From: Stagnihabitans tardus | Lineage (GTDB): Bacteria; Pseudomonadota; Alphaproteobacteria; Rhodobacterales; Rhodobacteraceae | NCBI RefSeq assembly: GCF_009925085.1 | Contig: NZ_JAABNR010000014.1 | Coordinates: 1-64,000 of the forward strand | Length of the DNA: 64,000 nt | Direction of reading: 5' to 3' | Shown here: piece by piece, positions 1 through 64,000 of the stretch | Position numbering within the stretch: the stretch's first letter is position 1 | How the letters are laid out: each line of letters begins with the position of its first letter | Translations under genes and position numbers: made by a program | The notes under the pieces: generated by a model | Database searches by the model: none | Told to the model about the DNA's origin: nothing | The model's input: the letters and a program-made list of their open reading frames with translations, nothing else

Positions 1-396
1 GTCCGCCCGCTCGTTGAAGACCTGCACGACTGGCTCAAGGCCGAACGATCCCGCATGTCCAAGCACAACCCGGTCGCCAAAGCCATCAACTACATGTTCG
101 AGGAGCCTGGCCGTTGGGAGGCCTTCACCCGGTTCCTCGACGACGGCCGCATTTGTCTCACGAACAACGCGGCAGAGCGCGCCCTGCGCGGCGTCGCCCT
201 CGGACGCAAGGCCTGGCTCTTCGCAGGCTCCGCCCGCGGCGGGGAACGCGCAGCCTTCATGTATTCCCTGATCGTCACCGCCAAAATGAACGACGTTGAC
301 CCACAGACCTGGCTCGCAGATGTCCTCGCCAAGCTACCGGCAACCACACCGTCACGCCTGCCGGATCTCCTGCCCTGGAACTGGAAAACCAAATAG
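1..396 (+). CDS. IS66-family transposase TnpC, C-terminal part
   Basis: The frame is open from the first base of the window and ends at a TAG at 394-396; the start lies upstream. The visible 131 residues contain the late catalytic region typical of IS66 transposases, with NNAAERALR followed by GRKAWLFAGSARGG. After it comes the short IS66 C-terminal domain with the TAKMNDVDPQTWLADVLAKL stretch. The protein would be the DDE transposase that moves the element. Other IS66 genes (tnpA, tnpB) would be upstream. Family assignment is firm; functionality cannot be judged from this fragment. Confidence 0.85.
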   Translation, partial: VRPLVEDLHDWLKAERSRMSKHNPVAKAINYMFEEPGRWEAFTRFLDDGRICLTNNAAERALRGVALGRKAWLFAGSARGGERAAFMYSLIVTAKMNDVDPQTWLADVLAKLPATTPSRLPDLLPWNWKTK

Positions 397-420
397 CCAC
401 GGCCTAGACCGGAGGCTTAC
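1..420 (+). mobile_element. IS66-family insertion sequence, right end only
   Basis: The right-hand end of an IS66-type element enters the window at base 1. It holds the 3' end of the transposase gene followed by a terminal sequence whose outward-facing end reads GTAAGCCTCCGGTC on the minus strand. This fits the GTAAGC start usual for IS66 terminal repeats. I place the tip at 420, because the sensor-kinase reading frame is real up to 421 and its last codon and stop are supplied by the IS tip. The left end and the 8-bp target duplication expected of the family lie outside the window and cannot be checked. Confidence 0.8.
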
Positions 421-932
421 TGTGGCGCGCCTGGAATGCGCGGTGTCCAGCTAAGCAGGCTGACGTTCAGCCAAGTGTCGTCGGCCAGACGCATCGAGAT
501 CAAAGCGACATGTGGGTCCGAAGCCAGTCCGTCCTGCGCGCCGATGGTCAGCCCGCCTTCAGCGAGTTCGGGGGCCAGTTCAATCAGTCGGGCCTGCAGA
601 TCTACCCACAGGGCGTTAGGACTGTCGGCTTCGACGACCCGTTCGTCCCGGCTCCAATGCGCCTCGATAGCTCCGCTCGAAAGATCATGGGCGGCGTCTT
701 CGCGCAGCTCTTCGGGCAGTCCCGCCAGCGTGCGCTTGATGGTAACCAACCTGTCAGCCAGCCGACGCTCCGTAGCATCGGACAGGTCGGCACTGAGAGA
801 AGCACGATAGGTCTGCAACCCGACAATCTGGACGGTTGCAATTCCCAGGATCAGAACGATCGTCGTGCGGGCGACCAACGTATCGAGTCGTAGTCGCCGG
901 GCAGCGCCCCATAGCGCCCTGACCCGCATCAC
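421..932 (-). pseudogene. Sensor histidine kinase, truncated by IS66
   Basis: Only the sensor half of a two-component kinase remains: a short cytoplasmic start, one transmembrane helix at about residues 22-42 and a periplasmic domain to about residue 168. No second membrane helix, HAMP, HisKA or ATPase domain is present, because the IS66 tip joins at 420/421 and supplies a stop codon. The gene overlaps the upstream response regulator by four bases (ATGA), so the pair was an operon. The domain layout resembles the start of the intact kinase at 30101-31504. The product should be unable to phosphorylate its partner. Confidence 0.85.
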
Positions 933-1666
933 TTTCGGCGCACCGATGCTGTAAAGAGATAGCCTGCGCCACGGATCGTCTTGATCACTTCGGCGGTCCC
1001 CTCAATCTTCCGACGAAGCCGACTGACCTGAACATCAATCGACCTGTCAAACACGTCTGCGGTTCGGTTCTTTGTGCTATCCAACAGATAGTCCCGCGAA
1101 AGGACCCGCTGAGGCGCCTCAAGAAAGGTGAGTAAAAGGTCGTACTCGCCGCTCGACAGGTCCACTACAACGCCTGTCGGATCCATAAGTTCGCGCTTCA
1201 GAGTGTCAAGTTGCCAGCCTTCGAACTCGATTAACCGGCCTGACCCCTGATTTCCGGCGTTACCTGCAAAACGACTGCGTCGAAGAACTGCCTTGATCCG
1301 CGCCAGAAGTTCGCGCGGATTGAAAGGCTTCGGAAGATAATCATCGGCGCCGACCTCCAGCCCTACGATCCGGTCGATTTCATCACCTTTCGCAGTCAAC
1401 ATGACGACTGACACTTGGCTTTCGGCACGCAAAGCGCGGCACAGCTCCAAGCCATTGGTACCAGGCAGCATGATGTCGAGCACAACAAGATCGGGCGAAG
1501 ACGCCTGCATCTGCGCCTTCATTTCAGCCCCGTTTCGAGCAGTTGCGACGGAAAATCCGTTTGAGCGCAGAAATTTTGCGACCAACAGAAGGATCTCCCC
1601 GTCGTCATCGACGACGAGAATGCGGCCTTCCGGCGCTTCGGCGGTGCTGGACAGTTTCAACATCAC
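929..1666 (-). CDS. OmpR-family response regulator (copper island, orphaned)
   Basis: This 245-residue protein has an N-terminal receiver domain and a C-terminal winged-helix DNA-binding domain. The receiver shows the acidic pair near ILVVDDDGE, the phospho-acceptor aspartate in LDIMLPG and the lysine in LPKPFNPRE. The DNA-binding half includes the RSIDVQVSRLRRKIE recognition region. Its cognate kinase (421-932) is cut by IS66, so it may be unphosphorylated or may respond to the similar kinase at 30101. The protein at 29382 is a clear paralogue. Location beside copper genes suggests a CopR/CusR-like role, which is an inference. Confidence 0.85.
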   Translation of the reverse strand: MMLKLSSTAEAPEGRILVVDDDGEILLLVAKFLRSNGFSVATARNGAEMKAQMQASSPDLVVLDIMLPGTNGLELCRALRAESQVSVVMLTAKGDEIDRIVGLEVGADDYLPKPFNPRELLARIKAVLRRSRFAGNAGNQGSGRLIEFEGWQLDTLKRELMDPTGVVVDLSSGEYDLLLTFLEAPQRVLSRDYLLDSTKNRTADVFDRSIDVQVSRLRRKIEGTAEVIKTIRGAGYLFTASVRRK

Positions 1667-1757
1667 TTTTCAATCTGGTTCAGCGTGCTCAACACGTGGT
1701 CGCGCGACGCTACGACACTGTTGCGCATTTGTATCGAATTGTTGCAGTAGCCGGCTG

Positions 1758-2282
1758 CTACTGAAGGACCGAAGATATCTGACGGACAGCCTCGCCGCTT
1801 CCCCAGTCGAAAGGGCCCTGAAGCCGCCCGATTTCACGCGTCTCGCGGTCGATCAGAAGCGTCGTCGGCAGTCCGATGAAGGCGAGTGCCAGTTGAACCC
1901 GCAACGGTTCCGCCCAGTAAAGCGGCAGGTTCACAAGTCCGACTTCATCATAGAAACGTCGGCCCCTTTCGATCCCGCCTTCGTCGATGCAAAGGGGTAG
2001 TACGGCAAAATCCGGGCCTCCAAGCAGCTCTTCCAAACGGTCGAGTGCTGGCATCTCTTGCCGGCAGGGCGGGCACCAGGTCGCCCAGATGTTCAAAAGG
2101 ATCACACGCCCGGCAAAGTCCCCAAGAACCTTGGTGGTTCCTGCTTCTTCCTGGATAGGCGGGGAAAGCAGAGGCTGCGGGTCCTTTCGCAGCCGGAAAG
2201 GCGGTCGCGCCTGGGCGGGCTCCGCAATGAAGCTCGCTGCAAGACCGGCAAGGAGAGGTCGACGACCCATCTGAATTGACAT
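1758..2282 (-). CDS. TlpA-like thioredoxin-fold protein
   Basis: A secreted thioredoxin-family protein of about 174 residues. It has an N-terminal export signal with twin arginines (GRRPLLAGLAASFIA) and the redox motif WATWCPPC in a RVILLNIWATWCPP context. A cis-proline loop (FIGLPTTLLID) completes the fold. TlpA-type proteins reduce disulfides in the periplasm and can deliver reductant to copper chaperones or cytochromes. It lies just downstream of the multicopper oxidase. I chose the ATG at 2282 because an AAGGGA sits about 7 bases upstream; the ATG at 2288 is too close to that site but remains possible. Confidence 0.8.
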   Translation of the reverse strand: MSIQMGRRPLLAGLAASFIAEPAQARPPFRLRKDPQPLLSPPIQEEAGTTKVLGDFAGRVILLNIWATWCPPCRQEMPALDRLEELLGGPDFAVLPLCIDEGGIERGRRFYDEVGLVNLPLYWAEPLRVQLALAFIGLPTTLLIDRETREIGRLQGPFDWGSGEAVRQISSVLQ

Positions 2283-2306
2283 TGGCATTTCCCTTCGCGG
2301 AAGGTC

Positions 2307-2331
2307 GGACCCGCAGGCAATCTGCGGGTCC
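2307..2331 (-). other. Hairpin between multicopper oxidase and TlpA genes
   Basis: A perfect 10-bp inverted repeat (GGACCCGCAG / CTGCGGGTCC) with a 5-base loop lies nine bases past the stop of the multicopper oxidase gene. No T-run follows in the transcribed direction, so a strong intrinsic terminator is unlikely. It may reduce read-through or protect the 3' end of the upstream message. Confidence 0.5.
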
Positions 2332-2340
2332 GGATCGTCG

Positions 2341-3816
2341 TCAGGCCGAAACCGCGAACTCAGTCATCATGCCTGTCGAGAGATGCGGCATGTGATGGCA
2401 ATGCAGCATCCACCGCGCTGCTTCACCCGCATCCACCGCGACCGTCACCATCCCCATCGGCGGCACATGAACGGTGTCACGAACAGCACCCGCGATCCGG
2501 CTCTGGCCCACGCCGACCACCTGGAAAGCGTGGCCATGCAGGTGCATGGGATGTGCCATCATTGACATGTTGTGGAACATGATCTCGACACGCTCGCCGG
2601 TTTTCGCGGTCACCGGGGAATGTTTGCCCCAGGTCTGCCCGTTGATGGTCCATACGTAGGGCATCATCGAGCCGCCCAGCATCAACATCGGCTGGGACGA
2701 TGCCGCGCGCTCCGGCAGTGGGGTGACGGCGCGCAGGGCCGCTTCCTGCGTCAGATCGGAGCTGAAGGCAGGATGGTCGGCATCGGACATGTCGGCGATC
2801 TTCGTCACCGTGGCCCCTGGCGTCGCAAGGACGAGACCCGTCCGTTCTCTTGCACCCTCGCGCAAGGCGAGGACCGGGAAGGCCCCGCCTTCGGCAGGAA
2901 CATCAAGCTCGATGTCCAGCCGCTGGCCCATCGCGATTCCGAAACGGCTGCCAGGAAGAGGCTGCACCGGCTCGCCGTCCACGGCGACCAGCCGCCCGGT
3001 TAGCGCGCCGGTGTCGATCCAGAACACCGTTGCGGCGGCTGCGTTGATCACCCGAACAAGGACCTTGCCGCCCTTGTCCACCTGGACGACTTCAGGGTCA
3101 TCCAGCGTCCGGTCATTGGCAAGGTAGGCATCAAAGTTGTAGTCGTTCAGGTCCATCGCCATGCCGTCCATGCCCGGCATCGCCGTCATGTCCCCCTGAC
3201 CCATCGCGCCCATGTCCATGCCAGAGTGGTCCATTCCTCCTTGGCCCATCTGGCCATGGTCCATGCCGGCCATTGACGCGCCACCGGTAATCTCTGCCAG
3301 CACCTCCGCAGGCGGCTTGAACGAAAAGTCGTGCAGGAACAGCGTCACGTCCTGCCGATCGGCCGCAACGTCCTCGGGTCGCAGCACGATCAAGGGCGCG
3401 GCCAGCAGCAGCATCTCATGCGCGGGGACATGCGCATGCATCCAATGGGTGCCCGGGCGCGCGGCAAAGTCATAGGCGCGGCTTTCGCCGGGTTGCAGCG
3501 TGGCCATAGGCATGTCCGGCACGCCGTCTTGAGCGTTTGGCGGGATCTGTCCGTGCCAGTGGATTATGGTCGGCTCGGTCAGGGTATTCGTCAGATCGAC
3601 GGCAAATGCCTGACCCGGGTCGAGAACCAATCCAGACCGGCCGTTGCCGTCCACCAGCCCCCAGACGGTGGCGGCCCTGCCCCGGACATCGAGCGTCCGG
3701 GTCGTCGCCGTCAGCGACATGCGGGCTGATTGTGCTCTAGCACTAGCAGGCAGAATAAGTGAGGCGGCAGCAGCCGCAGAAGCGGCCAGAAAGCCGCGGC
3801 GAGAGAGAGCGATCAT
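2341..3816 (-). CDS. copA: Multicopper oxidase, copper-resistance type (CopA/PcoA-like)
   Basis: A 491-residue periplasmic multicopper oxidase with a Tat signal (SRRGFLAASAAAAASLILP). Copper ligands are visible in four blocks: HWHG (86-89), HWMHAH (124-129), HPMHLHGHAF, and the type 1/trinuclear block HCHHMPHLSTGM near the C-terminus. Between domains, residues about 182-222 form a Met/His-rich insertion with repeated GMDH and MDHSGM motifs, as in CopA/PcoA-type oxidases that bind Cu(I). It probably oxidises periplasmic Cu(I). The ATG at 3816 is preferred over one at 3837 because AGGAG lies 8 bases before it and the Tat motif then starts properly. The symbol is also used for the ATPase at 19450. 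Confidence 0.9.
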   Translation of the reverse strand: MIALSRRGFLAASAAAAASLILPASARAQSARMSLTATTRTLDVRGRAATVWGLVDGNGRSGLVLDPGQAFAVDLTNTLTEPTIIHWHGQIPPNAQDGVPDMPMATLQPGESRAYDFAARPGTHWMHAHVPAHEMLLLAAPLIVLRPEDVAADRQDVTLFLHDFSFKPPAEVLAEITGGASMAGMDHGQMGQGGMDHSGMDMGAMGQGDMTAMPGMDGMAMDLNDYNFDAYLANDRTLDDPEVVQVDKGGKVLVRVINAAAATVFWIDTGALTGRLVAVDGEPVQPLPGSRFGIAMGQRLDIELDVPAEGGAFPVLALREGARERTGLVLATPGATVTKIADMSDADHPAFSSDLTQEAALRAVTPLPERAASSQPMLMLGGSMMPYVWTINGQTWGKHSPVTAKTGERVEIMFHNMSMMAHPMHLHGHAFQVVGVGQSRIAGAVRDTVHVPPMGMVTVAVDAGEAARWMLHCHHMPHLSTGMMTEFAVSA

Positions 3817-3877
3817 GCGAATTCTCCTGTATCGCAACGTGAAAAGACTGAAGGCCCCGGCCAGCGGAGCTATGGGG

Positions 3878-4234
3878 TCAGATCAGGGTGCGTTTCGGAG
3901 GTGGGCCAGGTGGCGGGAGGGCAAGCGATGCGGCCAGCAGGTCATTGTTCAGGCTGATTTCAACCGAACGCGCGATGGCGACGACGCCCGGGCTTGGTGC
4001 GGGAAGAGCCGCGGCTGCAAAAAGACAATGTTGCTGGCAAAGCAGGCGTTGTGCATCGTCAATCGGGCTGCCGTCGGATGACATATGCGCGACATGGCCA
4101 GCCATCGCCATCATCTGCTCATGGTCTGCATGAGACTGTTGCCGGCCATCGGCGGAGGCAAGCATCGGCAGGAACGCCGCCAGAAGATAGGCGGCGAGAA
4201 TCAATGCACGCATAGGAAACGTCGAACTGGTCAT
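3878..4234 (-). CDS. Small secreted His/Cys protein with Pro-rich tail (copy 1)
   Basis: About 118 residues with an N-terminal hydrophobic export segment (MRALILAAYLLAAFLPMLA), a His/Met-rich stretch (SHADHEQMMAMAGHVAHM), a paired cysteine motif CQQHC, and a tail ending PPPGPPPKRTLI. It lies upstream of, and in line with, the multicopper oxidase. Three other small proteins in the island (12952, 14073, 23753) share this architecture. I do not recognise a characterised family; the composition suggests periplasmic or leader-type copper binding, similar in idea to CopL or DUF2946 proteins. The start is uncertain: 4270, 4234 and 4213 are all possible. Confidence 0.65.
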   Translation of the reverse strand: MTSSTFPMRALILAAYLLAAFLPMLASADGRQQSHADHEQMMAMAGHVAHMSSDGSPIDDAQRLLCQQHCLFAAAALPAPSPGVVAIARSVEISLNNDLLAASLALPPPGPPPKRTLI

Positions 4235-4416
4235 GCTCTCGCTTGTATCAGCCTGGTCTGGTCCCGTCATCTGACAGTTTGGTGTCTGGACCGCATGGCG
4301 ATAGCATCGACTGCAGCAGAATTGCCGCGTTTTCCCTCGTCTTGACTTGATAGCGCAGAGTTTACTGGCAACTGAACGAAGGTCGCGAAAACGTCATTCA
4401 TCTGACGGGACACGCC

Positions 4417-5028
4417 ATGAAACGATTGTTCTTCGCCCTTTTCGCACCTCTGTTTCTGTCCGCCTGCGGCGCCGAACCGATTTGGGCGCCTGATGAGGCC
4501 GTGGCCGAGGCGCGCTATGAACATGTCGGCCCGACCTCGGTCACGCTCTATACCGTCCTGTCGACCCGCAGCGGCACCGGTGCGCATGCCGGGCTTTTGA
4601 TCAATGGCTCAGAGCGTGTCCTCTTCGATCCGGCGGGAACCTGGCGACATCCGAAGCTTCCGGAGCGCAACGATGTCCATTTCGGGATCACGCCGAAGAT
4701 GGTCGACTTCTACATCGACTACCATGCCCGCGAAACTTACGACGTTGTTGAGCAGACGATCATGGTTTCGCCAGAAGTTGCGGACCTGATCATGGCGCGT
4801 GCCAAAGCGTACGGCGCGGTGCCCAAGGCGAACTGCACAATTGCAATATCGCGCGTACTTGACGGCGTTCCCGGCTTCGAAAGCCTGCCAATGACCTGGT
4901 TTCCGAAACGGATGATGGAAGGTTTCGCAGATTTGCAGGGCGTTCAGACCCGCAGGGTTACGGACGATGACGCAGATGAGAATCATGGCGTCCTTCTGGT
5001 GCAGGCCGGGGACGCGCGTCTTCGGTAG
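4417..5028 (+). CDS. Lipoprotein, possible papain-like (NlpC/P60-like) fold
   Basis: A 203-residue protein with a lipobox (LFLSACGAE), so likely anchored in a membrane facing the periplasm. A histidine in GAHAGLLING and a later cysteine in KANCTIAISRVL are in the His-then-Cys order of permuted papain-like enzymes, but no catalytic role is shown. It also contains SERVLFDPAGTW and a conserved ERNDVHFGITP stretch known to me from Rhodobacteraceae hypothetical lipoproteins. It is divergent from the copper-oxidase genes and precedes the DUF411 gene. The fold call is inference. Confidence 0.6.
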   Translation: MKRLFFALFAPLFLSACGAEPIWAPDEAVAEARYEHVGPTSVTLYTVLSTRSGTGAHAGLLINGSERVLFDPAGTWRHPKLPERNDVHFGITPKMVDFYIDYHARETYDVVEQTIMVSPEVADLIMARAKAYGAVPKANCTIAISRVLDGVPGFESLPMTWFPKRMMEGFADLQGVQTRRVTDDDADENHGVLLVQAGDARLR

Positions 5029-5122
5029 TTTCTTGGTGATCAGGCCTATTGGGAGCCATACTACGCTCGCCACGCCCGGCCTTTGGCAGTATTTTGCGGT
5101 GACACATAGACTGGGGCTTTTG

Positions 5123-5590
5123 ATGAACCTTGCGCGCCGTACTCTTCTTCTTACCGGATCGACCATCCTTGCCATGAGCGCTGTGCCTTTGCTGGCCGAA
5201 GGGGACGAGCGGATCCATGTGGTAAAGGACCCTGGCTGCCCCTGTTGCAACGCTTGGATCGGCCACCTGCGCGAAAACGGCTTTAACGTCAGCTTTGAAG
5301 AGCGCAGTGTCGAAGACCTCGCGACCTACAAGCGGGAGCGCGGCATCCCGGAGAACCTGTCGTCCTGCCACACGGCGACCATCGGCGACTACACCATCGA
5401 AGGGCACGTTCCAGCAGCGGATATCCGCAGGCTGATGGCCGAACGCCCCTTGGCGGTAGGACTTTCCGTTCCGGGCATGCCATTCGGCTCACCGGGAATG
5501 GGTCCAGAGACAGAGCGTCAGGCATATGACGTGGTCCTGGTCAGTCAGGACGGAAGCAGTACGGTCTTCACCAGCTATCCGGCGGCGTGA
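5123..5590 (+). CDS. DUF411 metal-binding protein
   Basis: A 155-residue exported protein with an N-terminal signal (NLARRTLLLTGSTILAMS) followed by the DUF411 signature: VVKDPGCPCCNAW, then CHTA, GHVPA and GLSVPGMPFGSPGM. DUF411 proteins are common in copper and silver resistance loci and are predicted to bind metal through the CPCC cysteines. I chose the ATG at 5123 because the preceding codons in the frame lie within the end of the lipoprotein gene and give no signal peptide. It is the last gene of the plus-strand pair. Confidence 0.85.
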   Translation: MNLARRTLLLTGSTILAMSAVPLLAEGDERIHVVKDPGCPCCNAWIGHLRENGFNVSFEERSVEDLATYKRERGIPENLSSCHTATIGDYTIEGHVPAADIRRLMAERPLAVGLSVPGMPFGSPGMGPETERQAYDVVLVSQDGSSTVFTSYPAA

Positions 5591-5629
5591 GATCCCCACC
5601 CGGTGCGCGCCGCGCGAGACACCACAGGA

Positions 5630-6268
5630 TCATCTTGGCAAGCCGACCTCGGATGCTTGCCAGGCTTCCAGAAGCTCATCCCGCGGCCCCGCCCCGTCAA
5701 GCGGTCTGATCGCGACATCCAACCTGCGCGCCGCATGGTAGGCTGACGCGGCCAAAGGATCGGGCTCTTTGCCGTAGGCGAGCCGGTAGCGTGTGATGAA
5801 ACCTTCCATGCGGTCATCACCATTCCAGCCCTCCGCAAGGAGTGCTTGCACCAGAACGATGCTCGCACGGCTGTACTTGCTCGCCGCGTCGTCGTCGGCA
5901 GGCTTCGGTCCAAGGACGATGACGACATCAGCCGCCTCGTCTGGTGAGCCAGTCAACTCCTGGACCAGTCTGGTGGCTTCGGCCGGAAGCGGAAGAACAT
6001 GCACGTCAACGCCGCCCAGATGCCCGTCGGAGGTTTCGTTTGGGTGCCCGTCCCGCTCGTCGGCAGCCAGCAGGAATCCTCGGACAGCCTCGGCAAGGTC
6101 TTGCTCAACATTCTCACCGACGACGAGAATTGCTGCGGTGAACGAATGCGCCGCGGCAATTCCAGACAGCGCAATCCATATTGCCGCCGCGATGGCCAGG
6201 ATCGCATTACGCGCAGGGAAGACGGTGCAACGGAAGAATTCATAAGCGAGTCGTCTCGAACCACTCAT
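5630..6268 (-). CDS. Short type-1 periplasmic binding-fold protein
   Basis: A 212-residue protein with an N-terminal membrane or signal segment (ILAIAAAIWIALSGIAAA). Its body recalls type-1 periplasmic binding proteins of branched-chain amino acid type: an AVRGFLLAADERDG stretch near the start and FITRYRLAYGKEPDPLAASAYHAARRL near the end in two blocks. It is far shorter than the usual ~380 residues, so a single-lobe or degenerate form is likely. It overlaps the dsbA-like gene by four bases (ATGA), implying translational coupling. The ligand is unknown. Confidence 0.55.
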   Translation of the reverse strand: MSGSRRLAYEFFRCTVFPARNAILAIAAAIWIALSGIAAAHSFTAAILVVGENVEQDLAEAVRGFLLAADERDGHPNETSDGHLGGVDVHVLPLPAEATRLVQELTGSPDEAADVVIVLGPKPADDDAASKYSRASIVLVQALLAEGWNGDDRMEGFITRYRLAYGKEPDPLAASAYHAARRLDVAIRPLDGAGPRDELLEAWQASEVGLPR

Positions 6269-6993
6269 TCTGATGCCCGAACAGAAGCCACGATTTCGGA
6301 CAACTGCGCCTTTTCAACAAAACCGGGGACCAACTGATCGCCTACGACAAAGGACGGCGTCCCGCTGAAACCGAGCGCCTCGGCGAGACGCATCGAGGTT
6401 GCAATGTGCTCTTCGATCTCAGGCGCCTGCATGTCTACCTTGAGTCTGTCCAAGTCCAGGCCGATCTCGCCGGCAATACGCAGCACCGTGTCGGCCTCTA
6501 CCTTGCCACGCATGCCCATCAGAGCATTGTGGAACTCGGTATATTTGCCCTGATTCCGGGATGCAAGCGCGGCGCGTGCGGCGAAAGCAGATCCCTCGCT
6601 GAGGATTGGCCATTCGCGCATCACCAACCGGATGTTGCCGTCTTCGGCCAGAAGCGCGTCGACTTCCGGCATCGCGCGCTTGCAGTAGGGGCAGTTGTAG
6701 TCAAAAAACTCGACCACCGTGATATCGCCCTCCAGATTGCCTAGAACCGGTGCGTTGGGGTCACGTTCCAATGTGTCGCGCTCGTTGGCCAATACTGCGG
6801 TTGCGGCGGCTGCCTGTGTTTCCGCCTGCCGTTCTTCGAGGGCCTGGAGCGCCTCGAGGATCAGTTCGGGGTTTTCGCGCAGGGCCTCGGCCACGAGAGC
6901 CTTGATGCGTTCATCCGAGACCTCCTGCGCGAAGGACGGCAAAGCAACTTGGAAACTGAAGACAATGGCTAGCAGCAGGGATTTCATTCGCAT
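6265..6993 (-). CDS. DsbA-family thiol:disulfide oxidoreductase
   Basis: A 242-residue exported protein. A signal peptide (residues about 1-22) is followed by an N-terminal helical segment rich in E and Q (residues 25-75), as in Com1/ScsC-like DsbA proteins. The thioredoxin core carries FFDYNCPYCKRAMPEVD with the CPYC active site, and a cis-Pro loop in GFSGTPSFVVG. ScsC-type proteins are linked with copper tolerance. It would act in the periplasm on cysteine pairs, possibly those of copper or haem proteins nearby. Gap to the next upstream gene is 106 bases. Confidence 0.85.
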   Translation of the reverse strand: MRMKSLLLAIVFSFQVALPSFAQEVSDERIKALVAEALRENPELILEALQALEERQAETQAAAATAVLANERDTLERDPNAPVLGNLEGDITVVEFFDYNCPYCKRAMPEVDALLAEDGNIRLVMREWPILSEGSAFAARAALASRNQGKYTEFHNALMGMRGKVEADTVLRIAGEIGLDLDRLKVDMQAPEIEEHIATSMRLAEALGFSGTPSFVVGDQLVPGFVEKAQLSEIVASVRASE

Positions 6994-7099
6994 CGGGCGG
7001 ACCTTTCATTTCGTGCATTCTTTGAGGGTTGATGCTTCCTCAAGTAACTCGAGAGGCAAGTCCAAACTTGGACCGACAGACTATCGTTCGGGTCAGGCA

Positions 7100-7576
7100 T
7101 CATGGGGCGAGTGCCTCGACGGCGCTCCGCTCTGCTTGCGTGGCGCGGATGCCGTCGGGCCAAGTCGATTTGATGTAATCGAGAACAGCTTCGATATCCT
7201 CGTCCGTCAGACGGTCGCCGAAAGCCGGCATGCCGGAGGTGAAGGCAACGCCCATTTCGTCAAGGACGGCCTGCCCGCCGCGTTTGATGTAGTCGTGCAG
7301 CATGATGTCGCCGTGATGCCAGGTGTGGCCCCCCGCGTCATGCGGCGGGGCGGGATAGGTCCCGTCCTCATTGGCCGTTCGCCAGTCGGGATGTCCTTCC
7401 AGATCGGCGCCGTGGCACGACCCGCATTCCGCCTCATAGATGGCGCGACCTTGTTCGAGATCGGGGCTATTGTGGAAGAACGCGTCTGCTTGTGGCGCGG
7501 ACAGCAGAAAGAATGCCGCGGGCGCAACAATCGCAGCGCCTCTGAACTTGCCAGCTCTTGGCTTGGTGGCCTTCAT
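7100..7576 (-). CDS. Mono-haem c-type cytochrome
   Basis: A 158-residue exported protein with a signal peptide ending near PQADA, one CxxCH haem motif (AECGSCHGADLEG) and a likely axial methionine in TSGMPAFGDRLTDED. This is class I cytochrome c layout. The start at 7576 overlaps the stop of the upstream penicillin-binding protein gene by four bases (ATGA), so it is the last gene of a long operon starting near 13891. It may donate or accept electrons in the periplasm for the operon's redox proteins; the partner is not known. Confidence 0.85.
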   Translation of the reverse strand: MKATKPRAGKFRGAAIVAPAAFFLLSAPQADAFFHNSPDLEQGRAIYEAECGSCHGADLEGHPDWRTANEDGTYPAPPHDAGGHTWHHGDIMLHDYIKRGGQAVLDEMGVAFTSGMPAFGDRLTDEDIEAVLDYIKSTWPDGIRATQAERSAVEALAP

Positions 7577-9528
7577 GTCCGGCTCACGGTGATCGGTGTC
7601 ACCCCATCCGGCGGGAGAATCCGTTCGGACAGTTGAGCCAGATCCTCCCGAATTCGGGCCCGCTGAGCAGTAGGATAGGCATCTTCGGGCGGCAGGCCGC
7701 CGTGTTGGGCAAAGAGCATGATGTCGCGCGCGATCGGTGCCGCCGCCGTTGAGCCGCCGCCGCCATGCTCCACTACAACAGTCACGGCATATCGAGGCGC
7801 ATCGAAGGGTGCGAAGGCCACGAACAGCCCATGGTCCCGCCTGTTCCATGGGAGTTCGTCCTGCGATCGGACACCGGCTGCGCGCTCGGCCGCTGTAATC
7901 GAAAACACCTGGCTCGTTCCGGTCTTCCCAGCCATTGCTTTGGTCACATCCGCGATCCGCGAGGCGTAGGCCGTACCACGCTCGTGGTTCGACACCTCGA
8001 ACATCCCTTGTCGCACGATCGCAAGCGCTTCTGCCGAAAGTCCAAGTGAGACAGGCGCCGGTTCACCCGGGCTGGCCCCACCGAGCGGGCGCACGAGACG
8101 CGGGAGAACTGCCGTTCCTGAGGCTAGGCGCGCGGTCATCGTGGCTAGCTGAATTGGCGAGGTCAACGTGAAGCCTTGGCCAATGGACGCGTTGATCGTG
8201 TCGCCAATCAACCAATCCTGACCGTAGCGCTCTTGCTTCCAGGCGCGTGAGGGATTGTTGCCGTGAACCATTCCCGACAGCGGAAGGTCGTATTTCTGGC
8301 CCAGTCCGAGACGGTCATTCATCGCAAAGATGCCATCGATCCCGATCCGTTGCGCAACCTCGTAGAAGTAGACGTCGCAGGACTGCCGCAACGCACCGAC
8401 CATGTCGACCCGCCCATGGCCGCCGCTTTTCCAGCAATGGAACCTGCGACCAGAGATTTCCACGTACCCGTTGCAGGTCACGGTTTCTGCTGGATCCATG
8501 ACCCCGCTTTCCAGAGCCGCGAGCGCATTCGACATTTTGATCGTGGACCCCGGCGGATAGGCCCCTTGAACGGTCTTGTCGGCAAGCGGGCGAAACTCGC
8601 TGTCGCGCAGTCCGCTGTAGTCCTTGCTCGAGATCCCCCGCACGAAGAGGTTCGGGTCGAATGCAGGGGCAGACGTGCAGCCGAGGAGATCACCGTTCGT
8701 GACATCCATTACGATTGCCGCCGCGCTTTGTCCTTCGAGGCGCACACGCATGAAGTTCTGCAAATGATGATCCAGTGTGATCTGCATGTCCGAGCCGGGG
8801 GTCGGCGGATCAAGTGCCAGCTCGCGCATGGTCCTGCCGCCGGCGTTGACCTCCACCCGCTGAGCTCCCGGCTCACCGCGCAACGCACGCTCGTGGATCC
8901 GCTCAAGCGCCGTCTTGCCGATCTGGTAGTCCGGCGAGCGCAAAAGCGGATCGGGTTCCCCGTCCTTGGCTGTGAGATCGCTGTCGCTGACGGGTCCCAC
9001 ATAGCCGACCTGATGGGCAAAGTCCGGCCCGAAGGGATAGACCCGGGACAGGACCATCTCCGGGTGGACACCCGGAAGAGCCGGGGTGTTCAAGGCGATG
9101 ATTGACAACTCTTCCCAGGTGACCCTGTCCTTAACGGTCACCGGGACAAAGCCCCGAACGCGGTCAAGTTGCTCCCGAATCCGGTCGATATCCTCGCTCG
9201 TCAGACCAAGAAGCCGCTGCAGTTTCGCAAGGACGTCATCGACGTCCCGGGCCTCCTCGTTCACGAGCGTGATCCGGTAGGTGTGCTCGTTGTCCGCGAC
9301 GATCTTGCCCGCGCGGTCAAAGATGCGGCCCCGGTCGGGGCGCACCAGCCGCAAATTGATCCGGTTTTCCTCGGCCAGAAGGTAATACTCCTCAGCATCG
9401 CGTACACCCAGTTGCCACATCCGGAAACCAAGCACACCGACCACCGAGGTCATCATGCCGCCCAGCAACAGCGACCGACGCGTCGTTACCCGTGCGGCCT
9501 TGGCAAGATCCCGTTCAGATCGGCGCAT
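7573..9528 (-). CDS. mrdA: Penicillin-binding protein 2 (peptidoglycan D,D-transpeptidase)
   Basis: A 651-residue class B penicillin-binding protein. It has a short cytoplasmic start, one membrane anchor (about 18-38), a dimerisation/pedestal region (about 60-240) and a transpeptidase domain. The catalytic motifs are all present: STIK (328-331), SCD (383-385) and KTGT (535-538). MrdA cross-links peptidoglycan during cell elongation. Finding it inside an operon of cytochromes and copper-type genes is unusual, since mrdA normally sits by rodA. Overlaps of 14 and 4 bases with neighbours show co-transcription. It is probably an extra copy beside a chromosomal one. Confidence 0.9.
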   Translation of the reverse strand: MRRSERDLAKAARVTTRRSLLLGGMMTSVVGVLGFRMWQLGVRDAEEYYLLAEENRINLRLVRPDRGRIFDRAGKIVADNEHTYRITLVNEEARDVDDVLAKLQRLLGLTSEDIDRIREQLDRVRGFVPVTVKDRVTWEELSIIALNTPALPGVHPEMVLSRVYPFGPDFAHQVGYVGPVSDSDLTAKDGEPDPLLRSPDYQIGKTALERIHERALRGEPGAQRVEVNAGGRTMRELALDPPTPGSDMQITLDHHLQNFMRVRLEGQSAAAIVMDVTNGDLLGCTSAPAFDPNLFVRGISSKDYSGLRDSEFRPLADKTVQGAYPPGSTIKMSNALAALESGVMDPAETVTCNGYVEISGRRFHCWKSGGHGRVDMVGALRQSCDVYFYEVAQRIGIDGIFAMNDRLGLGQKYDLPLSGMVHGNNPSRAWKQERYGQDWLIGDTINASIGQGFTLTSPIQLATMTARLASGTAVLPRLVRPLGGASPGEPAPVSLGLSAEALAIVRQGMFEVSNHERGTAYASRIADVTKAMAGKTGTSQVFSITAAERAAGVRSQDELPWNRRDHGLFVAFAPFDAPRYAVTVVVEHGGGGSTAAAPIARDIMLFAQHGGLPPEDAYPTAQRARIREDLAQLSERILPPDGVTPITVSRT

Positions 9529-10258
9529 GCTTGGCCCTCTCGTCCTGAGACTCCGGTATGCGTCTGCCGCCGATGGTTTTCAGGTAAGCAGCAAGTCGCA
9601 GTCCAAGGACCAAGACCACCAGTCCGACGAACCAATACTGCAGGGGGTTAGGCTCGGGCGTCGCCCGGTGAAAGCTGAGGAAGTGCATGAACAGGAAGTA
9701 GGCGACATGCGCTACAGACAGCCACCAAAGCGGCAGGACACCCATCTGCAGGAACTTCCAGCCGGAAACGCCCAGGCGGCGCATTGCGACATCGCTTGAG
9801 GTTGTGGCCAGGAGGACCGCGAGGAGCAAGGCGGCGATCCCGATTGCGTTGGCCAGACCAAAGCCATGTTGAAACATGACATAGCTGAGGAGTTCGGGAT
9901 TCCATTCGAAGCCGAAGAGCCGCATCAGGTCCCATTCGACCCAGCCGACAAGAATGATTCCAGCATGCGCAAGCGCCAGAAGGCAGCCGTAGATCCCCGA
10001 CTCGCGGCGGTAGGTCAGCACCAACACTGCGGGTCTGAGGAGCCGGGCCAGAGGCCCCAGGCCCATCGAAAGCGCAACCAGCACCAGCGAGGCGTCGGCA
10101 AGTGCCCGGTTCCAGCGGTGCATCGGACTCCACTCGCCATGGATGGCCGCAAAAATCAGAACGAGGCCAGCAGAGAGGAGGGCCATCAGCCCGTGCCGCA
10201 GAAGCACATTCCGGCTCAGCCGTCGGAACATTGGGTCATGGACCGTGACTGTCTTCAT
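9515..10258 (-). CDS. Ferric-reductase-like / MsrQ-like haem membrane protein
   Basis: A 247-residue integral membrane protein with about six helices and histidines inside them, for example LALAHAGIILVGW, MFQHGFGLANAIG and LSVAHVAYFLFMH, spaced as in ferric-reductase-like domains that bind b-type haem (YedZ/MsrQ). No flavin-binding domain is fused, so it would pass electrons across the membrane as a small haem subunit. It overlaps the genes on either side by 4 and 14 bases. The electron acceptor is not evident. Confidence 0.7.
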   Translation of the reverse strand: MKTVTVHDPMFRRLSRNVLLRHGLMALLSAGLVLIFAAIHGEWSPMHRWNRALADASLVLVALSMGLGPLARLLRPAVLVLTYRRESGIYGCLLALAHAGIILVGWVEWDLMRLFGFEWNPELLSYVMFQHGFGLANAIGIAALLLAVLLATTSSDVAMRRLGVSGWKFLQMGVLPLWWLSVAHVAYFLFMHFLSFHRATPEPNPLQYWFVGLVVLVLGLRLAAYLKTIGGRRIPESQDERAKHAPI

Positions 10259-10746
10259 TTCACGTCACCCCGATCAAGGCCCCGCGGTCCCTGCACGTTC
10301 CTGTTGCCAGTGCGGACAGCGCGAAACCGGCGCCACGTTGTCAACGCGGCGATGCCCATGATGAAGAGCCCGGCAGTCGCAAGCCACGGCCGGAGCGGAT
10401 CAAACCAGGCAAGAAGCGCGGGTCCACCGAAGACCAGCATGAGCACCTTGTTGCAGGTTGGGCAGGCGATTCCGAGAAAGCTGGCAAGCCCACCCGTCCC
10501 GGAAGCGCGCAAGTTGCACTGAGGGACCCACATCGCCGCTGTCACACCTCCGAGGAAGGCCGTCAGAACGGTCGCGACGAACTCCCAAGGCCCGACTGGA
10601 GTCATCCGGACAAAAAGCGGGTTCGCCCATACGGCAGTGACCGTGCCGAGGACCACAAACAGGGTGATGCCAACAGCCAGGCCGCGCAGGTTGCGGCGAA
10701 GGCTGTCATCATTCAGAAAAGTTGCCGGACCCGGGTTATCGCGCAT
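10255..10746 (-). CDS. Membrane protein with CPTC motif
   Basis: A 163-residue membrane protein with about four helices. A GIACPTCNKVLMLVFGG stretch lies at the start of the third helix and gives a CxxC pair; another cysteine is in WVPQCNLRAS. I do not recognise a named family with certainty. The cysteines could bind copper or haem or be redox active. The ATG at 10746 overlaps the preceding FixH-like gene by 11 bases, and the stop overlaps the next start (ATGA), so it belongs to the same operon. Confidence 0.6.
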   Translation of the reverse strand: MRDNPGPATFLNDDSLRRNLRGLAVGITLFVVLGTVTAVWANPLFVRMTPVGPWEFVATVLTAFLGGVTAAMWVPQCNLRASGTGGLASFLGIACPTCNKVLMLVFGGPALLAWFDPLRPWLATAGLFIMGIAALTTWRRFRAVRTGNRNVQGPRGLDRGDVK

Positions 10747-11164
10747 CAAACTCGACCTCTGCAAACTCTTCACCAAAGCCCACACTGACGACCCAACGAC
10801 CGGCCATCGGCAGCTCCACGTCGGCGCGCCAGACGCCTGCCTCGACCAGCTGAAGCGGCGGCGCTATGCCGTCCATGTGCATGTCGACCATCGCAAAGTT
10901 CACAACTGGCCGCATGCCGGCAGCTGCGCCGGCGTCAGTATCGGGCATGAACTGGATTTCGACCCGAACGTCACGACCACCGAGCGCATAGACCTGGACG
11001 TCCATCCGTCCGTCCGAAAACGCTTCAGACACTTCGGCTGTCACCGATGGATCAGCGGAGATCGTGTCGCGCGCATCGAGGGTCCAGACGGTCGTCCAGA
11101 TGAAGACACCGACGAAGACGGCAACGCCCAAGGCGAGAATGAGGGCAAGCGCTCTAGTTCCCAT
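10736..11164 (-). CDS. FixH-like / YtkA-like membrane-anchored protein
   Basis: A 142-residue protein with one N-terminal membrane helix (ALALILALGVAVFVGVFIW) and a periplasmic beta-rich domain. The end of the domain (MDGIAPPLQLVEAGVWRA, then GRWVVSVGF) is like FixH and YtkA domains, which are found with copper-containing oxidases and their assembly factors. The stretch NFAMVDMHMDG could bind metal. The start at 11164 is chosen because upstream codons lie in the cytochrome gene; overlap is 11 bases. Confidence 0.65.
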   Translation of the reverse strand: MGTRALALILALGVAVFVGVFIWTTVWTLDARDTISADPSVTAEVSEAFSDGRMDVQVYALGGRDVRVEIQFMPDTDAGAAAGMRPVVNFAMVDMHMDGIAPPLQLVEAGVWRADVELPMAGRWVVSVGFGEEFAEVEFDAR

Positions 11165-12137
11165 TTCCCATATCCATCTGTGAATGATCCATTCCAGCCA
11201 TCGGGGTCTCGATCGGCGTCGGTGCGGGCGCAGGAATGTCGCCCGTGCCTTCGGGGTCGAGGAGATAGGTGGCAATGGCCTCGCGGTCAGCATCGCTCAA
11301 AAAGGACGTGCCCTCAGCCACGACCTCGGCCATGCTTCCGCCGAAAGCATCCCCGTTGGGCAGAATTCCGGACTGAAGCGCGTAAGCCAGGTTCGCAACG
11401 CCCCAACCTTTTGCGAGGAGAACGTCGCTCAGAATTGGCGGTGCTTTGCTGCCCCCTGGAAGGCTGTCGTTCCCGGCAAAGCGGGCGCCATCATCGAGTC
11501 CCCCTGCCAAGGTCCGGCCCGTGTGACAGGCAGCGCAATGTGCAGCCCCCTCGACCAGTTGCCGTCCGCGGTTCCACGGGGAAGACGTGCCCATAAGTGC
11601 GTCCGTATCAGGCGTATCAAGGTAGGCCGCGCGCCAGAGCTTCAGTCCCGATCTGAAACTGAAGGGAAAGCCGACGTCGTGGGGTGGGGCTGCATCGCCA
11701 ACAGCCGGGACGGTGCGGAACGCCTCCCAGAGGTCGGCAATGTCCTGATCGGTAAAACCGGCGTAGAAAGAGTAGGTGAAAACCGGGTAGTAGGGGTCTC
11801 CGTCGGGCGACACCCCTTGGCGCACCGCCTTGGCGAAATCCTGGACGGTCCAGCGCCCGATCCCGGCCTCCCTATGCGGGGTGATGTTCGGTGGCACGAA
11901 GGTGCCGAAGGGAGTGTCAAGAGGCGCACCTCCCGCGAGCGCCAATCCTTTGGCGGCCGAGTTGGTATGACAGGACACGCAGCCACTTGCGCGCGCGAGA
12001 TAGGCCCCACGTTCGGCATCGCCGGAAGGGAAGCTCGCGGGCTCGACCTCCCCGATCGGCCACAGTGCCAACACTCCGGCACCTATACCTGCCACGATGG
12101 CTGGGAAGACAAAGGAAAGCCGGATCAAACCTCGCAT
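11154..12137 (-). CDS. Di-haem cytochrome c with Met/His tail
   Basis: A 327-residue exported protein with a signal-anchor at about 1-27 and two CxxCH haem sites, SGCVSCHTN and AHCAACHTGR, each in a cytochrome c domain like those of alcohol-dehydrogenase or gluconate-type cytochrome subunits. The last residues, MAGMDHSQMDMGNGN, form a metal-binding-like tail that resembles motifs in the copper oxidase and in the next protein upstream. It begins only two bases after the cytochrome c'-like gene. It probably carries electrons in the periplasm and may bind Cu(I). Confidence 0.85.
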   Translation of the reverse strand: MRGLIRLSFVFPAIVAGIGAGVLALWPIGEVEPASFPSGDAERGAYLARASGCVSCHTNSAAKGLALAGGAPLDTPFGTFVPPNITPHREAGIGRWTVQDFAKAVRQGVSPDGDPYYPVFTYSFYAGFTDQDIADLWEAFRTVPAVGDAAPPHDVGFPFSFRSGLKLWRAAYLDTPDTDALMGTSSPWNRGRQLVEGAAHCAACHTGRTLAGGLDDGARFAGNDSLPGGSKAPPILSDVLLAKGWGVANLAYALQSGILPNGDAFGGSMAEVVAEGTSFLSDADREAIATYLLDPEGTGDIPAPAPTPIETPMAGMDHSQMDMGNGN

Positions 12138-12139
12138 GG

Positions 12140-12820
12140 TCAGTTCCGGCCCGCACGAAACTGTGCATGACAGGAAGAGCATGTCGCGCTGATCCGGTTG
12201 AAGAGGTCGTCCGCCGCCAGTGTCGTCAGATCAAGCTCCAAAACTGTCGGGTCCGATGTCCCTCGTGTCACCGCGATCTTTTCCGAAGCCGCTCCGTATC
12301 CCATCAATTCCGCGATCGTGAAGCCCTGCGCCGGTTGCGGTGTTCCGGTCATGCCCATGGCCGAGTGATCCATGCCAGCCATCTCGCCATCTGGCGAACT
12401 CGCAGGCTCGAGACCGTTCGGGGCTGCTTCGGCCAAGGCGTCGGCATAGGCCTTCAGTTCTTCGGAGAGAGCCGCGAACTCCTGCCAATCGGCCCAGATT
12501 TCCGGCTTGGCATAGGTGGTGCCTTCAAGGCTGTTTTCAGGGAAGAGCGACAGCATCGTCCCACCCGCATGACTTGCAATGACGCTGGCGCCTTCAGACA
12601 CAATGAAGGTGTCGTAGGGCACGGTGCCCTGCATCATCGGTGCCAATTCGGCGATGGTGTCGCGCATTGCCGTCATTCCGTTCATTCGGTCCAGGACGAC
12701 GCCCGTCGCCCCCGTATGTGCCAGTGCCACTGCCGCGACGGCGGAAGCGGCAAGCGCGATCGCGCCCGTCCATTGAGATTTCATCTGCCTGACTGCCATT
12801 GGTTTCTTGTTGTTGATCAT
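12140..12820 (-). CDS. Cytochrome c'-like protein with Met/His insertion
   Basis: About 226 residues with a signal peptide and a single haem motif at the extreme C-terminus (CSSCHAQFRAG), the classical position in cytochrome c' and cytochrome b562-like four-helix bundles. A long insertion near the middle carries EMAGMDHSAMGMTG, matching metal-binding motifs in other island proteins. Cytochromes c' bind NO or act in redox buffering. The start could be 12820 or 12784; both give a good signal peptide. Close spacing places it in the long operon. Confidence 0.8.
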   Translation of the reverse strand: MINNKKPMAVRQMKSQWTGAIALAASAVAAVALAHTGATGVVLDRMNGMTAMRDTIAELAPMMQGTVPYDTFIVSEGASVIASHAGGTMLSLFPENSLEGTTYAKPEIWADWQEFAALSEELKAYADALAEAAPNGLEPASSPDGEMAGMDHSAMGMTGTPQPAQGFTIAELMGYGAASEKIAVTRGTSDPTVLELDLTTLAADDLFNRISATCSSCHAQFRAGRN

Positions 12821-12951
12821 TGGCTGCACCCTGCCGGTCAGGCAGGTCACAGCTTGGGACGAATTCTGGAGTCAGGCTGAGAAAGGGTCTAACCTGAGCC
12901 AGTCTTTCAAACCGGCTCGTCTGGTCATCGAACAATCGTTCGGCCCGACTG

Positions 12952-13326
12952 TCAGGTCAGGGTTCGCGGGGGAGGAAGTGTGATGGCCGGACCGCCAAAA
13001 CGGCGTTGCGACTGCTCAGCGTCGGGCTGAAGCACAGCCGGAACGGCCGTGGGCTGTATCGATGCCAGAGCATCTGGCAAAACGAACGCTGTGCAAATGA
13101 CGCCGGGATGGCAGGCAGGCGTTACCGAAGATTGCTGTTCGGGGGTATCGGCAGCCTCGACGGTGGGGCCGGAATGATGCTCGTTGCCAGACGCTGCTTC
13201 AGCAGATTGTCCCAACACCAAGCCCATGACCAGAGCGACAGTCAGAAGCCACATCGACGCGAAACGCAACAGCCTGCGTACAAGCAGGTTTTGCGGGAGG
13301 GCCAATGGGGTTGCTGTCGCTCTCAT
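12952..13326 (-). CDS. Small secreted His/Cys protein with Pro-rich tail (copy 2)
   Basis: This 124-residue protein has a hydrophobic export segment (about 24-42), a His pair in NEHHSG, two cysteines in ACHPGVICTAF and a tail ending LPPPRTLT. It starts four bases after the L,D-transpeptidase stop, so it is the second gene of the long operon. Its architecture matches the small proteins at 3878, 14073 and 23753. Function is unknown; periplasmic copper binding or leader-peptide control is plausible. Confidence 0.65.
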   Translation of the reverse strand: MRATATPLALPQNLLVRRLLRFASMWLLTVALVMGLVLGQSAEAASGNEHHSGPTVEAADTPEQQSSVTPACHPGVICTAFVLPDALASIQPTAVPAVLQPDAEQSQRRFGGPAITLPPPRTLT

Positions 13327-13330
13327 CTGT

Positions 13331-13891
13331 TCAGATCAGCTTGACTTTCGTTCCGACCGGCGTGCGATCGAACACTTCTTCGATGTGCTCGTTGTAAAGC
13401 CCGATACAGCCGTTCGACGAGCGGCGACCGATCTTGCGCGTATCGTGGGTACCATGAATCCGGTAGTACTGCCACGAGAGATACAGGGCGCGGGTGCCAA
13501 GCGGATTTGTTGGATCGCCTCCTGGCACAAAGGCTGGCCATTCCGGGTTGCGCTCCCGCATCGAGGGTGTCGGAGCCCAGCTCGGGTTTTCCCGCTTCTC
13601 GACGACCTCGGTATATCCCCGCCGGGTCAATTCATCCGACAGCGGAACCGAAGTGGGGTAGAGAAACATCTGACCATCGCTCGTCCAGTGCTGGAGAACC
13701 TTGGCCGTGGTGTCAGAGATGATAACCCCCACCCCAAGCGAGTCGAAGTGGTCCTGCCACTCATGGGTGCGGAACGCCGAGATGTTGTTTCGGACGGGCC
13801 CCTGATTGTCCTCGGTCGCAAAGGCTGCCCGGCCCGTCAGGAAAGGCGCGGCAAGGGCTCCGGCAACGAAAAGTCGTCGACTGAATCGCAT
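13331..13891 (-). CDS. L,D-transpeptidase (YkuD fold)
   Basis: A 186-residue exported protein beginning MRFSRRLFVAGALAAP, a Tat-type signal. The catalytic region has the histidine motif YRIHGTHD (HGT at 146-148) and SSNGCIGL with the nucleophilic Cys162, as in YkuD/ErfK enzymes that make 3-3 peptidoglycan cross-links or attach lipoproteins. GAGGAG lies about 6 bases before the ATG at 13891, favouring it over 13951. It is the first gene of the long minus-strand operon. The active-site cysteine of such enzymes is a known copper target, which makes its presence here notable. Confidence 0.88.
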   Translation of the reverse strand: MRFSRRLFVAGALAAPFLTGRAAFATEDNQGPVRNNISAFRTHEWQDHFDSLGVGVIISDTTAKVLQHWTSDGQMFLYPTSVPLSDELTRRGYTEVVEKRENPSWAPTPSMRERNPEWPAFVPGGDPTNPLGTRALYLSWQYYRIHGTHDTRKIGRRSSNGCIGLYNEHIEEVFDRTPVGTKVKLI

Positions 13892-14072
13892 GGTCTGCTC
13901 CTCTTTTTTGTTACCTCTGCCGGCTTCCAACGTGGGAAGGTCAAATCGCATTGCATCGCACAGGGGTCACAAAGAGGTGAAGCCGTGGCGTTTTCGCCGA
14001 ATTTTTGGGAAATTTTCCGCTCACTTCGATGTGAACACCTCTCCCATGCACCAGGGGCGCTATTCTGTGCCT

Positions 14073-14375
14073 ATGCGTAAGTTTGCGAACATCCTGTGTG
14101 GTCTGTGCTTGCTCGTCGCCTTTCTCTGGGCGGCGATTCCCGGTCACGCATCCGATGGCGCGCATGCCGATCACGCTCAAACCGCAGCTGTAGACCAGGA
14201 CGCCCTTTGCAGCGACGGATCAGGCCATGCCTCATGCCAGCTTGTCGCAACTGCCTCCTTGTCATTTTTCGAGGTGGCACCGTATGCCAAGTCTGCGCGG
14301 TTCGTGATTACGCCGGTCTCTGCCTCAAGCCGCGCCTTTGCCCCCGGACGCCCACCTCCGCGAACCTTCCTCTGA
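14073..14375 (+). CDS. Small secreted His/Cys protein with Pro-rich tail (copy 3)
   Basis: A 100-residue protein with a signal peptide (FANILCGLCLLVAFLWAAI), a His/Asp segment (ASDGAHADHAQT), cysteines in ALCSDGSGHASC and a tail ending APGRPPPRTFL. It is followed 38 bases later by the second L,D-transpeptidase, mirroring the pairing seen at 12952/13331 on the other strand. Function unknown, but association with copper genes and the conserved layout suggests a small periplasmic metal-responsive protein. Confidence 0.65.
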   Translation: MRKFANILCGLCLLVAFLWAAIPGHASDGAHADHAQTAAVDQDALCSDGSGHASCQLVATASLSFFEVAPYAKSARFVITPVSASSRAFAPGRPPPRTFL

Positions 14376-14413
14376 GTGAACCCTCGTCCTTCACGTTCCT
14401 CTCAGGAGTTCGC

Positions 14414-14977
14414 ATGATTTTCCGTCGATCCTTTCTAACCGGCGCAGCCGCTGCAGCCCTCTCGATGCCAACTGTCCTTCGCGCCCATACCGAAGAACCC
14501 TTTGTCCTGGCCGACGAATTTCAACCTCGCGAGGTCCGAGTCCGAGAGCAACATAGCCCCGGTCAGATCCTGGTCTTCCCGCGAAGTTTCTTTCTCTATT
14601 ATGTTTTCGATTCCGAGCGGGCCGTCAGGTACGGTGTTGGCGTCGGCAAGGCCGGTCTGGCATTCAAGGGATCGGCAATCATCGAACGCAAGGCAGAATG
14701 GCCGTCATGGCGCCCGACAAACGACATGATCCGCCGGAATCCCGATCGCTATGCCCAGTTTGCCGAGGGGGTGCCAGGCGGACCTGGCAACCCTCTAGGT
14801 GCCCGCGCCCTCTACCTTTACCGCGACGGGCGCGACACCTACTACCGGATTCATGGCACGACAGAGCCCTGGTCGATTGGACAATCAGTTTCGAACGGCT
14901 GCATCAGGATGCTGAACGACCATGTGATCCAACTCTACGAGCAGGTACCCGTCGGAACACCGGTGACAGTCCTGTGA
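14414..14977 (+). CDS. L,D-transpeptidase (YkuD fold), second copy
   Basis: A 187-residue exported protein with a twin-arginine-like signal (IFRRSFLTGAAAAALS). Catalytic motifs are YRIHGTTEPW (HGT at 147-149) and VSNGCIRML with Cys163. A CAGGAG site lies 7 bases ahead of the ATG. It is divergent from, and clearly related to, the enzyme at 13331. The stop overlaps the GTG of the next gene, so the two are translationally coupled. It likely forms 3-3 cross-links in peptidoglycan. Confidence 0.88.
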   Translation: MIFRRSFLTGAAAAALSMPTVLRAHTEEPFVLADEFQPREVRVREQHSPGQILVFPRSFFLYYVFDSERAVRYGVGVGKAGLAFKGSAIIERKAEWPSWRPTNDMIRRNPDRYAQFAEGVPGGPGNPLGARALYLYRDGRDTYYRIHGTTEPWSIGQSVSNGCIRMLNDHVIQLYEQVPVGTPVTVL

Positions 14978-15741
14978 CGATCCGCCGTCGTGATGTCTTC
15001 GTGTTGGGGGGCATCATAGCCTTGATCTATGGACTGCGAGCCCTGCCCTGGGACCGGCTTGGCGGAAGCCCGCTGTCCTATGTCGACATTGAGGGTGTGC
15101 CGCCTTTTCGTCGACTGGAGCTAGCCGCTCAGACCTCCACGGCAAACATTGCACTCGTCGGTCTCGATGGGCCACTACCTGATGCGGGCGCACGCAGGGC
15201 GCGCATGGAGACCATGCGCACCGACCCATGCCCGGCCTTATTTGGGAACAGCGCCTCTAACTCTGAAGTTCCCATCGCCTACTTCAGCGAGTTTCGCTGC
15301 CCCTTCTGCCGTGCTCTCGAGCGAGATCTTGAAAGCCTGCTGGCCGAGGACCCAGCCACATTCCGGCTCGTGCAACACGAACTTCCGATCTTCGGGCCGC
15401 CGTCTGAACTGGCCGCAAGGGCATCCGTTGCCGCCGCACGCCAGGGCAAGCAACAGGAGCTTCGCCGCCGCTTCATGCGGACACCGATGGTTGCCGAAGA
15501 GGCCTCGGTACGGCGTGTTGCGGAGACCCTTGATCTGGATGTCGAGCAGCTCTTAATCGACATGTCCTCCGCCGGGGTTCAGGCTGAGCTCGATCGAACG
15601 CGCGCACTTGCCGATCTGTTCGGGTTCATCGGCACCCCAGGTCTGGTGATCGGACGGACCGTGCTCAGCGGTGCGGTTCCCCTTTCCCTCCTCCGACAGA
15701 TTGCGGAAGAAGAGAAGGCCGAACCATTTCCGGCCTGTTGA
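14974..15741 (+). CDS. DsbA-like thioredoxin-fold protein (GTG start)
   Basis: A 255-residue protein with an N-terminal membrane helix (VFVLGGIIALIYGL), then a linker and a DsbA-like thioredoxin domain with the active site FSEFRCPFCRALERD (CPFC) and a cis-Pro loop GFIGTPGLVIG. I chose GTG at 14974 because it overlaps the upstream stop (GTGA) and begins right before the membrane segment. It may keep the active-site cysteine of the neighbouring L,D-transpeptidase, or copper proteins, in the right redox state; that is inference. Confidence 0.8.
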   Translation: MTIRRRDVFVLGGIIALIYGLRALPWDRLGGSPLSYVDIEGVPPFRRLELAAQTSTANIALVGLDGPLPDAGARRARMETMRTDPCPALFGNSASNSEVPIAYFSEFRCPFCRALERDLESLLAEDPATFRLVQHELPIFGPPSELAARASVAAARQGKQQELRRRFMRTPMVAEEASVRRVAETLDLDVEQLLIDMSSAGVQAELDRTRALADLFGFIGTPGLVIGRTVLSGAVPLSLLRQIAEEEKAEPFPAC

Positions 15742-15745
15742 TGCG

Positions 15746-16333
15746 ATGAACACACCAACGCATATGCTGATCGGGGCTGCTGTCTTTGCGCGGCCCGTCG
15801 TGCCGTCCACACTGGTGGCGGCCATGCTGGGCGGCCTCGCCCCTGATGTTCCAATGTTTGCGCTGGTGCTTTGGTCGACCCGCCTGGCTGGAATTCCCCA
15901 GCATGAAGTCTTCGGAAGCCTCTTCTACTCGGACTCATGGCAGGCCGTCTTTGCCGTTGATCACAGCTTTTTCGTCTGGGGCCTGCTTCTTGCTCTTGGA
16001 CACTGGCGACGTCACCTCATTCTCACCGCCTTTGCAGGAGCCGGCTTTTTGCATGCGGCCACCGACTTCGTCACCCATCATGACGATGCCCGCCGCCAAT
16101 TCTGGCCCGTGTCGGACTGGGTCTTCCGCAGTCCGGTCAGCTACTGGGACCCGAACTATTACGGTGGTATCATCGGCGTGGTGGAACTTGGGCTGGTTCT
16201 GTTCGCCACTGCCTTCCTCTGCTGGCGGCACCGAAAACTCTGGCAGCGCGTCGTGATCGTCATTTTGGCCGCTGTGATCGTCGTACCCGTGATAGTTACA
16301 GGTGGCTTCCACGGACTTCACGGCATGGGCTGA
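15746..16333 (+). CDS. Membrane-bound metal-dependent hydrolase-like protein (DUF457/YdjM-like)
   Basis: A 195-residue integral membrane protein with several helices. The N-terminus NTPTHMLIGAAVF, GGLAPDVPMF and AATDFVTHHDDA place conserved His and Asp residues as in DUF457/YdjM-type membrane proteins, which are predicted hydrolases. Similar proteins in Rhodobacteraceae are often misnamed cobalamin biosynthesis CobQ. It starts four bases after the DsbA-like gene. Substrate unknown. Confidence 0.6.
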   Translation: MNTPTHMLIGAAVFARPVVPSTLVAAMLGGLAPDVPMFALVLWSTRLAGIPQHEVFGSLFYSDSWQAVFAVDHSFFVWGLLLALGHWRRHLILTAFAGAGFLHAATDFVTHHDDARRQFWPVSDWVFRSPVSYWDPNYYGGIIGVVELGLVLFATAFLCWRHRKLWQRVVIVILAAVIVVPVIVTGGFHGLHGMG

Positions 16334-16408
16334 AAGAGCGCACCGCAGCGTGCTTCAAGTTCCCGCTCGGCATGGCTTGCATGGCCGTTCAGGATTGATC
16401 GCGCCTCA

Positions 16409-16447
16409 CCTAGCAACTTACTGAAAAGCACGCTTGGTCTTGCTAGG
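16409..16447. terminator. Inverted repeat between convergent genes
   Basis: CCTAGCAA and TTGCTAGG form a perfect 8-bp inverted repeat with a 23-base spacer, in the gap between two convergent genes (stops at 16333 and 16462). It may serve as a weak bidirectional terminator. There is no T-run, so confidence is low. Confidence 0.3.
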
Positions 16448-16461
16448 CGCTCAATGTCGCC

Positions 16462-18537
16462 TTAGTTCGATCTGTATCGCCGCAGGAGTTGTGCATTGAT
16501 CGCTACAATAATGGTCGATGCCGACATGAATACGGCGCCGACTGCAGGTGTCATCAGGAAGCCGGTGCCGAACGTGATGCCAGCAGCCATTGGAATGGCA
16601 AATGCGTTGTATCCGGTCGCCCAGATCAGGTTCTGCACCATCTTCGAATACGTCGCTCGGGACAGGCCAAGAATGGCCTCCACATCCCGTGGGTCAGAAC
16701 GCACCAGGACCACGTCGGCGGATTCCACGGCGACATCCGTGCCCGCACCAATGGCAATTCCAAGATCGGCTTCGACGAGCGCCGGCGCGTCGTTCACCCC
16801 GTCTCCAACCATTGCAACCTTCAGACCCCGGGCGCGAAGTTCTTTCACGTGGGCCGCCTTCTGCTCCGGGAGGACCTGTGCGAAATATTCATCGAGGCCG
16901 AGTTCTGCAGCGACCGATTTCGCGACCCCCTCCGCGTCTCCCGTCATCATGATGGACCTGACACCCCTGGCCTTGAGACGTGCCACGACATCACGCGATT
17001 GCGCGCGCACGATGTCTGCCAAAGCCAGCAACGCATAGGGCTGGCCGCCGACCTCCAGCACCACGACGGTCTTGCCTGCCTCCTCCAGCAGGGCGAGGCG
17101 CGGGTCGGTCACGGGTCGGCCTTGCCGCCGAAGATGACCAGGGCTGACGATGGCGACCTCCCGCCCGTCCACACGTGCCGTAACCCCCGCACCCGTGATG
17201 CTCTGCAAGCCTTCCGGGGCCGGAAAGTCTATGCCACGGGCTTTTGCGGCGGCGACAATCCCGGTAGCGATCGGATGCTGCGACTGGCTTTCAACCGAAG
17301 CCGCAATACGCAAAGCGGTCGTCTCGTCGCCACCTTGCAGCAAAACCAGATCGCTGACGCCGAACCTGCCTTCGGTCAGGGTGCCGGTCTTGTCGAAGAC
17401 CACGGCATTCAGATCCCGCGCACGCTCAAAGGCTGCACGGTCGCGGATCAGCAGTCCGTTGCGCGCCGCCAGCGACGTCGAGACGGCCACGACAAGCGGC
17501 ACGGCAAGGCCGAGCGCATGCGGACACGCGATGACCATGACTGTCACCATCCGCTCAAGCGCAAAGGTGGCCCCCGCCCCGACCGCATACCAGTAACCGA
17601 ACGATCCGAGGCCGACGGTGATGGCAATCCAGGTCAGGACAGTTGCGGCGCGCGAGGCCAGATCCTGTGTGCGCGAGCGGCTGTCCTGTGCTGCTTTCAC
17701 CATGGCGATGACCTGCGACAGGTAGGTTGCCTCGCCCGTCGCCTTCACCTCGATGGTGACGGCACCTTCGCCATTTACCGCACCGCCGATGACAGCCTCG
17801 CCGGCAGACCGCGTGACAGGTTTCGATTCCCCGGTCAGCATGGCCTCGTTGAAGGATGATGTGCCTTCGATGATCTTTCCATCGACCGGCACCTTGGCAC
17901 CGGGGCGGATCACGACCCGGTCTCCGGCGATTAAGGCCGCGACGGGCACGTCCTCCGTTCCACCGTCCGCGGTCACCCGCAGTGCGGTATCGGGCAGCAG
18001 GCGTACCAGTTCCTCCAAAGCGCGAGAAGCGCCGAGGACGGACCGCATCTCAAGCCAATGCCCCAAAAGCATGATCGTGACGAGCGTGGCCAGTTCCCAA
18101 TAGAACGGCTCTCCGCCGGGCAGTCCCAGTGTGACGGCAGCCGAGTAGAAATAGGCTGTCGAGATGGCAAGCGCGACCAGCGTCATCATTCCTGGACGGC
18201 CAGCGCGGATTTCAGGACCGGCGCCCTTAAGGAAGGGCCATCCTGCCCAGAAGTAGATCACAGATGACAGGCTCAGTGCGATCCACTCTTCACCGGCAAG
18301 CAAGCGTGCCATGCCTTGCCCGACAAAATCGCGGACCATTGGGGACAGGACCAAAACCGGGATCGTGAGAGCCAACGCCAACCAGAAGCGCCTGCGGTAG
18401 TCGTCGACCATGCCAGCGTGCCCGGCCTTGTGGCTTGAATGCCCGCCAGCACCGGACCGGAGTTCGCTCTTGTTCGACTTCGCCGCGTGCCCAACTTGAT
18501 GGTCGTGGTGGTTTGCGTGTCCATTCTCAGCCGTCAT
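16462..18537 (-). CDS. copB: CopB-type copper P-type ATPase (CPH motif)
   Basis: A 691-residue P1B-type ATPase. The N-terminus is His-rich (NGHANHHDHQVGH and GHSSHKAGH) instead of carrying HMA domains. Visible motifs include MLTGESKPV (actuator), VIACPHALGLAVP (metal-site CPH), DKTGTLTEG (phosphorylation) and MVGDGVNDAPAL. The CPH motif and His-rich start are the marks of CopB-type pumps, which export copper from the cytoplasm or act on Cu(II). The ATG at 18537 sits directly before the His-rich region. It lies in line with DUF305 and copZ, likely one transcript. Confidence 0.92.
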   Translation of the reverse strand: MTAENGHANHHDHQVGHAAKSNKSELRSGAGGHSSHKAGHAGMVDDYRRRFWLALALTIPVLVLSPMVRDFVGQGMARLLAGEEWIALSLSSVIYFWAGWPFLKGAGPEIRAGRPGMMTLVALAISTAYFYSAAVTLGLPGGEPFYWELATLVTIMLLGHWLEMRSVLGASRALEELVRLLPDTALRVTADGGTEDVPVAALIAGDRVVIRPGAKVPVDGKIIEGTSSFNEAMLTGESKPVTRSAGEAVIGGAVNGEGAVTIEVKATGEATYLSQVIAMVKAAQDSRSRTQDLASRAATVLTWIAITVGLGSFGYWYAVGAGATFALERMVTVMVIACPHALGLAVPLVVAVSTSLAARNGLLIRDRAAFERARDLNAVVFDKTGTLTEGRFGVSDLVLLQGGDETTALRIAASVESQSQHPIATGIVAAAKARGIDFPAPEGLQSITGAGVTARVDGREVAIVSPGHLRRQGRPVTDPRLALLEEAGKTVVVLEVGGQPYALLALADIVRAQSRDVVARLKARGVRSIMMTGDAEGVAKSVAAELGLDEYFAQVLPEQKAAHVKELRARGLKVAMVGDGVNDAPALVEADLGIAIGAGTDVAVESADVVLVRSDPRDVEAILGLSRATYSKMVQNLIWATGYNAFAIPMAAGITFGTGFLMTPAVGAVFMSASTIIVAINAQLLRRYRSN

Positions 18538-18636
18538 GGCAATAATCCCTAGACCGATGCGGCCAGACGGTCGCTGTGTGTCAGGTCGGACGGCAGGATG
18601 GCCGGGAGCGGGCCACCCTGCCGCCACTGAAGCGCC

Positions 18637-19062
18637 TTACAACCCGCGAGCCGCGAGCCAGGCCTTCATCTCGGCGATCTCGGCCTCCTGAGCCGCGATC
18701 ACCTCTTCCGAGAGCTTTCTGATTTCCGGGTCCGTGCCATGCTTCAGCTGGATTCGCGCCATCGCGACCGCAGCTTCATGGTGCGGAATCATGCCTCGCA
18801 CGAAGTCCACGTCAGCGTCCCCGGTATAAGGCACCATCATGTCCGCCATCATCTGGTCCATTGCCGCCGCGTAGGCCTGCACAGCCGGATTGTCGGCCAA
18901 CTCTGCCGGAATCATGGAAGCATGGCTCATCATGCCCATATCCCCCATGCCCATGCCACCCATGTTGGAGTGGTCCATGCCCTCCATGGTTTGCTGGGCA
19001 AATGCGATCCCGCCGACAACAGCAACTGCCGCAATAGACAGCGCGAGAGTACGTTTGTTCAT
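18637..19062 (-). CDS. DUF305 Met/His-rich periplasmic protein
   Basis: A 141-residue exported protein with a signal peptide ([16 protein letters not shown]), a Met-rich segment [18 protein letters not shown], and a DUF305 four-helix domain containing [21 protein letters not shown]305 proteins such as CopM bind copper in the periplasm. The MDHSNM motif matches motifs in the multicopper oxidase and cytochromes nearby. It is located between copZ and copB on the same strand. Confidence 0.88.
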
Positions 19063-19091
19063 TCAGATTTTCCTTCGATGATTATGTTTTG

Positions 19092-19280
19092 TCAGGCAGG
19101 CGCGTAGCCGACCTCGGTCAGCGCCGCGACCAACCGGTCGCGAGAAGCCGCTGATTTCACTTCGACCTTGTGCGAGCCCGGATCCGCGCTCACCTCAGCG
19201 GAGGGGTCCACCGACTGGATCGCCTTGGTGACGCTGCGCGCGCAGCCGCCGCAGGTCATGTTCTCGATGTGGAACTGCAT
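19092..19280 (-). CDS. copZ: CopZ-type copper chaperone (HMA domain)
   Basis: A 62-residue single heavy-metal-associated domain with the Cu(I)-binding loop NMTCGGCARSV. Such proteins hand Cu(I) to ATPases in the cytoplasm. It is the first gene downstream of a MerR-type promoter (19316-19346) and is followed by DUF305 and copB on the same strand, so it is likely induced by CueR with them. Confidence 0.9.
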   Translation of the reverse strand: MQFHIENMTCGGCARSVTKAIQSVDPSAEVSADPGSHKVEVKSAASRDRLVAALTEVGYAPA

Positions 19281-19315
19281 GAGTGTCTCCTTTGGACAGT
19301 CGTCTCATGCACCTC

Positions 19316-19346
19316 GATATGGGCCTTCCCACCGTTGTAAGGTCAA
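19316..19346 (-). promoter_or_regulatory. CueR-type promoter of copZ
   Basis: On the minus strand, a -35 TTGACC (19341-19346) and a -10 CATATC (19316-19321) are separated by 19 bases, the long spacer typical of MerR-family promoters. The spacer holds an imperfect dyad with CCTT and AAGG arms where CueR would bind. The transcript would start about 25-30 bases before copZ. Confidence 0.75.
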
Positions 19347-19385
19347 GGGAACAATTCCGTGATGAGACAAATTGAAATCAGGACT

Positions 19386-19416
19386 TGACCTTCCCATCAT
19401 GGGAAGCCCTATCTCA
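19386..19416 (+). promoter_or_regulatory. CueR-type promoter of copA ATPase
   Basis: TTGACC (19386-19391) and TATCTC (19411-19416) are 19 bases apart. The spacer contains a perfect 15-base palindrome TTCCCATCATGGGAA (19392-19406), the expected CueR/HmrR operator form. Its position means translation must start downstream, at 19450, and not at earlier ATGs in frame. Confidence 0.82.
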
Positions 19417-19449
19417 GTCAGCGGAGTAACTCGCCACTGGAGTGCCGCG

Positions 19450-21927
19450 ATGAACATACAAGTCCCTCAGAACGCCATGGCAGACCTCGGCAGGATCGTG
19501 ATCGACGTCGAAGGCATGACCTGCGCATCCTGTGTCGGGCGCGTTGAACGCGCACTGCAGGCTGTCCCCGGGGTCAAAACTGCAGCCGTAAACCTCGCGA
19601 CGGAACGGGCAGAAATCATCGGACCGGACCTGGACCGATCGGCTCTGGTCAAGGCAATCGAGGACGCGGGCTATGATGTGCCATCGCGTCCGAACGATAT
19701 CGTCATCGAGGGTATGACCTGCGCCTCCTGCGTCGCACGGGTGGAGCGGGCCTTGAAAACGGTACCCGGTGTGACCGCAGCCAATGTCAATCTGGCCACG
19801 GAACGCGCCACGGTCACCGGAACGGCGGACCTTGCCTCCCTGATCGGCGCAATCGCGGATGCGGGTTACGAGGCACGGGCAACGACCGAAACCGCCATCA
19901 TGTCAGAAGAGTCCGCCGCGAAGAAAACAGCCGAGGAAGCCGCATTGCGGCGCGATGTGCTTTTTGCTGCGGCTCTGACTCTGCCTGTGTTTGTCCTCGA
20001 GATGGGGTCGCATCTGTTCATGTGGGTCCACATGGCGGTGATGAAAAGCATTGGCATGCAGAACAGCTGGTACATACAGTTCGCCTTGACGACCGTGGTC
20101 CTCCTTGGTCCTGGCCTCAGGTTTTACCGCAAGGGGTTTCCGGCCCTGGCGCGTCTGGCGCCTGACATGAACAGCCTGGTCGCGGTCGGAACGTTGGCTG
20201 CCTTCGGCTATTCCCTCGTGGCAACCTTTGCCCCCGGAGTCCTGCCCACGGGCACCCAGAATGTCTATTACGAAGCGGCGGCAGTCATCGTCACACTGAT
20301 CCTCCTTGGTCGTCTGCTTGAAGCTCGCGCAAAAGGCCGGACCTCAGAGGCGATCAAGCGACTGGTCGGGCTTCAGGCCAAGACTGCCCGTGTCCTTCGC
20401 AATGGCGGCCTGGTCGAAGTGCCGGTCGCCGAAGTCCGCCCCGGTGATGTCGTCGAGGTCCGTCCTGGCGAGCGGGTGCCGGTCGACGGAGAGGTCACGA
20501 CGGGCGCAAGCTGGATCGACGAAAGCATGATCTCTGGCGAGCCCCTGCCGGTCGAGAAGGCACCGGGCAGCACAGTGACCGGTGGCACAGTAAACCAGAC
20601 CGGCGCGTTCAGTTTCCGGGCGACGGCGGTGGGCGAGGCCACGATGCTGGCTCAGATCATCCGCATGGTCGAAGCCGCGCAAGGCGGCAAGCTGCCGATA
20701 CAGGCGTTGGTCGACCGCGTCACGATGTGGTTCGTTCCCGTCGTTATGACACTTGCCGTGCTGACCTTCGCCGTCTGGTTGATCTTCGGGCCTGATCCGG
20801 CCCTGACCTTCGGCCTGGTCAACGCCGTCGCCGTCCTGATCATTGCCTGCCCCTGCGCCATGGGTCTGGCCACGCCAACGTCGATCATGGTCGGCACCGG
20901 GCGTGGTGCCGAAATGGGCGTGCTCTTCCGCAAGGGCGAGGCTCTGCAAGCCTTGCAGAGCGTCAAGGTGGTCGCGTTCGACAAGACCGGTACCCTGACC
21001 GAGGGCAAGCCGCGCCTGACCGACATGGCGCTGGCACCGGGCTTCGACCGCGCCGCAGTGCTGGCCGTGGTGGCGGCTGTCGAAGCGAAGTCCGAGCATC
21101 CGATCGCCCGCGCAATCGTCACGGCGGCCGAAACCGAGGGGCTGATCCTTCCAGAGGTCACTGCCTTCGATTCCGTCACCGGTTTCGGTGTCACGGCGCA
21201 GGCGGGCGGTCAGCGGGTCGAAATCGGTGCCGACCGCTACATGGTCAAGCTCGGCCTCGACGTGTCTGGCTTCGGCGACACCGCGACCCGGCTCGGCGAC
21301 GAAGGCAAGTCACCGCTCTATGCCGCCATCGACGGAAAACTTGCTGCAATCCTCGCCGTTGCGGACCCGATCAAGGAAACCACGCCGCAGGCGATCCAGG
21401 CATTGCATCGGTTGGAGCTGAAGGTTGCGATGATCACCGGCGACAATGGCCGCACGGCAAACGCCATCGCCCGCCAGCTTGGCATTGACGAAGTGGTGGC
21501 CGAGGTGCTGCCCGACGGCAAGGTCGCTGCGGTGAAACGTCTGAAGGCGCAAGGCCCGCTTGCCTATGTTGGCGACGGGATCAACGATGCGCCCGCCCTG
21601 GCCGAAGCGGATGTGGGCCTTGCCGTCGGCACCGGCACCGACATCGCCATCGAAGCGGCGGACGTCGTCCTGATGTCGGGCAGGCTGACTGCCGTCTCGG
21701 ATGCCATCGCGCTGTCCAAGGCCACGATGCGAAATATCCGCCAGAACCTGTTCTGGGCGTTCATCTACAATGCCTTGCTGATCCCGGTTGCCGCAGGCGC
21801 GCTCTGGCCCGCCTTTGGTATCCTGCTGTCGCCGATCTTTGCCGCCGCCGCGATGGCGCTATCGTCGGTCTTCGTTCTTGGAAACGCCCTGCGGCTGCGG
21901 CGCTTTGCACCCGCAAACGCCGCGTAA
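19450..21927 (+). CDS. copA: Cu(I)-exporting P1B-type ATPase CopA
   Basis: An 825-residue ATPase with two N-terminal HMA domains, each with GMTCASC. It shows SGEPLPV in the actuator, [13 protein letters not shown] (CPC transport site), DKTGTLTEG and [12 protein letters not shown]. It moves Cu(I) out of the cytoplasm. The ATG at 19450 is chosen because the promoter lies at 19386-19416 and GGAG precedes this codon. The cueR gene follows after 12 bases, so the regulator is probably co-transcribed with its target. Shares a name in the literature with the multicopper oxidase. Confidence 0.95.
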
Positions 21928-21939
21928 GGAGGTTCTGAA

Positions 21940-22410
21940 ATGAACATCGGTGAAGCTTCAAAAGCCTCGGGCGTCTCCGCAAAGATGATTCGCTACTATG
22001 AGTCGATCGGGCTCATTCCGGCAGCAGGAAGGACGGTTGCAGGATATCGCGTCTACACGATGACCGATGTTCAGCTACTGCGCTTCATCCGAAGGGCGCG
22101 GGATCTGGGCTTTTCCGTCGAGAAAATCGAGGAGTTGCTGGCACTCTGGCAGGATCGTTCGCGGCAGAGTGCCGACGTGAAACAGATTGCGCTTGAGCAG
22201 ATCGCCGGTCTTGAAGTTCGAATTCGTGAAATGCAGGCAATGATGGACACGCTGCGTCATCTGGCAGATGCGTGCTGCGGCGATCACCGCCCGGACTGTC
22301 CGATCCTTGCCGACCTCGTGAATGGCCCCGATCATGGCAGCGGAGCACGCGAGGAAGATCAACAATCCGCGCCCCGCTCCGGCAAGGCTGCCGGACTTCA
22401 AGCGCATTGA
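21940..22410 (+). CDS. cueR: CueR/HmrR-type MerR-family copper regulator
   Basis: A 156-residue MerR protein with an N-terminal winged helix (MNIGEASKASGVSAKMIRYY), a long dimerisation helix and a metal loop ACCGDHRPDCPIL. Ser77, Cys112 and Cys120 fall at the same numbers as the Cu(I)-site residues of E. coli CueR, which supports Cu(I)/Ag(I) sensing. An AAGGAGG site lies 7 bases ahead of the ATG. It would activate the two 19-bp-spacer promoters upstream of copA and copZ. Confidence 0.93.
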   Translation: MNIGEASKASGVSAKMIRYYESIGLIPAAGRTVAGYRVYTMTDVQLLRFIRRARDLGFSVEKIEELLALWQDRSRQSADVKQIALEQIAGLEVRIREMQAMMDTLRHLADACCGDHRPDCPILADLVNGPDHGSGAREEDQQSAPRSGKAAGLQAH

Positions 22411-22444
22411 CATTCTCCGGCGTGCGCATGATTGTGATTTTGTT

Positions 22445-22626
22445 TGGTGTTCATGGGATGCAGAATCCCCGAACTCAATCGGGAATGAGGAAGGGCGGAC
22501 CCAGTTGCGGCGCCCGTTACCTCAGCCGCCCCCGCGACTGTATGCGGTAGTGTCCCTTCGATATGCCACTGGGCAACTGCCCGGGAAGGCGAAGGGTTGC
22601 AGTGACCGTGAGCCAGGAGACCGGCC
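22445..22626 (+). ncRNA. Cobalamin riboswitch
   Basis: The 5' leader of cbtB has the landmarks of the B12-binding RNA: a GGTGTTCATGGG start, CCGCCCCCGCGACTGTA, ATGCCACTGGG, CCCGGGAAGGCG and the closing GTGAGCCAGGAGACCGGCC. Order and spacing match the class-I element. A hairpin at 22649-22666 (CCCGTC/GACGGG) lies just before the GGCGGAG ribosome site and could be the switch that hides it. It should reduce cbtBA expression when adenosylcobalamin is plentiful. Confidence 0.9.
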
Positions 22627-22678
22627 AGACAGGAGACTTAACCCCAATCCCGTCGGGTGTGACGGGCGGAGAAACATC

Positions 22679-22855
22679 ATGTCTGCCACCACTCTTTCCA
22701 CCTCGTCCCTACAGCACGCAGGTCTGGTTCGGCCCATCCTGACCAGTGCTGTCCTTGGAGCGTTTCTCATCTTTGCGGCAGGTTTCGCCTCTTCAGATGC
22801 GCTGCATGCCGCAACACATGATACCCGCCACGCCACCGGCTTTCCCTGCCACTGA
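22679..22855 (+). CDS. cbtB: CbtB, small subunit of predicted cobalt transporter
   Basis: A 58-residue protein with one membrane helix (VLGAFLIFAAGFASSDALHA) and a histidine-bearing C-terminus (HAATHDTRHATGFPCH), as in CbtB proteins. It is the first gene after the cobalamin riboswitch, a position typical of CbtAB. Cobalt would bind the terminal histidines. It is too short for many gene finders but is well supported by the riboswitch and by cbtA downstream. Confidence 0.88.
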   Translation: MSATTLSTSSLQHAGLVRPILTSAVLGAFLIFAAGFASSDALHAATHDTRHATGFPCH

Positions 22856-22873
22856 CAGATCGGGTTAGCTGAC

Positions 22874-23629
22874 ATGACGAAGTCCCTGCTGTCCGGCGGG
22901 GTGATTGCTGGTGCCGTTACGGGCCTAGCGGTTGCCTTTTTGCAGTTTTTTCTGATCCAGCCACTAATCGTCGAAGCCGAGCGATACGAGACCGGCGAAC
23001 TTGTCCTGATGGGGGTGGCGCAAGATGACCGCTCGGCGTCGAATGGCGATCCTGTCCTGCCTGCGCACGATGCCCACGAGGCGGATGATGAGTTTTCTGT
23101 CGTCGTGCGAAGCGGCTTGACAGTCCTGACTTTGGTTTTGACCTGGTCAGGCTTTGCCCTTGTTGCGGGAGCTGCTCTTGCAACACACCGTGCCCTGTGG
23201 GGTCCAACCAGCATTTCTGTGCCCGCGCTCGCTCTTTCCGGCTTCGCTGCTTTCGCCCTGTCACCCAGCTTGGGACTGCCACCGGAGTTGCCAGGCATGC
23301 AGGCCGCTGATCTGTCGGACAGGCAAATCTGGTGGGTCATGACGGCGGCGGCGACGGTGGCAGGGCTTTTCCTCGCAAGTGGGGTCAAGTCCTGGCCCGG
23401 GCGTCTCGCAGGGCTTGCCCTGATGGTCGCCCCCCACCTTCTCGGGGCACCGCAGCCACCTGCGTCCGTCCCGGTCATTCCTCCGGATCTGGCCGCGCTC
23501 TACAGTGCGCGGGCACTCGGTCTAAGCCTGATCGGCTGGCTTGCTCTCGCTTCCCTTCTCTTCCGATTGATGCCGGAAGACGGGCGGGAGCAACCTACTG
23601 CGGTCGCGGAAGCTGTTGACACCCGTTGA
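22874..23629 (+). CDS. cbtA: CbtA, membrane subunit of predicted cobalt transporter
   Basis: A 251-residue membrane protein with several helices, an acidic/His loop (PAHDAHEADDEF) and the GVIAGAVTGLAVAFLQ start typical of CbtA. It follows cbtB by 18 bases under the same riboswitch. CbtAB imports cobalt for cobalamin synthesis. No B12 synthesis genes are in the window, so the transporter would serve genes elsewhere in the genome. Confidence 0.88.
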   Translation: MTKSLLSGGVIAGAVTGLAVAFLQFFLIQPLIVEAERYETGELVLMGVAQDDRSASNGDPVLPAHDAHEADDEFSVVVRSGLTVLTLVLTWSGFALVAGAALATHRALWGPTSISVPALALSGFAAFALSPSLGLPPELPGMQAADLSDRQIWWVMTAAATVAGLFLASGVKSWPGRLAGLALMVAPHLLGAPQPPASVPVIPPDLAALYSARALGLSLIGWLALASLLFRLMPEDGREQPTAVAEAVDTR

Positions 23630-23681
23630 GTGCAGTCGAGACGCGCGATCACAGACTTGTGTCAGGTGAACTCTGCGTCGA

Positions 23682-23695
23682 TTGACTTGCATCAA
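23682..23695 (+). promoter_or_regulatory. FNR/FnrL-like box
   Basis: TTGACTTGCATCAA differs from the FNR consensus (TTGAT-N4-ATCAA) at one base, a variant usual for FnrL sites in Rhodobacter. It is 57 bases ahead of the small secreted protein gene at 23753 and upstream of the oxidase genes, so low-oxygen control of that cluster is likely. Confidence 0.6.
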
Positions 23696-23752
23696 GGCGG
23701 TTGGTGGCTCCCAGCGTAGAACCTCCAATAGTTCGGACGCTAGGGATGCGTA

Positions 23753-24154
23753 ATGCGGCGCACCAATCATGCCAAAGGAGTGAGCGGAGGCCGCGGACAG
23801 CGCCAATATAGTCTGCGGTTGATTTGCTGGATTGCAGTCGTCTTTCTGAGTCTTTTCGGACAGTTTTCTTTGACTGCGGCGGGCGACCATTCGTCCGGGT
23901 GCAGCAGCACGGTGTCGCTACACGCCAGTGCAGATCACGCTACCCTTTTGGAGTCTCCAGGCCTTGGTGACGGTGGTCAGGGTCCGCTTCAGTCTCTCTG
24001 TTCTTCTGGAGCTTGTTTTCCGATTGGTCTTCGAGACATCCCTTCGGATGCGGCTGTGCTCTCGGTTGGAACAGATGTGCTTGAGCCTGGCGACGGAGAT
24101 ACTTGCGCAGGCTTGCCCGTTTCACCCGGGCACCGCCCCCCAATTTCGATCTGA
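23753..24154 (+). CDS. Small secreted Cys protein with Pro-rich tail (copy 4)
   Basis: A 133-residue protein with a hydrophobic segment (LICWIAVVFLSLFGQFSLTA), His residues in DHSSG and ASADHATL, cysteines in SLCSSGACF and a tail ending PGHRPPISI. It resembles the small proteins at 3878, 12952 and 14073 in layout, though the tail is less conserved. It stands between an FNR-like box and the oxidase genes. Function unknown. The stretch 24155-24303 after it holds no gene I can support. Confidence 0.55.
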   Translation: MRRTNHAKGVSGGRGQRQYSLRLICWIAVVFLSLFGQFSLTAAGDHSSGCSSTVSLHASADHATLLESPGLGDGGQGPLQSLCSSGACFPIGLRDIPSDAAVLSVGTDVLEPGDGDTCAGLPVSPGHRPPISI

Positions 24155-24303
24155 TCCGACCGTCGCAGTCACCTGACTTCACGGTACCAGCTGGGCAGCT
24201 TTGCTGCGCGCCATTGCCGTGTGCTTGCAGGTGCCCCTTTTCAGCCGATCCGAAGTGACGCTTGCCGCGCTCTTTTGTGGTTGGCCATCTTAAGGACATG
24301 ACC

Positions 24304-24972
24304 ATGCCAGTCGAAAGACATATCACCACCCGACGGGGTTTCATTGCGACACTGGGCTTCGGAGGCGTCAGCCTTTACGGCCTGTGGGCAGCATACGGGG
24401 CGGCGCCCAACCCCTTTTCCGTCTTGGCCGCAGATCAATACCCGGAACTCGCTGGACCCGAAGCCGAAATGGCCATGCCAGAACATGCGGGCATGGGATC
24501 CGGAACAGACATCGATGCTTTCCGTAAAGAAGTCGCCGCATTTGTCGAAAGGTTCAGTGAGCCGGATGGGACTGTCTATCCCAGGCCAAGTGCCGAAGCG
24601 GGCGACCCGTCTCACATGGACATGGCAGGAATGGTGATGTCGTCCGGTGGCCTTGCGGATCATGGAGCGGAGGACATTTCCGATATGCTCGGCACCGTCG
24701 AGGTGCTTATGCTCGCGGAGCGCTATTACTTCGATCCGCCGGCCCTGAGGTTTGACCTCGGCCAGCCCTACCGCTTCAGGATGCTGGCTGCAGATGTGGC
24801 GCATGGTGCGTCAATCCAGTTCGGCGAAGGCGCAAGGATGATCCGCCTTGCGGCAGGGACCGAGACTGAGCTGAACGTGACATTCACCCGGCCGGGAAGC
24901 TTTCTTGTTTATTGCACGTCCTATTGCGGGCCCGGCCATGACGGCATGCAAGCCCGCATAACGGTAGCGTAA
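24304..24972 (+). CDS. CuA-type cytochrome oxidase subunit II
   Basis: A 222-residue protein with a Tat-like signal or anchor (TTRRGFIATLGFGGVSLYGLW) and a C-terminal cupredoxin domain. The binuclear CuA site is visible as YCTSYCGPGHDGM, with an upstream histidine in ADVAHGASIQF. Met/His-rich stretches (AMPEHAGMG, SHMDMAGMVM) lie between. It would accept electrons from a periplasmic donor and pass them to subunit I. The ATG at 24304 has AAGGA about 7 bases ahead; 24298 is too near that site. Subunit I follows after 13 bases. Confidence 0.85.
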   Translation: MPVERHITTRRGFIATLGFGGVSLYGLWAAYGAAPNPFSVLAADQYPELAGPEAEMAMPEHAGMGSGTDIDAFRKEVAAFVERFSEPDGTVYPRPSAEAGDPSHMDMAGMVMSSGGLADHGAEDISDMLGTVEVLMLAERYYFDPPALRFDLGQPYRFRMLAADVAHGASIQFGEGARMIRLAAGTETELNVTFTRPGSFLVYCTSYCGPGHDGMQARITVA

Positions 24973-24985
24973 GGAGGGAATTTCG

Positions 24986-26653
24986 ATGTCTGACACAATC
25001 ATTTCCCGCCTGCGCACGCTTCCGCCGCAGGACCGTCGCCTGGTTATCGCGCTGGCGATTGCCTCACTTCTGGCGCTGATCATCGGACTGACCGGTGGCT
25101 TGCTGACGGCCCTTGTCCGAGCCGGCTTCCTTAACGTCTTGCCAGAATCCGGCTACCGCTACCTTTCGGTGCATGGCGTCAGCGCATTCTTCTATTGGCT
25201 CTATTTCGCACAGGCCGCGCTCGTTCTGGGCTTTTCGGCAGTCGAACGTGGGAATGGCGGCGGCCCGACCGGCCTTCTCCGCCGCTCTCTGGCCAGCCTG
25301 GGTATCGGCGCCATGATGCTGGGCTTTGCCCTCGGCCTTGTTGCGACGGTGATGGGCTCGCCCCCGCTCTATGACGGAAATGCCGAACTTCTCGCCGACG
25401 AGCCGCTGACCGTTCTTGTGTTCAGCGCGGGCTATGTCCTGCTGGGACTCGGCCTGATGCTGGTTCCGGCATCGGCCATCGCAACGCTCCTGTCCTCACT
25501 CGGAAGAGATCGTCGCAAAGTGCTGGATGCGCTCGGCTTCGCCCTGCTGGCCTGGTCGGGATTTCTGATAGTCACCGGCTTTGCGGCGATCCATGCGTTT
25601 CTGCCGTCCCTCTTGTGGTCCCTCGGACTGGCCGATTTCCCGGTCGGGCAGGAGACCGGTTGGCACATCCTGTTCCACAACCTGCACTACCTGCCGCTGA
25701 TGGCAACGGTCCTGGTGTGGTACATCCTGATGCAGGCCCTTACCGGAACCAAGTCGGTGTTCGGGGCCAGGTTCTCGAAGATTGTCTTCAGTCTTTACTT
25801 GGTATTCGTCCCGCCGACTTCGCTATATCATATGTTCCTTGACCCCGGCCTGCCTGAATATGTCAAGGTCGCCGGCTCGGTACTGTCGCTCTTTGTCTCG
25901 GTGCCGACGCTCACGGCCTTTCTGGTAATCATCGCTTCACTGGAAGTGCACGCACGAGCGGCTGGCGCAACCGGGCTTTTCGGGTGGATTCGCAAGCTGC
26001 CTTGGGAGCATCCTGCGACTACGGCGGCGTCCGTGGCCGTGATCAACATGATGCTGGGGATTTCTTTGGCTTTCGTCTTGATCCAGGAAAAGCTGGCACC
26101 GCTTCTGTCGGACACGTTTTTCGTTCCGGGATACTTCCATTTTTTCACGGTCGGAACGGTCAGCCTTTCGCTTCTGGCAGGGCTGTCGGTGCTGTTGCCT
26201 GGGCTCACCGGACGCAGCCTGCGGATGCCCAGTTTGTTACGCATCCTGCCATGGGTAGCATCCGCAGGACTACTGGTGTTCGGTGGCGCGGGCGTGATTG
26301 CAGGATTCATGGGCGTGCCGCGACGGGTGATGGACGTCAGCTACGGTGGAGAAGCCCCGGCCTTCTGGTCCACGCTCATGGCCCTCGTTGGTGCCGGCGG
26401 CGGTGTAATGGCGCTGGCGCTTCTTGCCTATGCAGCCACGTTGCTAGCATCGTTCGTTGGTCGGCGTGGTGTGAATGAAAACCAGGAGCTTGCCGGCTTT
26501 CAGTGGTCTGATTTGCCAAGTGGAAGCACTGCCGCTTGGACGGGGCCGCTCTCGATCCTGGTGATCGCAGCTGCCATGTATGGTTTTGGCGCAATCGGCT
26601 TTGAACTTCTGCAAGCGGTTCCTCTGATTGCCACCGGCACTGCGGGCCACTGA
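24986..26653 (+). CDS. Divergent ba3-like haem-copper oxidase subunit I
   Basis: A 555-residue membrane protein with about 13 helices. Residues line up by number with the ba3 oxidase of Thermus: His63 and His385 fit the low-spin haem ligands, and His231 and Tyr235 fit the CuB histidine and cross-linked tyrosine (HNLHY). But the CuB His-His pair is Tyr281-His282, and the high-spin haem histidine of the usual HFH motif is Tyr383 (PGYFHF). Two canonical ligands are thus replaced. It may not be an ordinary oxidase. An operon with subunit II upstream and a 58-residue protein downstream supports expression as a complex. Confidence 0.8.
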   Translation: MSDTIISRLRTLPPQDRRLVIALAIASLLALIIGLTGGLLTALVRAGFLNVLPESGYRYLSVHGVSAFFYWLYFAQAALVLGFSAVERGNGGGPTGLLRRSLASLGIGAMMLGFALGLVATVMGSPPLYDGNAELLADEPLTVLVFSAGYVLLGLGLMLVPASAIATLLSSLGRDRRKVLDALGFALLAWSGFLIVTGFAAIHAFLPSLLWSLGLADFPVGQETGWHILFHNLHYLPLMATVLVWYILMQALTGTKSVFGARFSKIVFSLYLVFVPPTSLYHMFLDPGLPEYVKVAGSVLSLFVSVPTLTAFLVIIASLEVHARAAGATGLFGWIRKLPWEHPATTAASVAVINMMLGISLAFVLIQEKLAPLLSDTFFVPGYFHFFTVGTVSLSLLAGLSVLLPGLTGRSLRMPSLLRILPWVASAGLLVFGGAGVIAGFMGVPRRVMDVSYGGEAPAFWSTLMALVGAGGGVMALALLAYAATLLASFVGRRGVNENQELAGFQWSDLPSGSTAAWTGPLSILVIAAAMYGFGAIGFELLQAVPLIATGTAGH

Positions 26654-26677
26654 CACACACTTCATGGGAGATCCAAA

Positions 26678-26854
26678 ATGACTGAAGACATCTTGCTGCT
26701 TCTCGGTGTGGCGTCCGTCTGGACGCTGCTCGCCATTGGCTATGCCATTGCTCCTTGGGGCGACATGATCGGCTATGCGCGAGTATGGGGTTTAGGTGCT
26801 GCGCTCTTCTTCGTAGTTGCCGCCCTCGTCTGGAATGCTGCAAGGCAACCGTGA
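26678..26854 (+). CDS. 58-residue membrane protein, likely oxidase accessory subunit
   Basis: A short gene with a clear ATG and GGGAG site about 7 bases before it, 24 bases after the oxidase subunit I stop. The product has two hydrophobic stretches (LLLLGVASVWTLLAIGYAIA and LGAALFFVVAALVW) joined by APWGDMIGYARVW. I do not recognise the family. Position and topology recall small third subunits of ba3-type oxidases. Confidence comes from context and codon use. Confidence 0.65.
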   Translation: MTEDILLLLGVASVWTLLAIGYAIAPWGDMIGYARVWGLGAALFFVVAALVWNAARQP

Positions 26855-26895
26855 GCTACCCTGCCCGCCAGACAAGCCTGTCTGGCGGGTAGTCT

Positions 26896-27419
26896 ACTCA
26901 GAGGTCCCCATTGAACAGACTGCCGAATGGTTGGCGCGACGACTGCCGCCAAACGAGCGGGAGGAGCTTCTCGAAGACCTAGCAGCGGTGAGGTGGCGTC
27001 TTTGGAATGGTCAAACAGACAAGGCAATTGACCTGATCGGTCGACTGTTTCACGACCTAAAGGCAGATGAACAGGGCAGCTCCGCGATCATCGCGCTACG
27101 TGGCTGTCTGTTCAACTTGCGCGCGGAGATCGAGCAAAACGGGGGTTCGATCGCCAACTTCGGTGCAAGATATCTCGAAGGGAAGCGGATAGCCTCCACA
27201 GCTGCTGAAGCGAGTGTCAACAATCCTGTTGCAAGGCGGATGGTCAAGAAGCAGCAGATGCGCTGGATTGAACGCGGGGCAAACCTGCTCCTTCAAGTTC
27301 GCGTCGCCCTTGCCAACGACGATCTTTCGGAACATCTCGCTTGCCAGCCACCCCTTCAACGAAGGCAGACCATCATTTCGCCATTTGTGCCGCTACCGCT
27401 CTTTCAGCGTGCCGCATGA
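26896..27419 (+). pseudogene. Transposase remnant (ISKra4-like), C-terminal part
   Basis: The last ~100 residues (GARYLEGKRIASTAAEASV, then KKQQMRWIERGANLLLQVR) resemble the C-terminal region of ISKra4-type transposases. An upstream part has the EDLAAVRWRLWNGQ stretch also known in them. There is no start, no N-terminal half and no terminal repeat that I can find, so this is a decayed copy. The left limit is approximate. Confidence 0.6.
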
Positions 27420-27488
27420 CCTCAGGTCGTTGAACGGTCCCACGACCGACTGTTGATTTTGTTGAATTTCGTATCTCGAAACTAATAG

Positions 27489-28018
27489 CTACGCGACACG
27501 CACAGGCAGCGTTACAACCAGAGCCGCAATCAGCGCCAAGGCACCCGTCGCACCTCCAAACCCTCCCAATCCACGTGTCAGCGCAACGCCCAGCGTCAGC
27601 CCCAACAGAAACTCGGAAATTCCCGCCAGCGAGACAAACGTCAACCGACGACCCAGTTCCACCTTGGTCGCCAGCAGGTCCGAGACCGCCGCAAGGGCAA
27701 CCGGGGTGACCGCGGCTGCGAAGAGCCCGCTCAACACCCGTTCCACATGGACTGCGTTCAACATTTCGAACACTGCGAAGGCCACTGTAGCCGCAGCAAA
27801 GCCCACAAGCCCGATCAGCAGGACAGCCGCCGCACCTACTGATCCGACAGCCGCACCCAGAACGGTGCACAAAGAAACAAGGCGAAGATATGAAGCGCCG
27901 TCAACAGCCCGGTAGCGCGCGACACCTGCTCCGCCTTGCCGGCCACGCACAGCAGGCATTCGATCAGGTCGGGCAGCTGCGGCAGCAATATCCCGAAACC
28001 GACGGAAATGGTGAACAA
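27489..28018 (-). pseudogene. MFS transporter, truncated and frameshifted
   Basis: The first part of a major facilitator transporter can be read as FTISVGFGILLPQLPDL... through APFWVRLSDQ, then a stop; a +1 shift near 27842 restores VLLIGLVGFAAATVAFAVFEM and later helices up to 27489. About half of a normal ~400-residue protein is left and no proper start is present, so it is non-functional. It is flanked by the transposase remnant, suggesting loss during rearrangement. Confidence 0.7.
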
Positions 28019-28099
28019 GTCAGCATCAGGGCTTCAAGCATAGATGCCCGAGCTCAGGCTTTGACAAGATCACGAGGGGTGTCTGTCATGCGGCGCGGC

Positions 28100-28486
28100 T
28101 CAGATCGCTGCAACTGTGCCAGTCAGCATATCACGCACCCGCCCGGCCACCTTGTTAAGCGCCGGATTATCGATGGCTTGCATCGACGCCACCGGATCAA
28201 TCGCACTTACCTCGACTCCGCCTTCGATCTCGCGAAGTATAACGTTGCAGGGCAACATCGCACCGACGCGCGGTTCCATCCCTATGGCTTCCAGTGCCAT
28301 CTTCGGATTGCAGGCCCCTAGAATCCGGTAGGCTGGCATATCCACGTCCAGCTTCTTCTTCATCGTTGCCTTGACGTCGATCTCTGTCAGCACGCCAAAG
28401 CCGTTCTCCGCAAGCGCGGCACGGGTTCGGGCATCGACCGCGTCAAAATCCGCGCCGGTGATCAGGCGGTTGATCGTATAGTTCAT
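28100..28486 (-). CDS. DUF302 protein
   Basis: A 128-residue protein matching the DUF302 pattern: ALAENGFGVLTEIDVKATMKKK in two parts, ILGACNPKMALEAI, and GAMLPCNVILRE. Two conserved cysteines (ACNP and PCNV) are typical. DUF302 proteins are common in copper and thiosulfate loci; the biochemical role is unknown. It has no signal peptide, so it is likely cytoplasmic. It lies just after a small membrane protein gene on the same strand. Confidence 0.85.
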   Translation of the reverse strand: MNYTINRLITGADFDAVDARTRAALAENGFGVLTEIDVKATMKKKLDVDMPAYRILGACNPKMALEAIGMEPRVGAMLPCNVILREIEGGVEVSAIDPVASMQAIDNPALNKVAGRVRDMLTGTVAAI

Positions 28487-28501
28487 CGTGTTTCCTTTCG
28501 A

Positions 28502-28615
28502 CTATTTGCGCAAATATTTGACCAGCGCCGCAATCGCGAGGCCGACCAGCACAAGGGTGACCATCATCCAGAGCCAGCCGAAGCCCATGCCAAATCCCAT
28601 ACCATAGCCTTTCAT
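28502..28615 (-). CDS. 37-residue Gly/Met-rich membrane protein
   Basis: A tiny gene with a good ribosome site (CAGGAGG, about 8 bases ahead). The product starts MKGYGMGFGMGFGWLW and has one hydrophobic helix (MMVTLVLVGLAIAALV) ending in KYLRK. It resembles the front part of small SHOCT-type membrane proteins. It lies 15 bases before the DUF302 gene and is probably co-transcribed. Confidence 0.6.
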   Translation of the reverse strand: MKGYGMGFGMGFGWLWMMVTLVLVGLAIAALVKYLRK

Positions 28616-28645
28616 CTTTATGGCCTCCTGATCTGTGTTGGGATT

Positions 28646-28682
28646 TCTCCCGCTAATGCTGCTTCGCCTCGTTAGCGGGAGA
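28646..28682 (-). terminator. 11-bp inverted repeat downstream of EF-hand gene
   Basis: TCTCCCGCTAA and TTAGCGGGAGA form a perfect 11-bp inverted repeat with a 15-base loop directly after the EF-hand gene. There is no U-run, so it may be an mRNA 3' stabiliser or a weak terminator. Confidence 0.45.
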
Positions 28683-28693
28683 AGAAAGGCGCG

Positions 28694-29197
28694 TCAGTTG
28701 TTGCCCATCATCCCGTGACCCATGCCCGGCATGTTGCCCTGCTGCCCGACCATGTGGCTTTGCATCATTTCTGCCATGGCGGCCATTTCAGCCTCTGTCA
28801 CCTGCGCATCTCCATCGGCGTCGTGCATCTGGAAGGCACGCACGGTCATTGGTCGGGTGTGAGCCGCGTGCATCACCGCAAATTCATCCAGCGACAGGGT
28901 GCCATTGGCGTCGGTATCGTAGGTCTTGAGTTCAGCCTGCATGCCGGCCGTCATTTCCTCGGGGCTTAGCGTGCCATCCTTGTCGGCATCGAACGTGGTG
29001 ATGGCAAAGCTTTGGCCGCCGCCCATCATGCCCATGGCCCCACCCATCATGCCGCCATGCTGGCCCGTCATGCCCATGCCGCCCCCCATCATGCCACCGT
29101 GCTGCATCTGGCCTTGCTGGGCAACGACCGGAACGGCGACAGCTGCCACTCCAAGGGCGGCAACGGTTGCGAGGGCGAATTTTGTCGAACGTTTCAT
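28694..29197 (-). CDS. Secreted EF-hand protein with Met/Gly/His-rich region
   Basis: A 167-residue exported protein. After the signal peptide comes a repeat-rich segment (QHGGMMGGGMGMTG and similar), then EF-hand loops DADKDGTLSPEE, DTDANGTLSLDE and DADGDAQVTEAE. A Met/His tail (NMPGMGHGMMGNN) closes it. EF-hand loops would bind Ca(II), while the Met/His parts look like Cu(I) sites. It diverges from the response regulator at 29382, which may control it. Confidence 0.85.
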   Translation of the reverse strand: MKRSTKFALATVAALGVAAVAVPVVAQQGQMQHGGMMGGGMGMTGQHGGMMGGAMGMMGGGQSFAITTFDADKDGTLSPEEMTAGMQAELKTYDTDANGTLSLDEFAVMHAAHTRPMTVRAFQMHDADGDAQVTEAEMAAMAEMMQSHMVGQQGNMPGMGHGMMGNN

Positions 29198-29214
29198 TCT
29201 GTCTCTCCTGGATC

Positions 29215-29324
29215 AGTTTGCGATGTGTCCAATCTGGGGGGCAGGTGTCCCACAGGTTTGTCAGGGGGACGCCTGTTTTGTATCAATATGTCGCAAGCAA
29301 GGGTGCTGAGAGAAGTTTGCGACA
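29215..29324. promoter_or_regulatory. Repeated TTTGCGA motifs in divergent promoter region
   Basis: Between the EF-hand gene and the response regulator, AGTTTGCGA occurs at 29215-29223, and TGTCGCAA (29289-29296) and TTTGCGACA (29316-29324) form an inverted pair. Such repeats are candidate sites for the adjacent OmpR-type regulator. Seen in sequence only. Confidence 0.4.
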
Positions 29325-29381
29325 ATCTTCTGTCCGCAGAACCAAGGGGTTCAGATAGGGTCGACAGCAGGAGACAAGAAG

Positions 29382-30104
29382 ATGACCCAGCCGCCGCATA
29401 TCCTGATCGTCGATGACCACCGCGAGATCCGCGATGCGCTGGTGAAATATCTGGAAAAGAACGGCATGCGCGCGTCATCTGCCGCCGATGCGGTCGCGAT
29501 GGATGCCGCGATAAAGGTGGGTCAGTTCGATCTGATCGTGCTAGATGTGATGATGCCGGGCGAAGATGGCCTGTCGGTCTGCCGGCGCCTTCACGCGCAA
29601 AGCAACATTCCGATCCTGATGCTGTCAGCCCTGGGTGACGAAACTGACCGTATCGTGGGGTTGGAGGTCGGGGCGGACGACTATCTGCCCAAACCCTTCA
29701 ATCCGCGTGAGTTGCTAGCCCGGATCAAGGCGATCCTGCGCCGATCCGACCGGGCAGAAGTCGTTGGTGGCAGCCTTGCCGGGCATAGATTGGCCTTCGA
29801 CCGATGGGTGCTTGATACCGACCGCCGGACCCTGACTGACGGCGATGGCGTCGAGGTCGCGCTGACAACCGCGGAATTCCGTCTGCTGACGGTGTTTCTG
29901 GAGCGGCCGCGCTTCGTGCTCAGTCGCGAACAACTGCTCGATCTCACATCGGGTCGCGCCGCACAGGTGTTCGATCGCACCATCGACAACCAGATCAGCC
30001 GCTTGCGCCGCAAGATCGAGGCCGATCCGGCCAAGCCTGCGCTGATCGCAACCGTCTGGGGTGGTGGCTACAGCCTTGCCGCAGACGTCAGTGCAATGCC
30101 ATGA
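29382..30104 (+). CDS. OmpR-family response regulator
   Basis: A 240-residue regulator with receiver (ILIVDDHRE, LDVMMPG, LPKPFNPRE) and winged-helix output domains (RTIDNQISRLRRKIE). It is strongly similar to the protein at 929. Its stop overlaps the kinase start by four bases (ATGA), so the pair is an operon. The setting between the EF-hand/DUF302 genes and the copper island suggests metal-linked control; the actual signal is unknown. Confidence 0.88.
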   Translation: MTQPPHILIVDDHREIRDALVKYLEKNGMRASSAADAVAMDAAIKVGQFDLIVLDVMMPGEDGLSVCRRLHAQSNIPILMLSALGDETDRIVGLEVGADDYLPKPFNPRELLARIKAILRRSDRAEVVGGSLAGHRLAFDRWVLDTDRRTLTDGDGVEVALTTAEFRLLTVFLERPRFVLSREQLLDLTSGRAAQVFDRTIDNQISRLRRKIEADPAKPALIATVWGGGYSLAADVSAMP

Positions 30105-31504
30105 GTGCGCGCTTCCCGAAGCTTCGCAAGCTGTTCCCGCAATCTCTTGGCGGGCAGTTGCTGATCATGTTGCTTTTGGCGCTGGCCATCACACAAGGGC
30201 TTGGCCTGTTGTTGCTGACAGACGAGCGGAACCGGGCGGTCCGTGCAGCCCTCGGGCTGGAGGCGGCAGGGCGCGCTGCAAATGTTGTCTTGCTTCTGGA
30301 TGGCGCCCCCACTGATCTGCGCTCGTCGATACTCCGCGCGGCGGATTCTCCGCTTGTCCGGTTTGAAGTCGGGCCCGAGCCTGCAGCGTCCCACGACAGC
30401 GCAGAGGCGGACATGGTTCTGCGGCAGATCCGCCAGATTCTCGGAGAGCCGGAACGGGAGGTTCGCGCCGATGTCCATGCGCTTCCCCTCGCGTCCATGC
30501 CATTGCCAGACGGAGTGCCAGCCAACATGCGCCCAATGCATGAGGCGATGATGGCAGGGCGGACCGACCCCATTGAACTGACGCTGTCGATTCGACTTGC
30601 GGCGGGCGATTGGCTGAACGTGCGCACGATGTTTTACCGCCCTGCCCTGCAACTGACTCCACAGGCCCTTCTGCCAGTAGTGTTGATGGCGGTGGCGGTA
30701 GCTTTGGTGGCCTGGTGGACCGCGCGGCGCGTCGTCGGCCCGATGCGCGCTCTTGCAGTTGGCGCCGACCGCTTGGGCCGTGGGCTTGATGCCGATCCGT
30801 TGCCGATGACGGGGCCATCCGAGGTGCGCGAGACCACGCAGGCCTTCAACCGGATGAAAGCCCGACTCACCCGCTTCGTGAACGAGCGCACGCACATGCT
30901 CGCCGCCTTGAGTCATGACTTGCGCTCGCCCCTGACCGCGATGCGGCTCAGGATCGAAATGCTGGACGAAACCGAGGATAGTGTACGCCTGAAGGCACTG
31001 GTCGAGGAAATGCAGGCAATGGTCGAGGCGACCTTGGAATTCGCACGCGGGGTTGCACGGGCAGAACCCGCCGCTGAAGTCGATCTTGCCGTCCTGCTGA
31101 CTGATCTGGTCAACGATGTAGGGCGAGATCAGGCCAATCTTGCCCCGTCGTCGCCTCTGCCCATCACCGTCCGCCCGCACGCCTTGAACCGCGCGCTAAG
31201 GAACCTGATCGATAATGCTGTCCGCTATGGCGGGGTGGCGATGGTAAAGTTGGACCGAACACCTGGATTGGCCGTCATCACCATCGCGGACAAGGGCCAG
31301 GGATTGCCCGAAGACCAACTTGAAGCGGTCTTTGAGCCGTTCGTACGCTTGGAAGGGTCTCGCAGCCGAGATACCGGCGGCGTCGGCCTCGGCCTGGCAA
31401 TCGCCCGCACCATCATTCAGGCGCACGGCGGGACAGTCTTGCTCCGCAATGTGGCGGCAGGTGGACTCGAAGCAGTTGTGACCTTGCCACTCGGTGATGC
31501 TTGA
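30101..31504 (+). CDS. Sensor histidine kinase
   Basis: A 467-residue kinase: first membrane helix about residues 16-35, periplasmic sensor domain about 40-180, second helix about 183-205, HAMP, HisKA with AALSHDLRSPLTAMR, and an ATPase domain with NLIDNAVRYGG, DKGQGLPE and GVGLGLAI. The periplasmic part resembles that of the truncated kinase at 421-932, so this intact enzyme may serve both regulators. It faces the periplasm and is a candidate copper sensor. Confidence 0.88.
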   Translation: MSARFPKLRKLFPQSLGGQLLIMLLLALAITQGLGLLLLTDERNRAVRAALGLEAAGRAANVVLLLDGAPTDLRSSILRAADSPLVRFEVGPEPAASHDSAEADMVLRQIRQILGEPEREVRADVHALPLASMPLPDGVPANMRPMHEAMMAGRTDPIELTLSIRLAAGDWLNVRTMFYRPALQLTPQALLPVVLMAVAVALVAWWTARRVVGPMRALAVGADRLGRGLDADPLPMTGPSEVRETTQAFNRMKARLTRFVNERTHMLAALSHDLRSPLTAMRLRIEMLDETEDSVRLKALVEEMQAMVEATLEFARGVARAEPAAEVDLAVLLTDLVNDVGRDQANLAPSSPLPITVRPHALNRALRNLIDNAVRYGGVAMVKLDRTPGLAVITIADKGQGLPEDQLEAVFEPFVRLEGSRSRDTGGVGLGLAIARTIIQAHGGTVLLRNVAAGGLEAVVTLPLGDA

Positions 31505-31582
31505 TCTCACCTCACAAAAGCGCCCACCATTTTCGGCCCTCCGAAGCCGAGCCTCAGAAAAAGCTGTGGTCACATCTGGACG

Positions 31583-32569
31583 CTAAATTGCTGCACGCCA
31601 CATCCTGAAACGCCCTTGGCCAGTCACCTCGTGGATCAGCCCACTCGCCTCCATCCAAGCCAGGTTTCGCTGAACAGCCGCGCGGCTGGCGCCGATCAAA
31701 GTCTCGGCCATCGGTGCGGAGACCAAGGGCCATTCGGTCAATACAGCGCGCAAAGCCGGAGGCGTACGGCCAGACAACACCGACATGACAGTCTCCGCTT
31801 GGGTAGACCATATTTCGAGATCGTCGAGGTGCCGCATCGCTGCGAGGCATGCGTTGTTCATCCCGTCCAGCCATCGGGTCAACCGCTCTGCCGGAGGTCC
31901 GCCGGCACGAATCCCCCCTGCCCCACCCATTGCTACTGGTGCGAAAATCGCACCCTTCCCTTCGGCTGCAGCAATCCGGCCTGCCGTGACCGCGGCTTCC
32001 ATCCGGTCACCATGCTGACCGAGACCTGCCAGGCTCCAAAGGTGGAAGCCCAGACAAGCCCGGGTGATAGGGTGCAGATGTCGAGCGACTCCCGTCACGG
32101 CGAGCCAGCCATCGGCGCGATCGGTGAACCGCTCGGCGTCATCCGCTATGTTCTCAGGGTCCCGCCGGTCGAGAAAATCGGCTAGCCCAGCTTCAGGGCC
32201 AGGCCCCCCAGTAAGACGTCGAACAGCCCATCCAACGCGTGACAGCGCCCCAGAGTCTTCCTGAGGGCCAGACAGACGAAGCGCGATCCAGAGTGCAAGG
32301 CGGTCAGGGCTGACTCGATCGCCAACGAACCAGCTCAGCTCTGCAGCCTCGATCAGGGCCAATCTGTGCCGCCAACCCGATGGGCCGCGTCGCAGACGGT
32401 CGTCAAGCGCGCCCAATCTTCCGGCCACGCGTGCGAGGCGGGCCGCACAACCCGCTTCGGCCCGGGCCCATGCGGCAACGACTGAGGTTTCACTGGGCTC
32501 AGCCAATGGGCCGGCAAGCAGATAGTCCGGTTCCTCTTCCATCGGGCCGGGCAGGAACCACTGTCGCAT
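31583..32569 (-). CDS. DUF1612-like (RHE_PE00001-type) winged-helix protein
   Basis: A 328-residue protein, with an N-terminal helical domain (residues about 60-200) and a C-terminal winged-helix-like segment (PMAETLIGASRAAVQRNLAW, then GLIHEVTGQGRFRMW). This matches plasmid proteins of the DUF1612/RHE_PE00001 type from Rhizobium and Rhodobacteraceae. Its end is also like that of the DUF1403 protein at 36890. It is divergent from tniA. I used the ATG at 32569; a GTG at 32578 is possible. Function unknown, likely DNA binding. Confidence 0.6.
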   Translation of the reverse strand: MRQWFLPGPMEEEPDYLLAGPLAEPSETSVVAAWARAEAGCAARLARVAGRLGALDDRLRRGPSGWRHRLALIEAAELSWFVGDRVSPDRLALWIALRLSGPQEDSGALSRVGWAVRRLTGGPGPEAGLADFLDRRDPENIADDAERFTDRADGWLAVTGVARHLHPITRACLGFHLWSLAGLGQHGDRMEAAVTAGRIAAAEGKGAIFAPVAMGGAGGIRAGGPPAERLTRWLDGMNNACLAAMRHLDDLEIWSTQAETVMSVLSGRTPPALRAVLTEWPLVSAPMAETLIGASRAAVQRNLAWMEASGLIHEVTGQGRFRMWRAAI

Positions 32570-32578
32570 TTGCTTCAC

Positions 32579-32675
32579 GATTTCACTGCGTCCTTTTCAC
32601 ATTATTTCCGCATGGTAGGGGGAAAACAGGGGCCAACTTGTGCTTTGCGATTTCAATTTCATCACTGATTTCAAT
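32579..32675. repeat. GATTTCA repeats ahead of tniA (possible transposon end)
   Basis: GATTTCA occurs at 32579, and GATTTCAAT at 32649-32657 and 32667-32675, all on the plus strand in the gap between two divergent genes. An inverted GATTTCAATT is at 39079-39088. Repeated short sites near each end are how Tn7-like transposases bind. No full terminal repeat can be defined by eye. Confidence 0.35.
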
Positions 32676-32697
32676 AGCGAGGCGAGGGCACAGAGGG

Positions 32698-34359
32698 ATG
32701 ACAGCTTCCTTCGACGATCGACCGCTGAACAGCAACAGCCAGGCGGCGTCCGATGAGGCTTGGAACAAGGCCGTCCGGATCGCGCGAGAACTGGATCAGG
32801 CCCTCGATGGGGTCGTGCCGATGCGGGAGGCCGTCACACGTGCGGCAACAGAGCTGCGCCTTTCCACCCGTCAGGTCTACAATCATCTTGCCCGGTATCG
32901 CGGGGATCGTCGTGTCTCATCGCTATTGCCCAGGACGAACGGATCGCGGCGCACGCGGATCGCCTCCGAGGTCGAAACCATCATTGTTGCAACACTGCGG
33001 GAGATGTGGCTCCGGCCGGAACAACCCGATCTCGCGCCGATCGTCGACGAAATCCGCGCGCGCTGTGCCAGTGAAGGTTTAAAGCCCCCGGCCTATGTCA
33101 CCGTGGCCAAAAGGATCCCGCGCGTGTTCTCCCCCGAAGAGATTGCGCGGCGACGGCTTTCCGGTGGCAAACACTTGCACCGCCTGAAGCCGCGTCCGGG
33201 GTACATCCGCGCGACCCATGCCCTTGACGTCGTCCAGATCGATCACACGCCGGCCGATATCCAGTTCGTCGAGGTGATCGACGACCACGGCGTTTTCGTG
33301 GGCAGACCCTATCTGACCATCGCCGCCGATGTCGCGACCAGTGCAATCATCGGCTTTTGCCTCACCCTCGAGCGCCCTTCCCGACTATCAGTCGCACTTT
33401 GCCTTGCGCACGCGATGTGCCGAAAGGATGACTGGCTGGCCGAACGCGGGATTGCGCACCCATGGACAATGTATGGCCGCCCGAAGCAGATCGTTGTCGA
33501 CTCAGCCAAGGAATTCCAGAGCAGTACCTTCACGACGGGATGTGCCGACTTCGGCATCGCCGTCCGCACCCGGAACAAGGGGACGGTACATCGGGGTGGC
33601 ATTGTCGAGCGGCTTCTGGGCAAGGTGAACACGGTGCTTCGCTCTCTTCCCGGCAAGACCGGGCGGTCCATCGCGGACCGCGGAGATTATTCGTCCGACA
33701 AGCGGGCAAGCCTGACCTTCGCGGCCCTTGAGCGCTGCATTGCCCTGGCAATCATCGATCACAACCAGACACAGAACGCACGCAAGCTGACCGTGCCTCG
33801 CCTCGAATGGGAACGGCGGCTTCCACCGATTGACCGACAGATCGACGATCCCACCGATGTCCTGCTCAACTTCCTGCCTCGCAAGACGCGCCGCATCTCT
33901 CCCCAAGGCGTCAGCCTGTTCGCCATCGACTACTTTGAACACTGGCTTGGGCCGCTCGTAGCCCGGCGTGACCGCCTTGCAGCTCTGGATCTGTGCTATG
34001 ACCCCCGGGACATCAGCCAGATCTACATCGCCGATCCCGACACGCGTGTCTGGCGCCCGGTAAGGCGACGGGACGGGGTCACTATGTCGGTCACCCTCTG
34101 GCACCATGAAGCCGACCGAGCGCGCCAGCGCCAGAACCAGCAACGCCCCGTGCAGGACAAGACGCTCCTGCGCCGAGAAATCGCTGCAACGGTCGCGGGG
34201 GCCAAATCCGCAAAGGCTCAACTGAGAGAGATGACCCGAGCCCGACACGCCGCAGGCGCGACAAAACCATATCAAGCTGCAGGAGCCGTTTCAGAGGCGA
34301 CGAATCCTGGACCGGCGCCTGACCGACCCCGTCGCGTCTTTCCTATCGAGACCTGGTGA
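32698..34359 (+). CDS. tniA: TniA-like DDE transposase (Mu/Tn7 type)
   Basis: A 553-residue transposase with an N-terminal helix-turn-helix region (about 40-70), an rve/DDE catalytic core and a Mu-type C-terminal domain. The catalytic acids can be placed at Asp182 (VQIDHTP), Asp268 (IVVDSAKEF) and Glu304 (GIVERLLG). It would cut and join element ends together with TniB and TniQ. The ATG at 32698 has GAGGG before it; longer in-frame extensions overlap the opposite-strand gene's promoter area. Next gene begins one base after the stop. Confidence 0.9.
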   Translation: MTASFDDRPLNSNSQAASDEAWNKAVRIARELDQALDGVVPMREAVTRAATELRLSTRQVYNHLARYRGDRRVSSLLPRTNGSRRTRIASEVETIIVATLREMWLRPEQPDLAPIVDEIRARCASEGLKPPAYVTVAKRIPRVFSPEEIARRRLSGGKHLHRLKPRPGYIRATHALDVVQIDHTPADIQFVEVIDDHGVFVGRPYLTIAADVATSAIIGFCLTLERPSRLSVALCLAHAMCRKDDWLAERGIAHPWTMYGRPKQIVVDSAKEFQSSTFTTGCADFGIAVRTRNKGTVHRGGIVERLLGKVNTVLRSLPGKTGRSIADRGDYSSDKRASLTFAALERCIALAIIDHNQTQNARKLTVPRLEWERRLPPIDRQIDDPTDVLLNFLPRKTRRISPQGVSLFAIDYFEHWLGPLVARRDRLAALDLCYDPRDISQIYIADPDTRVWRPVRRRDGVTMSVTLWHHEADRARQRQNQQRPVQDKTLLRREIAATVAGAKSAKAQLREMTRARHAAGATKPYQAAGAVSEATNPGPAPDRPRRVFPIETW

Positions 34360-34360
34360 C

Positions 34361-35242
34361 GTGGCCGACCATCTCCTGCCATCAACCTCAGCGTTGCTGG
34401 ATGCGGATGCTGCCGCCCGCATGGCGCATATTCGGGCGCCACGCTGGATCGGCCATCCCGGTGCCTCTAGGGCACATGATGCGATGCGGCAGCTGCTGGA
34501 ACGCCCGCCATCACTCCGCCCTCGCGGATTGCTGCTCGCCGGCCCCTATCACAACGGCAAGACCATGATCGCCGAACGCTTCGCCGTCGAACATCTGCGC
34601 CGTGCCGACCGGCAAAGGGTCTGGATGATCCAGACTCGGGAGGGGGCTGGCCTGTCGCATTTCTACGCCAGCATCCTGTCCGGGCTGCGCGCCCCGCAGG
34701 CTGTCGGCTGGCGCAGCCTGTCCCGCGCCAGCGAACAGGTCGATCATCTTCTCGACAGCCTGAAGCCGCGCCTGCTCATCTTCGACGAATTCCACAGTGC
34801 GCTGCGCGGACGCCGACAGGATGTGAAGGCAATCTTCTCATTTCTGCGGCGGATCGCACGCGTGCATGACATCTCGCCCGTGCTTGTCGGCGAAATCGCC
34901 GTCTACGATGCGCTGCACGACACCGAAGAAATGGGCTCGCGGTTCGATACGGTCGCGGTGCCACGGTGGGGTTTCGACGAAGACTTCGCCACACTTCTCG
35001 ACAGTCTTGAGGCCAGCATGCCACTTGCGGATGCCTCAAACCTCTCACGACCTCCCCTGGCCAAAATGATCCATGATCTGTCGGAAGGGCTGATTGGCGA
35101 GGTGGTCGACATCGTCACCCGGGCGGCTGTGGCAGCTGTTGAGAGCGGTGAGGAAAGGATCACGTCCAGCACCGTCATGGCGCTCGGATATGTGCCGCTG
35201 TCACGGCGGCGGAACTCAGCCTTGCGCCATTCAATGACATGA
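34361..35242 (+). CDS. tniB: TniB-like AAA+ ATPase (TnsC family)
   Basis: A 293-residue AAA+ protein with Walker A GPYHNGKT (61-68) and Walker B LLIFDEFH (138-145). TniB/TnsC proteins form filaments on DNA and mark target sites for the transposase. The GTG start at 34361 lies right after the tniA stop, and its end overlaps tniQ by four bases (ATGA). This is the standard TniABQ order. Confidence 0.9.
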   Translation: MADHLLPSTSALLDADAAARMAHIRAPRWIGHPGASRAHDAMRQLLERPPSLRPRGLLLAGPYHNGKTMIAERFAVEHLRRADRQRVWMIQTREGAGLSHFYASILSGLRAPQAVGWRSLSRASEQVDHLLDSLKPRLLIFDEFHSALRGRRQDVKAIFSFLRRIARVHDISPVLVGEIAVYDALHDTEEMGSRFDTVAVPRWGFDEDFATLLDSLEASMPLADASNLSRPPLAKMIHDLSEGLIGEVVDIVTRAAVAAVESGEERITSSTVMALGYVPLSRRRNSALRHSMT

Positions 35243-36282
35243 CCAGCACTGTGCCGAGGATCACCGTCTCCCCGGCCCGCCGCTATAGTGTGGTGGCGGG
35301 ACGTCGCTGGCCGGTGGAGGTCAGGCCCGCTCCCGGTGAGCTTTTGTCAAGCTGGCTGCATCGGGTTGCGCATGCCAACGGTGTGCCGCCGCGCTATTTC
35401 GGAGCGGTGCTCGGAGCTGCTGTCGAGACATGGTCGGCCCAACTCGACCGGCATCTGCCGGAGGCCGTTCGCCGCATCCTGCTCGACCATACGTCGATCT
35501 GCCCCGACGATATCGACGGACTTTGTCTGGCCCACAGTCCCTTCTCGAGCGTGCGCTTGCGGCTGCGGAGCCGGCCGCAACATGCAGGGACTTCGACTGC
35601 GCAGTCCTGTTGGCTGCAGTTCTGTCCCACCTGCCTGCGGGAAGACGAGGTGCCCTATTTCCGGCAGAGTTGGACTCTGGCAACCCGCGTGTCCTGCTTT
35701 CGCCATGGCTGCCGATTGCGCGACCGCTGCCCGTCTTGCGGTCAGGGCCTTGCTCCGTTCAGACAGGATCGCCTTGTTTCACAGCAATACTGCGCCTTCT
35801 GCGACGCTCCTCTCGCCAAACCGACGGACCCGGCAAACCCAGGCGCCCGGCGTCTCGAGCGGCTGATCGACGATCTGCTTCGTCTTGACACAGCTGGGCT
35901 CGCACTTGGCGTGGGCCGGGGGAAACGGAAAACCCTGCCAGAGAGGATTGCAATATGCCCGGTGCCCGTCGGTACGACGACATCAACGATACCGCAACTG
36001 TCGCATCGGCTTCGCCACGATTTCTTCCGGCGGCTGTCGGAAGGGCAGAGCGGAATAGTTGGCCACAAAGGTGGTGGCCCGCTGAACCTTTGGGTCCGGC
36101 TTGCCAATGCCGCTGGAAACCACAACGGATTGGTCAAGGAGCTCACGGATCAGCTTGCGGAAACTGCAGGGCTGCGGCGGGCCTCCTCCCCCAGAGCGAC
36201 TGATCTGGCCGCCCTGCTGCGGGCAGCGACCCAGCTACATGAAGCCCGCCGATCTGCAGCCGAAGCTCAACCCGCTCCTTAA
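35239..36282 (+). CDS. tniQ: TniQ-family zinc-finger target-selection protein
   Basis: A 347-residue protein with the TniQ N-terminal part (RPAPGELLSSWLHRVA) and a cysteine cluster: CPTC, CFRHGC, CPSC and CAFC, likely binding zinc. TniQ connects target choice to TniB. The end shares a TTAA with the stop of scpB on the opposite strand (stops overlap by three bases). No Cas genes or CRISPR array are nearby, so this is not a CRISPR-guided form as far as can be seen. Confidence 0.88.
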   Translation: MTSTVPRITVSPARRYSVVAGRRWPVEVRPAPGELLSSWLHRVAHANGVPPRYFGAVLGAAVETWSAQLDRHLPEAVRRILLDHTSICPDDIDGLCLAHSPFSSVRLRLRSRPQHAGTSTAQSCWLQFCPTCLREDEVPYFRQSWTLATRVSCFRHGCRLRDRCPSCGQGLAPFRQDRLVSQQYCAFCDAPLAKPTDPANPGARRLERLIDDLLRLDTAGLALGVGRGKRKTLPERIAICPVPVGTTTSTIPQLSHRLRHDFFRRLSEGQSGIVGHKGGGPLNLWVRLANAAGNHNGLVKELTDQLAETAGLRRASSPRATDLAALLRAATQLHEARRSAAEAQPAP

Positions 36283-36887
36283 ATGTCGTAAGCCTCCGAC
36301 GGGCCCGCGAGGCCGGCATCTACGAGTTGCTCGGGATCGGGCAGGTCGCGCAAGGACGCCATCCCGAAGGTGGCAAGGAAGGTCTCGGTGGTGACAAAAG
36401 TGTAGGGCGCGCCGCGCCGGGGTTCGCGCGGGCCGGTGCCGATCAGGTCGCGCTCGGCCAACCTGCCGATCAGATCACGGCTGATCTCTTTGCCGAAGAT
36501 GTCCTTCAGCCCGTCGCGGCTTACCGGCTGGTGGAATGCGATCGCCGCCAGCACGGCCAGATCGTATTCTGACAGATTCAGGGCCTGCTCCCCCACATCC
36601 GCCGCCGCGCGGATCGCCGGGGCATAGGCGGGCTTGGTCCGCAGCATCCATCCCGCGCCCACCTGCGCCACCTCATAGGGGCGGCCCACCATATCCACTG
36701 CCAGATCGTCAATCAGCAGGTCGACCGAGACCCCTGTGCCCACCACGCGCGCCAGATCCTCGCGCGCGACCGGCGAGGCGCTGGCAAACATCACCGCCTC
36801 GATCCGGCACATCCATTCCCGCCACCGCAGATCGGCTGGCAGGTCAGCCAGGTCCCGGTCAAGCCCCGCCTCCTCGCGCCGCGCCAT
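36279..36887 (-). CDS. scpB: ScpB-like segregation/condensation protein
   Basis: A 202-residue protein with two winged-helix domains like ScpB: an early part WMCRIEAVMFASASPVARED and a later one YDLAVLAAIAFHQPVSRDGL. ScpB joins SMC and ScpA in the cell; no scpA or smc gene is in the window. It is therefore a stand-alone form, known on plasmids of this group next to DUF1403 genes. It ends against tniQ and is 2 bases downstream of the DUF1403 gene. Confidence 0.78.
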   Translation of the reverse strand: MARREEAGLDRDLADLPADLRWREWMCRIEAVMFASASPVAREDLARVVGTGVSVDLLIDDLAVDMVGRPYEVAQVGAGWMLRTKPAYAPAIRAAADVGEQALNLSEYDLAVLAAIAFHQPVSRDGLKDIFGKEISRDLIGRLAERDLIGTGPREPRRGAPYTFVTTETFLATFGMASLRDLPDPEQLVDAGLAGPSEAYDI

Positions 36888-36889
36888 GG

Positions 36890-37777
36890 TCAGACCCCGT
36901 AAAGGCGAAACGTGTCCCGCCCAGTCAGCTCACGGATGGCCCCCTGGCTGACCAGCCGGTCGCACAGCCGCCGCGCGGCCCGGTCCGACATGAAGTCAAG
37001 GGCCGAGGGTGCCAGCGCATCGCGCGACAGAAACAGATCGACGGCGCGCGTGGCCCCCTTGGCGCGCAGCTTGGGGGCCACCGCGCGCAATCGGACCGCC
37101 GCCCGGGAAAGTTCCGCCGCCAACGGCAGGGCCTGTCGCACCCCGACACCAACCGCCCTGTGACAGGCCAGCCGCAAGTCAGCCCCGCGCAGCTGCAGAT
37201 CACGGGCCTTCAAGGCCAGCGACAATAGCGGCAGCACAAGATCCTGCCCCAGGGATTTCACCAGAACCGCATCGGCAAGGATCAAGGCCACGGTCTCGCC
37301 CCGCGGATTACCTTCCAACACGGCCTCGATGACCTGCGCCGCGCGGTCAACCGGGGTTGGTCCGGTGGCATCCAGACAAAGGGCAATCTGCTCTGGCGCA
37401 ACCCCCTCCAGCGCGCGGCTCAGATTCGAGACTGAAATCGGCCGCGCAACCGCCCTCGACCATTGTCGAAAAACTCGTCCCGCCGGGCCGGGATCATCGC
37501 CTGCTTTTGTCAGGTGCAAGGAGTCACGCAACGCTCCGGCCCCTTCGCGCCGACCGGCAATTCCTGCGCAAAACTCCGCTGCCACCAGCGCCAGGCGGTC
37601 ACGCCACAAGGCCTGGGGCAGGTCTGCGGCGGTTGTAGCAAAGGTCAGATGCGCCAGTGCTGCCCCGGACCGGAACGCCGCAGCCTCGAAGGTTTCCGCC
37701 GGCCCGGACATGATCCAGCCCGGGAGGGGAGGGAGCATCGGCAGGGCCACAGTGGTCTGGATGCGCGGTTTTCTCAT
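36890..37777 (-). CDS. DUF1403 protein
   Basis: A 295-residue protein recognised as DUF1403. The body is helical and rich in Ala and Leu; the last 40 residues form a winged-helix-like part (RRLCDRLVSQGAIRELTGRD) similar to that of the protein at 31583. DUF1403 genes occur beside scpB and recombinases on alphaproteobacterial replicons. Role unknown; DNA binding is likely. Transcribed with scpB. Confidence 0.72.
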   Translation of the reverse strand: MRKPRIQTTVALPMLPPLPGWIMSGPAETFEAAAFRSGAALAHLTFATTAADLPQALWRDRLALVAAEFCAGIAGRREGAGALRDSLHLTKAGDDPGPAGRVFRQWSRAVARPISVSNLSRALEGVAPEQIALCLDATGPTPVDRAAQVIEAVLEGNPRGETVALILADAVLVKSLGQDLVLPLLSLALKARDLQLRGADLRLACHRAVGVGVRQALPLAAELSRAAVRLRAVAPKLRAKGATRAVDLFLSRDALAPSALDFMSDRAARRLCDRLVSQGAIRELTGRDTFRLYGV

Positions 37778-37855
37778 GGCGAGAGCCTATTTCAACGCGG
37801 CGCTTAATACCAGAAATTATGCCTGCAACCGCCGCATCGTTGTCATCGTTGCAAT

Positions 37856-37880
37856 GTCCAATAATCTTGCATTATCGGAC
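37856..37880. other. Inverted repeat upstream of tyrosine recombinase (possible core site)
   Basis: GTCCAATAAT and ATTATCGGAC are inverted 10-base arms with one mismatch around a 5-base centre. Just ahead, CATCGTTG occurs twice in tandem (37834-37851 region). Paired inverted arms with flanking direct repeats recall core and accessory sites for tyrosine recombinases of transposons. It could also be an operator for the integrase gene that begins 11 bases later. Confidence 0.45.
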
Positions 37881-37891
37881 GTGCCGGGAGT

Positions 37892-39001
37892 ATGCTCGAC
37901 GGTATGACCGAAACGCCCGAGAAATCGCCTTCAGAACCCCCGGAACGTCCCGATCGCCATGAGCGGGACGACAGCGCTGATACGGAGCGCGACACGATCG
38001 CCCTGCCCTCCCATGTCGCTGGCTCGGGCACGCTCGACCGCCTGGTCGAAACGGCGCGTGACTATGCGCGTCAGGCGGCGTCGGAGAACACGCTGAAGGC
38101 CTACACCAAGGATTGGGCCCACTTCGCGCGCTGGTGCCGGATGCGTGGCGCGGACCCTCTCCCCTCGTCGTCCCAGCTGATCGGCCTCTACATCGCCGAT
38201 CTGGCAGCGCCGAGCGGCAAAGCACCTGCCCTCTCGGCCTCCTCTATAGAACGGCGGCTGTCTGGCCTGACCTGGGGTTATGCGCAGCGCGGAGAGCGGC
38301 TCGACCGCAAAGATCGGCACATTGCCAGCGTCCTGGCTGGCATCCGCCGCAAGCACGCACGGCCACCAGCACAGAAAGAGGCCATTCTGCCGGAAGACCT
38401 GCGCGACATGCTGGCAACCCTCCCCCACGATTTGCGCGGCCTGCGCGACCGGGCGATCCTGCTGATCGGCTTTTCTGGTGGCCTGCGTCGGTCCGAAATT
38501 GTCAGCCTCGACCACGGCAAGGATGACACGCCTGACTCCGGCGGCTGGGTCGAGATCTTGGAGGACGGCGTGCTCCTCACCCTGCGCGGCAAGACCGGTT
38601 GGCGCGAGGTCGAAATCGCCCGCGGCTCATCAGATCAGACCTGCCCGGTCCATGCCCTGACGCAGTGGCTGCATTACGCAAGGATCGACTTCGGCCCGAT
38701 CTTCGTCGCCACGTCACGCAACGGCCTGAAAGCTACGAGCGAGCGGTTGTCGGACAAGCACGTCGCCCGGCTGATCAAGTCCTGCGCCCGCGAGGCCGGG
38801 CTACGCCCTGATCTGCCTGAAGCCGAGCGCGTGCGGCTGTTCTCGGGCCATTCCCTGCGCGCAGGCCTTGCCAGCAGCGCGGAAGTTGATGAGCGCTACG
38901 TTCAAAAGCAGCTTGGTCATGCCAGCGCAGAGATGACCCGCCGATACCAGCGACGCCGCGACAGGTTCCGGGTGAACCTGACCAAGGCCGCAGGCCTGTA
39001 A
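37892..39001 (+). CDS. Tyrosine recombinase/integrase 1
   Basis: A 369-residue tyrosine recombinase with an N-terminal core-binding domain (TLKAYTKDWAHFARWCRMRG) and a catalytic domain. Catalytic residues: Arg in FSGGLRRSEI, His-x-x-Arg in SGHSLRAGLAS, His in LGHASAEMTRRY and the nearby nucleophile Tyr. The start may be 37892 (TTG-like context upstream) or the ATG 12 bases on. It probably resolves cointegrates or integrates the element. Confidence 0.87.
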   Translation: MLDGMTETPEKSPSEPPERPDRHERDDSADTERDTIALPSHVAGSGTLDRLVETARDYARQAASENTLKAYTKDWAHFARWCRMRGADPLPSSSQLIGLYIADLAAPSGKAPALSASSIERRLSGLTWGYAQRGERLDRKDRHIASVLAGIRRKHARPPAQKEAILPEDLRDMLATLPHDLRGLRDRAILLIGFSGGLRRSEIVSLDHGKDDTPDSGGWVEILEDGVLLTLRGKTGWREVEIARGSSDQTCPVHALTQWLHYARIDFGPIFVATSRNGLKATSERLSDKHVARLIKSCAREAGLRPDLPEAERVRLFSGHSLRAGLASSAEVDERYVQKQLGHASAEMTRRYQRRRDRFRVNLTKAAGL

Positions 39002-39025
39002 GCCCCCTGCCCTTCCGTCGAGCCT

Positions 39026-40039
39026 TTGCTGAAATGCCAAGCTCCAACCAGACCGCTCAGGTTTCAGCTAATCGCTTCAATTGAAATCGGGAACCAAACG
39101 CGACAACGGGATCTGGCCTATATCGCAGCCTGGAAGATGGCATCCTTCGGCAGGCCGCTGGACTGGCCCGAGGAGGAGAAGGTCGCGCTGCGCTTCATCC
39201 TCGATCACGCACAGGACCTGACGGAAAAGCCCGGACCTGCTCAAGATGTGGCGATGGAGTTGATCGCTATCGGATTGCGCCGAGCGCTTTCCTGCCCTTC
39301 CCCTGCTACGCTGGACCGCCGGATCGCGAGCTGGCAGGCGTTTCATCGGATGCGCAATCTGCCCTCGCCTTTCTCGTCGCCTCTCGTGCAGCAGGCTCGT
39401 CAGAAGTCGCGGCGCGCCAATGCACGGCCGCGGGTGCCAAAGTCGCCCAAGCCAGTGACCCGCGACATTCTGGAAGCGCTGTTGGACACATGCGACGACA
39501 GCCATCGCGGTATCCGGGACCGGTCCATGCTGATGTTGGCCTTTGCCAGCGGCGGGCGGCGGCGGTCGGAGGTGACAGCTCTGAACGTCGAAGATGTCGG
39601 ACTTGAAGATTTCGCCGCCAAAGGTCTTGTCTGGCTGCGCCTGCTGGAGACCAAGACCACAAAAAAGGATCAGGCTCCGCGCCTGCCGATGAAGGGACGA
39701 GCAGCCCGTGCTCTGGTGCATTGGCTGGACGTGACAAAGCTGACCAGTGGCCCGCTGTTCCGTCCCGTCTCCCTTTCCGACCGCCCCCTCCCCCGCCGCC
39801 TTGCCTCGGACGCGCTACGGACGATCCTGCGACACCGGTTGGAGCTCGCCGGGATGCCGGTAGACTTTGCGACCCCGCACGGACTGAGGGCAGGCTTTCT
39901 GACCCAAGCTGCACTCGACGGCGCCCCACTGGCCGCCGCGATGAAGCTGTCGCTGCACCGCTCTGCCGTGCAGGCCCAGAAATACTATGCCGATGTCGAG
40001 ATCAGCGAGAACCCGGCGACTGACCTTCTAGGTGACTGA
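39026..40039 (+). CDS. Tyrosine recombinase 2
   Basis: A 337-residue frame with a catalytic domain containing GGRRRSEVTALN (Arg), ATPHGLRAGFL (His-x-x-Arg) and LHRSAVQAQKYY (Tyr). The TTG at 39026 gives the longest form; the ATG at 39137 would shorten it by 37 residues. An inverted transposon-end-like motif (39079-39088) lies within the uncertain part. It lies 24 bases after recombinase 1, so the pair may act together. Confidence 0.8.
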   Translation: MLKCQAPTRPLRFQLIASIEIGNQTRQRDLAYIAAWKMASFGRPLDWPEEEKVALRFILDHAQDLTEKPGPAQDVAMELIAIGLRRALSCPSPATLDRRIASWQAFHRMRNLPSPFSSPLVQQARQKSRRANARPRVPKSPKPVTRDILEALLDTCDDSHRGIRDRSMLMLAFASGGRRRSEVTALNVEDVGLEDFAAKGLVWLRLLETKTTKKDQAPRLPMKGRAARALVHWLDVTKLTSGPLFRPVSLSDRPLPRRLASDALRTILRHRLELAGMPVDFATPHGLRAGFLTQAALDGAPLAAAMKLSLHRSAVQAQKYYADVEISENPATDLLGD

Positions 40040-40097
40040 CTTTGCAAGGAAACGGTCGTTTAGTGATGGTATCGGAAACTGCAAACGGCCTGTTTTG

Positions 40098-40994
40098 ATG
40101 CCCCTGATCGGCTATGCGCGCATCTCGACAGAGGATCAGACCCCCCTGCCCCAGTCGCAGGCCCTGAAATCCGCAGGCTGCGCCGAGATCCATGAGGAAC
40201 AGGCTTCGGGCGGAAATCGTGCCCGGCCGGTGCTGGCGCGGGTGCTGGAGCGGATCGGCAAGGGCGACACGCTTGTGGTGGTGCGCATCGACCGTCTGGC
40301 GCGGTCGCTCTCGCACCTCCTCGAGGTGATCGAACGGCTGGAGGCCAAGAGCGCCTTCTTCCGCTCGCTGACCGATCCCATCGACACATCCTCGCCTCAG
40401 GGCAAGTTCACCCTGCAGGTCCTGGGCGCCGCGGCCGAGTTCGAGCGCGCCCTGATCCGCGAACGCACCAAGGCCGGCCTGGCCAGCGCACGAACCAAGG
40501 GCCGGGTCGGCGGCAATCCGGGCCTCCGCGCCCGTGATCCGGCGGCGCTGCGAAAGGTGCGGCTGGCGCGACAGGACGGCTACATGGAACGCCTGAACGA
40601 GACGGCTCAGGATTGGGTGCCCCATGTCCGCCGCCTGCGGCCCGACATGGCCTGGGAGGACGTGCTGCGCATCGTCAACGGTCCCCTGCCCCGCGAGCGC
40701 CAGTGGACGCAAAGCCGCCTTTTGCGCGCCGTGAATGCCTATGTCAGCGATGGCTTTCTGCCCGAGACTGTGCTCGTCCGCGCCGGCCGCCGCGAGACCG
40801 ACGACCGCCTGCCCGCCATCGTCGCCGCCATCAAGGGCGCGGACCCCGAGATCACACTTCAGGCGATCTGCAACCGGCTGGAGGCGATGCGCGAGCGCAC
40901 GCCCCGTGGGCGGACAAGCTGGCAACCCTCCTCGGTGAAGATGCTGCTGGAGCGGGCTGAGAGGCTGGGGCTGTTAGAGCAATATACTGCCTAA
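40098..40994 (+). CDS. Serine recombinase (resolvase/invertase family)
   Basis: A 298-residue serine recombinase. The N-terminal catalytic domain begins MPLIGYARIS with Ser10 as nucleophile and contains VVVRIDRLARSLSHL and AAAEFERALIRERT. The C-terminal ~120 residues hold DNA-binding helices, longer than in small resolvases. The ATG at 40098 starts the conserved domain directly; an upstream GTG at 40032 would add 22 unlikely residues. It ends the recombinase row and precedes the replicon. Confidence 0.88.
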   Translation: MPLIGYARISTEDQTPLPQSQALKSAGCAEIHEEQASGGNRARPVLARVLERIGKGDTLVVVRIDRLARSLSHLLEVIERLEAKSAFFRSLTDPIDTSSPQGKFTLQVLGAAAEFERALIRERTKAGLASARTKGRVGGNPGLRARDPAALRKVRLARQDGYMERLNETAQDWVPHVRRLRPDMAWEDVLRIVNGPLPRERQWTQSRLLRAVNAYVSDGFLPETVLVRAGRRETDDRLPAIVAAIKGADPEITLQAICNRLEAMRERTPRGRTSWQPSSVKMLLERAERLGLLEQYTA

Positions 40995-41023
40995 GAGATT
41001 GTTTTTATTTTACTCTTTGGCAT

Positions 41024-41039
41024 CTTGCCAGTTGGCAAC
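41024..41039. other. parS-like palindrome beside parB
   Basis: CTTGCCAGTTGGCAAC matches the repABC-type parS consensus GTTNNCNGCNGNNAAC at all but two fixed positions. It lies immediately downstream of the parB stop and resembles the perfect site at 44934. Likely a partition site or a weaker copy. Confidence 0.6.
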
Positions 41040-42035
41040 TCACCTTTTTCCTTTGGGGCGGCCAGCAAGAAATGCATCAAATGCGACCCGGAGCTCTTCA
41101 TCAGAAAGCTTTTCACTGAACTCTAGTATGACCTTCGAGCCGCGCTTCCGCAGCGTCACACCAGTACCGCCTTCAGCGCCGCGAAATACTTGCTCTGGCG
41201 GCCGCGTGCGCTTTGGACTCGATGCCGCACTCTTGAGGATAGACAGCACCTTTGAAGCCTCAATGGGAGTCCCCTTCCCTTCCCGAGCCGCAGCCTGCCT
41301 AGCGGCAACATCTTGCGCGGCCTCCAAGACTGCGGGTCCCGACTTTGGATCGGCCAAAAGCGGCTTTAGAGTCCGGGCATGGAGCTCCTTGATGTCACGA
41401 ATGGACGCGTAAGCCGACACGATGATGTCAGGCAGCCTTGCCAAAGTAAGATACCGAGACAACCAGCCCTCGGAGACCTCAAGTCGCTCGGCCATCGCTT
41501 TCTGGCGACCACCATAGTATTGTTCAAGCGCACCCGCGTAGTCCTTCGCGCGCTCGAAGTCCGAGATGTCTTCCCGATCCCGATTCTCAACATCGGCAAG
41601 TCGAAACGCTTCCTCATCCGAAAGTTCGCGCACTTCCACGAGGTACCGGAACTGCGGATAGTTGTTTGCACGAAGCCAGGACACCGCGAAATGGCGTCTT
41701 GCTCCGCAGATCACTTCGTATTCAGCGGCCTGTCCTCTTCCCAACTTTCTGACGATGGCCGGGAATTCCTGCTGCCCTTGAGATCGGATCGAGTCGATCA
41801 GATCACGGCAATTGTCTTCATTCAAAAGCTCGTATGCGCGATTGTGCCGCTCCCACATCACACACAACGCCGGGTCAACCCAGCGAAGTACCTTTTCCTC
41901 TCGCTCGCCAACTTCGGCCAGCGCATTTGACCGACGAAGGAATCTGGTGCCACCACGATCATCTTCGCCCGGGGCGGCATCCTTGTTTAGGTCTTTGAGG
42001 ACGTCTTCAAAGATCGCATCGTGACGTTTGCTCAT
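41040..42035 (-). CDS. parB: ParB/RepB-type partition protein
   Basis: A 331-residue DNA-binding protein with the ParB N-terminal domain (YEVICGARRHFAVSWLR, like the GERRxxA box) and a helix-turn-helix (KAMAERLEVSEGWLSRYLTL). It would bind parS sites and load ParA for plasmid segregation. Its start overlaps the parA stop by four bases. Two 16-bp palindromes flank the replicon (41024, 44934) as likely binding sites. Confidence 0.92.
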   Translation of the reverse strand: MSKRHDAIFEDVLKDLNKDAAPGEDDRGGTRFLRRSNALAEVGEREEKVLRWVDPALCVMWERHNRAYELLNEDNCRDLIDSIRSQGQQEFPAIVRKLGRGQAAEYEVICGARRHFAVSWLRANNYPQFRYLVEVRELSDEEAFRLADVENRDREDISDFERAKDYAGALEQYYGGRQKAMAERLEVSEGWLSRYLTLARLPDIIVSAYASIRDIKELHARTLKPLLADPKSGPAVLEAAQDVAARQAAAREGKGTPIEASKVLSILKSAASSPKRTRPPEQVFRGAEGGTGVTLRKRGSKVILEFSEKLSDEELRVAFDAFLAGRPKGKR

Positions 42036-43234
42036 AGGACTCCCTCCTTCCGAAGTGCGCGGTGGTGGCTTGGCCAGGTCTTTCGGGCCAGTGTCTCGAC
42101 CTCCCGGCCGACCGCATCAAGATAAGCTCGGCAGCGCTTGTGAGTTTCCGTTCGCGTACTTGGACCGGTCAACTCATAGACGGTCGATAGGTTTGCCGTC
42201 GCGTTATCGATCTCGGCGCTGTCTTTCAGGACTGACTGGAGCATATCCTGGGGAAAGACTGCGTCCATCATGCGCTTGATGGCGACATGTGCTGACTTCT
42301 GGTCGTTCATTTTCGAAGCAAGAATCTTTACAAAGCTGTACGAACGCTCCCCGCCGAACTTCGCCAGTTCCGAGAGTGTTGCCTCCATCATCTTGAGGAA
42401 GTGGGCTGTGGAAGCAAAATCGATGTTGCTTGGCGGTGCTGGAATGAGAAGTGCGTTCGCTGCACGCAGGACGGAAAGGGAGATCATTCCGAGCGCCGGC
42501 GGTGGGTCCAGGAGCACAACGTCAAACTGATCCGAGATGCTGGCTATGCCGTCCCGAAGCCGGTCAAGGATGAAAGTGGGCTCTCGCGCCATCCGTGCGG
42601 CAAACTCGTACTCTGCGTCATAGAGTCCAAGGTTTGCCGGAATCAGAGCGATCCCTGGCCAATAAGTTGCGCGGAGAGCGTAGTGGAGCGACTTGGGCCC
42701 ACCATGGCGCAAGAAAGGGTAAAGCGTGTCCTCTTCCTCATCGACATCAACGTCGGGGTTCATCCCGAAGATCGCAGTAGACGACGCCTGACTGTCACAA
42801 TCGATCACGCAGACACGATAGCCCTTAAGCGCAAAGTATTGCGCCAGGTGACTGACAATCGTGGACTTGCCGACTCCCCCTTTGAAATTCTGGACAGCAA
42901 GGACAAGTGCCGGATCGTCTGGGGCGCGATGAGGTAGCGTGCCGAACACCTCGCGCATCTTGTTGACCTGGGCGAGTGTGTATCCAGTGCGCCGACCTGT
43001 GCCGTCATCCTTGTCCGGCTCTGGTAACCGTCCATCCGCCTCAGCATCCCGGATCGCTTTCTCTGTTCGTCCAACCATGTCCGCAGCCGTGCGAACATTG
43101 AAGCGAATTTCCAGGCGCTTCTCCGCATTCGGGGCGAAGACACGCTCTCGCAGCCTTTCGATCACAGTGGCCGCACGGCGCGTCAGTTGGGTAAGTTCGT
43201 TCAGCGTGACCGGGGGAAGTACGGTATCGTCCAT
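42032..43234 (-). CDS. parA: ParA-type partition ATPase
   Basis: A 400-residue ATPase with an N-terminal DNA-binding part (RTAADMVGRTEKAIRDAEAD) and a deviant Walker A, NFKGGVGKST, then VCVIDCDSQAS and VVLLDPPPAL. The long N-terminus is typical of type Ia ParA, which autoregulates its operon. I use the ATG at 43234; the longer frame runs into the origin region. It is divergent from rep, as in RepB-type replicons of Rhodobacterales. Confidence 0.92.
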   Translation of the reverse strand: MDDTVLPPVTLNELTQLTRRAATVIERLRERVFAPNAEKRLEIRFNVRTAADMVGRTEKAIRDAEADGRLPEPDKDDGTGRRTGYTLAQVNKMREVFGTLPHRAPDDPALVLAVQNFKGGVGKSTIVSHLAQYFALKGYRVCVIDCDSQASSTAIFGMNPDVDVDEEEDTLYPFLRHGGPKSLHYALRATYWPGIALIPANLGLYDAEYEFAARMAREPTFILDRLRDGIASISDQFDVVLLDPPPALGMISLSVLRAANALLIPAPPSNIDFASTAHFLKMMEATLSELAKFGGERSYSFVKILASKMNDQKSAHVAIKRMMDAVFPQDMLQSVLKDSAEIDNATANLSTVYELTGPSTRTETHKRCRAYLDAVGREVETLARKTWPSHHRALRKEGVL

Positions 43235-43452
43235 CAGCTGCTCTCTGTGGTTTCTATGGGGAACCATGCGGGAAGTTCGCAGCGGCGTAAAGTTCGGAAA
43301 TCGTGGGGTAGGACTGCAAAATTCGGAAATGCGCCTGTAGCCCGTCAACTATCGCTCATTTGGCACACGAAGCGTCAGAACCGGAAGTTGGGGTCAGGTT
43401 TAGGCTCTGAGCTATCCCAATATGTATGTCATTGGAAGCCGGGAGCTGCGGT

Positions 43453-43850
43453 CGAGCTAGCTCGCCTTGAAAAAAATATCCACAAGAAAAACCTCTTAGT
43501 TCAGATTCTCTTGGGTTCTAGTGTTCGCGATGACTAAGCTATTGATAAAAATATAAAAAGGATCTGAAGGCTTACGTTTTGGGCGGCAGCGCTTACCTTA
43601 CGGGATGTGAGGACTTACGAATCGGGGCGGCAAGTCTTACATTTTGGCGCGTGGGCTAGCCTTACATTTTGGGTGAGCTGGTGTGCCTGGCGGGACGACG
43701 GCAATTTTTCCTTAGTTATCAGCCGCCTGCGAATCAGCCACGAATCATCTCCGCACGTAACTCTTACAAATTGGGTGACTTGCGTCGCCGGAGGGGTGTA
43801 GCCGAACCAAGGACCTTGATCGCTTACGCGCTTGGCGATACAAAAGTAAG
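43453..43850. other. Replication origin with iterons
   Basis: Seven direct repeats of a CTTACATTTTGGGTGA-like iteron start at 43571, 43592, 43614, 43636, 43661, 43763 and 43823; the first four are 21-22 bases apart. A partial inverted copy ends at 43850. Left of them lie an AT-rich stretch (about 43540-43560), a DnaA-box-like ATATCCACA at 43476-43484 and a CGAGCTAGCTCG palindrome at 43453-43464. Together these are standard parts of an origin used by Rep_3 initiators. The whole gap 43235-43870 has no gene. Confidence 0.85.
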
Positions 43851-43870
43851 GCAACTGAAGTACGGGTTCC

Positions 43871-44932
43871 ATGGCTGACAAACCTTATCGCACCCTTGAC
43901 GCTCGGCCAAGCGCCGATAGCCTGATAAAGCCAGGGGAGCTGGTTGACCTGATTGAGGTCACACCCCTCAGTCTTAACGACCGACGGATCTACAATCAGC
44001 TCCTCGAAAACGCTTGGGATGCAATCGACAAGCCCGTGAGCCATGTCATCTCGAAAGCAGCACTCCGTGGCAAGCACAATTCAAACGATCGTGTGGGTGA
44101 GAGCCTCGAGCGCCTGATGTCTGCTGTGGTGAAGGTTTCGGTGAACTGGGACGGTGGACCGGCTATTGAACGTGTCCAGCTGCTGGGGGGCAACATCGAA
44201 GCCCTACGCTCCGACGGGTTGATCGAGTATGAAATTCCTGCGCGTCTTCGAAAAATCATCGGCAACTCTACAGTCTTTGCACGACTGCAACGAGAGGTGA
44301 TGTTCGCCCTTTCGTCGAAGTATGCTTTGACGCTTTACGAGATGGTGCAGAAGCGGGGAAATCTCCGCTGGCGCTCTTCCGAACGCTTCTCGTTGGAGGC
44401 TTTGCGGGGTATTTTGGGCGTTCCGAAGGGCAAACTCACTTCGTGGTCTAATCTCAAGCTCCGCGCCCTAGACCCTGCCGTAGCCGAGGTAAACGATCTC
44501 TCCGATTTCATGGTAGCCGTTGAGCCAATTAAGTCTGGCCGTAGCGTCACACATGTTGAGCTAAAGTGGTGGCGCAAGGATGAGGATGCAACAGGCGCAG
44601 CGGGTAGGGCACTGCAATTCTCGAAGGTCGGCCGGCGTGTGAAGGCAGCCGGAACCGAAGACCAGATCTTGCCGCCTGAATCCAAAGAGGTTTTAGGCGA
44701 AGCAAGGCTAAAGGCTCCAGGACTTAAGCCGCGGCCTGCGTGGCTACTGTCCCGCGGAACGCCGCTACGAACTGAGACATATGAGACCGCGCGGCTGCGA
44801 CATGCTGGATATGACATCTACTTTGTGGAGGGTGAATGGCGGTCATGGGCAGCAGGGAAGCCTCCGGCCGATGACCCGGACAGAGCCTTCCTTGCGTTCT
44901 TCAGAAAGTACGCGGAGGCAAATCCAATCTAA
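43871..44932 (+). CDS. repB: Rep_3-family plasmid replication initiator
   Basis: A 353-residue initiator with the Rep_3 layout: an N-terminal winged helix (LTLYEMVQKRG region at about 155) and a second one (FSLEALRGILGVPKGKLTSW). It would bind the iterons directly upstream and open the AT-rich DNA. Following the naming for Rhodobacterales it is a RepB-type replicase. The C-terminal ~80 residues are less conserved. A perfect parS lies right after the stop. Confidence 0.85.
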   Translation: MADKPYRTLDARPSADSLIKPGELVDLIEVTPLSLNDRRIYNQLLENAWDAIDKPVSHVISKAALRGKHNSNDRVGESLERLMSAVVKVSVNWDGGPAIERVQLLGGNIEALRSDGLIEYEIPARLRKIIGNSTVFARLQREVMFALSSKYALTLYEMVQKRGNLRWRSSERFSLEALRGILGVPKGKLTSWSNLKLRALDPAVAEVNDLSDFMVAVEPIKSGRSVTHVELKWWRKDEDATGAAGRALQFSKVGRRVKAAGTEDQILPPESKEVLGEARLKAPGLKPRPAWLLSRGTPLRTETYETARLRHAGYDIYFVEGEWRSWAAGKPPADDPDRAFLAFFRKYAEANPI

Positions 44933-44933
44933 G

Positions 44934-44949
44934 GTTGCCAGCTGGCAAC
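44934..44949. other. parS partition site
   Basis: GTTGCCAGCTGGCAAC is a perfect 16-base palindrome and matches the repABC-type parS consensus GTTNNCNGCNGNNAAC at every fixed position. It begins two bases after the rep stop. A near match lies at 41024, giving sites on both sides of the replicon core. Confidence 0.85.
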
Positions 44950-45071
44950 TTTCTTCAAAAGTATTTAGTAACAATAGTTTAAGCGTTAAGTCCGTAAGGG
45001 GATGTTGCTTGGTTTGATCCGCGAGAATGTCTCGAGGCCGAATTGAGAGTTCGAGTTTGGCTGAGCTTCGA

Positions 45072-45114
45072 GTGACAGGCCAAGGCCGGGAGAGTGGCTC
45101 CCGGCGGCCGTCAC
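45072..45114 (+). promoter_or_regulatory. Leader hairpin before DUF932 gene
   Basis: GTGAC (45072-45076) pairs with GTCAC (45110-45114), enclosing an inner perfect 8-bp stem GCCGGGAG/CTCCCGGC. The ribosome site GGAG follows at once and the ATG is 13 bases on. A leader of the same design is at 55797-55840, so it is probably a regulatory RNA structure. Confidence 0.5.
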
Positions 45115-45126
45115 GGAGTGATTGTC

Positions 45127-46326
45127 ATGAACACGATGGAAATTCTGGACCCCGTTCGGCCAGTTCGGGCTGGTGGCTGGAAAGTGGATGTCTCCCAAGG
45201 GGAGCGGAACGGGCGGGTGTCGTCCGAATGGTTCAACCGGCCCGATGACGAGCGATATCTCTCGCTCGACGATCTCTGGGCCTCGGTGAAGGGTCGATCC
45301 GAGCGGAGCCGGTGCCGCGTCGTTGAGACGGCGGATATCCGGGTCGAAGCCGCGCGCGACAGTGCCGAGCGATTGCACTTGGTCCTCCCCAAGGCAAAGG
45401 AGCCGGTGGCACCGACACACTGGGCCTTTGGCCAACTCGCCAGCATCGTTGCTGCCCCGGCCTCCTATCTGCGGCAATTGCCCGCGCCGCTGGCGGGGAT
45501 CAACCTGCAGTATGGGCTCAGCAATCACCGTGCCGAGCAGGTGAAAACCTTCGAAACAGAAGATGGCCGGACCGAACTGCGTGCGGTGACCGGTCCCGAC
45601 TATGGCCGCATCCATGACCACGAACTAGTCGAGGCGGTGCAGCGGATCGCTGGCAATGGCACCGGCGACACGCGCTGGAAGGTGCCGGGCGTGCTCGACT
45701 GGTCTACCGGGGTCTACAACCCCGATGTCGAAATCAGCCGGGACACGACCACGTTGTACGCTTCGGATCGCGATGTGTTTCTGTTCCTGGTCGATGATCA
45801 CAACCCCATCGAAGCGGGGCGTCTGGCCGACGGCTCGCCAGACCTCTATTTCAGGGGATTTTACTGCTGGAATTCGGAGGTCGGCGCAAAAACTCTTGGA
45901 ATCGCTAGCTTTTACTTGCGCGCGGTTTGCCAGAATCGCAACCTATGGGGCGTCGAGGACTTCCAGGAAATCACCATCCGCCACTCGAAATATGCTGCCT
46001 CTCGTTTTGCGCAGGAAGCAGCACCAGCGCTGACGCGCTTTGCCAATTCTTCGCCGCAGGGTTTCGTGAACGGCATCAAGGCCGCGCGGCAGCAGATCGT
46101 CGCGCGGTCGGATGAGGATCGTGATGACTTCCTTCGAAAGCGCGGCTTCTCGAAGGCGGAGTCAGGCAAGATCATCGAGAAGGTGCTGATGGAGGAAGGC
46201 CGCCCGCCCGAGAGCATCTTCGACTTCGTTCAGGGAATCACGCGGCTTGCGCGCGACAAGACCCAGCAGGATGCCCGCCTCGACATGGAAGGCCGCGCCA
46301 AGAAGCTGCTCGACCGCGTCGGCTGA
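45127..46326 (+). CDS. DUF932 protein
   Basis: A 399-residue protein with the DUF932 pattern (APTHWAFGQLASIVAAP, then VYNPDVEISRDTTTLYASDR and FYCWNSEVGAKTLG). Such proteins are common on plasmids and phages of proteobacteria; their function is not established. The start at 45127 directly follows a structured leader. It heads a run of backbone genes on the plus strand. Confidence 0.85.
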   Translation: MNTMEILDPVRPVRAGGWKVDVSQGERNGRVSSEWFNRPDDERYLSLDDLWASVKGRSERSRCRVVETADIRVEAARDSAERLHLVLPKAKEPVAPTHWAFGQLASIVAAPASYLRQLPAPLAGINLQYGLSNHRAEQVKTFETEDGRTELRAVTGPDYGRIHDHELVEAVQRIAGNGTGDTRWKVPGVLDWSTGVYNPDVEISRDTTTLYASDRDVFLFLVDDHNPIEAGRLADGSPDLYFRGFYCWNSEVGAKTLGIASFYLRAVCQNRNLWGVEDFQEITIRHSKYAASRFAQEAAPALTRFANSSPQGFVNGIKAARQQIVARSDEDRDDFLRKRGFSKAESGKIIEKVLMEEGRPPESIFDFVQGITRLARDKTQQDARLDMEGRAKKLLDRVG

Positions 46327-46463
46327 GCTTCGCGCCGGGGCAGGGGGCTGCACGGCCCTCTGTCCATCATAACCCCCGTCCGCCCTTCCCCTCCCGGCAC
46401 TTCTTGCCACCGCAGCACGCTGCGGCTGGCTGAAGTTGCACGAGATCAACTCGTGAGCATTCC

Positions 46464-46964
46464 ATGACACGTTTCTCTGAACACAGCACCGCCTTCATGC
46501 CGCGTCGCACAGGTCGCGTTGAACTGACCGCTTCGGAACAGGCCACAATCTTTGCCGCGCGCGAGATCCTGTCGCGCCACATCAACCGCAATCCTGTCCT
46601 AACTTCCTGGACTGCGGTCATGGATTATTGCGCCCTGTCGGTGATGGGCGAGGTCGAGCGGTTTCATGTCCTGTATTTGGACCGCAAGAACCGGCTCATC
46701 TCCGACGAGCGTCTTGGTACCGGCACCGTCGATCATGTTCCGGTTTATCCTCGTGAAGTCGTCCGGCGTGCCCTGGACCTCAATGCGTCCGCCCTGATTC
46801 TGGTACACAATCACCCGTCGGGCGATCCTGAGCCTTCGGACACCGATATCGCCATGACGAAGGAGGTTCAGAAGGCCTGTCAGGCCCTCGGTCTCGTCCT
46901 GCATGACCACATCATCGTCGGTGCCGGCCGAGAAGTCAGCCTGCGCGGTCGGGGGGATTTCTGA
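46464..46964 (+). CDS. radC: RadC-like JAB-domain protein
   Basis: A 166-residue protein with the JAMM metal motif HNHPSGDPEPSDTD and the preceding E in VMGEVERFHVL. RadC-type proteins are predicted metalloproteases or nucleases often found on mobile elements; role in repair is doubtful. Start ATG at 46464 follows 137 bases of gene-free DNA that contains a GGGGCAGGGGG run (46337-46347). Confidence 0.87.
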   Translation: MTRFSEHSTAFMPRRTGRVELTASEQATIFAAREILSRHINRNPVLTSWTAVMDYCALSVMGEVERFHVLYLDRKNRLISDERLGTGTVDHVPVYPREVVRRALDLNASALILVHNHPSGDPEPSDTDIAMTKEVQKACQALGLVLHDHIIVGAGREVSLRGRGDF

Positions 46965-47080
46965 TGACCGGCCCCGGGCGTGGCGGCCAAGTCGGTCAGA
47001 GGAAGAGAAGGGCAGGGGGGGGGGTCGACGGGTTGGAGACCGAGAGAGAGGCTCTCGGCGCCCGTCTGGAGATCGGTCCG

Positions 47081-49219
47081 ATGACCAACATGCAGAAAAT
47101 CACCCTCGCCTCGTCGCGGGATATCCCTTTCCACAACCTGGTCCTCAGCCAGTCCAACGTCCGGCGCGTGAAGGCCGGGCTCTCGGTCGATGAACTGGCC
47201 GAGTCCATCGCCCGCCGCGGATTGATCCAGAGCCTGCATGTCCGCCCGGTGATCGGCGAGGACGGAGCGGAGACCGGCAAGTTCGAAGTCCCCGCCGGCG
47301 GGCGCCGCTACCGCGCGCTGGAACTCTTGGTGAAGCAAAAGCGCCTTGCCAAATCGGCTCCGGTGCCCTGCATCGTTAGCGCGGCCGATGATGGCGTCCT
47401 GATCGACGAAGTCTCGCTCGCCGAGAATATCGAGCGTGCGCCGCTGCATCCGCTGGACCAGTTCCGCGCCTTCCAGGCCATGCGCGAGAAGGGAATGACC
47501 GAGGAGGCCATCGCTGCGGCCTTCTTCGTCGATGCGAAGGTGGTCAAACAGCGCCTGCGCCTCGTCACTGTCGCGCCCGTGCTGCTTGAGGTCTATGCCG
47601 CCGACGAGATGACGCTGGAACAGTTGATGGCCTTCACCGTCTCCAGCGATCACGCGCGTCAGGCGCAAGTCTGGGAGGCGGTGAAGAACTCCTGGTCGAA
47701 AGAGCCCTACCAAATCCGCCGCATGCTGACGGAAACCGCAGTACGGGCCTCCGACAAGCGTGTCCGCTTCCTCGGGCTCGCGGCCTATGAGGCCGCTGGG
47801 GGCTTTGTGCTGCGCGATCTCTTCCAGCAGGATGACGGCGGCTGGCTGCAAGACCCTGTCGTGCTCGAACGGTTGGTGGGCGAGAAGCTGAAGGCGGAGG
47901 CCGCGGTCATTGTTGGCGAGGGCTGGAAATGGATCGAGGTCGCCGTGGGCTTTCCCTATGGCCACACCATGGGCCTGCGCGAGCTTCTGGGCACCACGGT
48001 CGATCTGACGGACGCGGAGCGGGTCACCCGCGAAGCGCTGCGCGATGAATACCATCGGCTGGAGGCGGAATATGCCGAGGCCGAGGATCTGCCCGAAGAG
48101 GTCGACCAACGGCTCGGCGAAATCGAACGCCAGCTCAGCGCCTTCGATAGCCGCCCGATGGCTTTCGATCCGGTTGAGGTCGGCAGGGCAGGGGCCTTCG
48201 TCAGCATCGACAGCGACGGCAGCCTGCTGGTCGAGCGCGGCTTTGTCCGCCCCGAGGATGAAGCGCGCGCAGAACCCCTGGGCGATGCGAGTGATAGCGG
48301 TCCGGATGAGACCGGGTCGACGGACCCCAGTATCAGTGAACGTCACGCTCCGGTGATCAGCACGGCAGGCCACACGCCTCCACAAGAGGACGATGAGGAC
48401 GAAGGCGATGCGATCAAACCGCTGCCCGAGCGTCTGGTCATCGAGTTGACAGCGCATCGCACGCTGGCGCTGCGAGATGCGGTGGCGAACAACCCGCGCA
48501 TTGCGATGACGGCGCTTCTGCACAAGCTGGTCACGGACTGCTTCGTCTCCCGTGCCTCTGGAGCGGCGCTAGAGGCCAATGTGCGCGACATCCACCTGCC
48601 GGTGCAGGCCGCCGACCTGGCCGACAGCTATCCGGCGCAGAACATCGACGCGCGGCACTCTGCCTGGAAGGCGGACATGCCGCTGGGGCAGGGGGACGAT
48701 GTACTCTGGGACTGGATCCACGCGCTGGACGAGGCCAGCCGTCAGGCGCTTCTGGCCCATTGCCTCAGCTTCGGGGTGAATGCCCTCTACGAGCGTCCAA
48801 ACCCCTACAGCGGCATGGGGATCAGCCAGCACGGCCTCGACCGCCGCCTGCGTGAAGCTGACCGGTTGGCTCGCACTACCCGGCTCGATCTGGTCGAAGC
48901 GGGCTGGAAGCCGACGGTGGCCAACTACCTCGGTCGGGTCACCAAGAGCCGCATTCTGGAAGCCGTGCGCGAAGGGGTGGGCGAAGGCGCGGCCCAACTC
49001 ATCGACCATCTGAAGAAGGGCGACATGGCACGCGAGGCCGAGCGGCTCCTCCACGGCTCCGGCTGGCTGCCCGAGCCGCTGCGTTTGGACGACCCGGACC
49101 TGGGGCAAGATATGGCGACAGAGGATGCCGGCGTTGAACTGCCCGCTTTCCTCACGGGCGACGACGAGACTCAGCCCGAAGACGACGAGGAGCGCCAGCA
49201 GCTGATCGCGGCGGAATGA
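47081..49219 (+). CDS. Large ParB-like protein (ParB/RepB/Spo0J domain)
   Basis: A 712-residue protein. The N-terminal ParB domain has VPAGGRRYRALELL and LAENIERAPLHPLDQFRAF, followed by a helix-turn-helix (EEAIAAAFFVDAKVVKQRLR). The long C-terminal part is helical, with an acidic linker around residues 445-490 and a DDDEERQQ tail type. These are standard on plasmids and ICEs of this group and probably regulate or nick DNA rather than partition. The ATG at 47081 is used; an upstream frame from 46964 is low-complexity G-rich DNA. Confidence 0.85.
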   Translation: MTNMQKITLASSRDIPFHNLVLSQSNVRRVKAGLSVDELAESIARRGLIQSLHVRPVIGEDGAETGKFEVPAGGRRYRALELLVKQKRLAKSAPVPCIVSAADDGVLIDEVSLAENIERAPLHPLDQFRAFQAMREKGMTEEAIAAAFFVDAKVVKQRLRLVTVAPVLLEVYAADEMTLEQLMAFTVSSDHARQAQVWEAVKNSWSKEPYQIRRMLTETAVRASDKRVRFLGLAAYEAAGGFVLRDLFQQDDGGWLQDPVVLERLVGEKLKAEAAVIVGEGWKWIEVAVGFPYGHTMGLRELLGTTVDLTDAERVTREALRDEYHRLEAEYAEAEDLPEEVDQRLGEIERQLSAFDSRPMAFDPVEVGRAGAFVSIDSDGSLLVERGFVRPEDEARAEPLGDASDSGPDETGSTDPSISERHAPVISTAGHTPPQEDDEDEGDAIKPLPERLVIELTAHRTLALRDAVANNPRIAMTALLHKLVTDCFVSRASGAALEANVRDIHLPVQAADLADSYPAQNIDARHSAWKADMPLGQGDDVLWDWIHALDEASRQALLAHCLSFGVNALYERPNPYSGMGISQHGLDRRLREADRLARTTRLDLVEAGWKPTVANYLGRVTKSRILEAVREGVGEGAAQLIDHLKKGDMAREAERLLHGSGWLPEPLRLDDPDLGQDMATEDAGVELPAFLTGDDETQPEDDEERQQLIAAE

Positions 49220-49224
49220 CCTTG

Positions 49225-49254
49225 AACGGGGTGGCTTCGGTCACCCCGTTTTTT
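49225..49254 (+). terminator. Rho-independent terminator
   Basis: AACGGGGTG and CACCCCGTT form a 9-bp stem with an 8-base loop, followed by six T residues, directly after the large ParB-like gene. This is a clear intrinsic terminator ending the run from 45127. Confidence 0.85.
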
Positions 49255-49281
49255 CATGTGGGGGATTGAGAGGCGGGGCCT

Positions 49282-49509
49282 TCAGGCAAGGCGTTCGGAG
49301 TATCGCTTCTTCACGGCCCGGTTGATGAATTCGTTCAACCCATCGCCTGATCGCGCGAGGACGATCATGCGGTCGATATTGGCCTGGCCGGCTGACACCG
49401 AGGTGTAGCGATAGATCGCTCCGTCCTTGAACGCGACATCCACATGCGTGGAGCCGATGTCATAGGCACGGATGCCGGAATCTTGGTCCCAATCACGATA
49501 TGGTGTCAT
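49282..49509 (-). CDS. KTSC-domain-like protein
   Basis: A 75-residue protein with the pattern SGIRAYDIGSTHVDVAF, KDGAIYRYTSV and LNEFINRAVKKRY, which fits the KTSC domain of lysyl-tRNA synthetase-like and phage/plasmid proteins. Role unknown. It is convergent with the large ParB-like gene and is the only minus-strand gene in that part besides the defence modules. Confidence 0.65.
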   Translation of the reverse strand: MTPYRDWDQDSGIRAYDIGSTHVDVAFKDGAIYRYTSVSAGQANIDRMIVLARSGDGLNEFINRAVKKRYSERLA

Positions 49510-49689
49510 TCGAGTCCCTGCGTCACAATATGCTGAAGAAGCATAGTGACTGTTCGTGTTTCGTTCAAGCTCAGGTGCATTTGCGGTGGCCCGGGGTTTC
49601 GACGTGCCTTTGCCATGCGATCATTGAAGCGGCAGGACATCGGGCGGGGGAGGAGGGCAAGGCCCTACGGCCGGATTGTCATTGAGGAG

Positions 49690-50566
49690 GGCTGTTGAAC
49701 TCGTCGTGTCAGCCCGATCAGCCAGCGTCTTGGCCCAATCGCTGCCCTCGTTCGAGTATCGTTCGTTACCTGCCATCACGCTGGCAGACCTGAACCGGTG
49801 GGGTGGCGGGAGTCGCGCGGCGGCAGGGCAGGGGGATGTGCAAACCGGCCTGACCTAACCAGAGGTGATCCCATCGCCGGAAGTGCCTGACCTGTCTTTC
49901 CTGCCGGGCCTTCAGGGTCGCCTTGATCTCCGTGAATTTCTTGTCCCAGCCCGCGTCCAATCGGCCTCTGGTGATGGGCTGATCTGCCCGAAGGACGTCT
50001 TCGCCTCGACCGCTTCGGCGCAACAGCGTCGTCGCAACTTTCTTCCCCTGCCGGTGCGGGCACCGCCATTCCTCGCGAAGCAAGAAAGTTCCTCCTGTGC
50101 TGTCCAGCCCCCGTGAAGGGGGTGCGCCATCGGTCGCCTCCGGGCTGTCGATCGCCATCGAGGCCGCAAGGACGCGGGCCCGAAACAGCAAAACGGAGAA
50201 AGATCATGGCGACCATCGGCACCTTCAAGAAGACCGGCACCGAATACACCGGCGAAATCTTCACCCTCAGCCTGCAGGCCAAGGGCGTGCGCCTCGTCCC
50301 GACCTCGGGCGCCTCGGGCGAGAATGCCCCCACCCACCGGGTCCTGGTCGGCCGCGCCGAGATCGGCGCCGCCTGGACGAAGAAATCGAACGAGAACCGC
50401 GAATACCTGGGCCTGAAGCTGGACGATCCGAGCTTCGCGGCTCCGATCTACGCCAACCTCTTCGACGACGAAGACGGCGAGGGCGCGAGCCTGATCTGGT
50501 CCCGCCCCAACACCCGCCGCGGCGACTGATCGCCAAGGAAAAGGCCCCGGTCGAAAGACCGGGGCC
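49690..50566 (+). repeat. Long direct repeat, copy 1 (DUF736 region)
   Basis: This stretch matches 57590-58501. Similarity is patchy in the first ~200 bases, then strong from about 49910 (shared motifs such as TCAGGGTCGCCTTGATCTC), through the DUF736 gene to the hairpin at 50543-50566. The hairpin has a 10-bp stem GGCCCCGGTC/GACCGGGGCC with a GAAA loop. The gap 49510-50205 holds no supported gene, only the decaying repeat. Confidence 0.85.
50206..50529 (+). CDS. DUF736 protein, copy 1
   Basis: A 107-residue DUF736 protein (MATIGTFKKTGTEYTGEIFT, then LGLKLDDPSFAAPIYANLF). DUF736 genes are frequent on alphaproteobacterial plasmids; the function is not known. Its product is identical to that of 58141-58464; the genes differ by only a few silent bases. 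It is followed by a GAAA-loop hairpin and then the AbiE module on the other strand. Confidence 0.9.
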   Translation: MATIGTFKKTGTEYTGEIFTLSLQAKGVRLVPTSGASGENAPTHRVLVGRAEIGAAWTKKSNENREYLGLKLDDPSFAAPIYANLFDDEDGEGASLIWSRPNTRRGD

Positions 50567-50616
50567 GAAGGCCTCTTCCAGATCGGCGACAACCGCTCTC
50601 CGGCGCCAAGTGGGCC

Positions 50617-51672
50617 TCAGCGGTTCGCATCGTCCTGAAACTGCCCGATCCGGGCCAGGATTTCGTCGAAGGCTGGAGCCTTCGCGTCGAACATCATCGG
50701 CGCCATGGCGCGGTAATCGGCGCGGAGATCCTTGAGCCTTGCCTCACTCGGCAGCAGCCGCAGTGATCCTGGCTTTGCCGTGTCATAGCTGGCCCATGCC
50801 GAGCGGAAGAAGATCGACTTGTGCCGCGCGACCTGCGCCAGGAGGTCGAAATCTTGCGCTGCCGCCTTCCCCTCGACGGTCTCAAGCAGCATCGCGATAT
50901 CGTAGAAGTGTCGCGAGAAATATTGCGGCGCGGGTGAGCCTTCTGGCCGATGGGCTTCTGCATGGAGTGCCGTGACCTTCTCCCAAAAGGTGCGTCGCGC
51001 AGACAGGACGGTCACAGTCGTGTCGGGGTCCTCGAAGTAGTCAGGGAAGTCCTCGGCTGCATAGGGCCGGATCACCTTTTCCTCGGTTGGCCAGGGATCA
51101 CCGCGGGCTCCGAGTTCGAGTTTCACGCGGGGGGTAATGTAGGACATTCCGGCATATTCTGCGCTGGCAAACGCCGGCGGGTAGTGGAAGTTCACTGTCT
51201 GGGCATCGGCATGATCGATGACCAGAGACCATTCTCCCTGGGAAGGTTCTCCCAAGGCGCTGACGACGGCGGCCCGCAGGGTAGGGAGAAATCTGCCTGC
51301 GATATGGGCCGCGACATCGTCACCGAGATCGTCGATCAGCTTCTCTGCCTTCTTTCGGCCGAGGCCTTCCTTTTCGGGGTTTCGTTCGCCCGCGTACCCA
51401 AGGTCGGCGCGGTCAAACGACAGGTCGATATCTTCGGAAAACCGCCGGATTGCGTCATATGCCTTCGAAAGCGATGTGCCACCCTTGAAGACAAGCGACG
51501 CGGTCTCGCCTTTCGGCAAGGCAAAGATACGCCGGAGGGTCCAGCAGACCCAGAAGTCCTTCTCGATGATCGTGTTGGAGACACCTCTCGCGGCGGCGCT
51601 TTCCCCGAACAGTGCGGCCCGTTCGGCGGCGGGGAGTCGGGCGACCTTATCCACGAAGGTCGCCCGTTCCAT
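50617..51672 (-). CDS. abiEii: AbiEii-type nucleotidyltransferase toxin
   Basis: A 351-residue protein with the AbiEii signatures FKGGTSLSKAYDAI and RRFSEDIDLSFDR, where GGTSLSK and the two acidic residues form the nucleotidyltransferase site. AbiEii toxins block growth when freed from AbiEi control and act against phages. The ATG at 51672 overlaps abiEi by 26 bases. Upstream frame extension is inside abiEi and was not used. Confidence 0.88.
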   Translation of the reverse strand: MERATFVDKVARLPAAERAALFGESAAARGVSNTIIEKDFWVCWTLRRIFALPKGETASLVFKGGTSLSKAYDAIRRFSEDIDLSFDRADLGYAGERNPEKEGLGRKKAEKLIDDLGDDVAAHIAGRFLPTLRAAVVSALGEPSQGEWSLVIDHADAQTVNFHYPPAFASAEYAGMSYITPRVKLELGARGDPWPTEEKVIRPYAAEDFPDYFEDPDTTVTVLSARRTFWEKVTALHAEAHRPEGSPAPQYFSRHFYDIAMLLETVEGKAAAQDFDLLAQVARHKSIFFRSAWASYDTAKPGSLRLLPSEARLKDLRADYRAMAPMMFDAKAPAFDEILARIGQFQDDANR

Positions 51673-52276
51673 GACCGGCAATCGACAGAAGCGTAGCGCG
51701 CATCCAGGCAGGCGCTTGAGCTGCGCTCTTGCTGAGGATCTTCTTGTCGCCGTCTGACAGGGTACGGGCCGCGACTTGTGCCACATCTGCAGCGCGGGAC
51801 ACGCCGACATGGCGCAGCGCCTGAACGACGGTCCCGGCTGGGCTGCCGGGCGCAATTAGATGCTTAGGCGAGGCATGGCGAAGGTCCACGATGCGCTTGC
51901 CCAGCACGACGCGCCGGGAGGGGCCATCGGTGAGCCAGGAGCTTTGGGCGGCAACCTGGGTCGAAAGGCCAAGCGCATTCGCGGCGCGGGCACCGTCGAT
52001 TTGTAGGTGGGAACCGGTTTCCCGGGCGAGCGCCTGTGCCACATCGTCCGGCGCAGGGGACAGGGCTCCGAGTTTGGGGTGCAGCCTGGGAAAATCATAG
52101 AGCCCGCGGGCAAGCCGCCGCAGTTGGCCGGATTTCGCCAGTCGTGACAGGGCCTGGTCGACAGCGGCCCGGGCCGCGATGTCGAGGAAATCGCGAGGTG
52201 TGAAAACGCTGCCGCGTCCGTTTGCACGGGCACGCTTCATGACCCGGTCGGGAACAGAGGCGGATGGCGTCATCAT
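51647..52276 (-). CDS. abiEi: AbiEi-type antitoxin (DUF6088-like)
   Basis: A 209-residue protein with an N-terminal winged helix (VFTPRDFLDIAARAAVDQAL, SGQLRRLARGLYDFPR) and a longer C-terminal part. DUF6088/AbiEi proteins repress their own operon and neutralise AbiEii. The start has tandem ATGs (52276, 52273). It is first in the two-gene operon, overlapping the toxin gene. Confidence 0.82.
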   Translation of the reverse strand: MMTPSASVPDRVMKRARANGRGSVFTPRDFLDIAARAAVDQALSRLAKSGQLRRLARGLYDFPRLHPKLGALSPAPDDVAQALARETGSHLQIDGARAANALGLSTQVAAQSSWLTDGPSRRVVLGKRIVDLRHASPKHLIAPGSPAGTVVQALRHVGVSRAADVAQVAARTLSDGDKKILSKSAAQAPAWMRATLLSIAGHGTGDLRG

Positions 52277-52380
52277 GTGTCAGAAAATAGGCTATGTTTT
52301 TCTGACAATCAAGTGTGGAGACTCTGATCTTGGCTGCGGGTGGTGTCAGAGGTAGATGGTGTGCAAAAAGCATTGCACAT

Positions 52381-52468
52381 CCCGGCAGGGCCGGGACCAG
52401 GCACTGGTCGTGCCGACTGGAGCCTGCCAGGCAGTCTCCCCCACTCGGGCAACGATCCCTTGCGCGAC
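52381..52468 (+). repeat. Conserved non-coding element A
   Basis: A structured stretch with a CCCGGC/GCCGGG hairpin, an inner ACCAGGCACTGGT dyad, and the block GACTGGAGCCTGCC, then CGGGCAACGATCCC. It is repeated, with changes, at 62524-62614. Each copy bounds a defence module on the side away from DUF736. The 52277-52900 gap holds this element and a GGGGCAGGGG run (52667-52676), but no gene I can support. Confidence 0.6.
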
Positions 52469-52900
52469 GGCCAGTCTGGCCGGAAGGAAAGCAGTGCCGA
52501 TGGGTTCGGCGCTTCGACCTCGTGCCAGGGATTTCCAGGTGGCGTGCTTGCCCGCCCGTATACATCAACTGCGGCAGCGGGCTGCCATTCCTTCCCGGCT
52601 TGAACCATGGTGATCGCCGGTGACCCGCATGGCATCAAGGCTGGCGAGCGGTGGGCATCCTCAGACGGGGCAGGGGCTCCTGTCCGGGGCAAAGCCCCAT
52701 CCCCCGCTTCCATTCGCTGTCCTTGGTCTGATCCGTCTCTTTGACATTCAACCCCAGAGGGGTCGGCTACGCGGGCGTGCCGCCCTCGCGGATTTGGACG
52801 AGCCAAACGCACGAGGGTGATTGCAGATCCGGTCAGACACTTCGGGCGCCTGTCGCGCGGGGGATGGTCCTCCGCCCCCAAGAAGACAGGAGCCGACCCC

Positions 52901-53065
52901 ATGTCCAAGAAGGATGCCACCGCTTACGCCGCCAGCCTTGCCGCCACGCTGATGGTCGCGATCACCGTGTTTCAGGCCGGGGACGGCACGCACGGGGCGA
53001 TGCCGTCCGATGAATACGACGGCGACGAGGCGCTCGTCGCCCTGGAAATAGACCCCTGGCAATGA
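52901..53065 (+). CDS. 54-residue hypothetical protein
   Basis: A small protein starting MSKKDATAYAASLAATLMVA with a weakly hydrophobic first half and an acidic second half (SDEYDGDEALVALEID). A GACAGGAG site lies 8 bases before the ATG. I do not recognise it, but similar tiny genes accompany DUF6878 genes on such plasmids. Confidence 0.55.
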   Translation: MSKKDATAYAASLAATLMVAITVFQAGDGTHGAMPSDEYDGDEALVALEIDPWQ

Positions 53066-53200
53066 GGCGCGAAGCGCCTCACTCCCCTCATCGGGTCGCG
53101 CTCTTCCAGCGTGCCCATCCGGGGAAGCGGCGCCGAACCGAAGGTTCCGGCAAGGGAGAGGTCGAGAAGGGAGCGGGCAGGGCGAGCCCGCCGGGGAAGA

Positions 53201-53235
53201 GAGAGCAGCGGCGGGCTTGCCCTTGATCCGCTCTC
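53201..53235 (+). promoter_or_regulatory. Leader hairpin before DUF6878 gene
   Basis: GAGAGC pairs with GCTCTC, enclosing GGGC-TT-GCCC. GGAG follows and the ATG is at 53250. The same plan (GAGAGC...GCTCTC, then GAGG and TCCCG before ATG) is seen at 62659-62694, so it looks like a conserved leader. Confidence 0.45.
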
Positions 53236-53249
53236 CCGGAGATCCCGAC

Positions 53250-53744
53250 ATGACCATTCACCTTCCCGGCCGCGCTGCGGCGGCCGCCGAGGTCGCGCCA
53301 GACCTGGCGCGGATCATGGCCGAACAGGCCGAGCGTGAGGCTGCCGAAGTGGCCCTGCACACCCGAAACAAGGAGGTGCTGTTCGACGGGCTGCGCCTCG
53401 TCGGCATTGCCCATGTCCTCGTCAGCTTCGATGGCTCAGGCGACAGCGGCCAGCTCGAAAGCATTGACGCCCGCAATGACCTCGATGCCAGCGTCACGCT
53501 GCCCGCCGCCCAGATCACCTTTGCCAGCATCGACTGGCAAAGCGGTGCACCGACCGAACGCCGCCTGACCCTTGAGGGTGCCGTCGAGGAACTGGTCTAC
53601 GACCTCCTCTCCGATACCCATTCCGGCTGGCAGGACAATGACGGCGCCTATGGCGAGTTCTGCATCGATGCCCGCGCCCGGACCATCCACCTTGAGTTCA
53701 ACGAACGGTTTACCTCGTCCGAACTCTACACCCATGATTTCTGA
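53250..53744 (+). CDS. DUF6878 protein
   Basis: A 164-residue protein with the DUF6878 pattern: KEVLFDGLRLVGIAHVLVSF and the C-terminal part HLEFNERFTSSELYTHDF. Function unknown. It is the first of a string of close-spaced plus-strand genes (53250-55727) in which gaps are 1-70 bases or genes overlap, so they likely form one operon. Confidence 0.75.
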   Translation: MTIHLPGRAAAAAEVAPDLARIMAEQAEREAAEVALHTRNKEVLFDGLRLVGIAHVLVSFDGSGDSGQLESIDARNDLDASVTLPAAQITFASIDWQSGAPTERRLTLEGAVEELVYDLLSDTHSGWQDNDGAYGEFCIDARARTIHLEFNERFTSSELYTHDF

Positions 53745-53754
53745 GGGGGCGGAG

Positions 53755-54132
53755 ATGGCACATCCATACCACCACGCCCTCTCCTCGGTGAAGAAATGGG
53801 GCGGGACGGTCGACGACTACCTGCCCCTTCACGAATTTTTCGACGCCTCGAAACTCATCCTTGCGGACTTTCGGCATCGGGCGCTGCGGCATCATGCCGA
53901 GGGAATTTTCCTATTGGAGCAGGTCCACGGGAAAACCCTGACCCTGTCCACTGGTCGGGTCATCCCGACCCGTTGGGTCGGTGAACAGCATGTCCGCGAG
54001 GATCTGGGCTTCATCCCCAGCTTTGCCGATTGGGCGCGGTCGATCCGGGCCGAGCCCTGGATGGGCCGGACCCAAAAGATCGAAGCCGAGGTCGATCCGC
54101 ATATGGCACTGCCTGTGCTGGAGGTCCGCTGA
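53755..54132 (+). CDS. DUF6915 protein
   Basis: A 125-residue protein with the pattern MAHPYHHALSSVKKWGG, LPLHEFFDASKLILADFRHR and RVIPTRWVGEQHVREDLGFI, known as DUF6915. The conserved His residues in HPYHH and HHAEG could bind metal. It is 10 bases after the DUF6878 gene and 1 base before the next. Role unknown. Confidence 0.72.
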   Translation: MAHPYHHALSSVKKWGGTVDDYLPLHEFFDASKLILADFRHRALRHHAEGIFLLEQVHGKTLTLSTGRVIPTRWVGEQHVREDLGFIPSFADWARSIRAEPWMGRTQKIEAEVDPHMALPVLEVR

Positions 54133-54133
54133 C

Positions 54134-54340
54134 ATGAGCCGGGCCTATCTGAACCTCGGCCTGCCGCCGGAGGTCTCGAACCTCACCGTCCTGCGGACGG
54201 CGATCCGTCGGTTGCACCCCGACACGCTGGCCGTCCGCAGCTGGCGCGCGGCGCGCAAGCGCTATTACCGCGAGCTGCTGCAGGCCCATGCCGCAGCGCA
54301 GGCCGCCGCCGAACGCCCTCAGCCCGCGGAAGCGGGCTGA
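54134..54340 (+). CDS. 68-residue hypothetical protein, J-domain-like start
   Basis: A small protein starting MSRAYLNLGLPPEVSNLTV and containing RRLHPDTL, which recalls the HPD loop of J-domains (here HPDT). The rest is basic and Ala-rich. It follows the DUF6915 gene by one base. Whether it works as a co-chaperone is unknown; the similarity may be short-range only. Confidence 0.55.
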   Translation: MSRAYLNLGLPPEVSNLTVLRTAIRRLHPDTLAVRSWRAARKRYYRELLQAHAAAQAAAERPQPAEAG

Positions 54341-54411
54341 TCTCCTCCCCACAGCAACCCATCCTGACCTGGCCATGTGGCCCGGGTTTCTCATCCTGAA
54401 AGGAGCCCATC

Positions 54412-54852
54412 GTGGCTGACTACTTCACCCATTTCTCCTGCGCCCTTGACGCAGGCACCCCCGAAAACGCCGCCGCGGCGCTCGACCTCCTGCTGCGCTT
54501 GCGCGCAGAGGAGGAAGACGCGGACGATCCCGAATTCTCGGGCTTCGCCCTTTCGTTGCAGGACGGCCCGGGCAGCTCCGTTCTCTGGTTCCATGACGAT
54601 GACGGACAGGGCGATGTCGAAGTCGCCATTCGCTTCGTGCTGCGCCTTGCGGAAGAGCTCGACCTCACCGGCCTTTGGGGCTTCGACTACGCCCATACGT
54701 GTTCCCGGCCCAGGCTCGAGGCGTTCGGGGGCGGTGCCCATGTCATCGACCTCGGTGCCCGCAAAAGCATCGGTTGGATCAGCACCCATGAATGGCTGAC
54801 CGCCGCGCTCAACGGCGAAGGCGTCGACGCGGTGGAGGCGCTGGTCGCATGA
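54412..54852 (+). CDS. Hypothetical acidic protein (GTG start)
   Basis: A 146-residue acidic protein starting at GTG 54412, with an AAAGGAG site 7 bases before it. It contains FALSLQDGPGSSVLWFHDDD and LWGFDYAHTCSRPRLEAFGG. I do not recognise a named family. The stop overlaps the next gene by four bases (ATGA), so both are made together. Confidence 0.65.
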   Translation: MADYFTHFSCALDAGTPENAAAALDLLLRLRAEEEDADDPEFSGFALSLQDGPGSSVLWFHDDDGQGDVEVAIRFVLRLAEELDLTGLWGFDYAHTCSRPRLEAFGGGAHVIDLGARKSIGWISTHEWLTAALNGEGVDAVEALVA

Positions 54853-55727
54853 ACACTGCCGTTGCCACCCCCACTCACGCTTCCTTCCCCGTCCCAGAAT
54901 TCGGCCGCAGTGCCGATGGCATGGCGGTGGCCCGCATCGGCGATGCCGCCTATGCCATGATCCCGAAGGCCAAAGGTGGCCATTTCCTTTGCAGCAGCTG
55001 GCGGCTGACGAAGCCGCTCTCGGACTGGAAGCGGTGCGACTTTTACGGCCATGGCGGCGATCTCGCCGACGGGGCCGCGTTCCGCGCCTTCGTTCAGGAA
55101 CAGGCCGAACATCAGGGCGAGAAGGCCGCCCTTGGGCGACAGGAACTCCGCGCCCATACCAGCACGCCGTGGGGACCTTCGCAGGGCGCGGTCCGCTATG
55201 GCGAGGGCGTGGTGTTTCACTCGACCTCCGGTCATGGCGGCCTCCACCTTGCAGCGGATCGCAATGCCAAGGTTCATCCGCTCCTGCGCGAGCCTGGTGG
55301 ATGGTACGAAGAGGACGCCGCCTGGGCGGCCGTGGCGGTCGCCTGGCCCGACCTCTTTACGGGGCACGAGCGGCGGCAGGCCGAAGAAACCCTGCGGCAC
55401 AGCTGGCCCGATGCCTGGGAGGCGATCCATGGCCGCAAGCTCAAGCCCGGCGAGTCCCATATCCGCGATGGCGAGGCCTTCGCTCGTGATCATGCGGACG
55501 ACTGGGTGGTGATCTCTGCGATCTATTCCGACCACCAGCCGGGTTTCACCGAAGTCATTGCCACGCGGGGCGGGTGTCGGGATCCCCAAGCCGAAGAACG
55601 CCGTTTCCTTGTCCCTTCGGGCGAATACAAGGTCGACCGCTTCGGCTTCGTCATCGATGACGTGCGCCATGCCATCTATGACGGCCTGTCGAGTTTCATC
55701 GGCTGGCGGGGCAGGGCAGGGGGCTGA
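54849..55727 (+). CDS. DUF7007 protein
   Basis: A 292-residue protein with the pattern TPWGPSQGAVRYGEGVVFHS, GHGGLHLAADRNAKVHP and WPDAWEAIHGRKL, known to me as DUF7007 on plasmids of this group. Many His and Trp residues are conserved. Function unknown. The last codons lie in a G-run (GGGGCAGGGCAGGGGG), and a hairpin (55738-55770) follows the stop. Confidence 0.72.
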   Translation: MNTAVATPTHASFPVPEFGRSADGMAVARIGDAAYAMIPKAKGGHFLCSSWRLTKPLSDWKRCDFYGHGGDLADGAAFRAFVQEQAEHQGEKAALGRQELRAHTSTPWGPSQGAVRYGEGVVFHSTSGHGGLHLAADRNAKVHPLLREPGGWYEEDAAWAAVAVAWPDLFTGHERRQAEETLRHSWPDAWEAIHGRKLKPGESHIRDGEAFARDHADDWVVISAIYSDHQPGFTEVIATRGGCRDPQAEERRFLVPSGEYKVDRFGFVIDDVRHAIYDGLSSFIGWRGRAGG

Positions 55728-55737
55728 CGGTTCGAAA

Positions 55738-55770
55738 GGCGGGTGCCTGATCTGCGGTCGGGCACCCGCC
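55738..55770 (+). terminator. 10-bp hairpin after DUF7007 gene
   Basis: GGCGGGTGCC and GGCACCCGCC form a perfect 10-bp stem with a 13-base loop, starting 11 bases past the stop. No T-run follows, so termination may be partial. Confidence 0.5.
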
Positions 55771-55796
55771 AGAGGCAGAGGCGGAAGGGAGGGTCC

Positions 55797-55840
55797 GTGA
55801 CGGGTTGACAGGTGGGTGGAGGTCTCCCGCCGCCCGTCAC
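55797..55840 (+). promoter_or_regulatory. Leader hairpin before 55853 gene
   Basis: GTGACGGG (55797-55804) pairs with CCCGTCAC (55833-55840); GGAG follows at once and the ATG is 13 bases on. The same design occurs before the DUF932 gene (45072-45114). Likely a post-transcriptional control element. Confidence 0.5.
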
Positions 55841-55852
55841 GGAGTGACCCCG

Positions 55853-56416
55853 ATGACCGCCCCCATTTCCCAGACCGCCTTCCGCGACTCCCGCGACAAC
55901 TTCGTTGGCGGGGCCCTGGCTCAGTTGCGCCTTGCGACCCGCCTGCCGCTCCGCGTCAGTTGCCAGTGCCGCGCGCATTGGGACGACCCGGCGCTCGATC
56001 AGCTGCGCTTCGAGCGCGAGGTGGATCTCGGCACCTTCGGCGACCTTACGGCCGCCATGGCCAAGGCTGCCATCTCCGTCGCGCCGGGTCTGATCGCGGC
56101 AGATCGCGACCCGGATCTGCGGCTGGTGCCGCAGTTCGTAACGGTCCTCGATGCCGATCACTGCCTCGTCCTGGCCGGCGAGGTGCAGGCGGGCATGATC
56201 GCCTGGTGCGCGCCTGTGACCAGTGATGCCGAGGCGCGGCGCGTGGTCAGCGAGGCGTGCCACCTGCGGGCCGAAGCTCGGGCGGTGGTGGAGGCCGGAA
56301 ATCTATTTGGGGCGGATGCGCTGATCCTTCGCGCACGTGCGCTGGAAGGCCGCCTCGTCGGTCCCTTCTGGCGCGACCTCGCCCCGAGCTTCGTACGGCA
56401 AAGCCTTGCGGCCTGA
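55853..56416 (+). CDS. Hypothetical plasmid protein
   Basis: A 187-residue protein with SQTAFRDSRDNFVGGALAQL near the start, a HCLVLAGEVQAGMIAW core and a helical C-terminus. I do not recognise the family. It has its own structured leader and is separated from the operon before it, so it may be regulated apart. Confidence 0.65.
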   Translation: MTAPISQTAFRDSRDNFVGGALAQLRLATRLPLRVSCQCRAHWDDPALDQLRFEREVDLGTFGDLTAAMAKAAISVAPGLIAADRDPDLRLVPQFVTVLDADHCLVLAGEVQAGMIAWCAPVTSDAEARRVVSEACHLRAEARAVVEAGNLFGADALILRARALEGRLVGPFWRDLAPSFVRQSLAA

Positions 56417-56442
56417 TCGGTCCCTCTCGGAAACCTGCGGGC

Positions 56443-56733
56443 CTACTTGTTGCTGTCGATCCAGCGCGACAGCAACTGCCGGTCTCGGAAGCATTCATCC
56501 GGCACCGCGCGGCGCTTGACCCGCGCGAGCCGTTCGGCAAAGGCCACCTGCTTCGAGGTCGGCTGGCCAGGGTCGGAGGGTTTCAGCTTCGCCTGCGCCT
56601 CGATCCAGGCGCTGAGCGAGCGGCAGTCCTGCTGGACCTCCCAAGGCAGAAGGCTCTGGTTCCGGAGCGCCAGCGACCGCGCATAGGCGATCTGGCGTTC
56701 AGTGGCGGGCATGGCGAAAGGGGCAGCGTCCAT
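56443..56733 (-). CDS. Small protein with two repeated TxRQ-like motifs
   Basis: A 96-residue protein made of two similar segments: TERQIAYARSLALRN with LSAWIEAQ, and TSKQVAFAERLARVK with LSRWIDSN. This shows an internal duplication of a ~38-residue helical motif seen in plasmid proteins. The ATG at 56733 has GGGAGA about 6 bases ahead, better than 56775. It is on the opposite strand to its neighbours. Role unknown. Confidence 0.6.
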   Translation of the reverse strand: MDAAPFAMPATERQIAYARSLALRNQSLLPWEVQQDCRSLSAWIEAQAKLKPSDPGQPTSKQVAFAERLARVKRRAVPDECFRDRQLLSRWIDSNK

Positions 56734-56899
56734 GATGGGTCTCCCATGCGGATCGTTCCTTGATATATTGAACAAATAGAGAACGAAATCAACTCCGCGC
56801 CCGGCAGAGAGCGAGAGATGGGTCGGAATCTGGGGGCGTTCGGGCGGGTCGAGAGAACTGCCGGGGCACGTTCTTCACCCCTGATCCAGAGGATTCCCG

Positions 56900-57322
56900 A
56901 TGACCGATGCTGCGACCACCCTGAAACCCGCGACCCTCGTGCCCGAGGCGCGCCGTATGGCCTTCTTGCCCGCCCTCTTCAGCTCCGCCCTGATGCTGAT
57001 TGGCGAGCGCGCCGTCTATCAGTTCATGTCCTGGCTCGCCCCGGACGACTACACCGGCGGCCTCTGGCATTTCCACGAACGGAAAGGCCAGCCGCTGTTC
57101 CTGTCGCCCGACGGTGACAAGCGCTTCCGCATCTTCTGCGAGACCAACGGTTACATGGGCGAGGTTTCGGCGGAGGCCGCCGGGATCATCGCCACTCTCT
57201 TTGCCTTGTCACATCTCTCGTTCCAGCACGAAGCCGATCAGCTGTCGGAGGCCTACATGCGGCTCTACGAGTTCGCGGGCGAGCATCCCGAGGCAGGCGA
57301 GATCTTCAAGGCGATCGACTGA
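56900..57322 (+). CDS. ardB: ArdB/KlcA-family antirestriction protein
   Basis: A 140-residue protein with the ArdB/KlcA pattern: EARRMAFLPALFSSALMLIG, YTGGLWHFHE, ETNGYMGEVSAEAAGIIATL and a HPEAGEIFKAID end. Such proteins protect incoming plasmids from type I restriction. The start is preceded by AGAGG about 9 bases ahead. It fits the mobile nature of this replicon and the presence of defence genes on it. Confidence 0.9.
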   Translation: MTDAATTLKPATLVPEARRMAFLPALFSSALMLIGERAVYQFMSWLAPDDYTGGLWHFHERKGQPLFLSPDGDKRFRIFCETNGYMGEVSAEAAGIIATLFALSHLSFQHEADQLSEAYMRLYEFAGEHPEAGEIFKAID

Positions 57323-57589
57323 CAGTGGGCGGCACCGATCTGACTGGCACTTCGCAATCCTGTGGCACCCTCCGGCGGTTTCGTCGGGGGGTGTTTCCAT
57401 TTGGCGGATGGAACTGGCTTATGCTGCACATGAGGCGCAGACGCACTGCCCAACGTCAGCGATCGTATCGGGCCATCATGGCCCCAGTGGTCTCGACAGA
57501 TCTTTGCTAGGCGATCATCGGCTTGGCGGTGAGTGGGGCAGGGGGGCCCGGGCAACAGCCCCGCCGTCTGATTGTCCCCGATTTGGGCG

Positions 57590-58501
57590 GAGGTGTTGGA
57601 GACCGCAGCCCTGATCGACCAGCATCTTGGCCCGATTGCGGCCAGGTCGTTCGAGGACCGTCTGTTGCTCAGCCTTCGGCGGGCAGACCAGAACCCAATA
57701 ACGCGGCGAATGCCGCGAGGCAGCAGGGCAGGGGGGGGCACACGCAGGCCTGATGGGCTGAGGGTTCTCATCGTCTGTGGTGCCAGTCCTGTCTCTAGTT
57801 CTGGGCCTTCAGGGTCGCCTTGATCTCCTCGCCCGTCTGTCCCAGCCCGCGTCCAAACGGCCTCTGGTGATGGGCTGATCTGCCCGAAGGATGTCTTCGC
57901 CTCGACCGCTTCGGCGCAACAGCGTCGTCACAACTTTCTTCCCCTGTCGGTGCGGGCACCGTCATTCCTCGCGCGGCAAGAAAGTTCCTCCTGTGCTGTC
58001 AGGGCCCCGACCCACCCCAGCACGCGAGCGTGCAGGGGACCCCGGGATGCGGGGCTGCGCCATCGGTCGCCTCCGGGCTGTCGATCGCCATCGAGGCCGC
58101 AAGGACGCGGGCCCGAAACAGAGCAAAACGGAGAAAGATCATGGCGACCATCGGCACCTTCAAGAAGACCGGCACCGAATACACCGGCGAAATCTTCACC
58201 CTCAGCCTGCAGGCCAAGGGCGTGCGCCTCGTCCCGACCTCGGGCGCCTCGGGCGAGAATGCCCCCACCCACCGGGTCCTGGTCGGCCGCGCCGAGATCG
58301 GCGCCGCCTGGACGAAGAAATCGAACGAGAACCGCGAATACCTGGGCCTGAAGCTGGACGATCCGAGCTTCGCCGCTCCGATCTACGCCAACCTCTTCGA
58401 TGACGAAGACGGCGAGGGCGCGAGCCTGATCTGGTCCCGCCCCAACACCCGCCGCGGCGATTGATCGCCAATACAAAGGCCCCGGTCGAAAGACCGGGGC
58501 C
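57590..58501 (+). repeat. Long direct repeat, copy 2 (DUF736 region)
   Basis: Second copy of the repeat at 49690-50566. It carries the same upstream segment (with a ~40-base insertion near 58005-58050 bearing an AGCACGCGAGCGTGC dyad), the DUF736 gene and the GAAA-loop hairpin (58478-58501). The 57323-58140 gap has no supported gene, only repeat sequence and two G-runs (57535-57546, 57722-57738). Confidence 0.85.
58141..58464 (+). CDS. DUF736 protein, copy 2
   Basis: The product is identical, all 107 residues, to that of 50206-50529. Only a few synonymous bases differ, which points to a recent duplication or gene conversion. It is followed by the same hairpin and then by the minus-strand module with pRiA4b ORF-3, herA and sir2 genes. 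Confidence 0.9.
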   Translation: MATIGTFKKTGTEYTGEIFTLSLQAKGVRLVPTSGASGENAPTHRVLVGRAEIGAAWTKKSNENREYLGLKLDDPSFAAPIYANLFDDEDGEGASLIWSRPNTRRGD

Positions 58502-58547
58502 GATGGCGTTTCACTCCTGTTTGCACCGAAGGGCTATAAGCCCTAGG

Positions 58548-59159
58548 TTATCCTTCTGAACGAAAGCTGTAGCTGCCGCGGGCTTTCCTGAGAGCCAAGT
58601 CGACAGATTTCTGACTTTTGGTACGATCAAACGCCTCCGGATTGAAGGATTTGCCGACCCACTTCCGGTTTGACCGGTGTTCCGGATGGTCTTTATCGTT
58701 CAAGGATGCAACAAATTCATCATATGAGTGAGGACCCCCGCTGTCTTCGGGTGGTCCACTTCGTTCGCCATCCAAGAGATGCGCTTTCTTCTCGGGGTTA
58801 TCCAGCCGGACGTGGGTCTCGAGGTCCAGTTGATGAACCCAGCCATCGCCGAAGTCGTACTCATACAGGAAATAGGGGTTCTTGATCCGGTGGAAATCAA
58901 GATCGCGAAGGGCAAGGTCTGCTGCGTCGAGAACGCGTCGTTGTCCTAATCCACCGTCTTCGAACTCAGGCGCACCGAGGATTAGGCCGCCGACAGTAAA
59001 CTGGTGCATGTGGCTATTCTGCCAACCAAAACAAGCCTGAAGGACCTCATGGAGTTCAGCGAAGTTCAAGTCTGGAGAAAGGACGATTCGACGCCAGATC
59101 GGCGGATTTATCCCCCAAAGCCATACACGGAACTGGAGAGCGAGGTCGTGCAACGGCAT
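58548..59159 (-). CDS. Plasmid pRiA4b ORF-3 family protein
   Basis: A 203-residue protein with the pattern QFRVWLWGINPPIWRRI, NFAELHEVLQACFGWQNSHM, HQFTV and FLYEYDFGDGWVHQLDLE, which defines the pRiA4b ORF-3 family. Function unknown; the family is widespread on plasmids. It lies downstream of herA on the same strand, with a 101-base gap, so it may or may not belong to the defence unit. Start at 59159 begins the conserved domain; 59249 is an alternative. Confidence 0.82.
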   Translation of the reverse strand: MPLHDLALQFRVWLWGINPPIWRRIVLSPDLNFAELHEVLQACFGWQNSHMHQFTVGGLILGAPEFEDGGLGQRRVLDAADLALRDLDFHRIKNPYFLYEYDFGDGWVHQLDLETHVRLDNPEKKAHLLDGERSGPPEDSGGPHSYDEFVASLNDKDHPEHRSNRKWVGKSFNPEAFDRTKSQKSVDLALRKARGSYSFRSEG

Positions 59160-59260
59160 CCAAGAAAACCCCCACAGAGAACCGCGAACGGAAGTTCTCC
59201 GGACGATGTCTGAATCAACGGTCTTTCGCAAGCCGGCTCCATAAACCATGCCCGAACGAC

Positions 59261-61057
59261 CTACTCCACAACCTTTGCGTCTTGCCCCCAGCGTTCCTGG
59301 TATTGCGGCCCGTGAGAGGCTGGGCGCTGCCCCTTCTCTGGTTGGGTCATTAGGATGGGTAGCGGCGCCGGCAAATCTGGTCCGACTACGATTGCCTCGC
59401 CTTGCGCAAGCGACGGGATAAAGGCGGCGGCGCTTCTGTCCAGATCACCGCAGGCCCGCTCGATCGTCTCTCTATCCCGTTCATTGGTCAATCGATGGAC
59501 GAACAGCGTACCAAGTTGGCTGAGTACATCCTGCGGCACATCGCGCGGGCGCTGCGTAGCGATAACAGTCGTCAACCCATACTTTCTCCCTTCCTTGGCG
59601 ATCAGGCCGAAAGCGTCAAGCGGAACGCGATTCAGGTCGTCGCCCACGGACCGTCCGATAAACTGATGTGCTTCATCGAGAAAGCAAACCATCGGATTAT
59701 CCCGAAACTGCCCTTTTCGCGCCAAGCCCAGCAGGTGTCGACCCAGGGTATTGAGAAGAATCTCGCGTGTATTGTGCTTGAAGCTGACCATTTCGAACGA
59801 CAAGACCAGCGCGCGAGCGTTCGGATCTGCAAGAAATGCATCAATCTGCGAACAGATGTCGACACCGCGGTCTGAAAAGAGGCACGCCAGTTCCGGCGAG
59901 GACAAGAAGGTTTCGATCCGGACGATGAGAGAATTGCAATACCCTGCCATATTCTTGTCAGGCCCGCCGAAGAATCCAGCATTGTCGCCCGTTGGAAAGA
60001 TGCACTCGTTCTTGACTTGTCGCGCTAGGCTTCCAAGGTCGAAGTCACAGTGCTCCGACGACAGCCTTTCGGACAAAATACGCTCCGCTTTTCCAAAGGC
60101 GTTCCAGCTCTTGTTGGCCTTCAAGACTGTCCCATGCTCATCAATGGTGATGAATCCGAAGGCCTGACCATTTTGACTGATCTGGACATTTCTCAGTCCT
60201 CCTGCCGGTTCGACTGGAAACGGGGCGGGTTCAGAAAGAAGTGCCTCCGCCAACCTCAGGCTCTTGGTCGCGCTTCTCAATGCGGGCCCTTGGCTTTGGA
60301 CCGTCGGGGTCAACAGCGCGTGCAGATCCAGTTCGGAGAGCAGCCGACTCGGGAACCGAGCCAAGGGCTGATCTTTGGCGCCAGCCTCGCCAAACGCAAA
60401 CTGGCGTGCGCCGCCTACCTTGCCTGTAAACTCACCGGTTGGGTCGAATAGGATGCATTTCCCCCCCAAACGGACCACCTCGTTCACAAGACGTGAGACG
60501 GTCCAGCTCTTGCCTCCTCCGGTGGCGCCAAACACTCCGCAGTGACGGCCAAAGAGTTTTTCCGGCGGGATGCTTATGTCTGCTCCATCAATTCCAGAAA
60601 GACGACCGAGATTGACCAGCAGTGGGCCTCCCGGGCGAGTAGTTTCGCCTTTTAGAGCGTCCTTGACGGCCAACGAAAGTGCATGGCCGTCCGCCAAGAA
60701 TATCCCATCGCCGACCCTAGGCTGCGAATTGATGCCTCGCGACACCTTTTGCGTTGTTTTGCTTACGGTGGCCAAGAGCTGCAGGCGGCCTTGAGGTTCG
60801 ACAAAAGGGTCTTGTTCTATCTGGTGCTCAAGGCTACTTCGTTGTTTTTCTGGAATGGTCACTTCGGTGATGCGCCCAAGAATGACGTCACGGTCGCAGT
60901 CAATGAAGACGAAGTCGCCGACCGCGCCGCGAGCCATTCCTCGTCGCCCGGATGCTGCTAGGGCCATCGGTAGCGTGAGCTCGACTTGGCTAGCAGATAC
61001 CCGTGTAACGGTCCCAATTCGCTTTGCAGGATCGACCAGCGCTGCCCTATCGGTCAT
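59261..61057 (-). CDS. herA: HerA-like ATPase/translocase (SIR2-HerA defence)
   Basis: A 598-residue DUF87/HerA ATPase. An N-terminal beta-barrel-like (HAS) domain (about 10-70) precedes the ATPase core with Walker A GATGGGKS (177-184), Walker B PMVCFLDEAHQF and an IATQRPRDVP stretch. HerA forms hexamers that move DNA. Next to sir2 it fits the SIR2-HerA anti-phage system, in which both proteins form one complex and NAD+ is depleted upon infection. The start overlaps the sir2 stop by four bases. Confidence 0.88.
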   Translation of the reverse strand: MTDRAALVDPAKRIGTVTRVSASQVELTLPMALAASGRRGMARGAVGDFVFIDCDRDVILGRITEVTIPEKQRSSLEHQIEQDPFVEPQGRLQLLATVSKTTQKVSRGINSQPRVGDGIFLADGHALSLAVKDALKGETTRPGGPLLVNLGRLSGIDGADISIPPEKLFGRHCGVFGATGGGKSWTVSRLVNEVVRLGGKCILFDPTGEFTGKVGGARQFAFGEAGAKDQPLARFPSRLLSELDLHALLTPTVQSQGPALRSATKSLRLAEALLSEPAPFPVEPAGGLRNVQISQNGQAFGFITIDEHGTVLKANKSWNAFGKAERILSERLSSEHCDFDLGSLARQVKNECIFPTGDNAGFFGGPDKNMAGYCNSLIVRIETFLSSPELACLFSDRGVDICSQIDAFLADPNARALVLSFEMVSFKHNTREILLNTLGRHLLGLARKGQFRDNPMVCFLDEAHQFIGRSVGDDLNRVPLDAFGLIAKEGRKYGLTTVIATQRPRDVPQDVLSQLGTLFVHRLTNERDRETIERACGDLDRSAAAFIPSLAQGEAIVVGPDLPAPLPILMTQPEKGQRPASHGPQYQERWGQDAKVVE

Positions 61058-62403
61058 GCGGTACCCTCGGCACGAATGCGTTCTAGACGGTTTTGTAGCC
61101 TCTGACGGTCGGATTCGCCCGAGATGACTGGAACCGCGTCCGCCAGATCCTCGAACCTTCCGTTAAGTACCGAAATTCGAGCGTCCCCTTGCTGAACCAG
61201 CTTCATTATTCGCTTCTGATAGTCCCTTTGCCCTTCGATGTCCGCATCGATGAGGTGGCTGTCGCCCGCCAGTGATGCGCTATCCAGCTTCTTCGGGTCT
61301 AGCAGGGCCGGGTCGCAAAGGACCAATCTGAGGGACAAGTTCGACTCCAGCGCCGACCAGATCGGCGAACTGATATGATCATCGGCAAATCCATACCCTG
61401 CGATGATCAACGTGGTGTCCGGCTCGCGAAGGCAGCTCTGCAAGGCGGAGAACATGTCAAGGTATGGGCTCTCAAAGGATTCTTGGTACTTGGACGAACG
61501 TGGGTAGATCAGGACGGGCCGTAGGGTCGACGTGTTTTCAGTGCTGCGAATAACAACGTTGTCCGGTTGCCGCCGCCAATCGATGGATCCATGCAACTTA
61601 TAGAGATGGAAGACGCCGTCTACGTATTCGGCCTTCGTGCTGATCGCGGTTCTCCGGACTATGTCATGTTGGAAGTTATCGCGGTTAAATCTCTGTCGAG
61701 CGCTGTGGGAGAAACCATCGATCAGGACGATATTCTGTCGGAGCGCGGCCTGTTCGATGCACAGATCATAGTTCGTCGTGAACAAGCGCACCCGTGGTTT
61801 CTCTCCGCTTCGACGAGCAAACTTCTGCAGTAACGACATGTGTGCTTGCACGGCGGTCTTTTCCGTGACGAAGTCCACGCGGTCCAGGATTGTCTGCTCG
61901 GCCTGAGTAAGAAACCGGATCAGCGTGTTTCGCATTTTTGCATCCGAAGTTGCTCCTTCAGCACTGGCGCGCACTGACAGAAGTTCGAGCTGAATTTTGC
62001 ACAGGCTGAGCAATCCCTCGATGTTCTTCTTTAAGTCTGCTGCGGCTCGACCGGTGACTGCGCGAACCACTTCTTCAAAGGTCATACCTATTTCGCTCTT
62101 GGCGGTATCGATCGCGGATTGAACTGTGTCCCACAGATCTCCCATGCCGGGAGCCGAAGCGGAACCGTCGTTCTTGGCACAGAAGGACGCACCAGACCCC
62201 AACAGGACAATAACGTTCGTCGAATGGAGCGCAGCTTGGAGCACTTCGTCGACCAGGTCCTTGCAACCCGTCCTGCGTCGGGCGGTCGGACCATCATCTG
62301 GGTTCGGCTCCTGATCTTCCCAAGCAAGCCACTTGCTTTCCCGCGTCAAAAGGCGAAGCAGGTTTGCTTGGCCTGCTGGCTGCTCGTCCCAAAATGTCTT
62401 CAT
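61054..62403 (-). CDS. sir2: SIR2-domain NADase (SIR2-HerA defence)
   Basis: A 449-residue protein with a SIR2 fold: VIVLLGSGASFC (GSGAS at 69-73) as the NAD-binding loop, FTTNYDLCIEQA, FHLYKLHGSIDW with the catalytic-type histidine, and LIIAGYGFADDHI. The C-terminal ~80 residues may contact HerA. SIR2 proteins of this type cleave NAD+ to stop phage growth. I use the ATG at 62403; a GTG at 62415 is weaker. The promoter lies between here and the repeated element at 62524. Confidence 0.88.
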   Translation of the reverse strand: MKTFWDEQPAGQANLLRLLTRESKWLAWEDQEPNPDDGPTARRRTGCKDLVDEVLQAALHSTNVIVLLGSGASFCAKNDGSASAPGMGDLWDTVQSAIDTAKSEIGMTFEEVVRAVTGRAAADLKKNIEGLLSLCKIQLELLSVRASAEGATSDAKMRNTLIRFLTQAEQTILDRVDFVTEKTAVQAHMSLLQKFARRSGEKPRVRLFTTNYDLCIEQAALRQNIVLIDGFSHSARQRFNRDNFQHDIVRRTAISTKAEYVDGVFHLYKLHGSIDWRRQPDNVVIRSTENTSTLRPVLIYPRSSKYQESFESPYLDMFSALQSCLREPDTTLIIAGYGFADDHISSPIWSALESNLSLRLVLCDPALLDPKKLDSASLAGDSHLIDADIEGQRDYQKRIMKLVQQGDARISVLNGRFEDLADAVPVISGESDRQRLQNRLERIRAEGTA

Positions 62404-62523
62404 TCCGAATACCACCTACATGTCGTTCGCGTGTCAGTGTCGGCCTATTTGCGTGTGGGTGTAAATACCTCGACGGAATATCGCGAGGGTTGATCACTCT
62501 TGATGTTTCTGTATGTGGCACCT

Positions 62524-62614
62524 CCCGGCCTTCTGCCGGGACCGCGCTCTGGTCCTTCGGACTGGAGCCTGCCGGGGCAGTCTCCCCCCATCCGGGCAAC
62601 GATCCCTGGCGCGA
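62524..62614 (+). repeat. Conserved non-coding element B
   Basis: A second copy of the element at 52381-52468: CCCGGC/GCCGGG hairpin (with a CTTCT-type loop), the block GGACTGGAGCCTGCCGGGG, CAGTCTCCCCC and CGGGCAACGATCCCTGGCGC. The loops differ while the stem and downstream block are kept, as expected for a functional RNA or DNA structure. Confidence 0.6.
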
Positions 62615-62658
62615 AGAGAGAGAGGGGTGCCGGGACGGGTCGGGTCCGGCGGGTGAGA

Positions 62659-62694
62659 GAGAGCGCTGATCGGGCCTGACCCGTTCCTGCTCTC
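62659..62694 (+). promoter_or_regulatory. Leader hairpin before strawberry-notch gene
   Basis: GAGAGC (62659-62664) and GCTCTC (62689-62694) enclose CGGG...CCCG; GAGG follows and the ATG is at 62709. Same plan as 53201-53235. Confidence 0.45.
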
Positions 62695-62708
62695 TTGAGG
62701 ATTTCCCG

Positions 62709-64000
62709 ATGAACGACCTCTCCCCGGCGACCTTTGCGCAAGCGCCGGTCGCCCCGGCCTCTGCCATCCTGGCTGCGGCTGGCCTGTTGCTGCCCTTGCT
62801 CGAACGCGGGCAGCGCGTCGACGCCGTCTTGCTGCGTACGGCCGTGGAAACCGCCTTTGGCGCTTCTGATGCCTCAGGCCTCTGGGACTGGAAGACGGCG
62901 TATGAGGCTTGCGAGGCCGCGACTGTCCTCTTCCTGCGGAAATACGGCCGCGCCATCTTCCGCCAGGCGGACACGCCCACAGTGCGACTGGCCGCCCTCT
63001 CGAAGATCACGGGCCTACTGCCCAGTCACACGCGCCGCTCCGAGGAAGGCCAGGCACTGCAGCAATTTTCGACGCCGGTTCCGCTCGGACTCGCTGCATT
63101 GACCGCCGCGGCAATCCGGCCCGACGACGTGGTGCTGGAGCCTTCAGCCGGAACCGGCCTCCTGGCCATCCTCGCCGAAATCTCCGGCGGGCGTCTGATC
63201 CTCAACGAGTTGGCGGACACCCGGACTGACCTCCTCTCCTCCCTCTTCCCGGCCCTTTCTGTCAGCCGCTTCGATGCGGCACAGATCCACGACCATCTCG
63301 ATCCCGCAGATGTGCCTTCGGTGGTCCTGATGAACCCGCCGTTCTCCGCGATGGCGAATGTCACCGGCAAAGTGCAGGATGCCGCCTACCGCCACATCGC
63401 CTCCGCTCTGGCGCGGCTTGCCCCAGGCGGGCGGCTTGTGACGATCACCGGCGCGGGGTTCGGCCCCGACATGCCACCCTGGCGCGAGGCTTTCGTCCGG
63501 CAGCAGGAACGCGCGACCGTCGTGTTTTCGGCGGCGATAGACGGCTCGGTCTATGCGCGCCACGGCACGACGTTTCCGCCGCGGCTGACGGTCATCGACA
63601 AAGTCCCCGCTGCCGATCCTTCCCAGTTTCCGGCCCCGCCCGGCACGGCGCCGGACGTCGCGACCCTGCTCCGCTGGATCGCCGACCATGTGCCGCCGCG
63701 CCTGTCGGTGGATTTGCCGAAGCCACCATCGCCGACCCAGCCCGCTGCTGCGCGCTCGGTCCGAGGCTATATCGCTCGGGCGAATGCGGCCCCGGCAATG
63801 CGCAAACCCACCGCTTCGCCAGCGGCCCTCGAGCTCGCTTACGAGACCGTCGATGCTGTGCCGCCCGATGCTGCACGCCTCTCCGATGCGATCTATGAAG
63901 AATACGGCCTGCAATCGATCCGGATTCCCGGCGCGGTGCCGCATCCGACGAAGTTGGTGCAATCCGCCGCCATGGCCTCAGTCGCGCCGCCACGCCCGAC
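62709..64000 (+). CDS. Strawberry-notch family protein with N-terminal methyltransferase (partial)
   Basis: The frame is open from the ATG at 62709 to the window end (430 codons visible). The first part is a methyltransferase-like domain: VLEPSAGTGLLA (SAM loop, about residue 143) and VVLMNPPFSAMA (NPPF motif). Near the end, SIRIPGAVPHPTKLVQSAA leads into the strawberry-notch helicase region, which would continue beyond the window. Such large proteins are typical of plasmids and ICEs in Rhodobacteraceae; a role in DNA modification plus remodelling, perhaps antirestriction, is suggested but unproven. Confidence 0.85.
   Translation, partial: MNDLSPATFAQAPVAPASAILAAAGLLLPLLERGQRVDAVLLRTAVETAFGASDASGLWDWKTAYEACEAATVLFLRKYGRAIFRQADTPTVRLAALSKITGLLPSHTRRSEEGQALQQFSTPVPLGLAALTAAAIRPDDVVLEPSAGTGLLAILAEISGGRLILNELADTRTDLLSSLFPALSVSRFDAAQIHDHLDPADVPSVVLMNPPFSAMANVTGKVQDAAYRHIASALARLAPGGRLVTITGAGFGPDMPPWREAFVRQQERATVVFSAAIDGSVYARHGTTFPPRLTVIDKVPAADPSQFPAPPGTAPDVATLLRWIADHVPPRLSVDLPKPPSPTQPAAARSVRGYIARANAAPAMRKPTASPAALELAYETVDAVPPDAARLSDAIYEEYGLQSIRIPGAVPHPTKLVQSAAMASVAPPRP

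Follow-up and report, generated by a model that had tools for sequence, protein, structure and literature searches.

Two DUF736 genes on a plasmid of Stagnihabitans tardus are each followed by a different set of genes, which raises the question whether these places are exchangeable cargo slots and how their content might be exchanged. In the window, i.e. the whole stretch of 64,000 nt that was analysed, an earlier note had described two DUF736 genes with hairpins, two gene modules and two copies of a non-coding element, and this observation is borne out by coordinates and profile matches. The interpretation as a slot that is exchangeable and present at least twice on one plasmid stood up as well, whereas its restriction to defence genes and to the minus strand, the use of the element as border, and DUF736 as a general mark had to be given up. 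The slots belong to a lineage of Rhodobacterales plasmids, and no description of such slots was found in the open-access literature. The region also holds antirestriction and ParB-like genes.

The DUF736 genes (PF05284, E 3.1e-33 for copy 1) are located on the plus strand at 50206-50529 and 58141-58464. They had been called identical, which is correct for the 107-aa proteins; the genes agree to 99.1% over 324 nt. Both are followed by a plus-strand hairpin with the sequence GGCCCCGGTC-GAAA-GACCGGGGCC, located at 50543-50566 and 58478-58501 and forming the left borders of slot 1 and slot 2, respectively. By BLAST, the repeat extends about 500 nt upstream of the near-identical gene, where the two copies are less alike, and stops with the hairpin. 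Together with about 0.6 kb of upstream DNA, DUF736 forms a unit of about 1 kb that occurs repeatedly, sometimes in tandem. Unit 1, composed of left end, leader, gene and terminal hairpin, spans 49594-50570 on the plus strand (left border by eye, right border given by the hairpin), and unit 2 spans 57488-58503 on the same strand with an approximate left end. The gene caller gives DUF736 alone in unit 1 and no recombinase or transposase, and the four other overlapping ORFs of this unit have no Pfam match. A search for related solved structures gave none for DUF736 (best E 0.56).

The cargo of both slots lies on the minus strand. Slot 1 contains an AbiEii toxin-like gene (50617-51672; PF08843, E 1.2e-42; PADLOC AbiEii) and a DUF6088/AbiEi-like gene (51647-52276; PF19570 and PF13338; PADLOC AbiEi). 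Slot 2 contains a PRiA4_ORF3 family gene (58548-59249; PF07929, E 1.8e-50), for which PADLOC has no model, a HerA-type ATPase gene of the HerA/DUF87 type (59261-61057; PF01935; PADLOC HerA, E 5.7e-144) and a SIR2 gene of the SIR2_2 type (61054-62403; PF13289; PADLOC SIR2, E 4.1e-82). The two modules are unrelated.

Exchange of the cargo is most clearly seen in slot 2. In all seven relatives showing both edges, homology ends at the DUF736 hairpin and restarts at the non-coding element; the left borders fall at 58501-58512 (10/10 relatives) and the right borders at 62513-62518 (7/7 relatives reaching that side). Among four syntenic plasmids the borders agree to a few bases and the cargos differ, and a tblastx comparison of 11 slot-2 intervals at E 1e-8 revealed shared sequence in one of the 55 pairs (L098/L100). 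The ten cargos recorded comprise SIR2-HerA, OLD-like, IetAS, short Argonaute, QatC-like and ThiF/DUF6527 sets as well as four non-defence sets; IetAS, CBASS and similar names beyond the labels of the tools are assignments that we presume. Conserved borders with differing cargo in related plasmids, by which a hotspot on a mobile element is recognised, are present here, and the check proposed in the earlier note, whether related plasmids hold other cargos inside these borders, came out positive within the close clade. The cargo is broader than had been expected: four of the ten slot-2 sets are clear and two are probable defence systems, slot 1 carries mostly toxin-antitoxin sets across the relatives, and two of the ten slot-2 cargos are encoded on the plus strand and three on both strands.

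The non-coding element occurs at 52374-52470, where it accompanies the DUF6088 cargo, and at 62517-62615, where it is the right border of slot 2 and the leader of a strawberry-notch-like (SNO) backbone gene, both on the plus strand. The SNO gene follows 94 nt further on; its ORF starts at 62709, occupies the plus strand to the window end at 64000 and runs on to 67028, and its orthologues are annotated as strawberry notch or as SAM-methyltransferase/helicase. The two elements are copies of one another (81% over 97 nt, E 8e-19 when searched against the 82-kb contig together with five stretches of plasmid) and were also found beyond the S. tardus plasmid. Their role as a general right border was ruled out by their associations. 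The slot-2 form is tied to SNO and precedes it by 94-96 nt in 8/8 close plasmids whose sequence could be read on that side, with any cargo; the slot-1 form is tied to DUF6088, which is always the last cargo gene in the 10 plasmids with this form, and it is missing from the four slot-1 loci without DUF6088 (L101, L102, L117, L118). As a covarying RNA, the element gave a covariation term of +0.09 and compensated changes in 3 of 20 pairs; compared with shuffled sequences, the slot-2 copy folds better (z -3.62) and the slot-1 copy no better (z -0.29). A second hairpin at about 52755-52900 showed 16 of 54 compensated pairs against 3-10 in slid versions, a count that is rough because at least two of the 20 sequences (L119, L121) are inverted.

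In the reading that we favour, with slightly better than even confidence, the DUF736 unit heads cargo slots between backbone operons, and cargo is swapped blockwise from the hairpin to the leader of the next backbone operon. It is somewhat unlikely that cargo instead gathers behind the terminators at the ends of backbone operons, where insertions do little harm, and that the DUF736 duplicates are bystanders. Such tolerant sites would agree with a further cargo block on this contig that starts right behind a plus-strand PF10686 gene with a hairpin recognised by eye and without DUF736, and with AbiEii/AbiEi genes before the SNO element in four distant plasmids, which have no DUF736 within the stretch examined. 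Against them, unit and cargo are missing together from slot 1 of two plasmids, G287 and G100, in which the same flanks are separated by 510-585 nt. Only for slot 1 can these two serve as a clean empty site, because they also lack the element and, ahead of slot 2, the antirestriction stretch. Also against bystanders, each of the 14 slot-1 units in the clade heads cargo, as does every slot-2 unit there that could be read, and stacks of the order unit-cargo-unit-cargo occur in four plasmids (L110, L115, pAMI8 and Indioceanicola).

The sharpness of both unit borders in unrelated contexts could also mean that the unit is a non-autonomous element with hairpins at its ends, either transposable or integrating site-specifically, and that a recombinase acting in trans inserts cargo at the hairpin. 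Among the matches listed, the left border, set by eye, is common to 24 of the 25 copies that were aligned, which lie in different contexts, and repeats within one plasmid stop 358 to 376 nt past the ATG in five plasmids and at +391 in Indioceanicola. Moreover, the left end resembles the inverted right hairpin in that 16 of 25 copies exceed the best of 50 single-base shuffles in local score, one of these 16 matching at another position. However, the inverted end is absent from the other nine copies, and the GAAA hairpin was found on 46 of the 53 DUF736 copies inspected, including the cargo-free L132, L134, L139 and L153, which makes it an ordinary end of DUF736, as the tolerant-site explanation would have it. 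We consider such a mobile element unlikely.

For the favoured blockwise swapping, slots, shared borders, cargo turnover, tandem stacks and, in some plasmids, likeness of the units within one plasmid were directly observed. Unit and cargo would move by homologous recombination, with the units as homology at the left and the conserved next operon at the right. Alternatively, a circle of unit and cargo might recombine into a resident unit, which would give rise to unit-cargo stacks. Neither a circular intermediate nor a recombinase nor a crossover was observed in the plasmids analysed, and homologous recombination gives no account of how cargo that is new becomes attached to the border in the first place. 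Between plasmids, unit genes are 94.1% identical in the same slot (n=158) versus 93.9% in different slots (n=156); judged by these identities, the units have no slot-specific ancestry. Within one plasmid, nine slot-1/slot-2 gene pairs average 96.7%, a value that 5 of 5000 permutations reach (leaders, 73/5000; distal part, seven pairs, 16/5000), and the copy on the same plasmid is the nearest neighbour for no more than 12 of the 24 gene copies and 7 of the 24 leaders. The stacks in L110 and L115 are not recent copies, since their unit pairs are only 92.3% and 96.3% alike, respectively.

The leader of DUF736, about 280 nt in length, is one long covarying predicted hairpin that pairs the ribosome-binding site. 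Copy 1 is located at 49921-50205 and copy 2 at 57846-58140, both on the plus strand; they share 172 nt at 94%, and the core motif of copy 2 lies at 57933-57973. Leader 1 folds better than all of 100 shuffles (z -5.20 on the plus and -5.75 on the minus strand), and leader 2 is reached by one of 100 on each strand (z -2.65 and -3.65). When 911 windows were scanned for folding, leader 1 came third on the minus strand and lay outside the best 25 on the plus strand; leader 2 was outside the best 25 on both. A shorter alignment leaving out the outer arm gave 4 of 32 compensated pairs, and longer alignments including this arm altered the covariation picture. The covariation was read from 24 loci; the number of additional standard pair types in them was no greater than in shuffled data (324/500 reach the value). 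Wobble pairs favour the minus strand (69 versus 48 cells, 85 shared pairs), with the opposite direction in the five close-clade rows alone (4 versus 6). No Rfam 15 family matches the leader; the whole window has two matches at E up to 1, outside units and elements. In a set of 72,556 plasmid records, 637 match part of leader plus gene, and in 237 of these the match covers at least 80%.

A conserved single-strand fold sits directly 5′ of DUF736, and the leader is a candidate single-strand promoter. We take Frpo to be the appropriate name for this comparison; none was recognised for rhizobia or Agrobacterium in the open-access literature, and we know of no single-strand promoter of this kind in Alphaproteobacteria. 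If the widespread leader hairpin truly is one, it would be new for this class. The likeness to the Frpo/ssi sequences of plasmid leading regions, folded single strands directly before a gene according to the available text (PMC11541004), consists here of the predicted fold, the gene position and the antirestriction and ParB-like genes mentioned above. It is conceivable, though unlikely, that the unit is a cargo-loading module, its leader being a single-strand promoter active on cell entry and the unit itself a homology arm for gaining, stacking and swapping defence or toxin-antitoxin cargo.

The modular hotspots of Pseudomonas genomic islands also have conserved positions filled with varying defence cargo, with several on one mobile element and three in PAPI-1, as far as the available text describes them (PMC12629846). 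Set against these, the left border here consists of a recurring gene unit whose leader is long and folded, and such units can be stacked in tandem. Tn7-like transposons likewise mix defence, toxin-antitoxin and metabolic cargo inside defined borders, according to the sections available (PMC8649781); unlike in these, no transposase was found among the cargo proteins scanned here. In Mesorhizobium ICEs, DUF736 (msi110) occurs on every element compared and is often duplicated, and the available part of that report mentions for it neither adjoining cargo nor a folded leader, both of which are found here (PMC8627217). Within the lineage, the slot borders provide a simple handle, as the DNA between DUF736 hairpin and SNO leader can be read for defence systems, and the recurrence of the unit suggests a way, open to test, in which plasmids may swap defences.

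Beyond the clade, DUF736 as a hotspot mark was ruled out: the unit mostly heads no cargo, and among 54 more distant loci, 38 have the backbone within 620 nt behind DUF736. On the same contig, beyond the window, a further minus-strand defence block lies at 69324-79663; a type I R-M system with a RhuM gene comes first and is followed by a CBASS-type cyclase and an E1-E2 gene.

The window is part of C14, an 82,228-base contig in a 4.59-Mb assembly; the contig is probably a plasmid, judging from annotated plasmids sharing its gene order. Between 45 and 64 kb, its plus-strand backbone comprises a ParB-like gene, DUF6878, DUF7007 and an antirestriction gene, then SNO (a strawberry-notch-like gene from 62709, named after annotated plasmids) and a toprim protein; DUF932- and RadC-like backbone genes were assigned by position and annotated relatives only. 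Minus-strand blocks interrupt this backbone at two places, slot 1 (cargo at 50617-52276) and slot 2 (cargo at 58548-62403). Both are preceded by a DUF736 gene (50206-50529 and 58141-58464) whose terminal GAAA-loop hairpin is perfect over 10 bp, and followed by one copy each of a common non-coding element (52374-52470 and 62517-62615), the layout that an earlier note had described at the coordinates it gave. Elsewhere in the window, a cobalamin riboswitch was found at 22428-22643 (E 3e-27).

In Frigidibacter sp. RF13 (G211), which has the same backbone and two DUF736 copies, homology breaks at the cargo: the window stretches 42126-50570, 52601-56382, 56443-58503 and 62517-69316 are conserved and the intervening ones are not. 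The slot-2 homology of Tabrizicola RU_1_2 (G325) and Tabrizicola SY72 (G397) breaks where that of G211 does. Letter-by-letter comparison with syntenic relatives placed the left border of slot 2 at the hairpin end and the right border at the element start, GGCACCTCCCGGC or a near match, with unrelated DNA between them. In genomes G287 and G100, slot 1 has neither DUF736 unit nor cargo, and 510-585 nt separate the flanks; their slot-2 site is not a clean empty site, because the antirestriction stretch and the element are missing as well. A separate insertion of about 1.5 kb was seen within the SNO gene of G325 (L083), between stretches matching window 63064 and 63066.

The DUF736 protein was scanned against the species-genome collection and the best 80 of 271 relatives, representing 77 distinct loci, were kept, the first 40 of these loci being mapped onto C14. 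Slots are held by loci with at least 92% DUF736 protein identity (L098-L119, 22 loci, several from a single plasmid). The slot-2 cargo is SIR2-HerA-PRiA4_ORF3 in the window, an OLD/AriA-like AAA-TOPRIM protein in G325, IetA-IetS in G397, and an M78-type peptidase with DUF6791-ThiF and DUF6527 in G211. Defence is clear in four of the ten slot-2 cargos read (SIR2-HerA, OLD-like, IetAS, and a short Argonaute with nuclease partner in Gemmobacter caeni) and probable in two (QatC-like with RmrA-like; ThiF/DUF6527, itself with weak PADLOC matches). The other four are not defence by the scans: a metallophosphoesterase with a WYL regulator, a monooxygenase-like protein with LysR, RND efflux with unknowns, and AraC, FAD enzyme, Rrf2 and kinase. 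For L100 (Paracoccus MAG) and L113 (Fuscibacter), the right end lies beyond the 8 kb examined and the genes were scanned in part; the Rhodobacter capsulatus copy (L108), which runs into the contig edge, was omitted before counting. With tblastx, eleven slot-2 intervals (the ten read and pAMI8 chrA) had sequence in common for one of 55 pairs.

The proposed exchangeable cargo slot, present twice, is real, with different cargos between common slot-2 borders in relatives. Its description as minus-strand defence cargo holds in part: six of the ten slot-2 cargos are clear or probable defence, and five lie entirely on the minus strand, with three mixed and two all plus. The defence-hotspot theme is already known; this variant has a repeated unit as border.

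Among the 14 slot-1 loci read, five carry AbiEii/DUF6088 (four of them recognised by aligning to the window), three carry HipA-HTH and two have tandem stacks with HipA; one locus each has HipA with DUF6088, HipA-348 aa-DUF6088, DarT-macro with DUF6088, and a gene pair whose AbiEii match is sub-threshold. The stacked slot-1 cargo of L115 includes, at 6392-7219, a NOV_C-domain protein matching PADLOC PDC-S36 (E 2.9e-122), adjoining HipA and a 348-aa protein without Pfam match.

In the eight close plasmids showing that side, the slot-2 form of the element precedes SNO by 94-96 nt, and it is still recognisable upstream of SNO in distant ones. The slot-1 form occurs in ten plasmids (one match covering only 27 nt), with DUF6088 adjoining in all. 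The element therefore exists outside this plasmid and starts at the slot-2 right border, but its slot-1 form was found only beside DUF6088, so it is not a general right-hand border. Although parts of the two forms are as much as 90% alike, in each locus the form of its own slot scores better; elements therefore keep to their slots, unlike the DUF736 units.

An alignment of up to 760 upstream bases, read by eye, placed the left border of the unit about 610 bases before the DUF736 gene in 24 of 25 copies (L106 was too short and omitted). The DNA to the left of this border comes from the ParB side in slot 1 and from the antirestriction side in slot 2, and in tandem copies it is cargo. The one deviating copy is that in slot 1 of SY72 (L085/L102), where the leader is cut and mostly missing; there, the end of the DUF932-like gene joins DUF736 almost directly and the RadC/ParB stretch is gone. 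Counted from the ATG, the right end of the copies falls between +358 and +376 inside five plasmids and at +391 in Indioceanicola. Slot 1 of L110 and L115 reads unit-cargo-unit-cargo, and comparable stacks occur in Indioceanicola and Paracoccus aminophilus pAMI8, which has four units.

Between plasmids, the 324-nt DUF736 genes are 94.1% identical within the same slot and 93.9% between different slots, and therefore show no slot-specific ancestry. Slot-1/slot-2 gene pairs within a plasmid (n=9) average 96.7%, a likeness that 5 of 5000 label permutations attain; the leader gives 73 of 5000, and the DNA still farther upstream gives 16 of 5000 (seven pairs). The strong cases are the pairs of the window (99.1%) and Frigidibacter (100%, including 330 nt of leader), stacked pairs are 92.3% and 96.3% identical, and the same-plasmid copy is the nearest neighbour in only 12 of 24 cases. 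We read these values as suggesting units that recombine often, within and between plasmids; from sequence comparison we infer both such events and the mechanism of cargo exchange.

Of 54 more distant loci (L120-L174, L136 excluded), 38 have the backbone within 620 nt after DUF736 and two have it 3.7 kb further on; the remaining 14 are arranged otherwise, hold slot-1 type cargo or lie on short contigs. Since the backbone follows DUF736 in most of these loci, slot behaviour belongs mainly to one Rhodobacterales lineage, with isolated examples elsewhere, among them Haematobacter pOT1-2 and Sphingopyxis pMC4 (both HipA-HTH). The terminal hairpin is present on 46 of 53 DUF736 copies examined, including those without cargo, and therefore primarily terminates the DUF736 transcription unit. 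Just past the window (C14 69324-79663; L006 9324-19663) there is another cargo slot, this one lacking DUF736. It directly follows a plus-strand backbone gene whose end is a hairpin (by eye) and carries minus-strand genes: type I R-M genes and a RhuM gene, followed by a CBASS-type set of DncV-like cyclase and E1-E2 gene. At this slot, G211 and G325 start with a different sequence, similar between those two.

The most surprising part, absent from the earlier note, is the leader of DUF736, which folds as a single long hairpin (leader 1: z -5.20 on the plus and -5.75 on the minus strand, none of 100 shuffles as good on either; leader 2: z -2.65 and -3.65, 1 of 100 on each). With each locus folded singly under DNA parameters, the outermost pair spans at least 244 nt in 32 of 37 loci (L133, L141, L157, L162 and L165 fold otherwise), and in 29 of those 32 it finishes at most 9 nt from the ATG, over the ribosome-binding site. 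For 88 pairs compared across 24 chosen loci, the share of pairing cells is 89.3%, compared to 35-43% with the partner slid by 1-3 columns, and 28 pairs show both-sided changes, compared to 7-10 in the slid versions, which are disadvantaged because the structure derives from that very alignment, and 19.1 in shuffles. At 0.179 versus 0.093, the covariation score was equalled by none of 500 shuffles, which ignore relatedness. No Rfam family matches the leader. Its core was located at 21 sites, spread over 16 of 292 genomes from the order, and a reversed control gave none. Wobbles modestly favour the minus strand (69 versus 48 cells over 85 pairs), with the opposite direction in the five close-clade rows (4 versus 6), at most a hint that the leader may function as DNA rather than RNA. 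Another small ORF, of 55 aa and starting at 52901, has its ribosome-binding site paired within a second long hairpin (window 52755-52900), and related sequence precedes small ORFs in many alphaproteobacterial loci.
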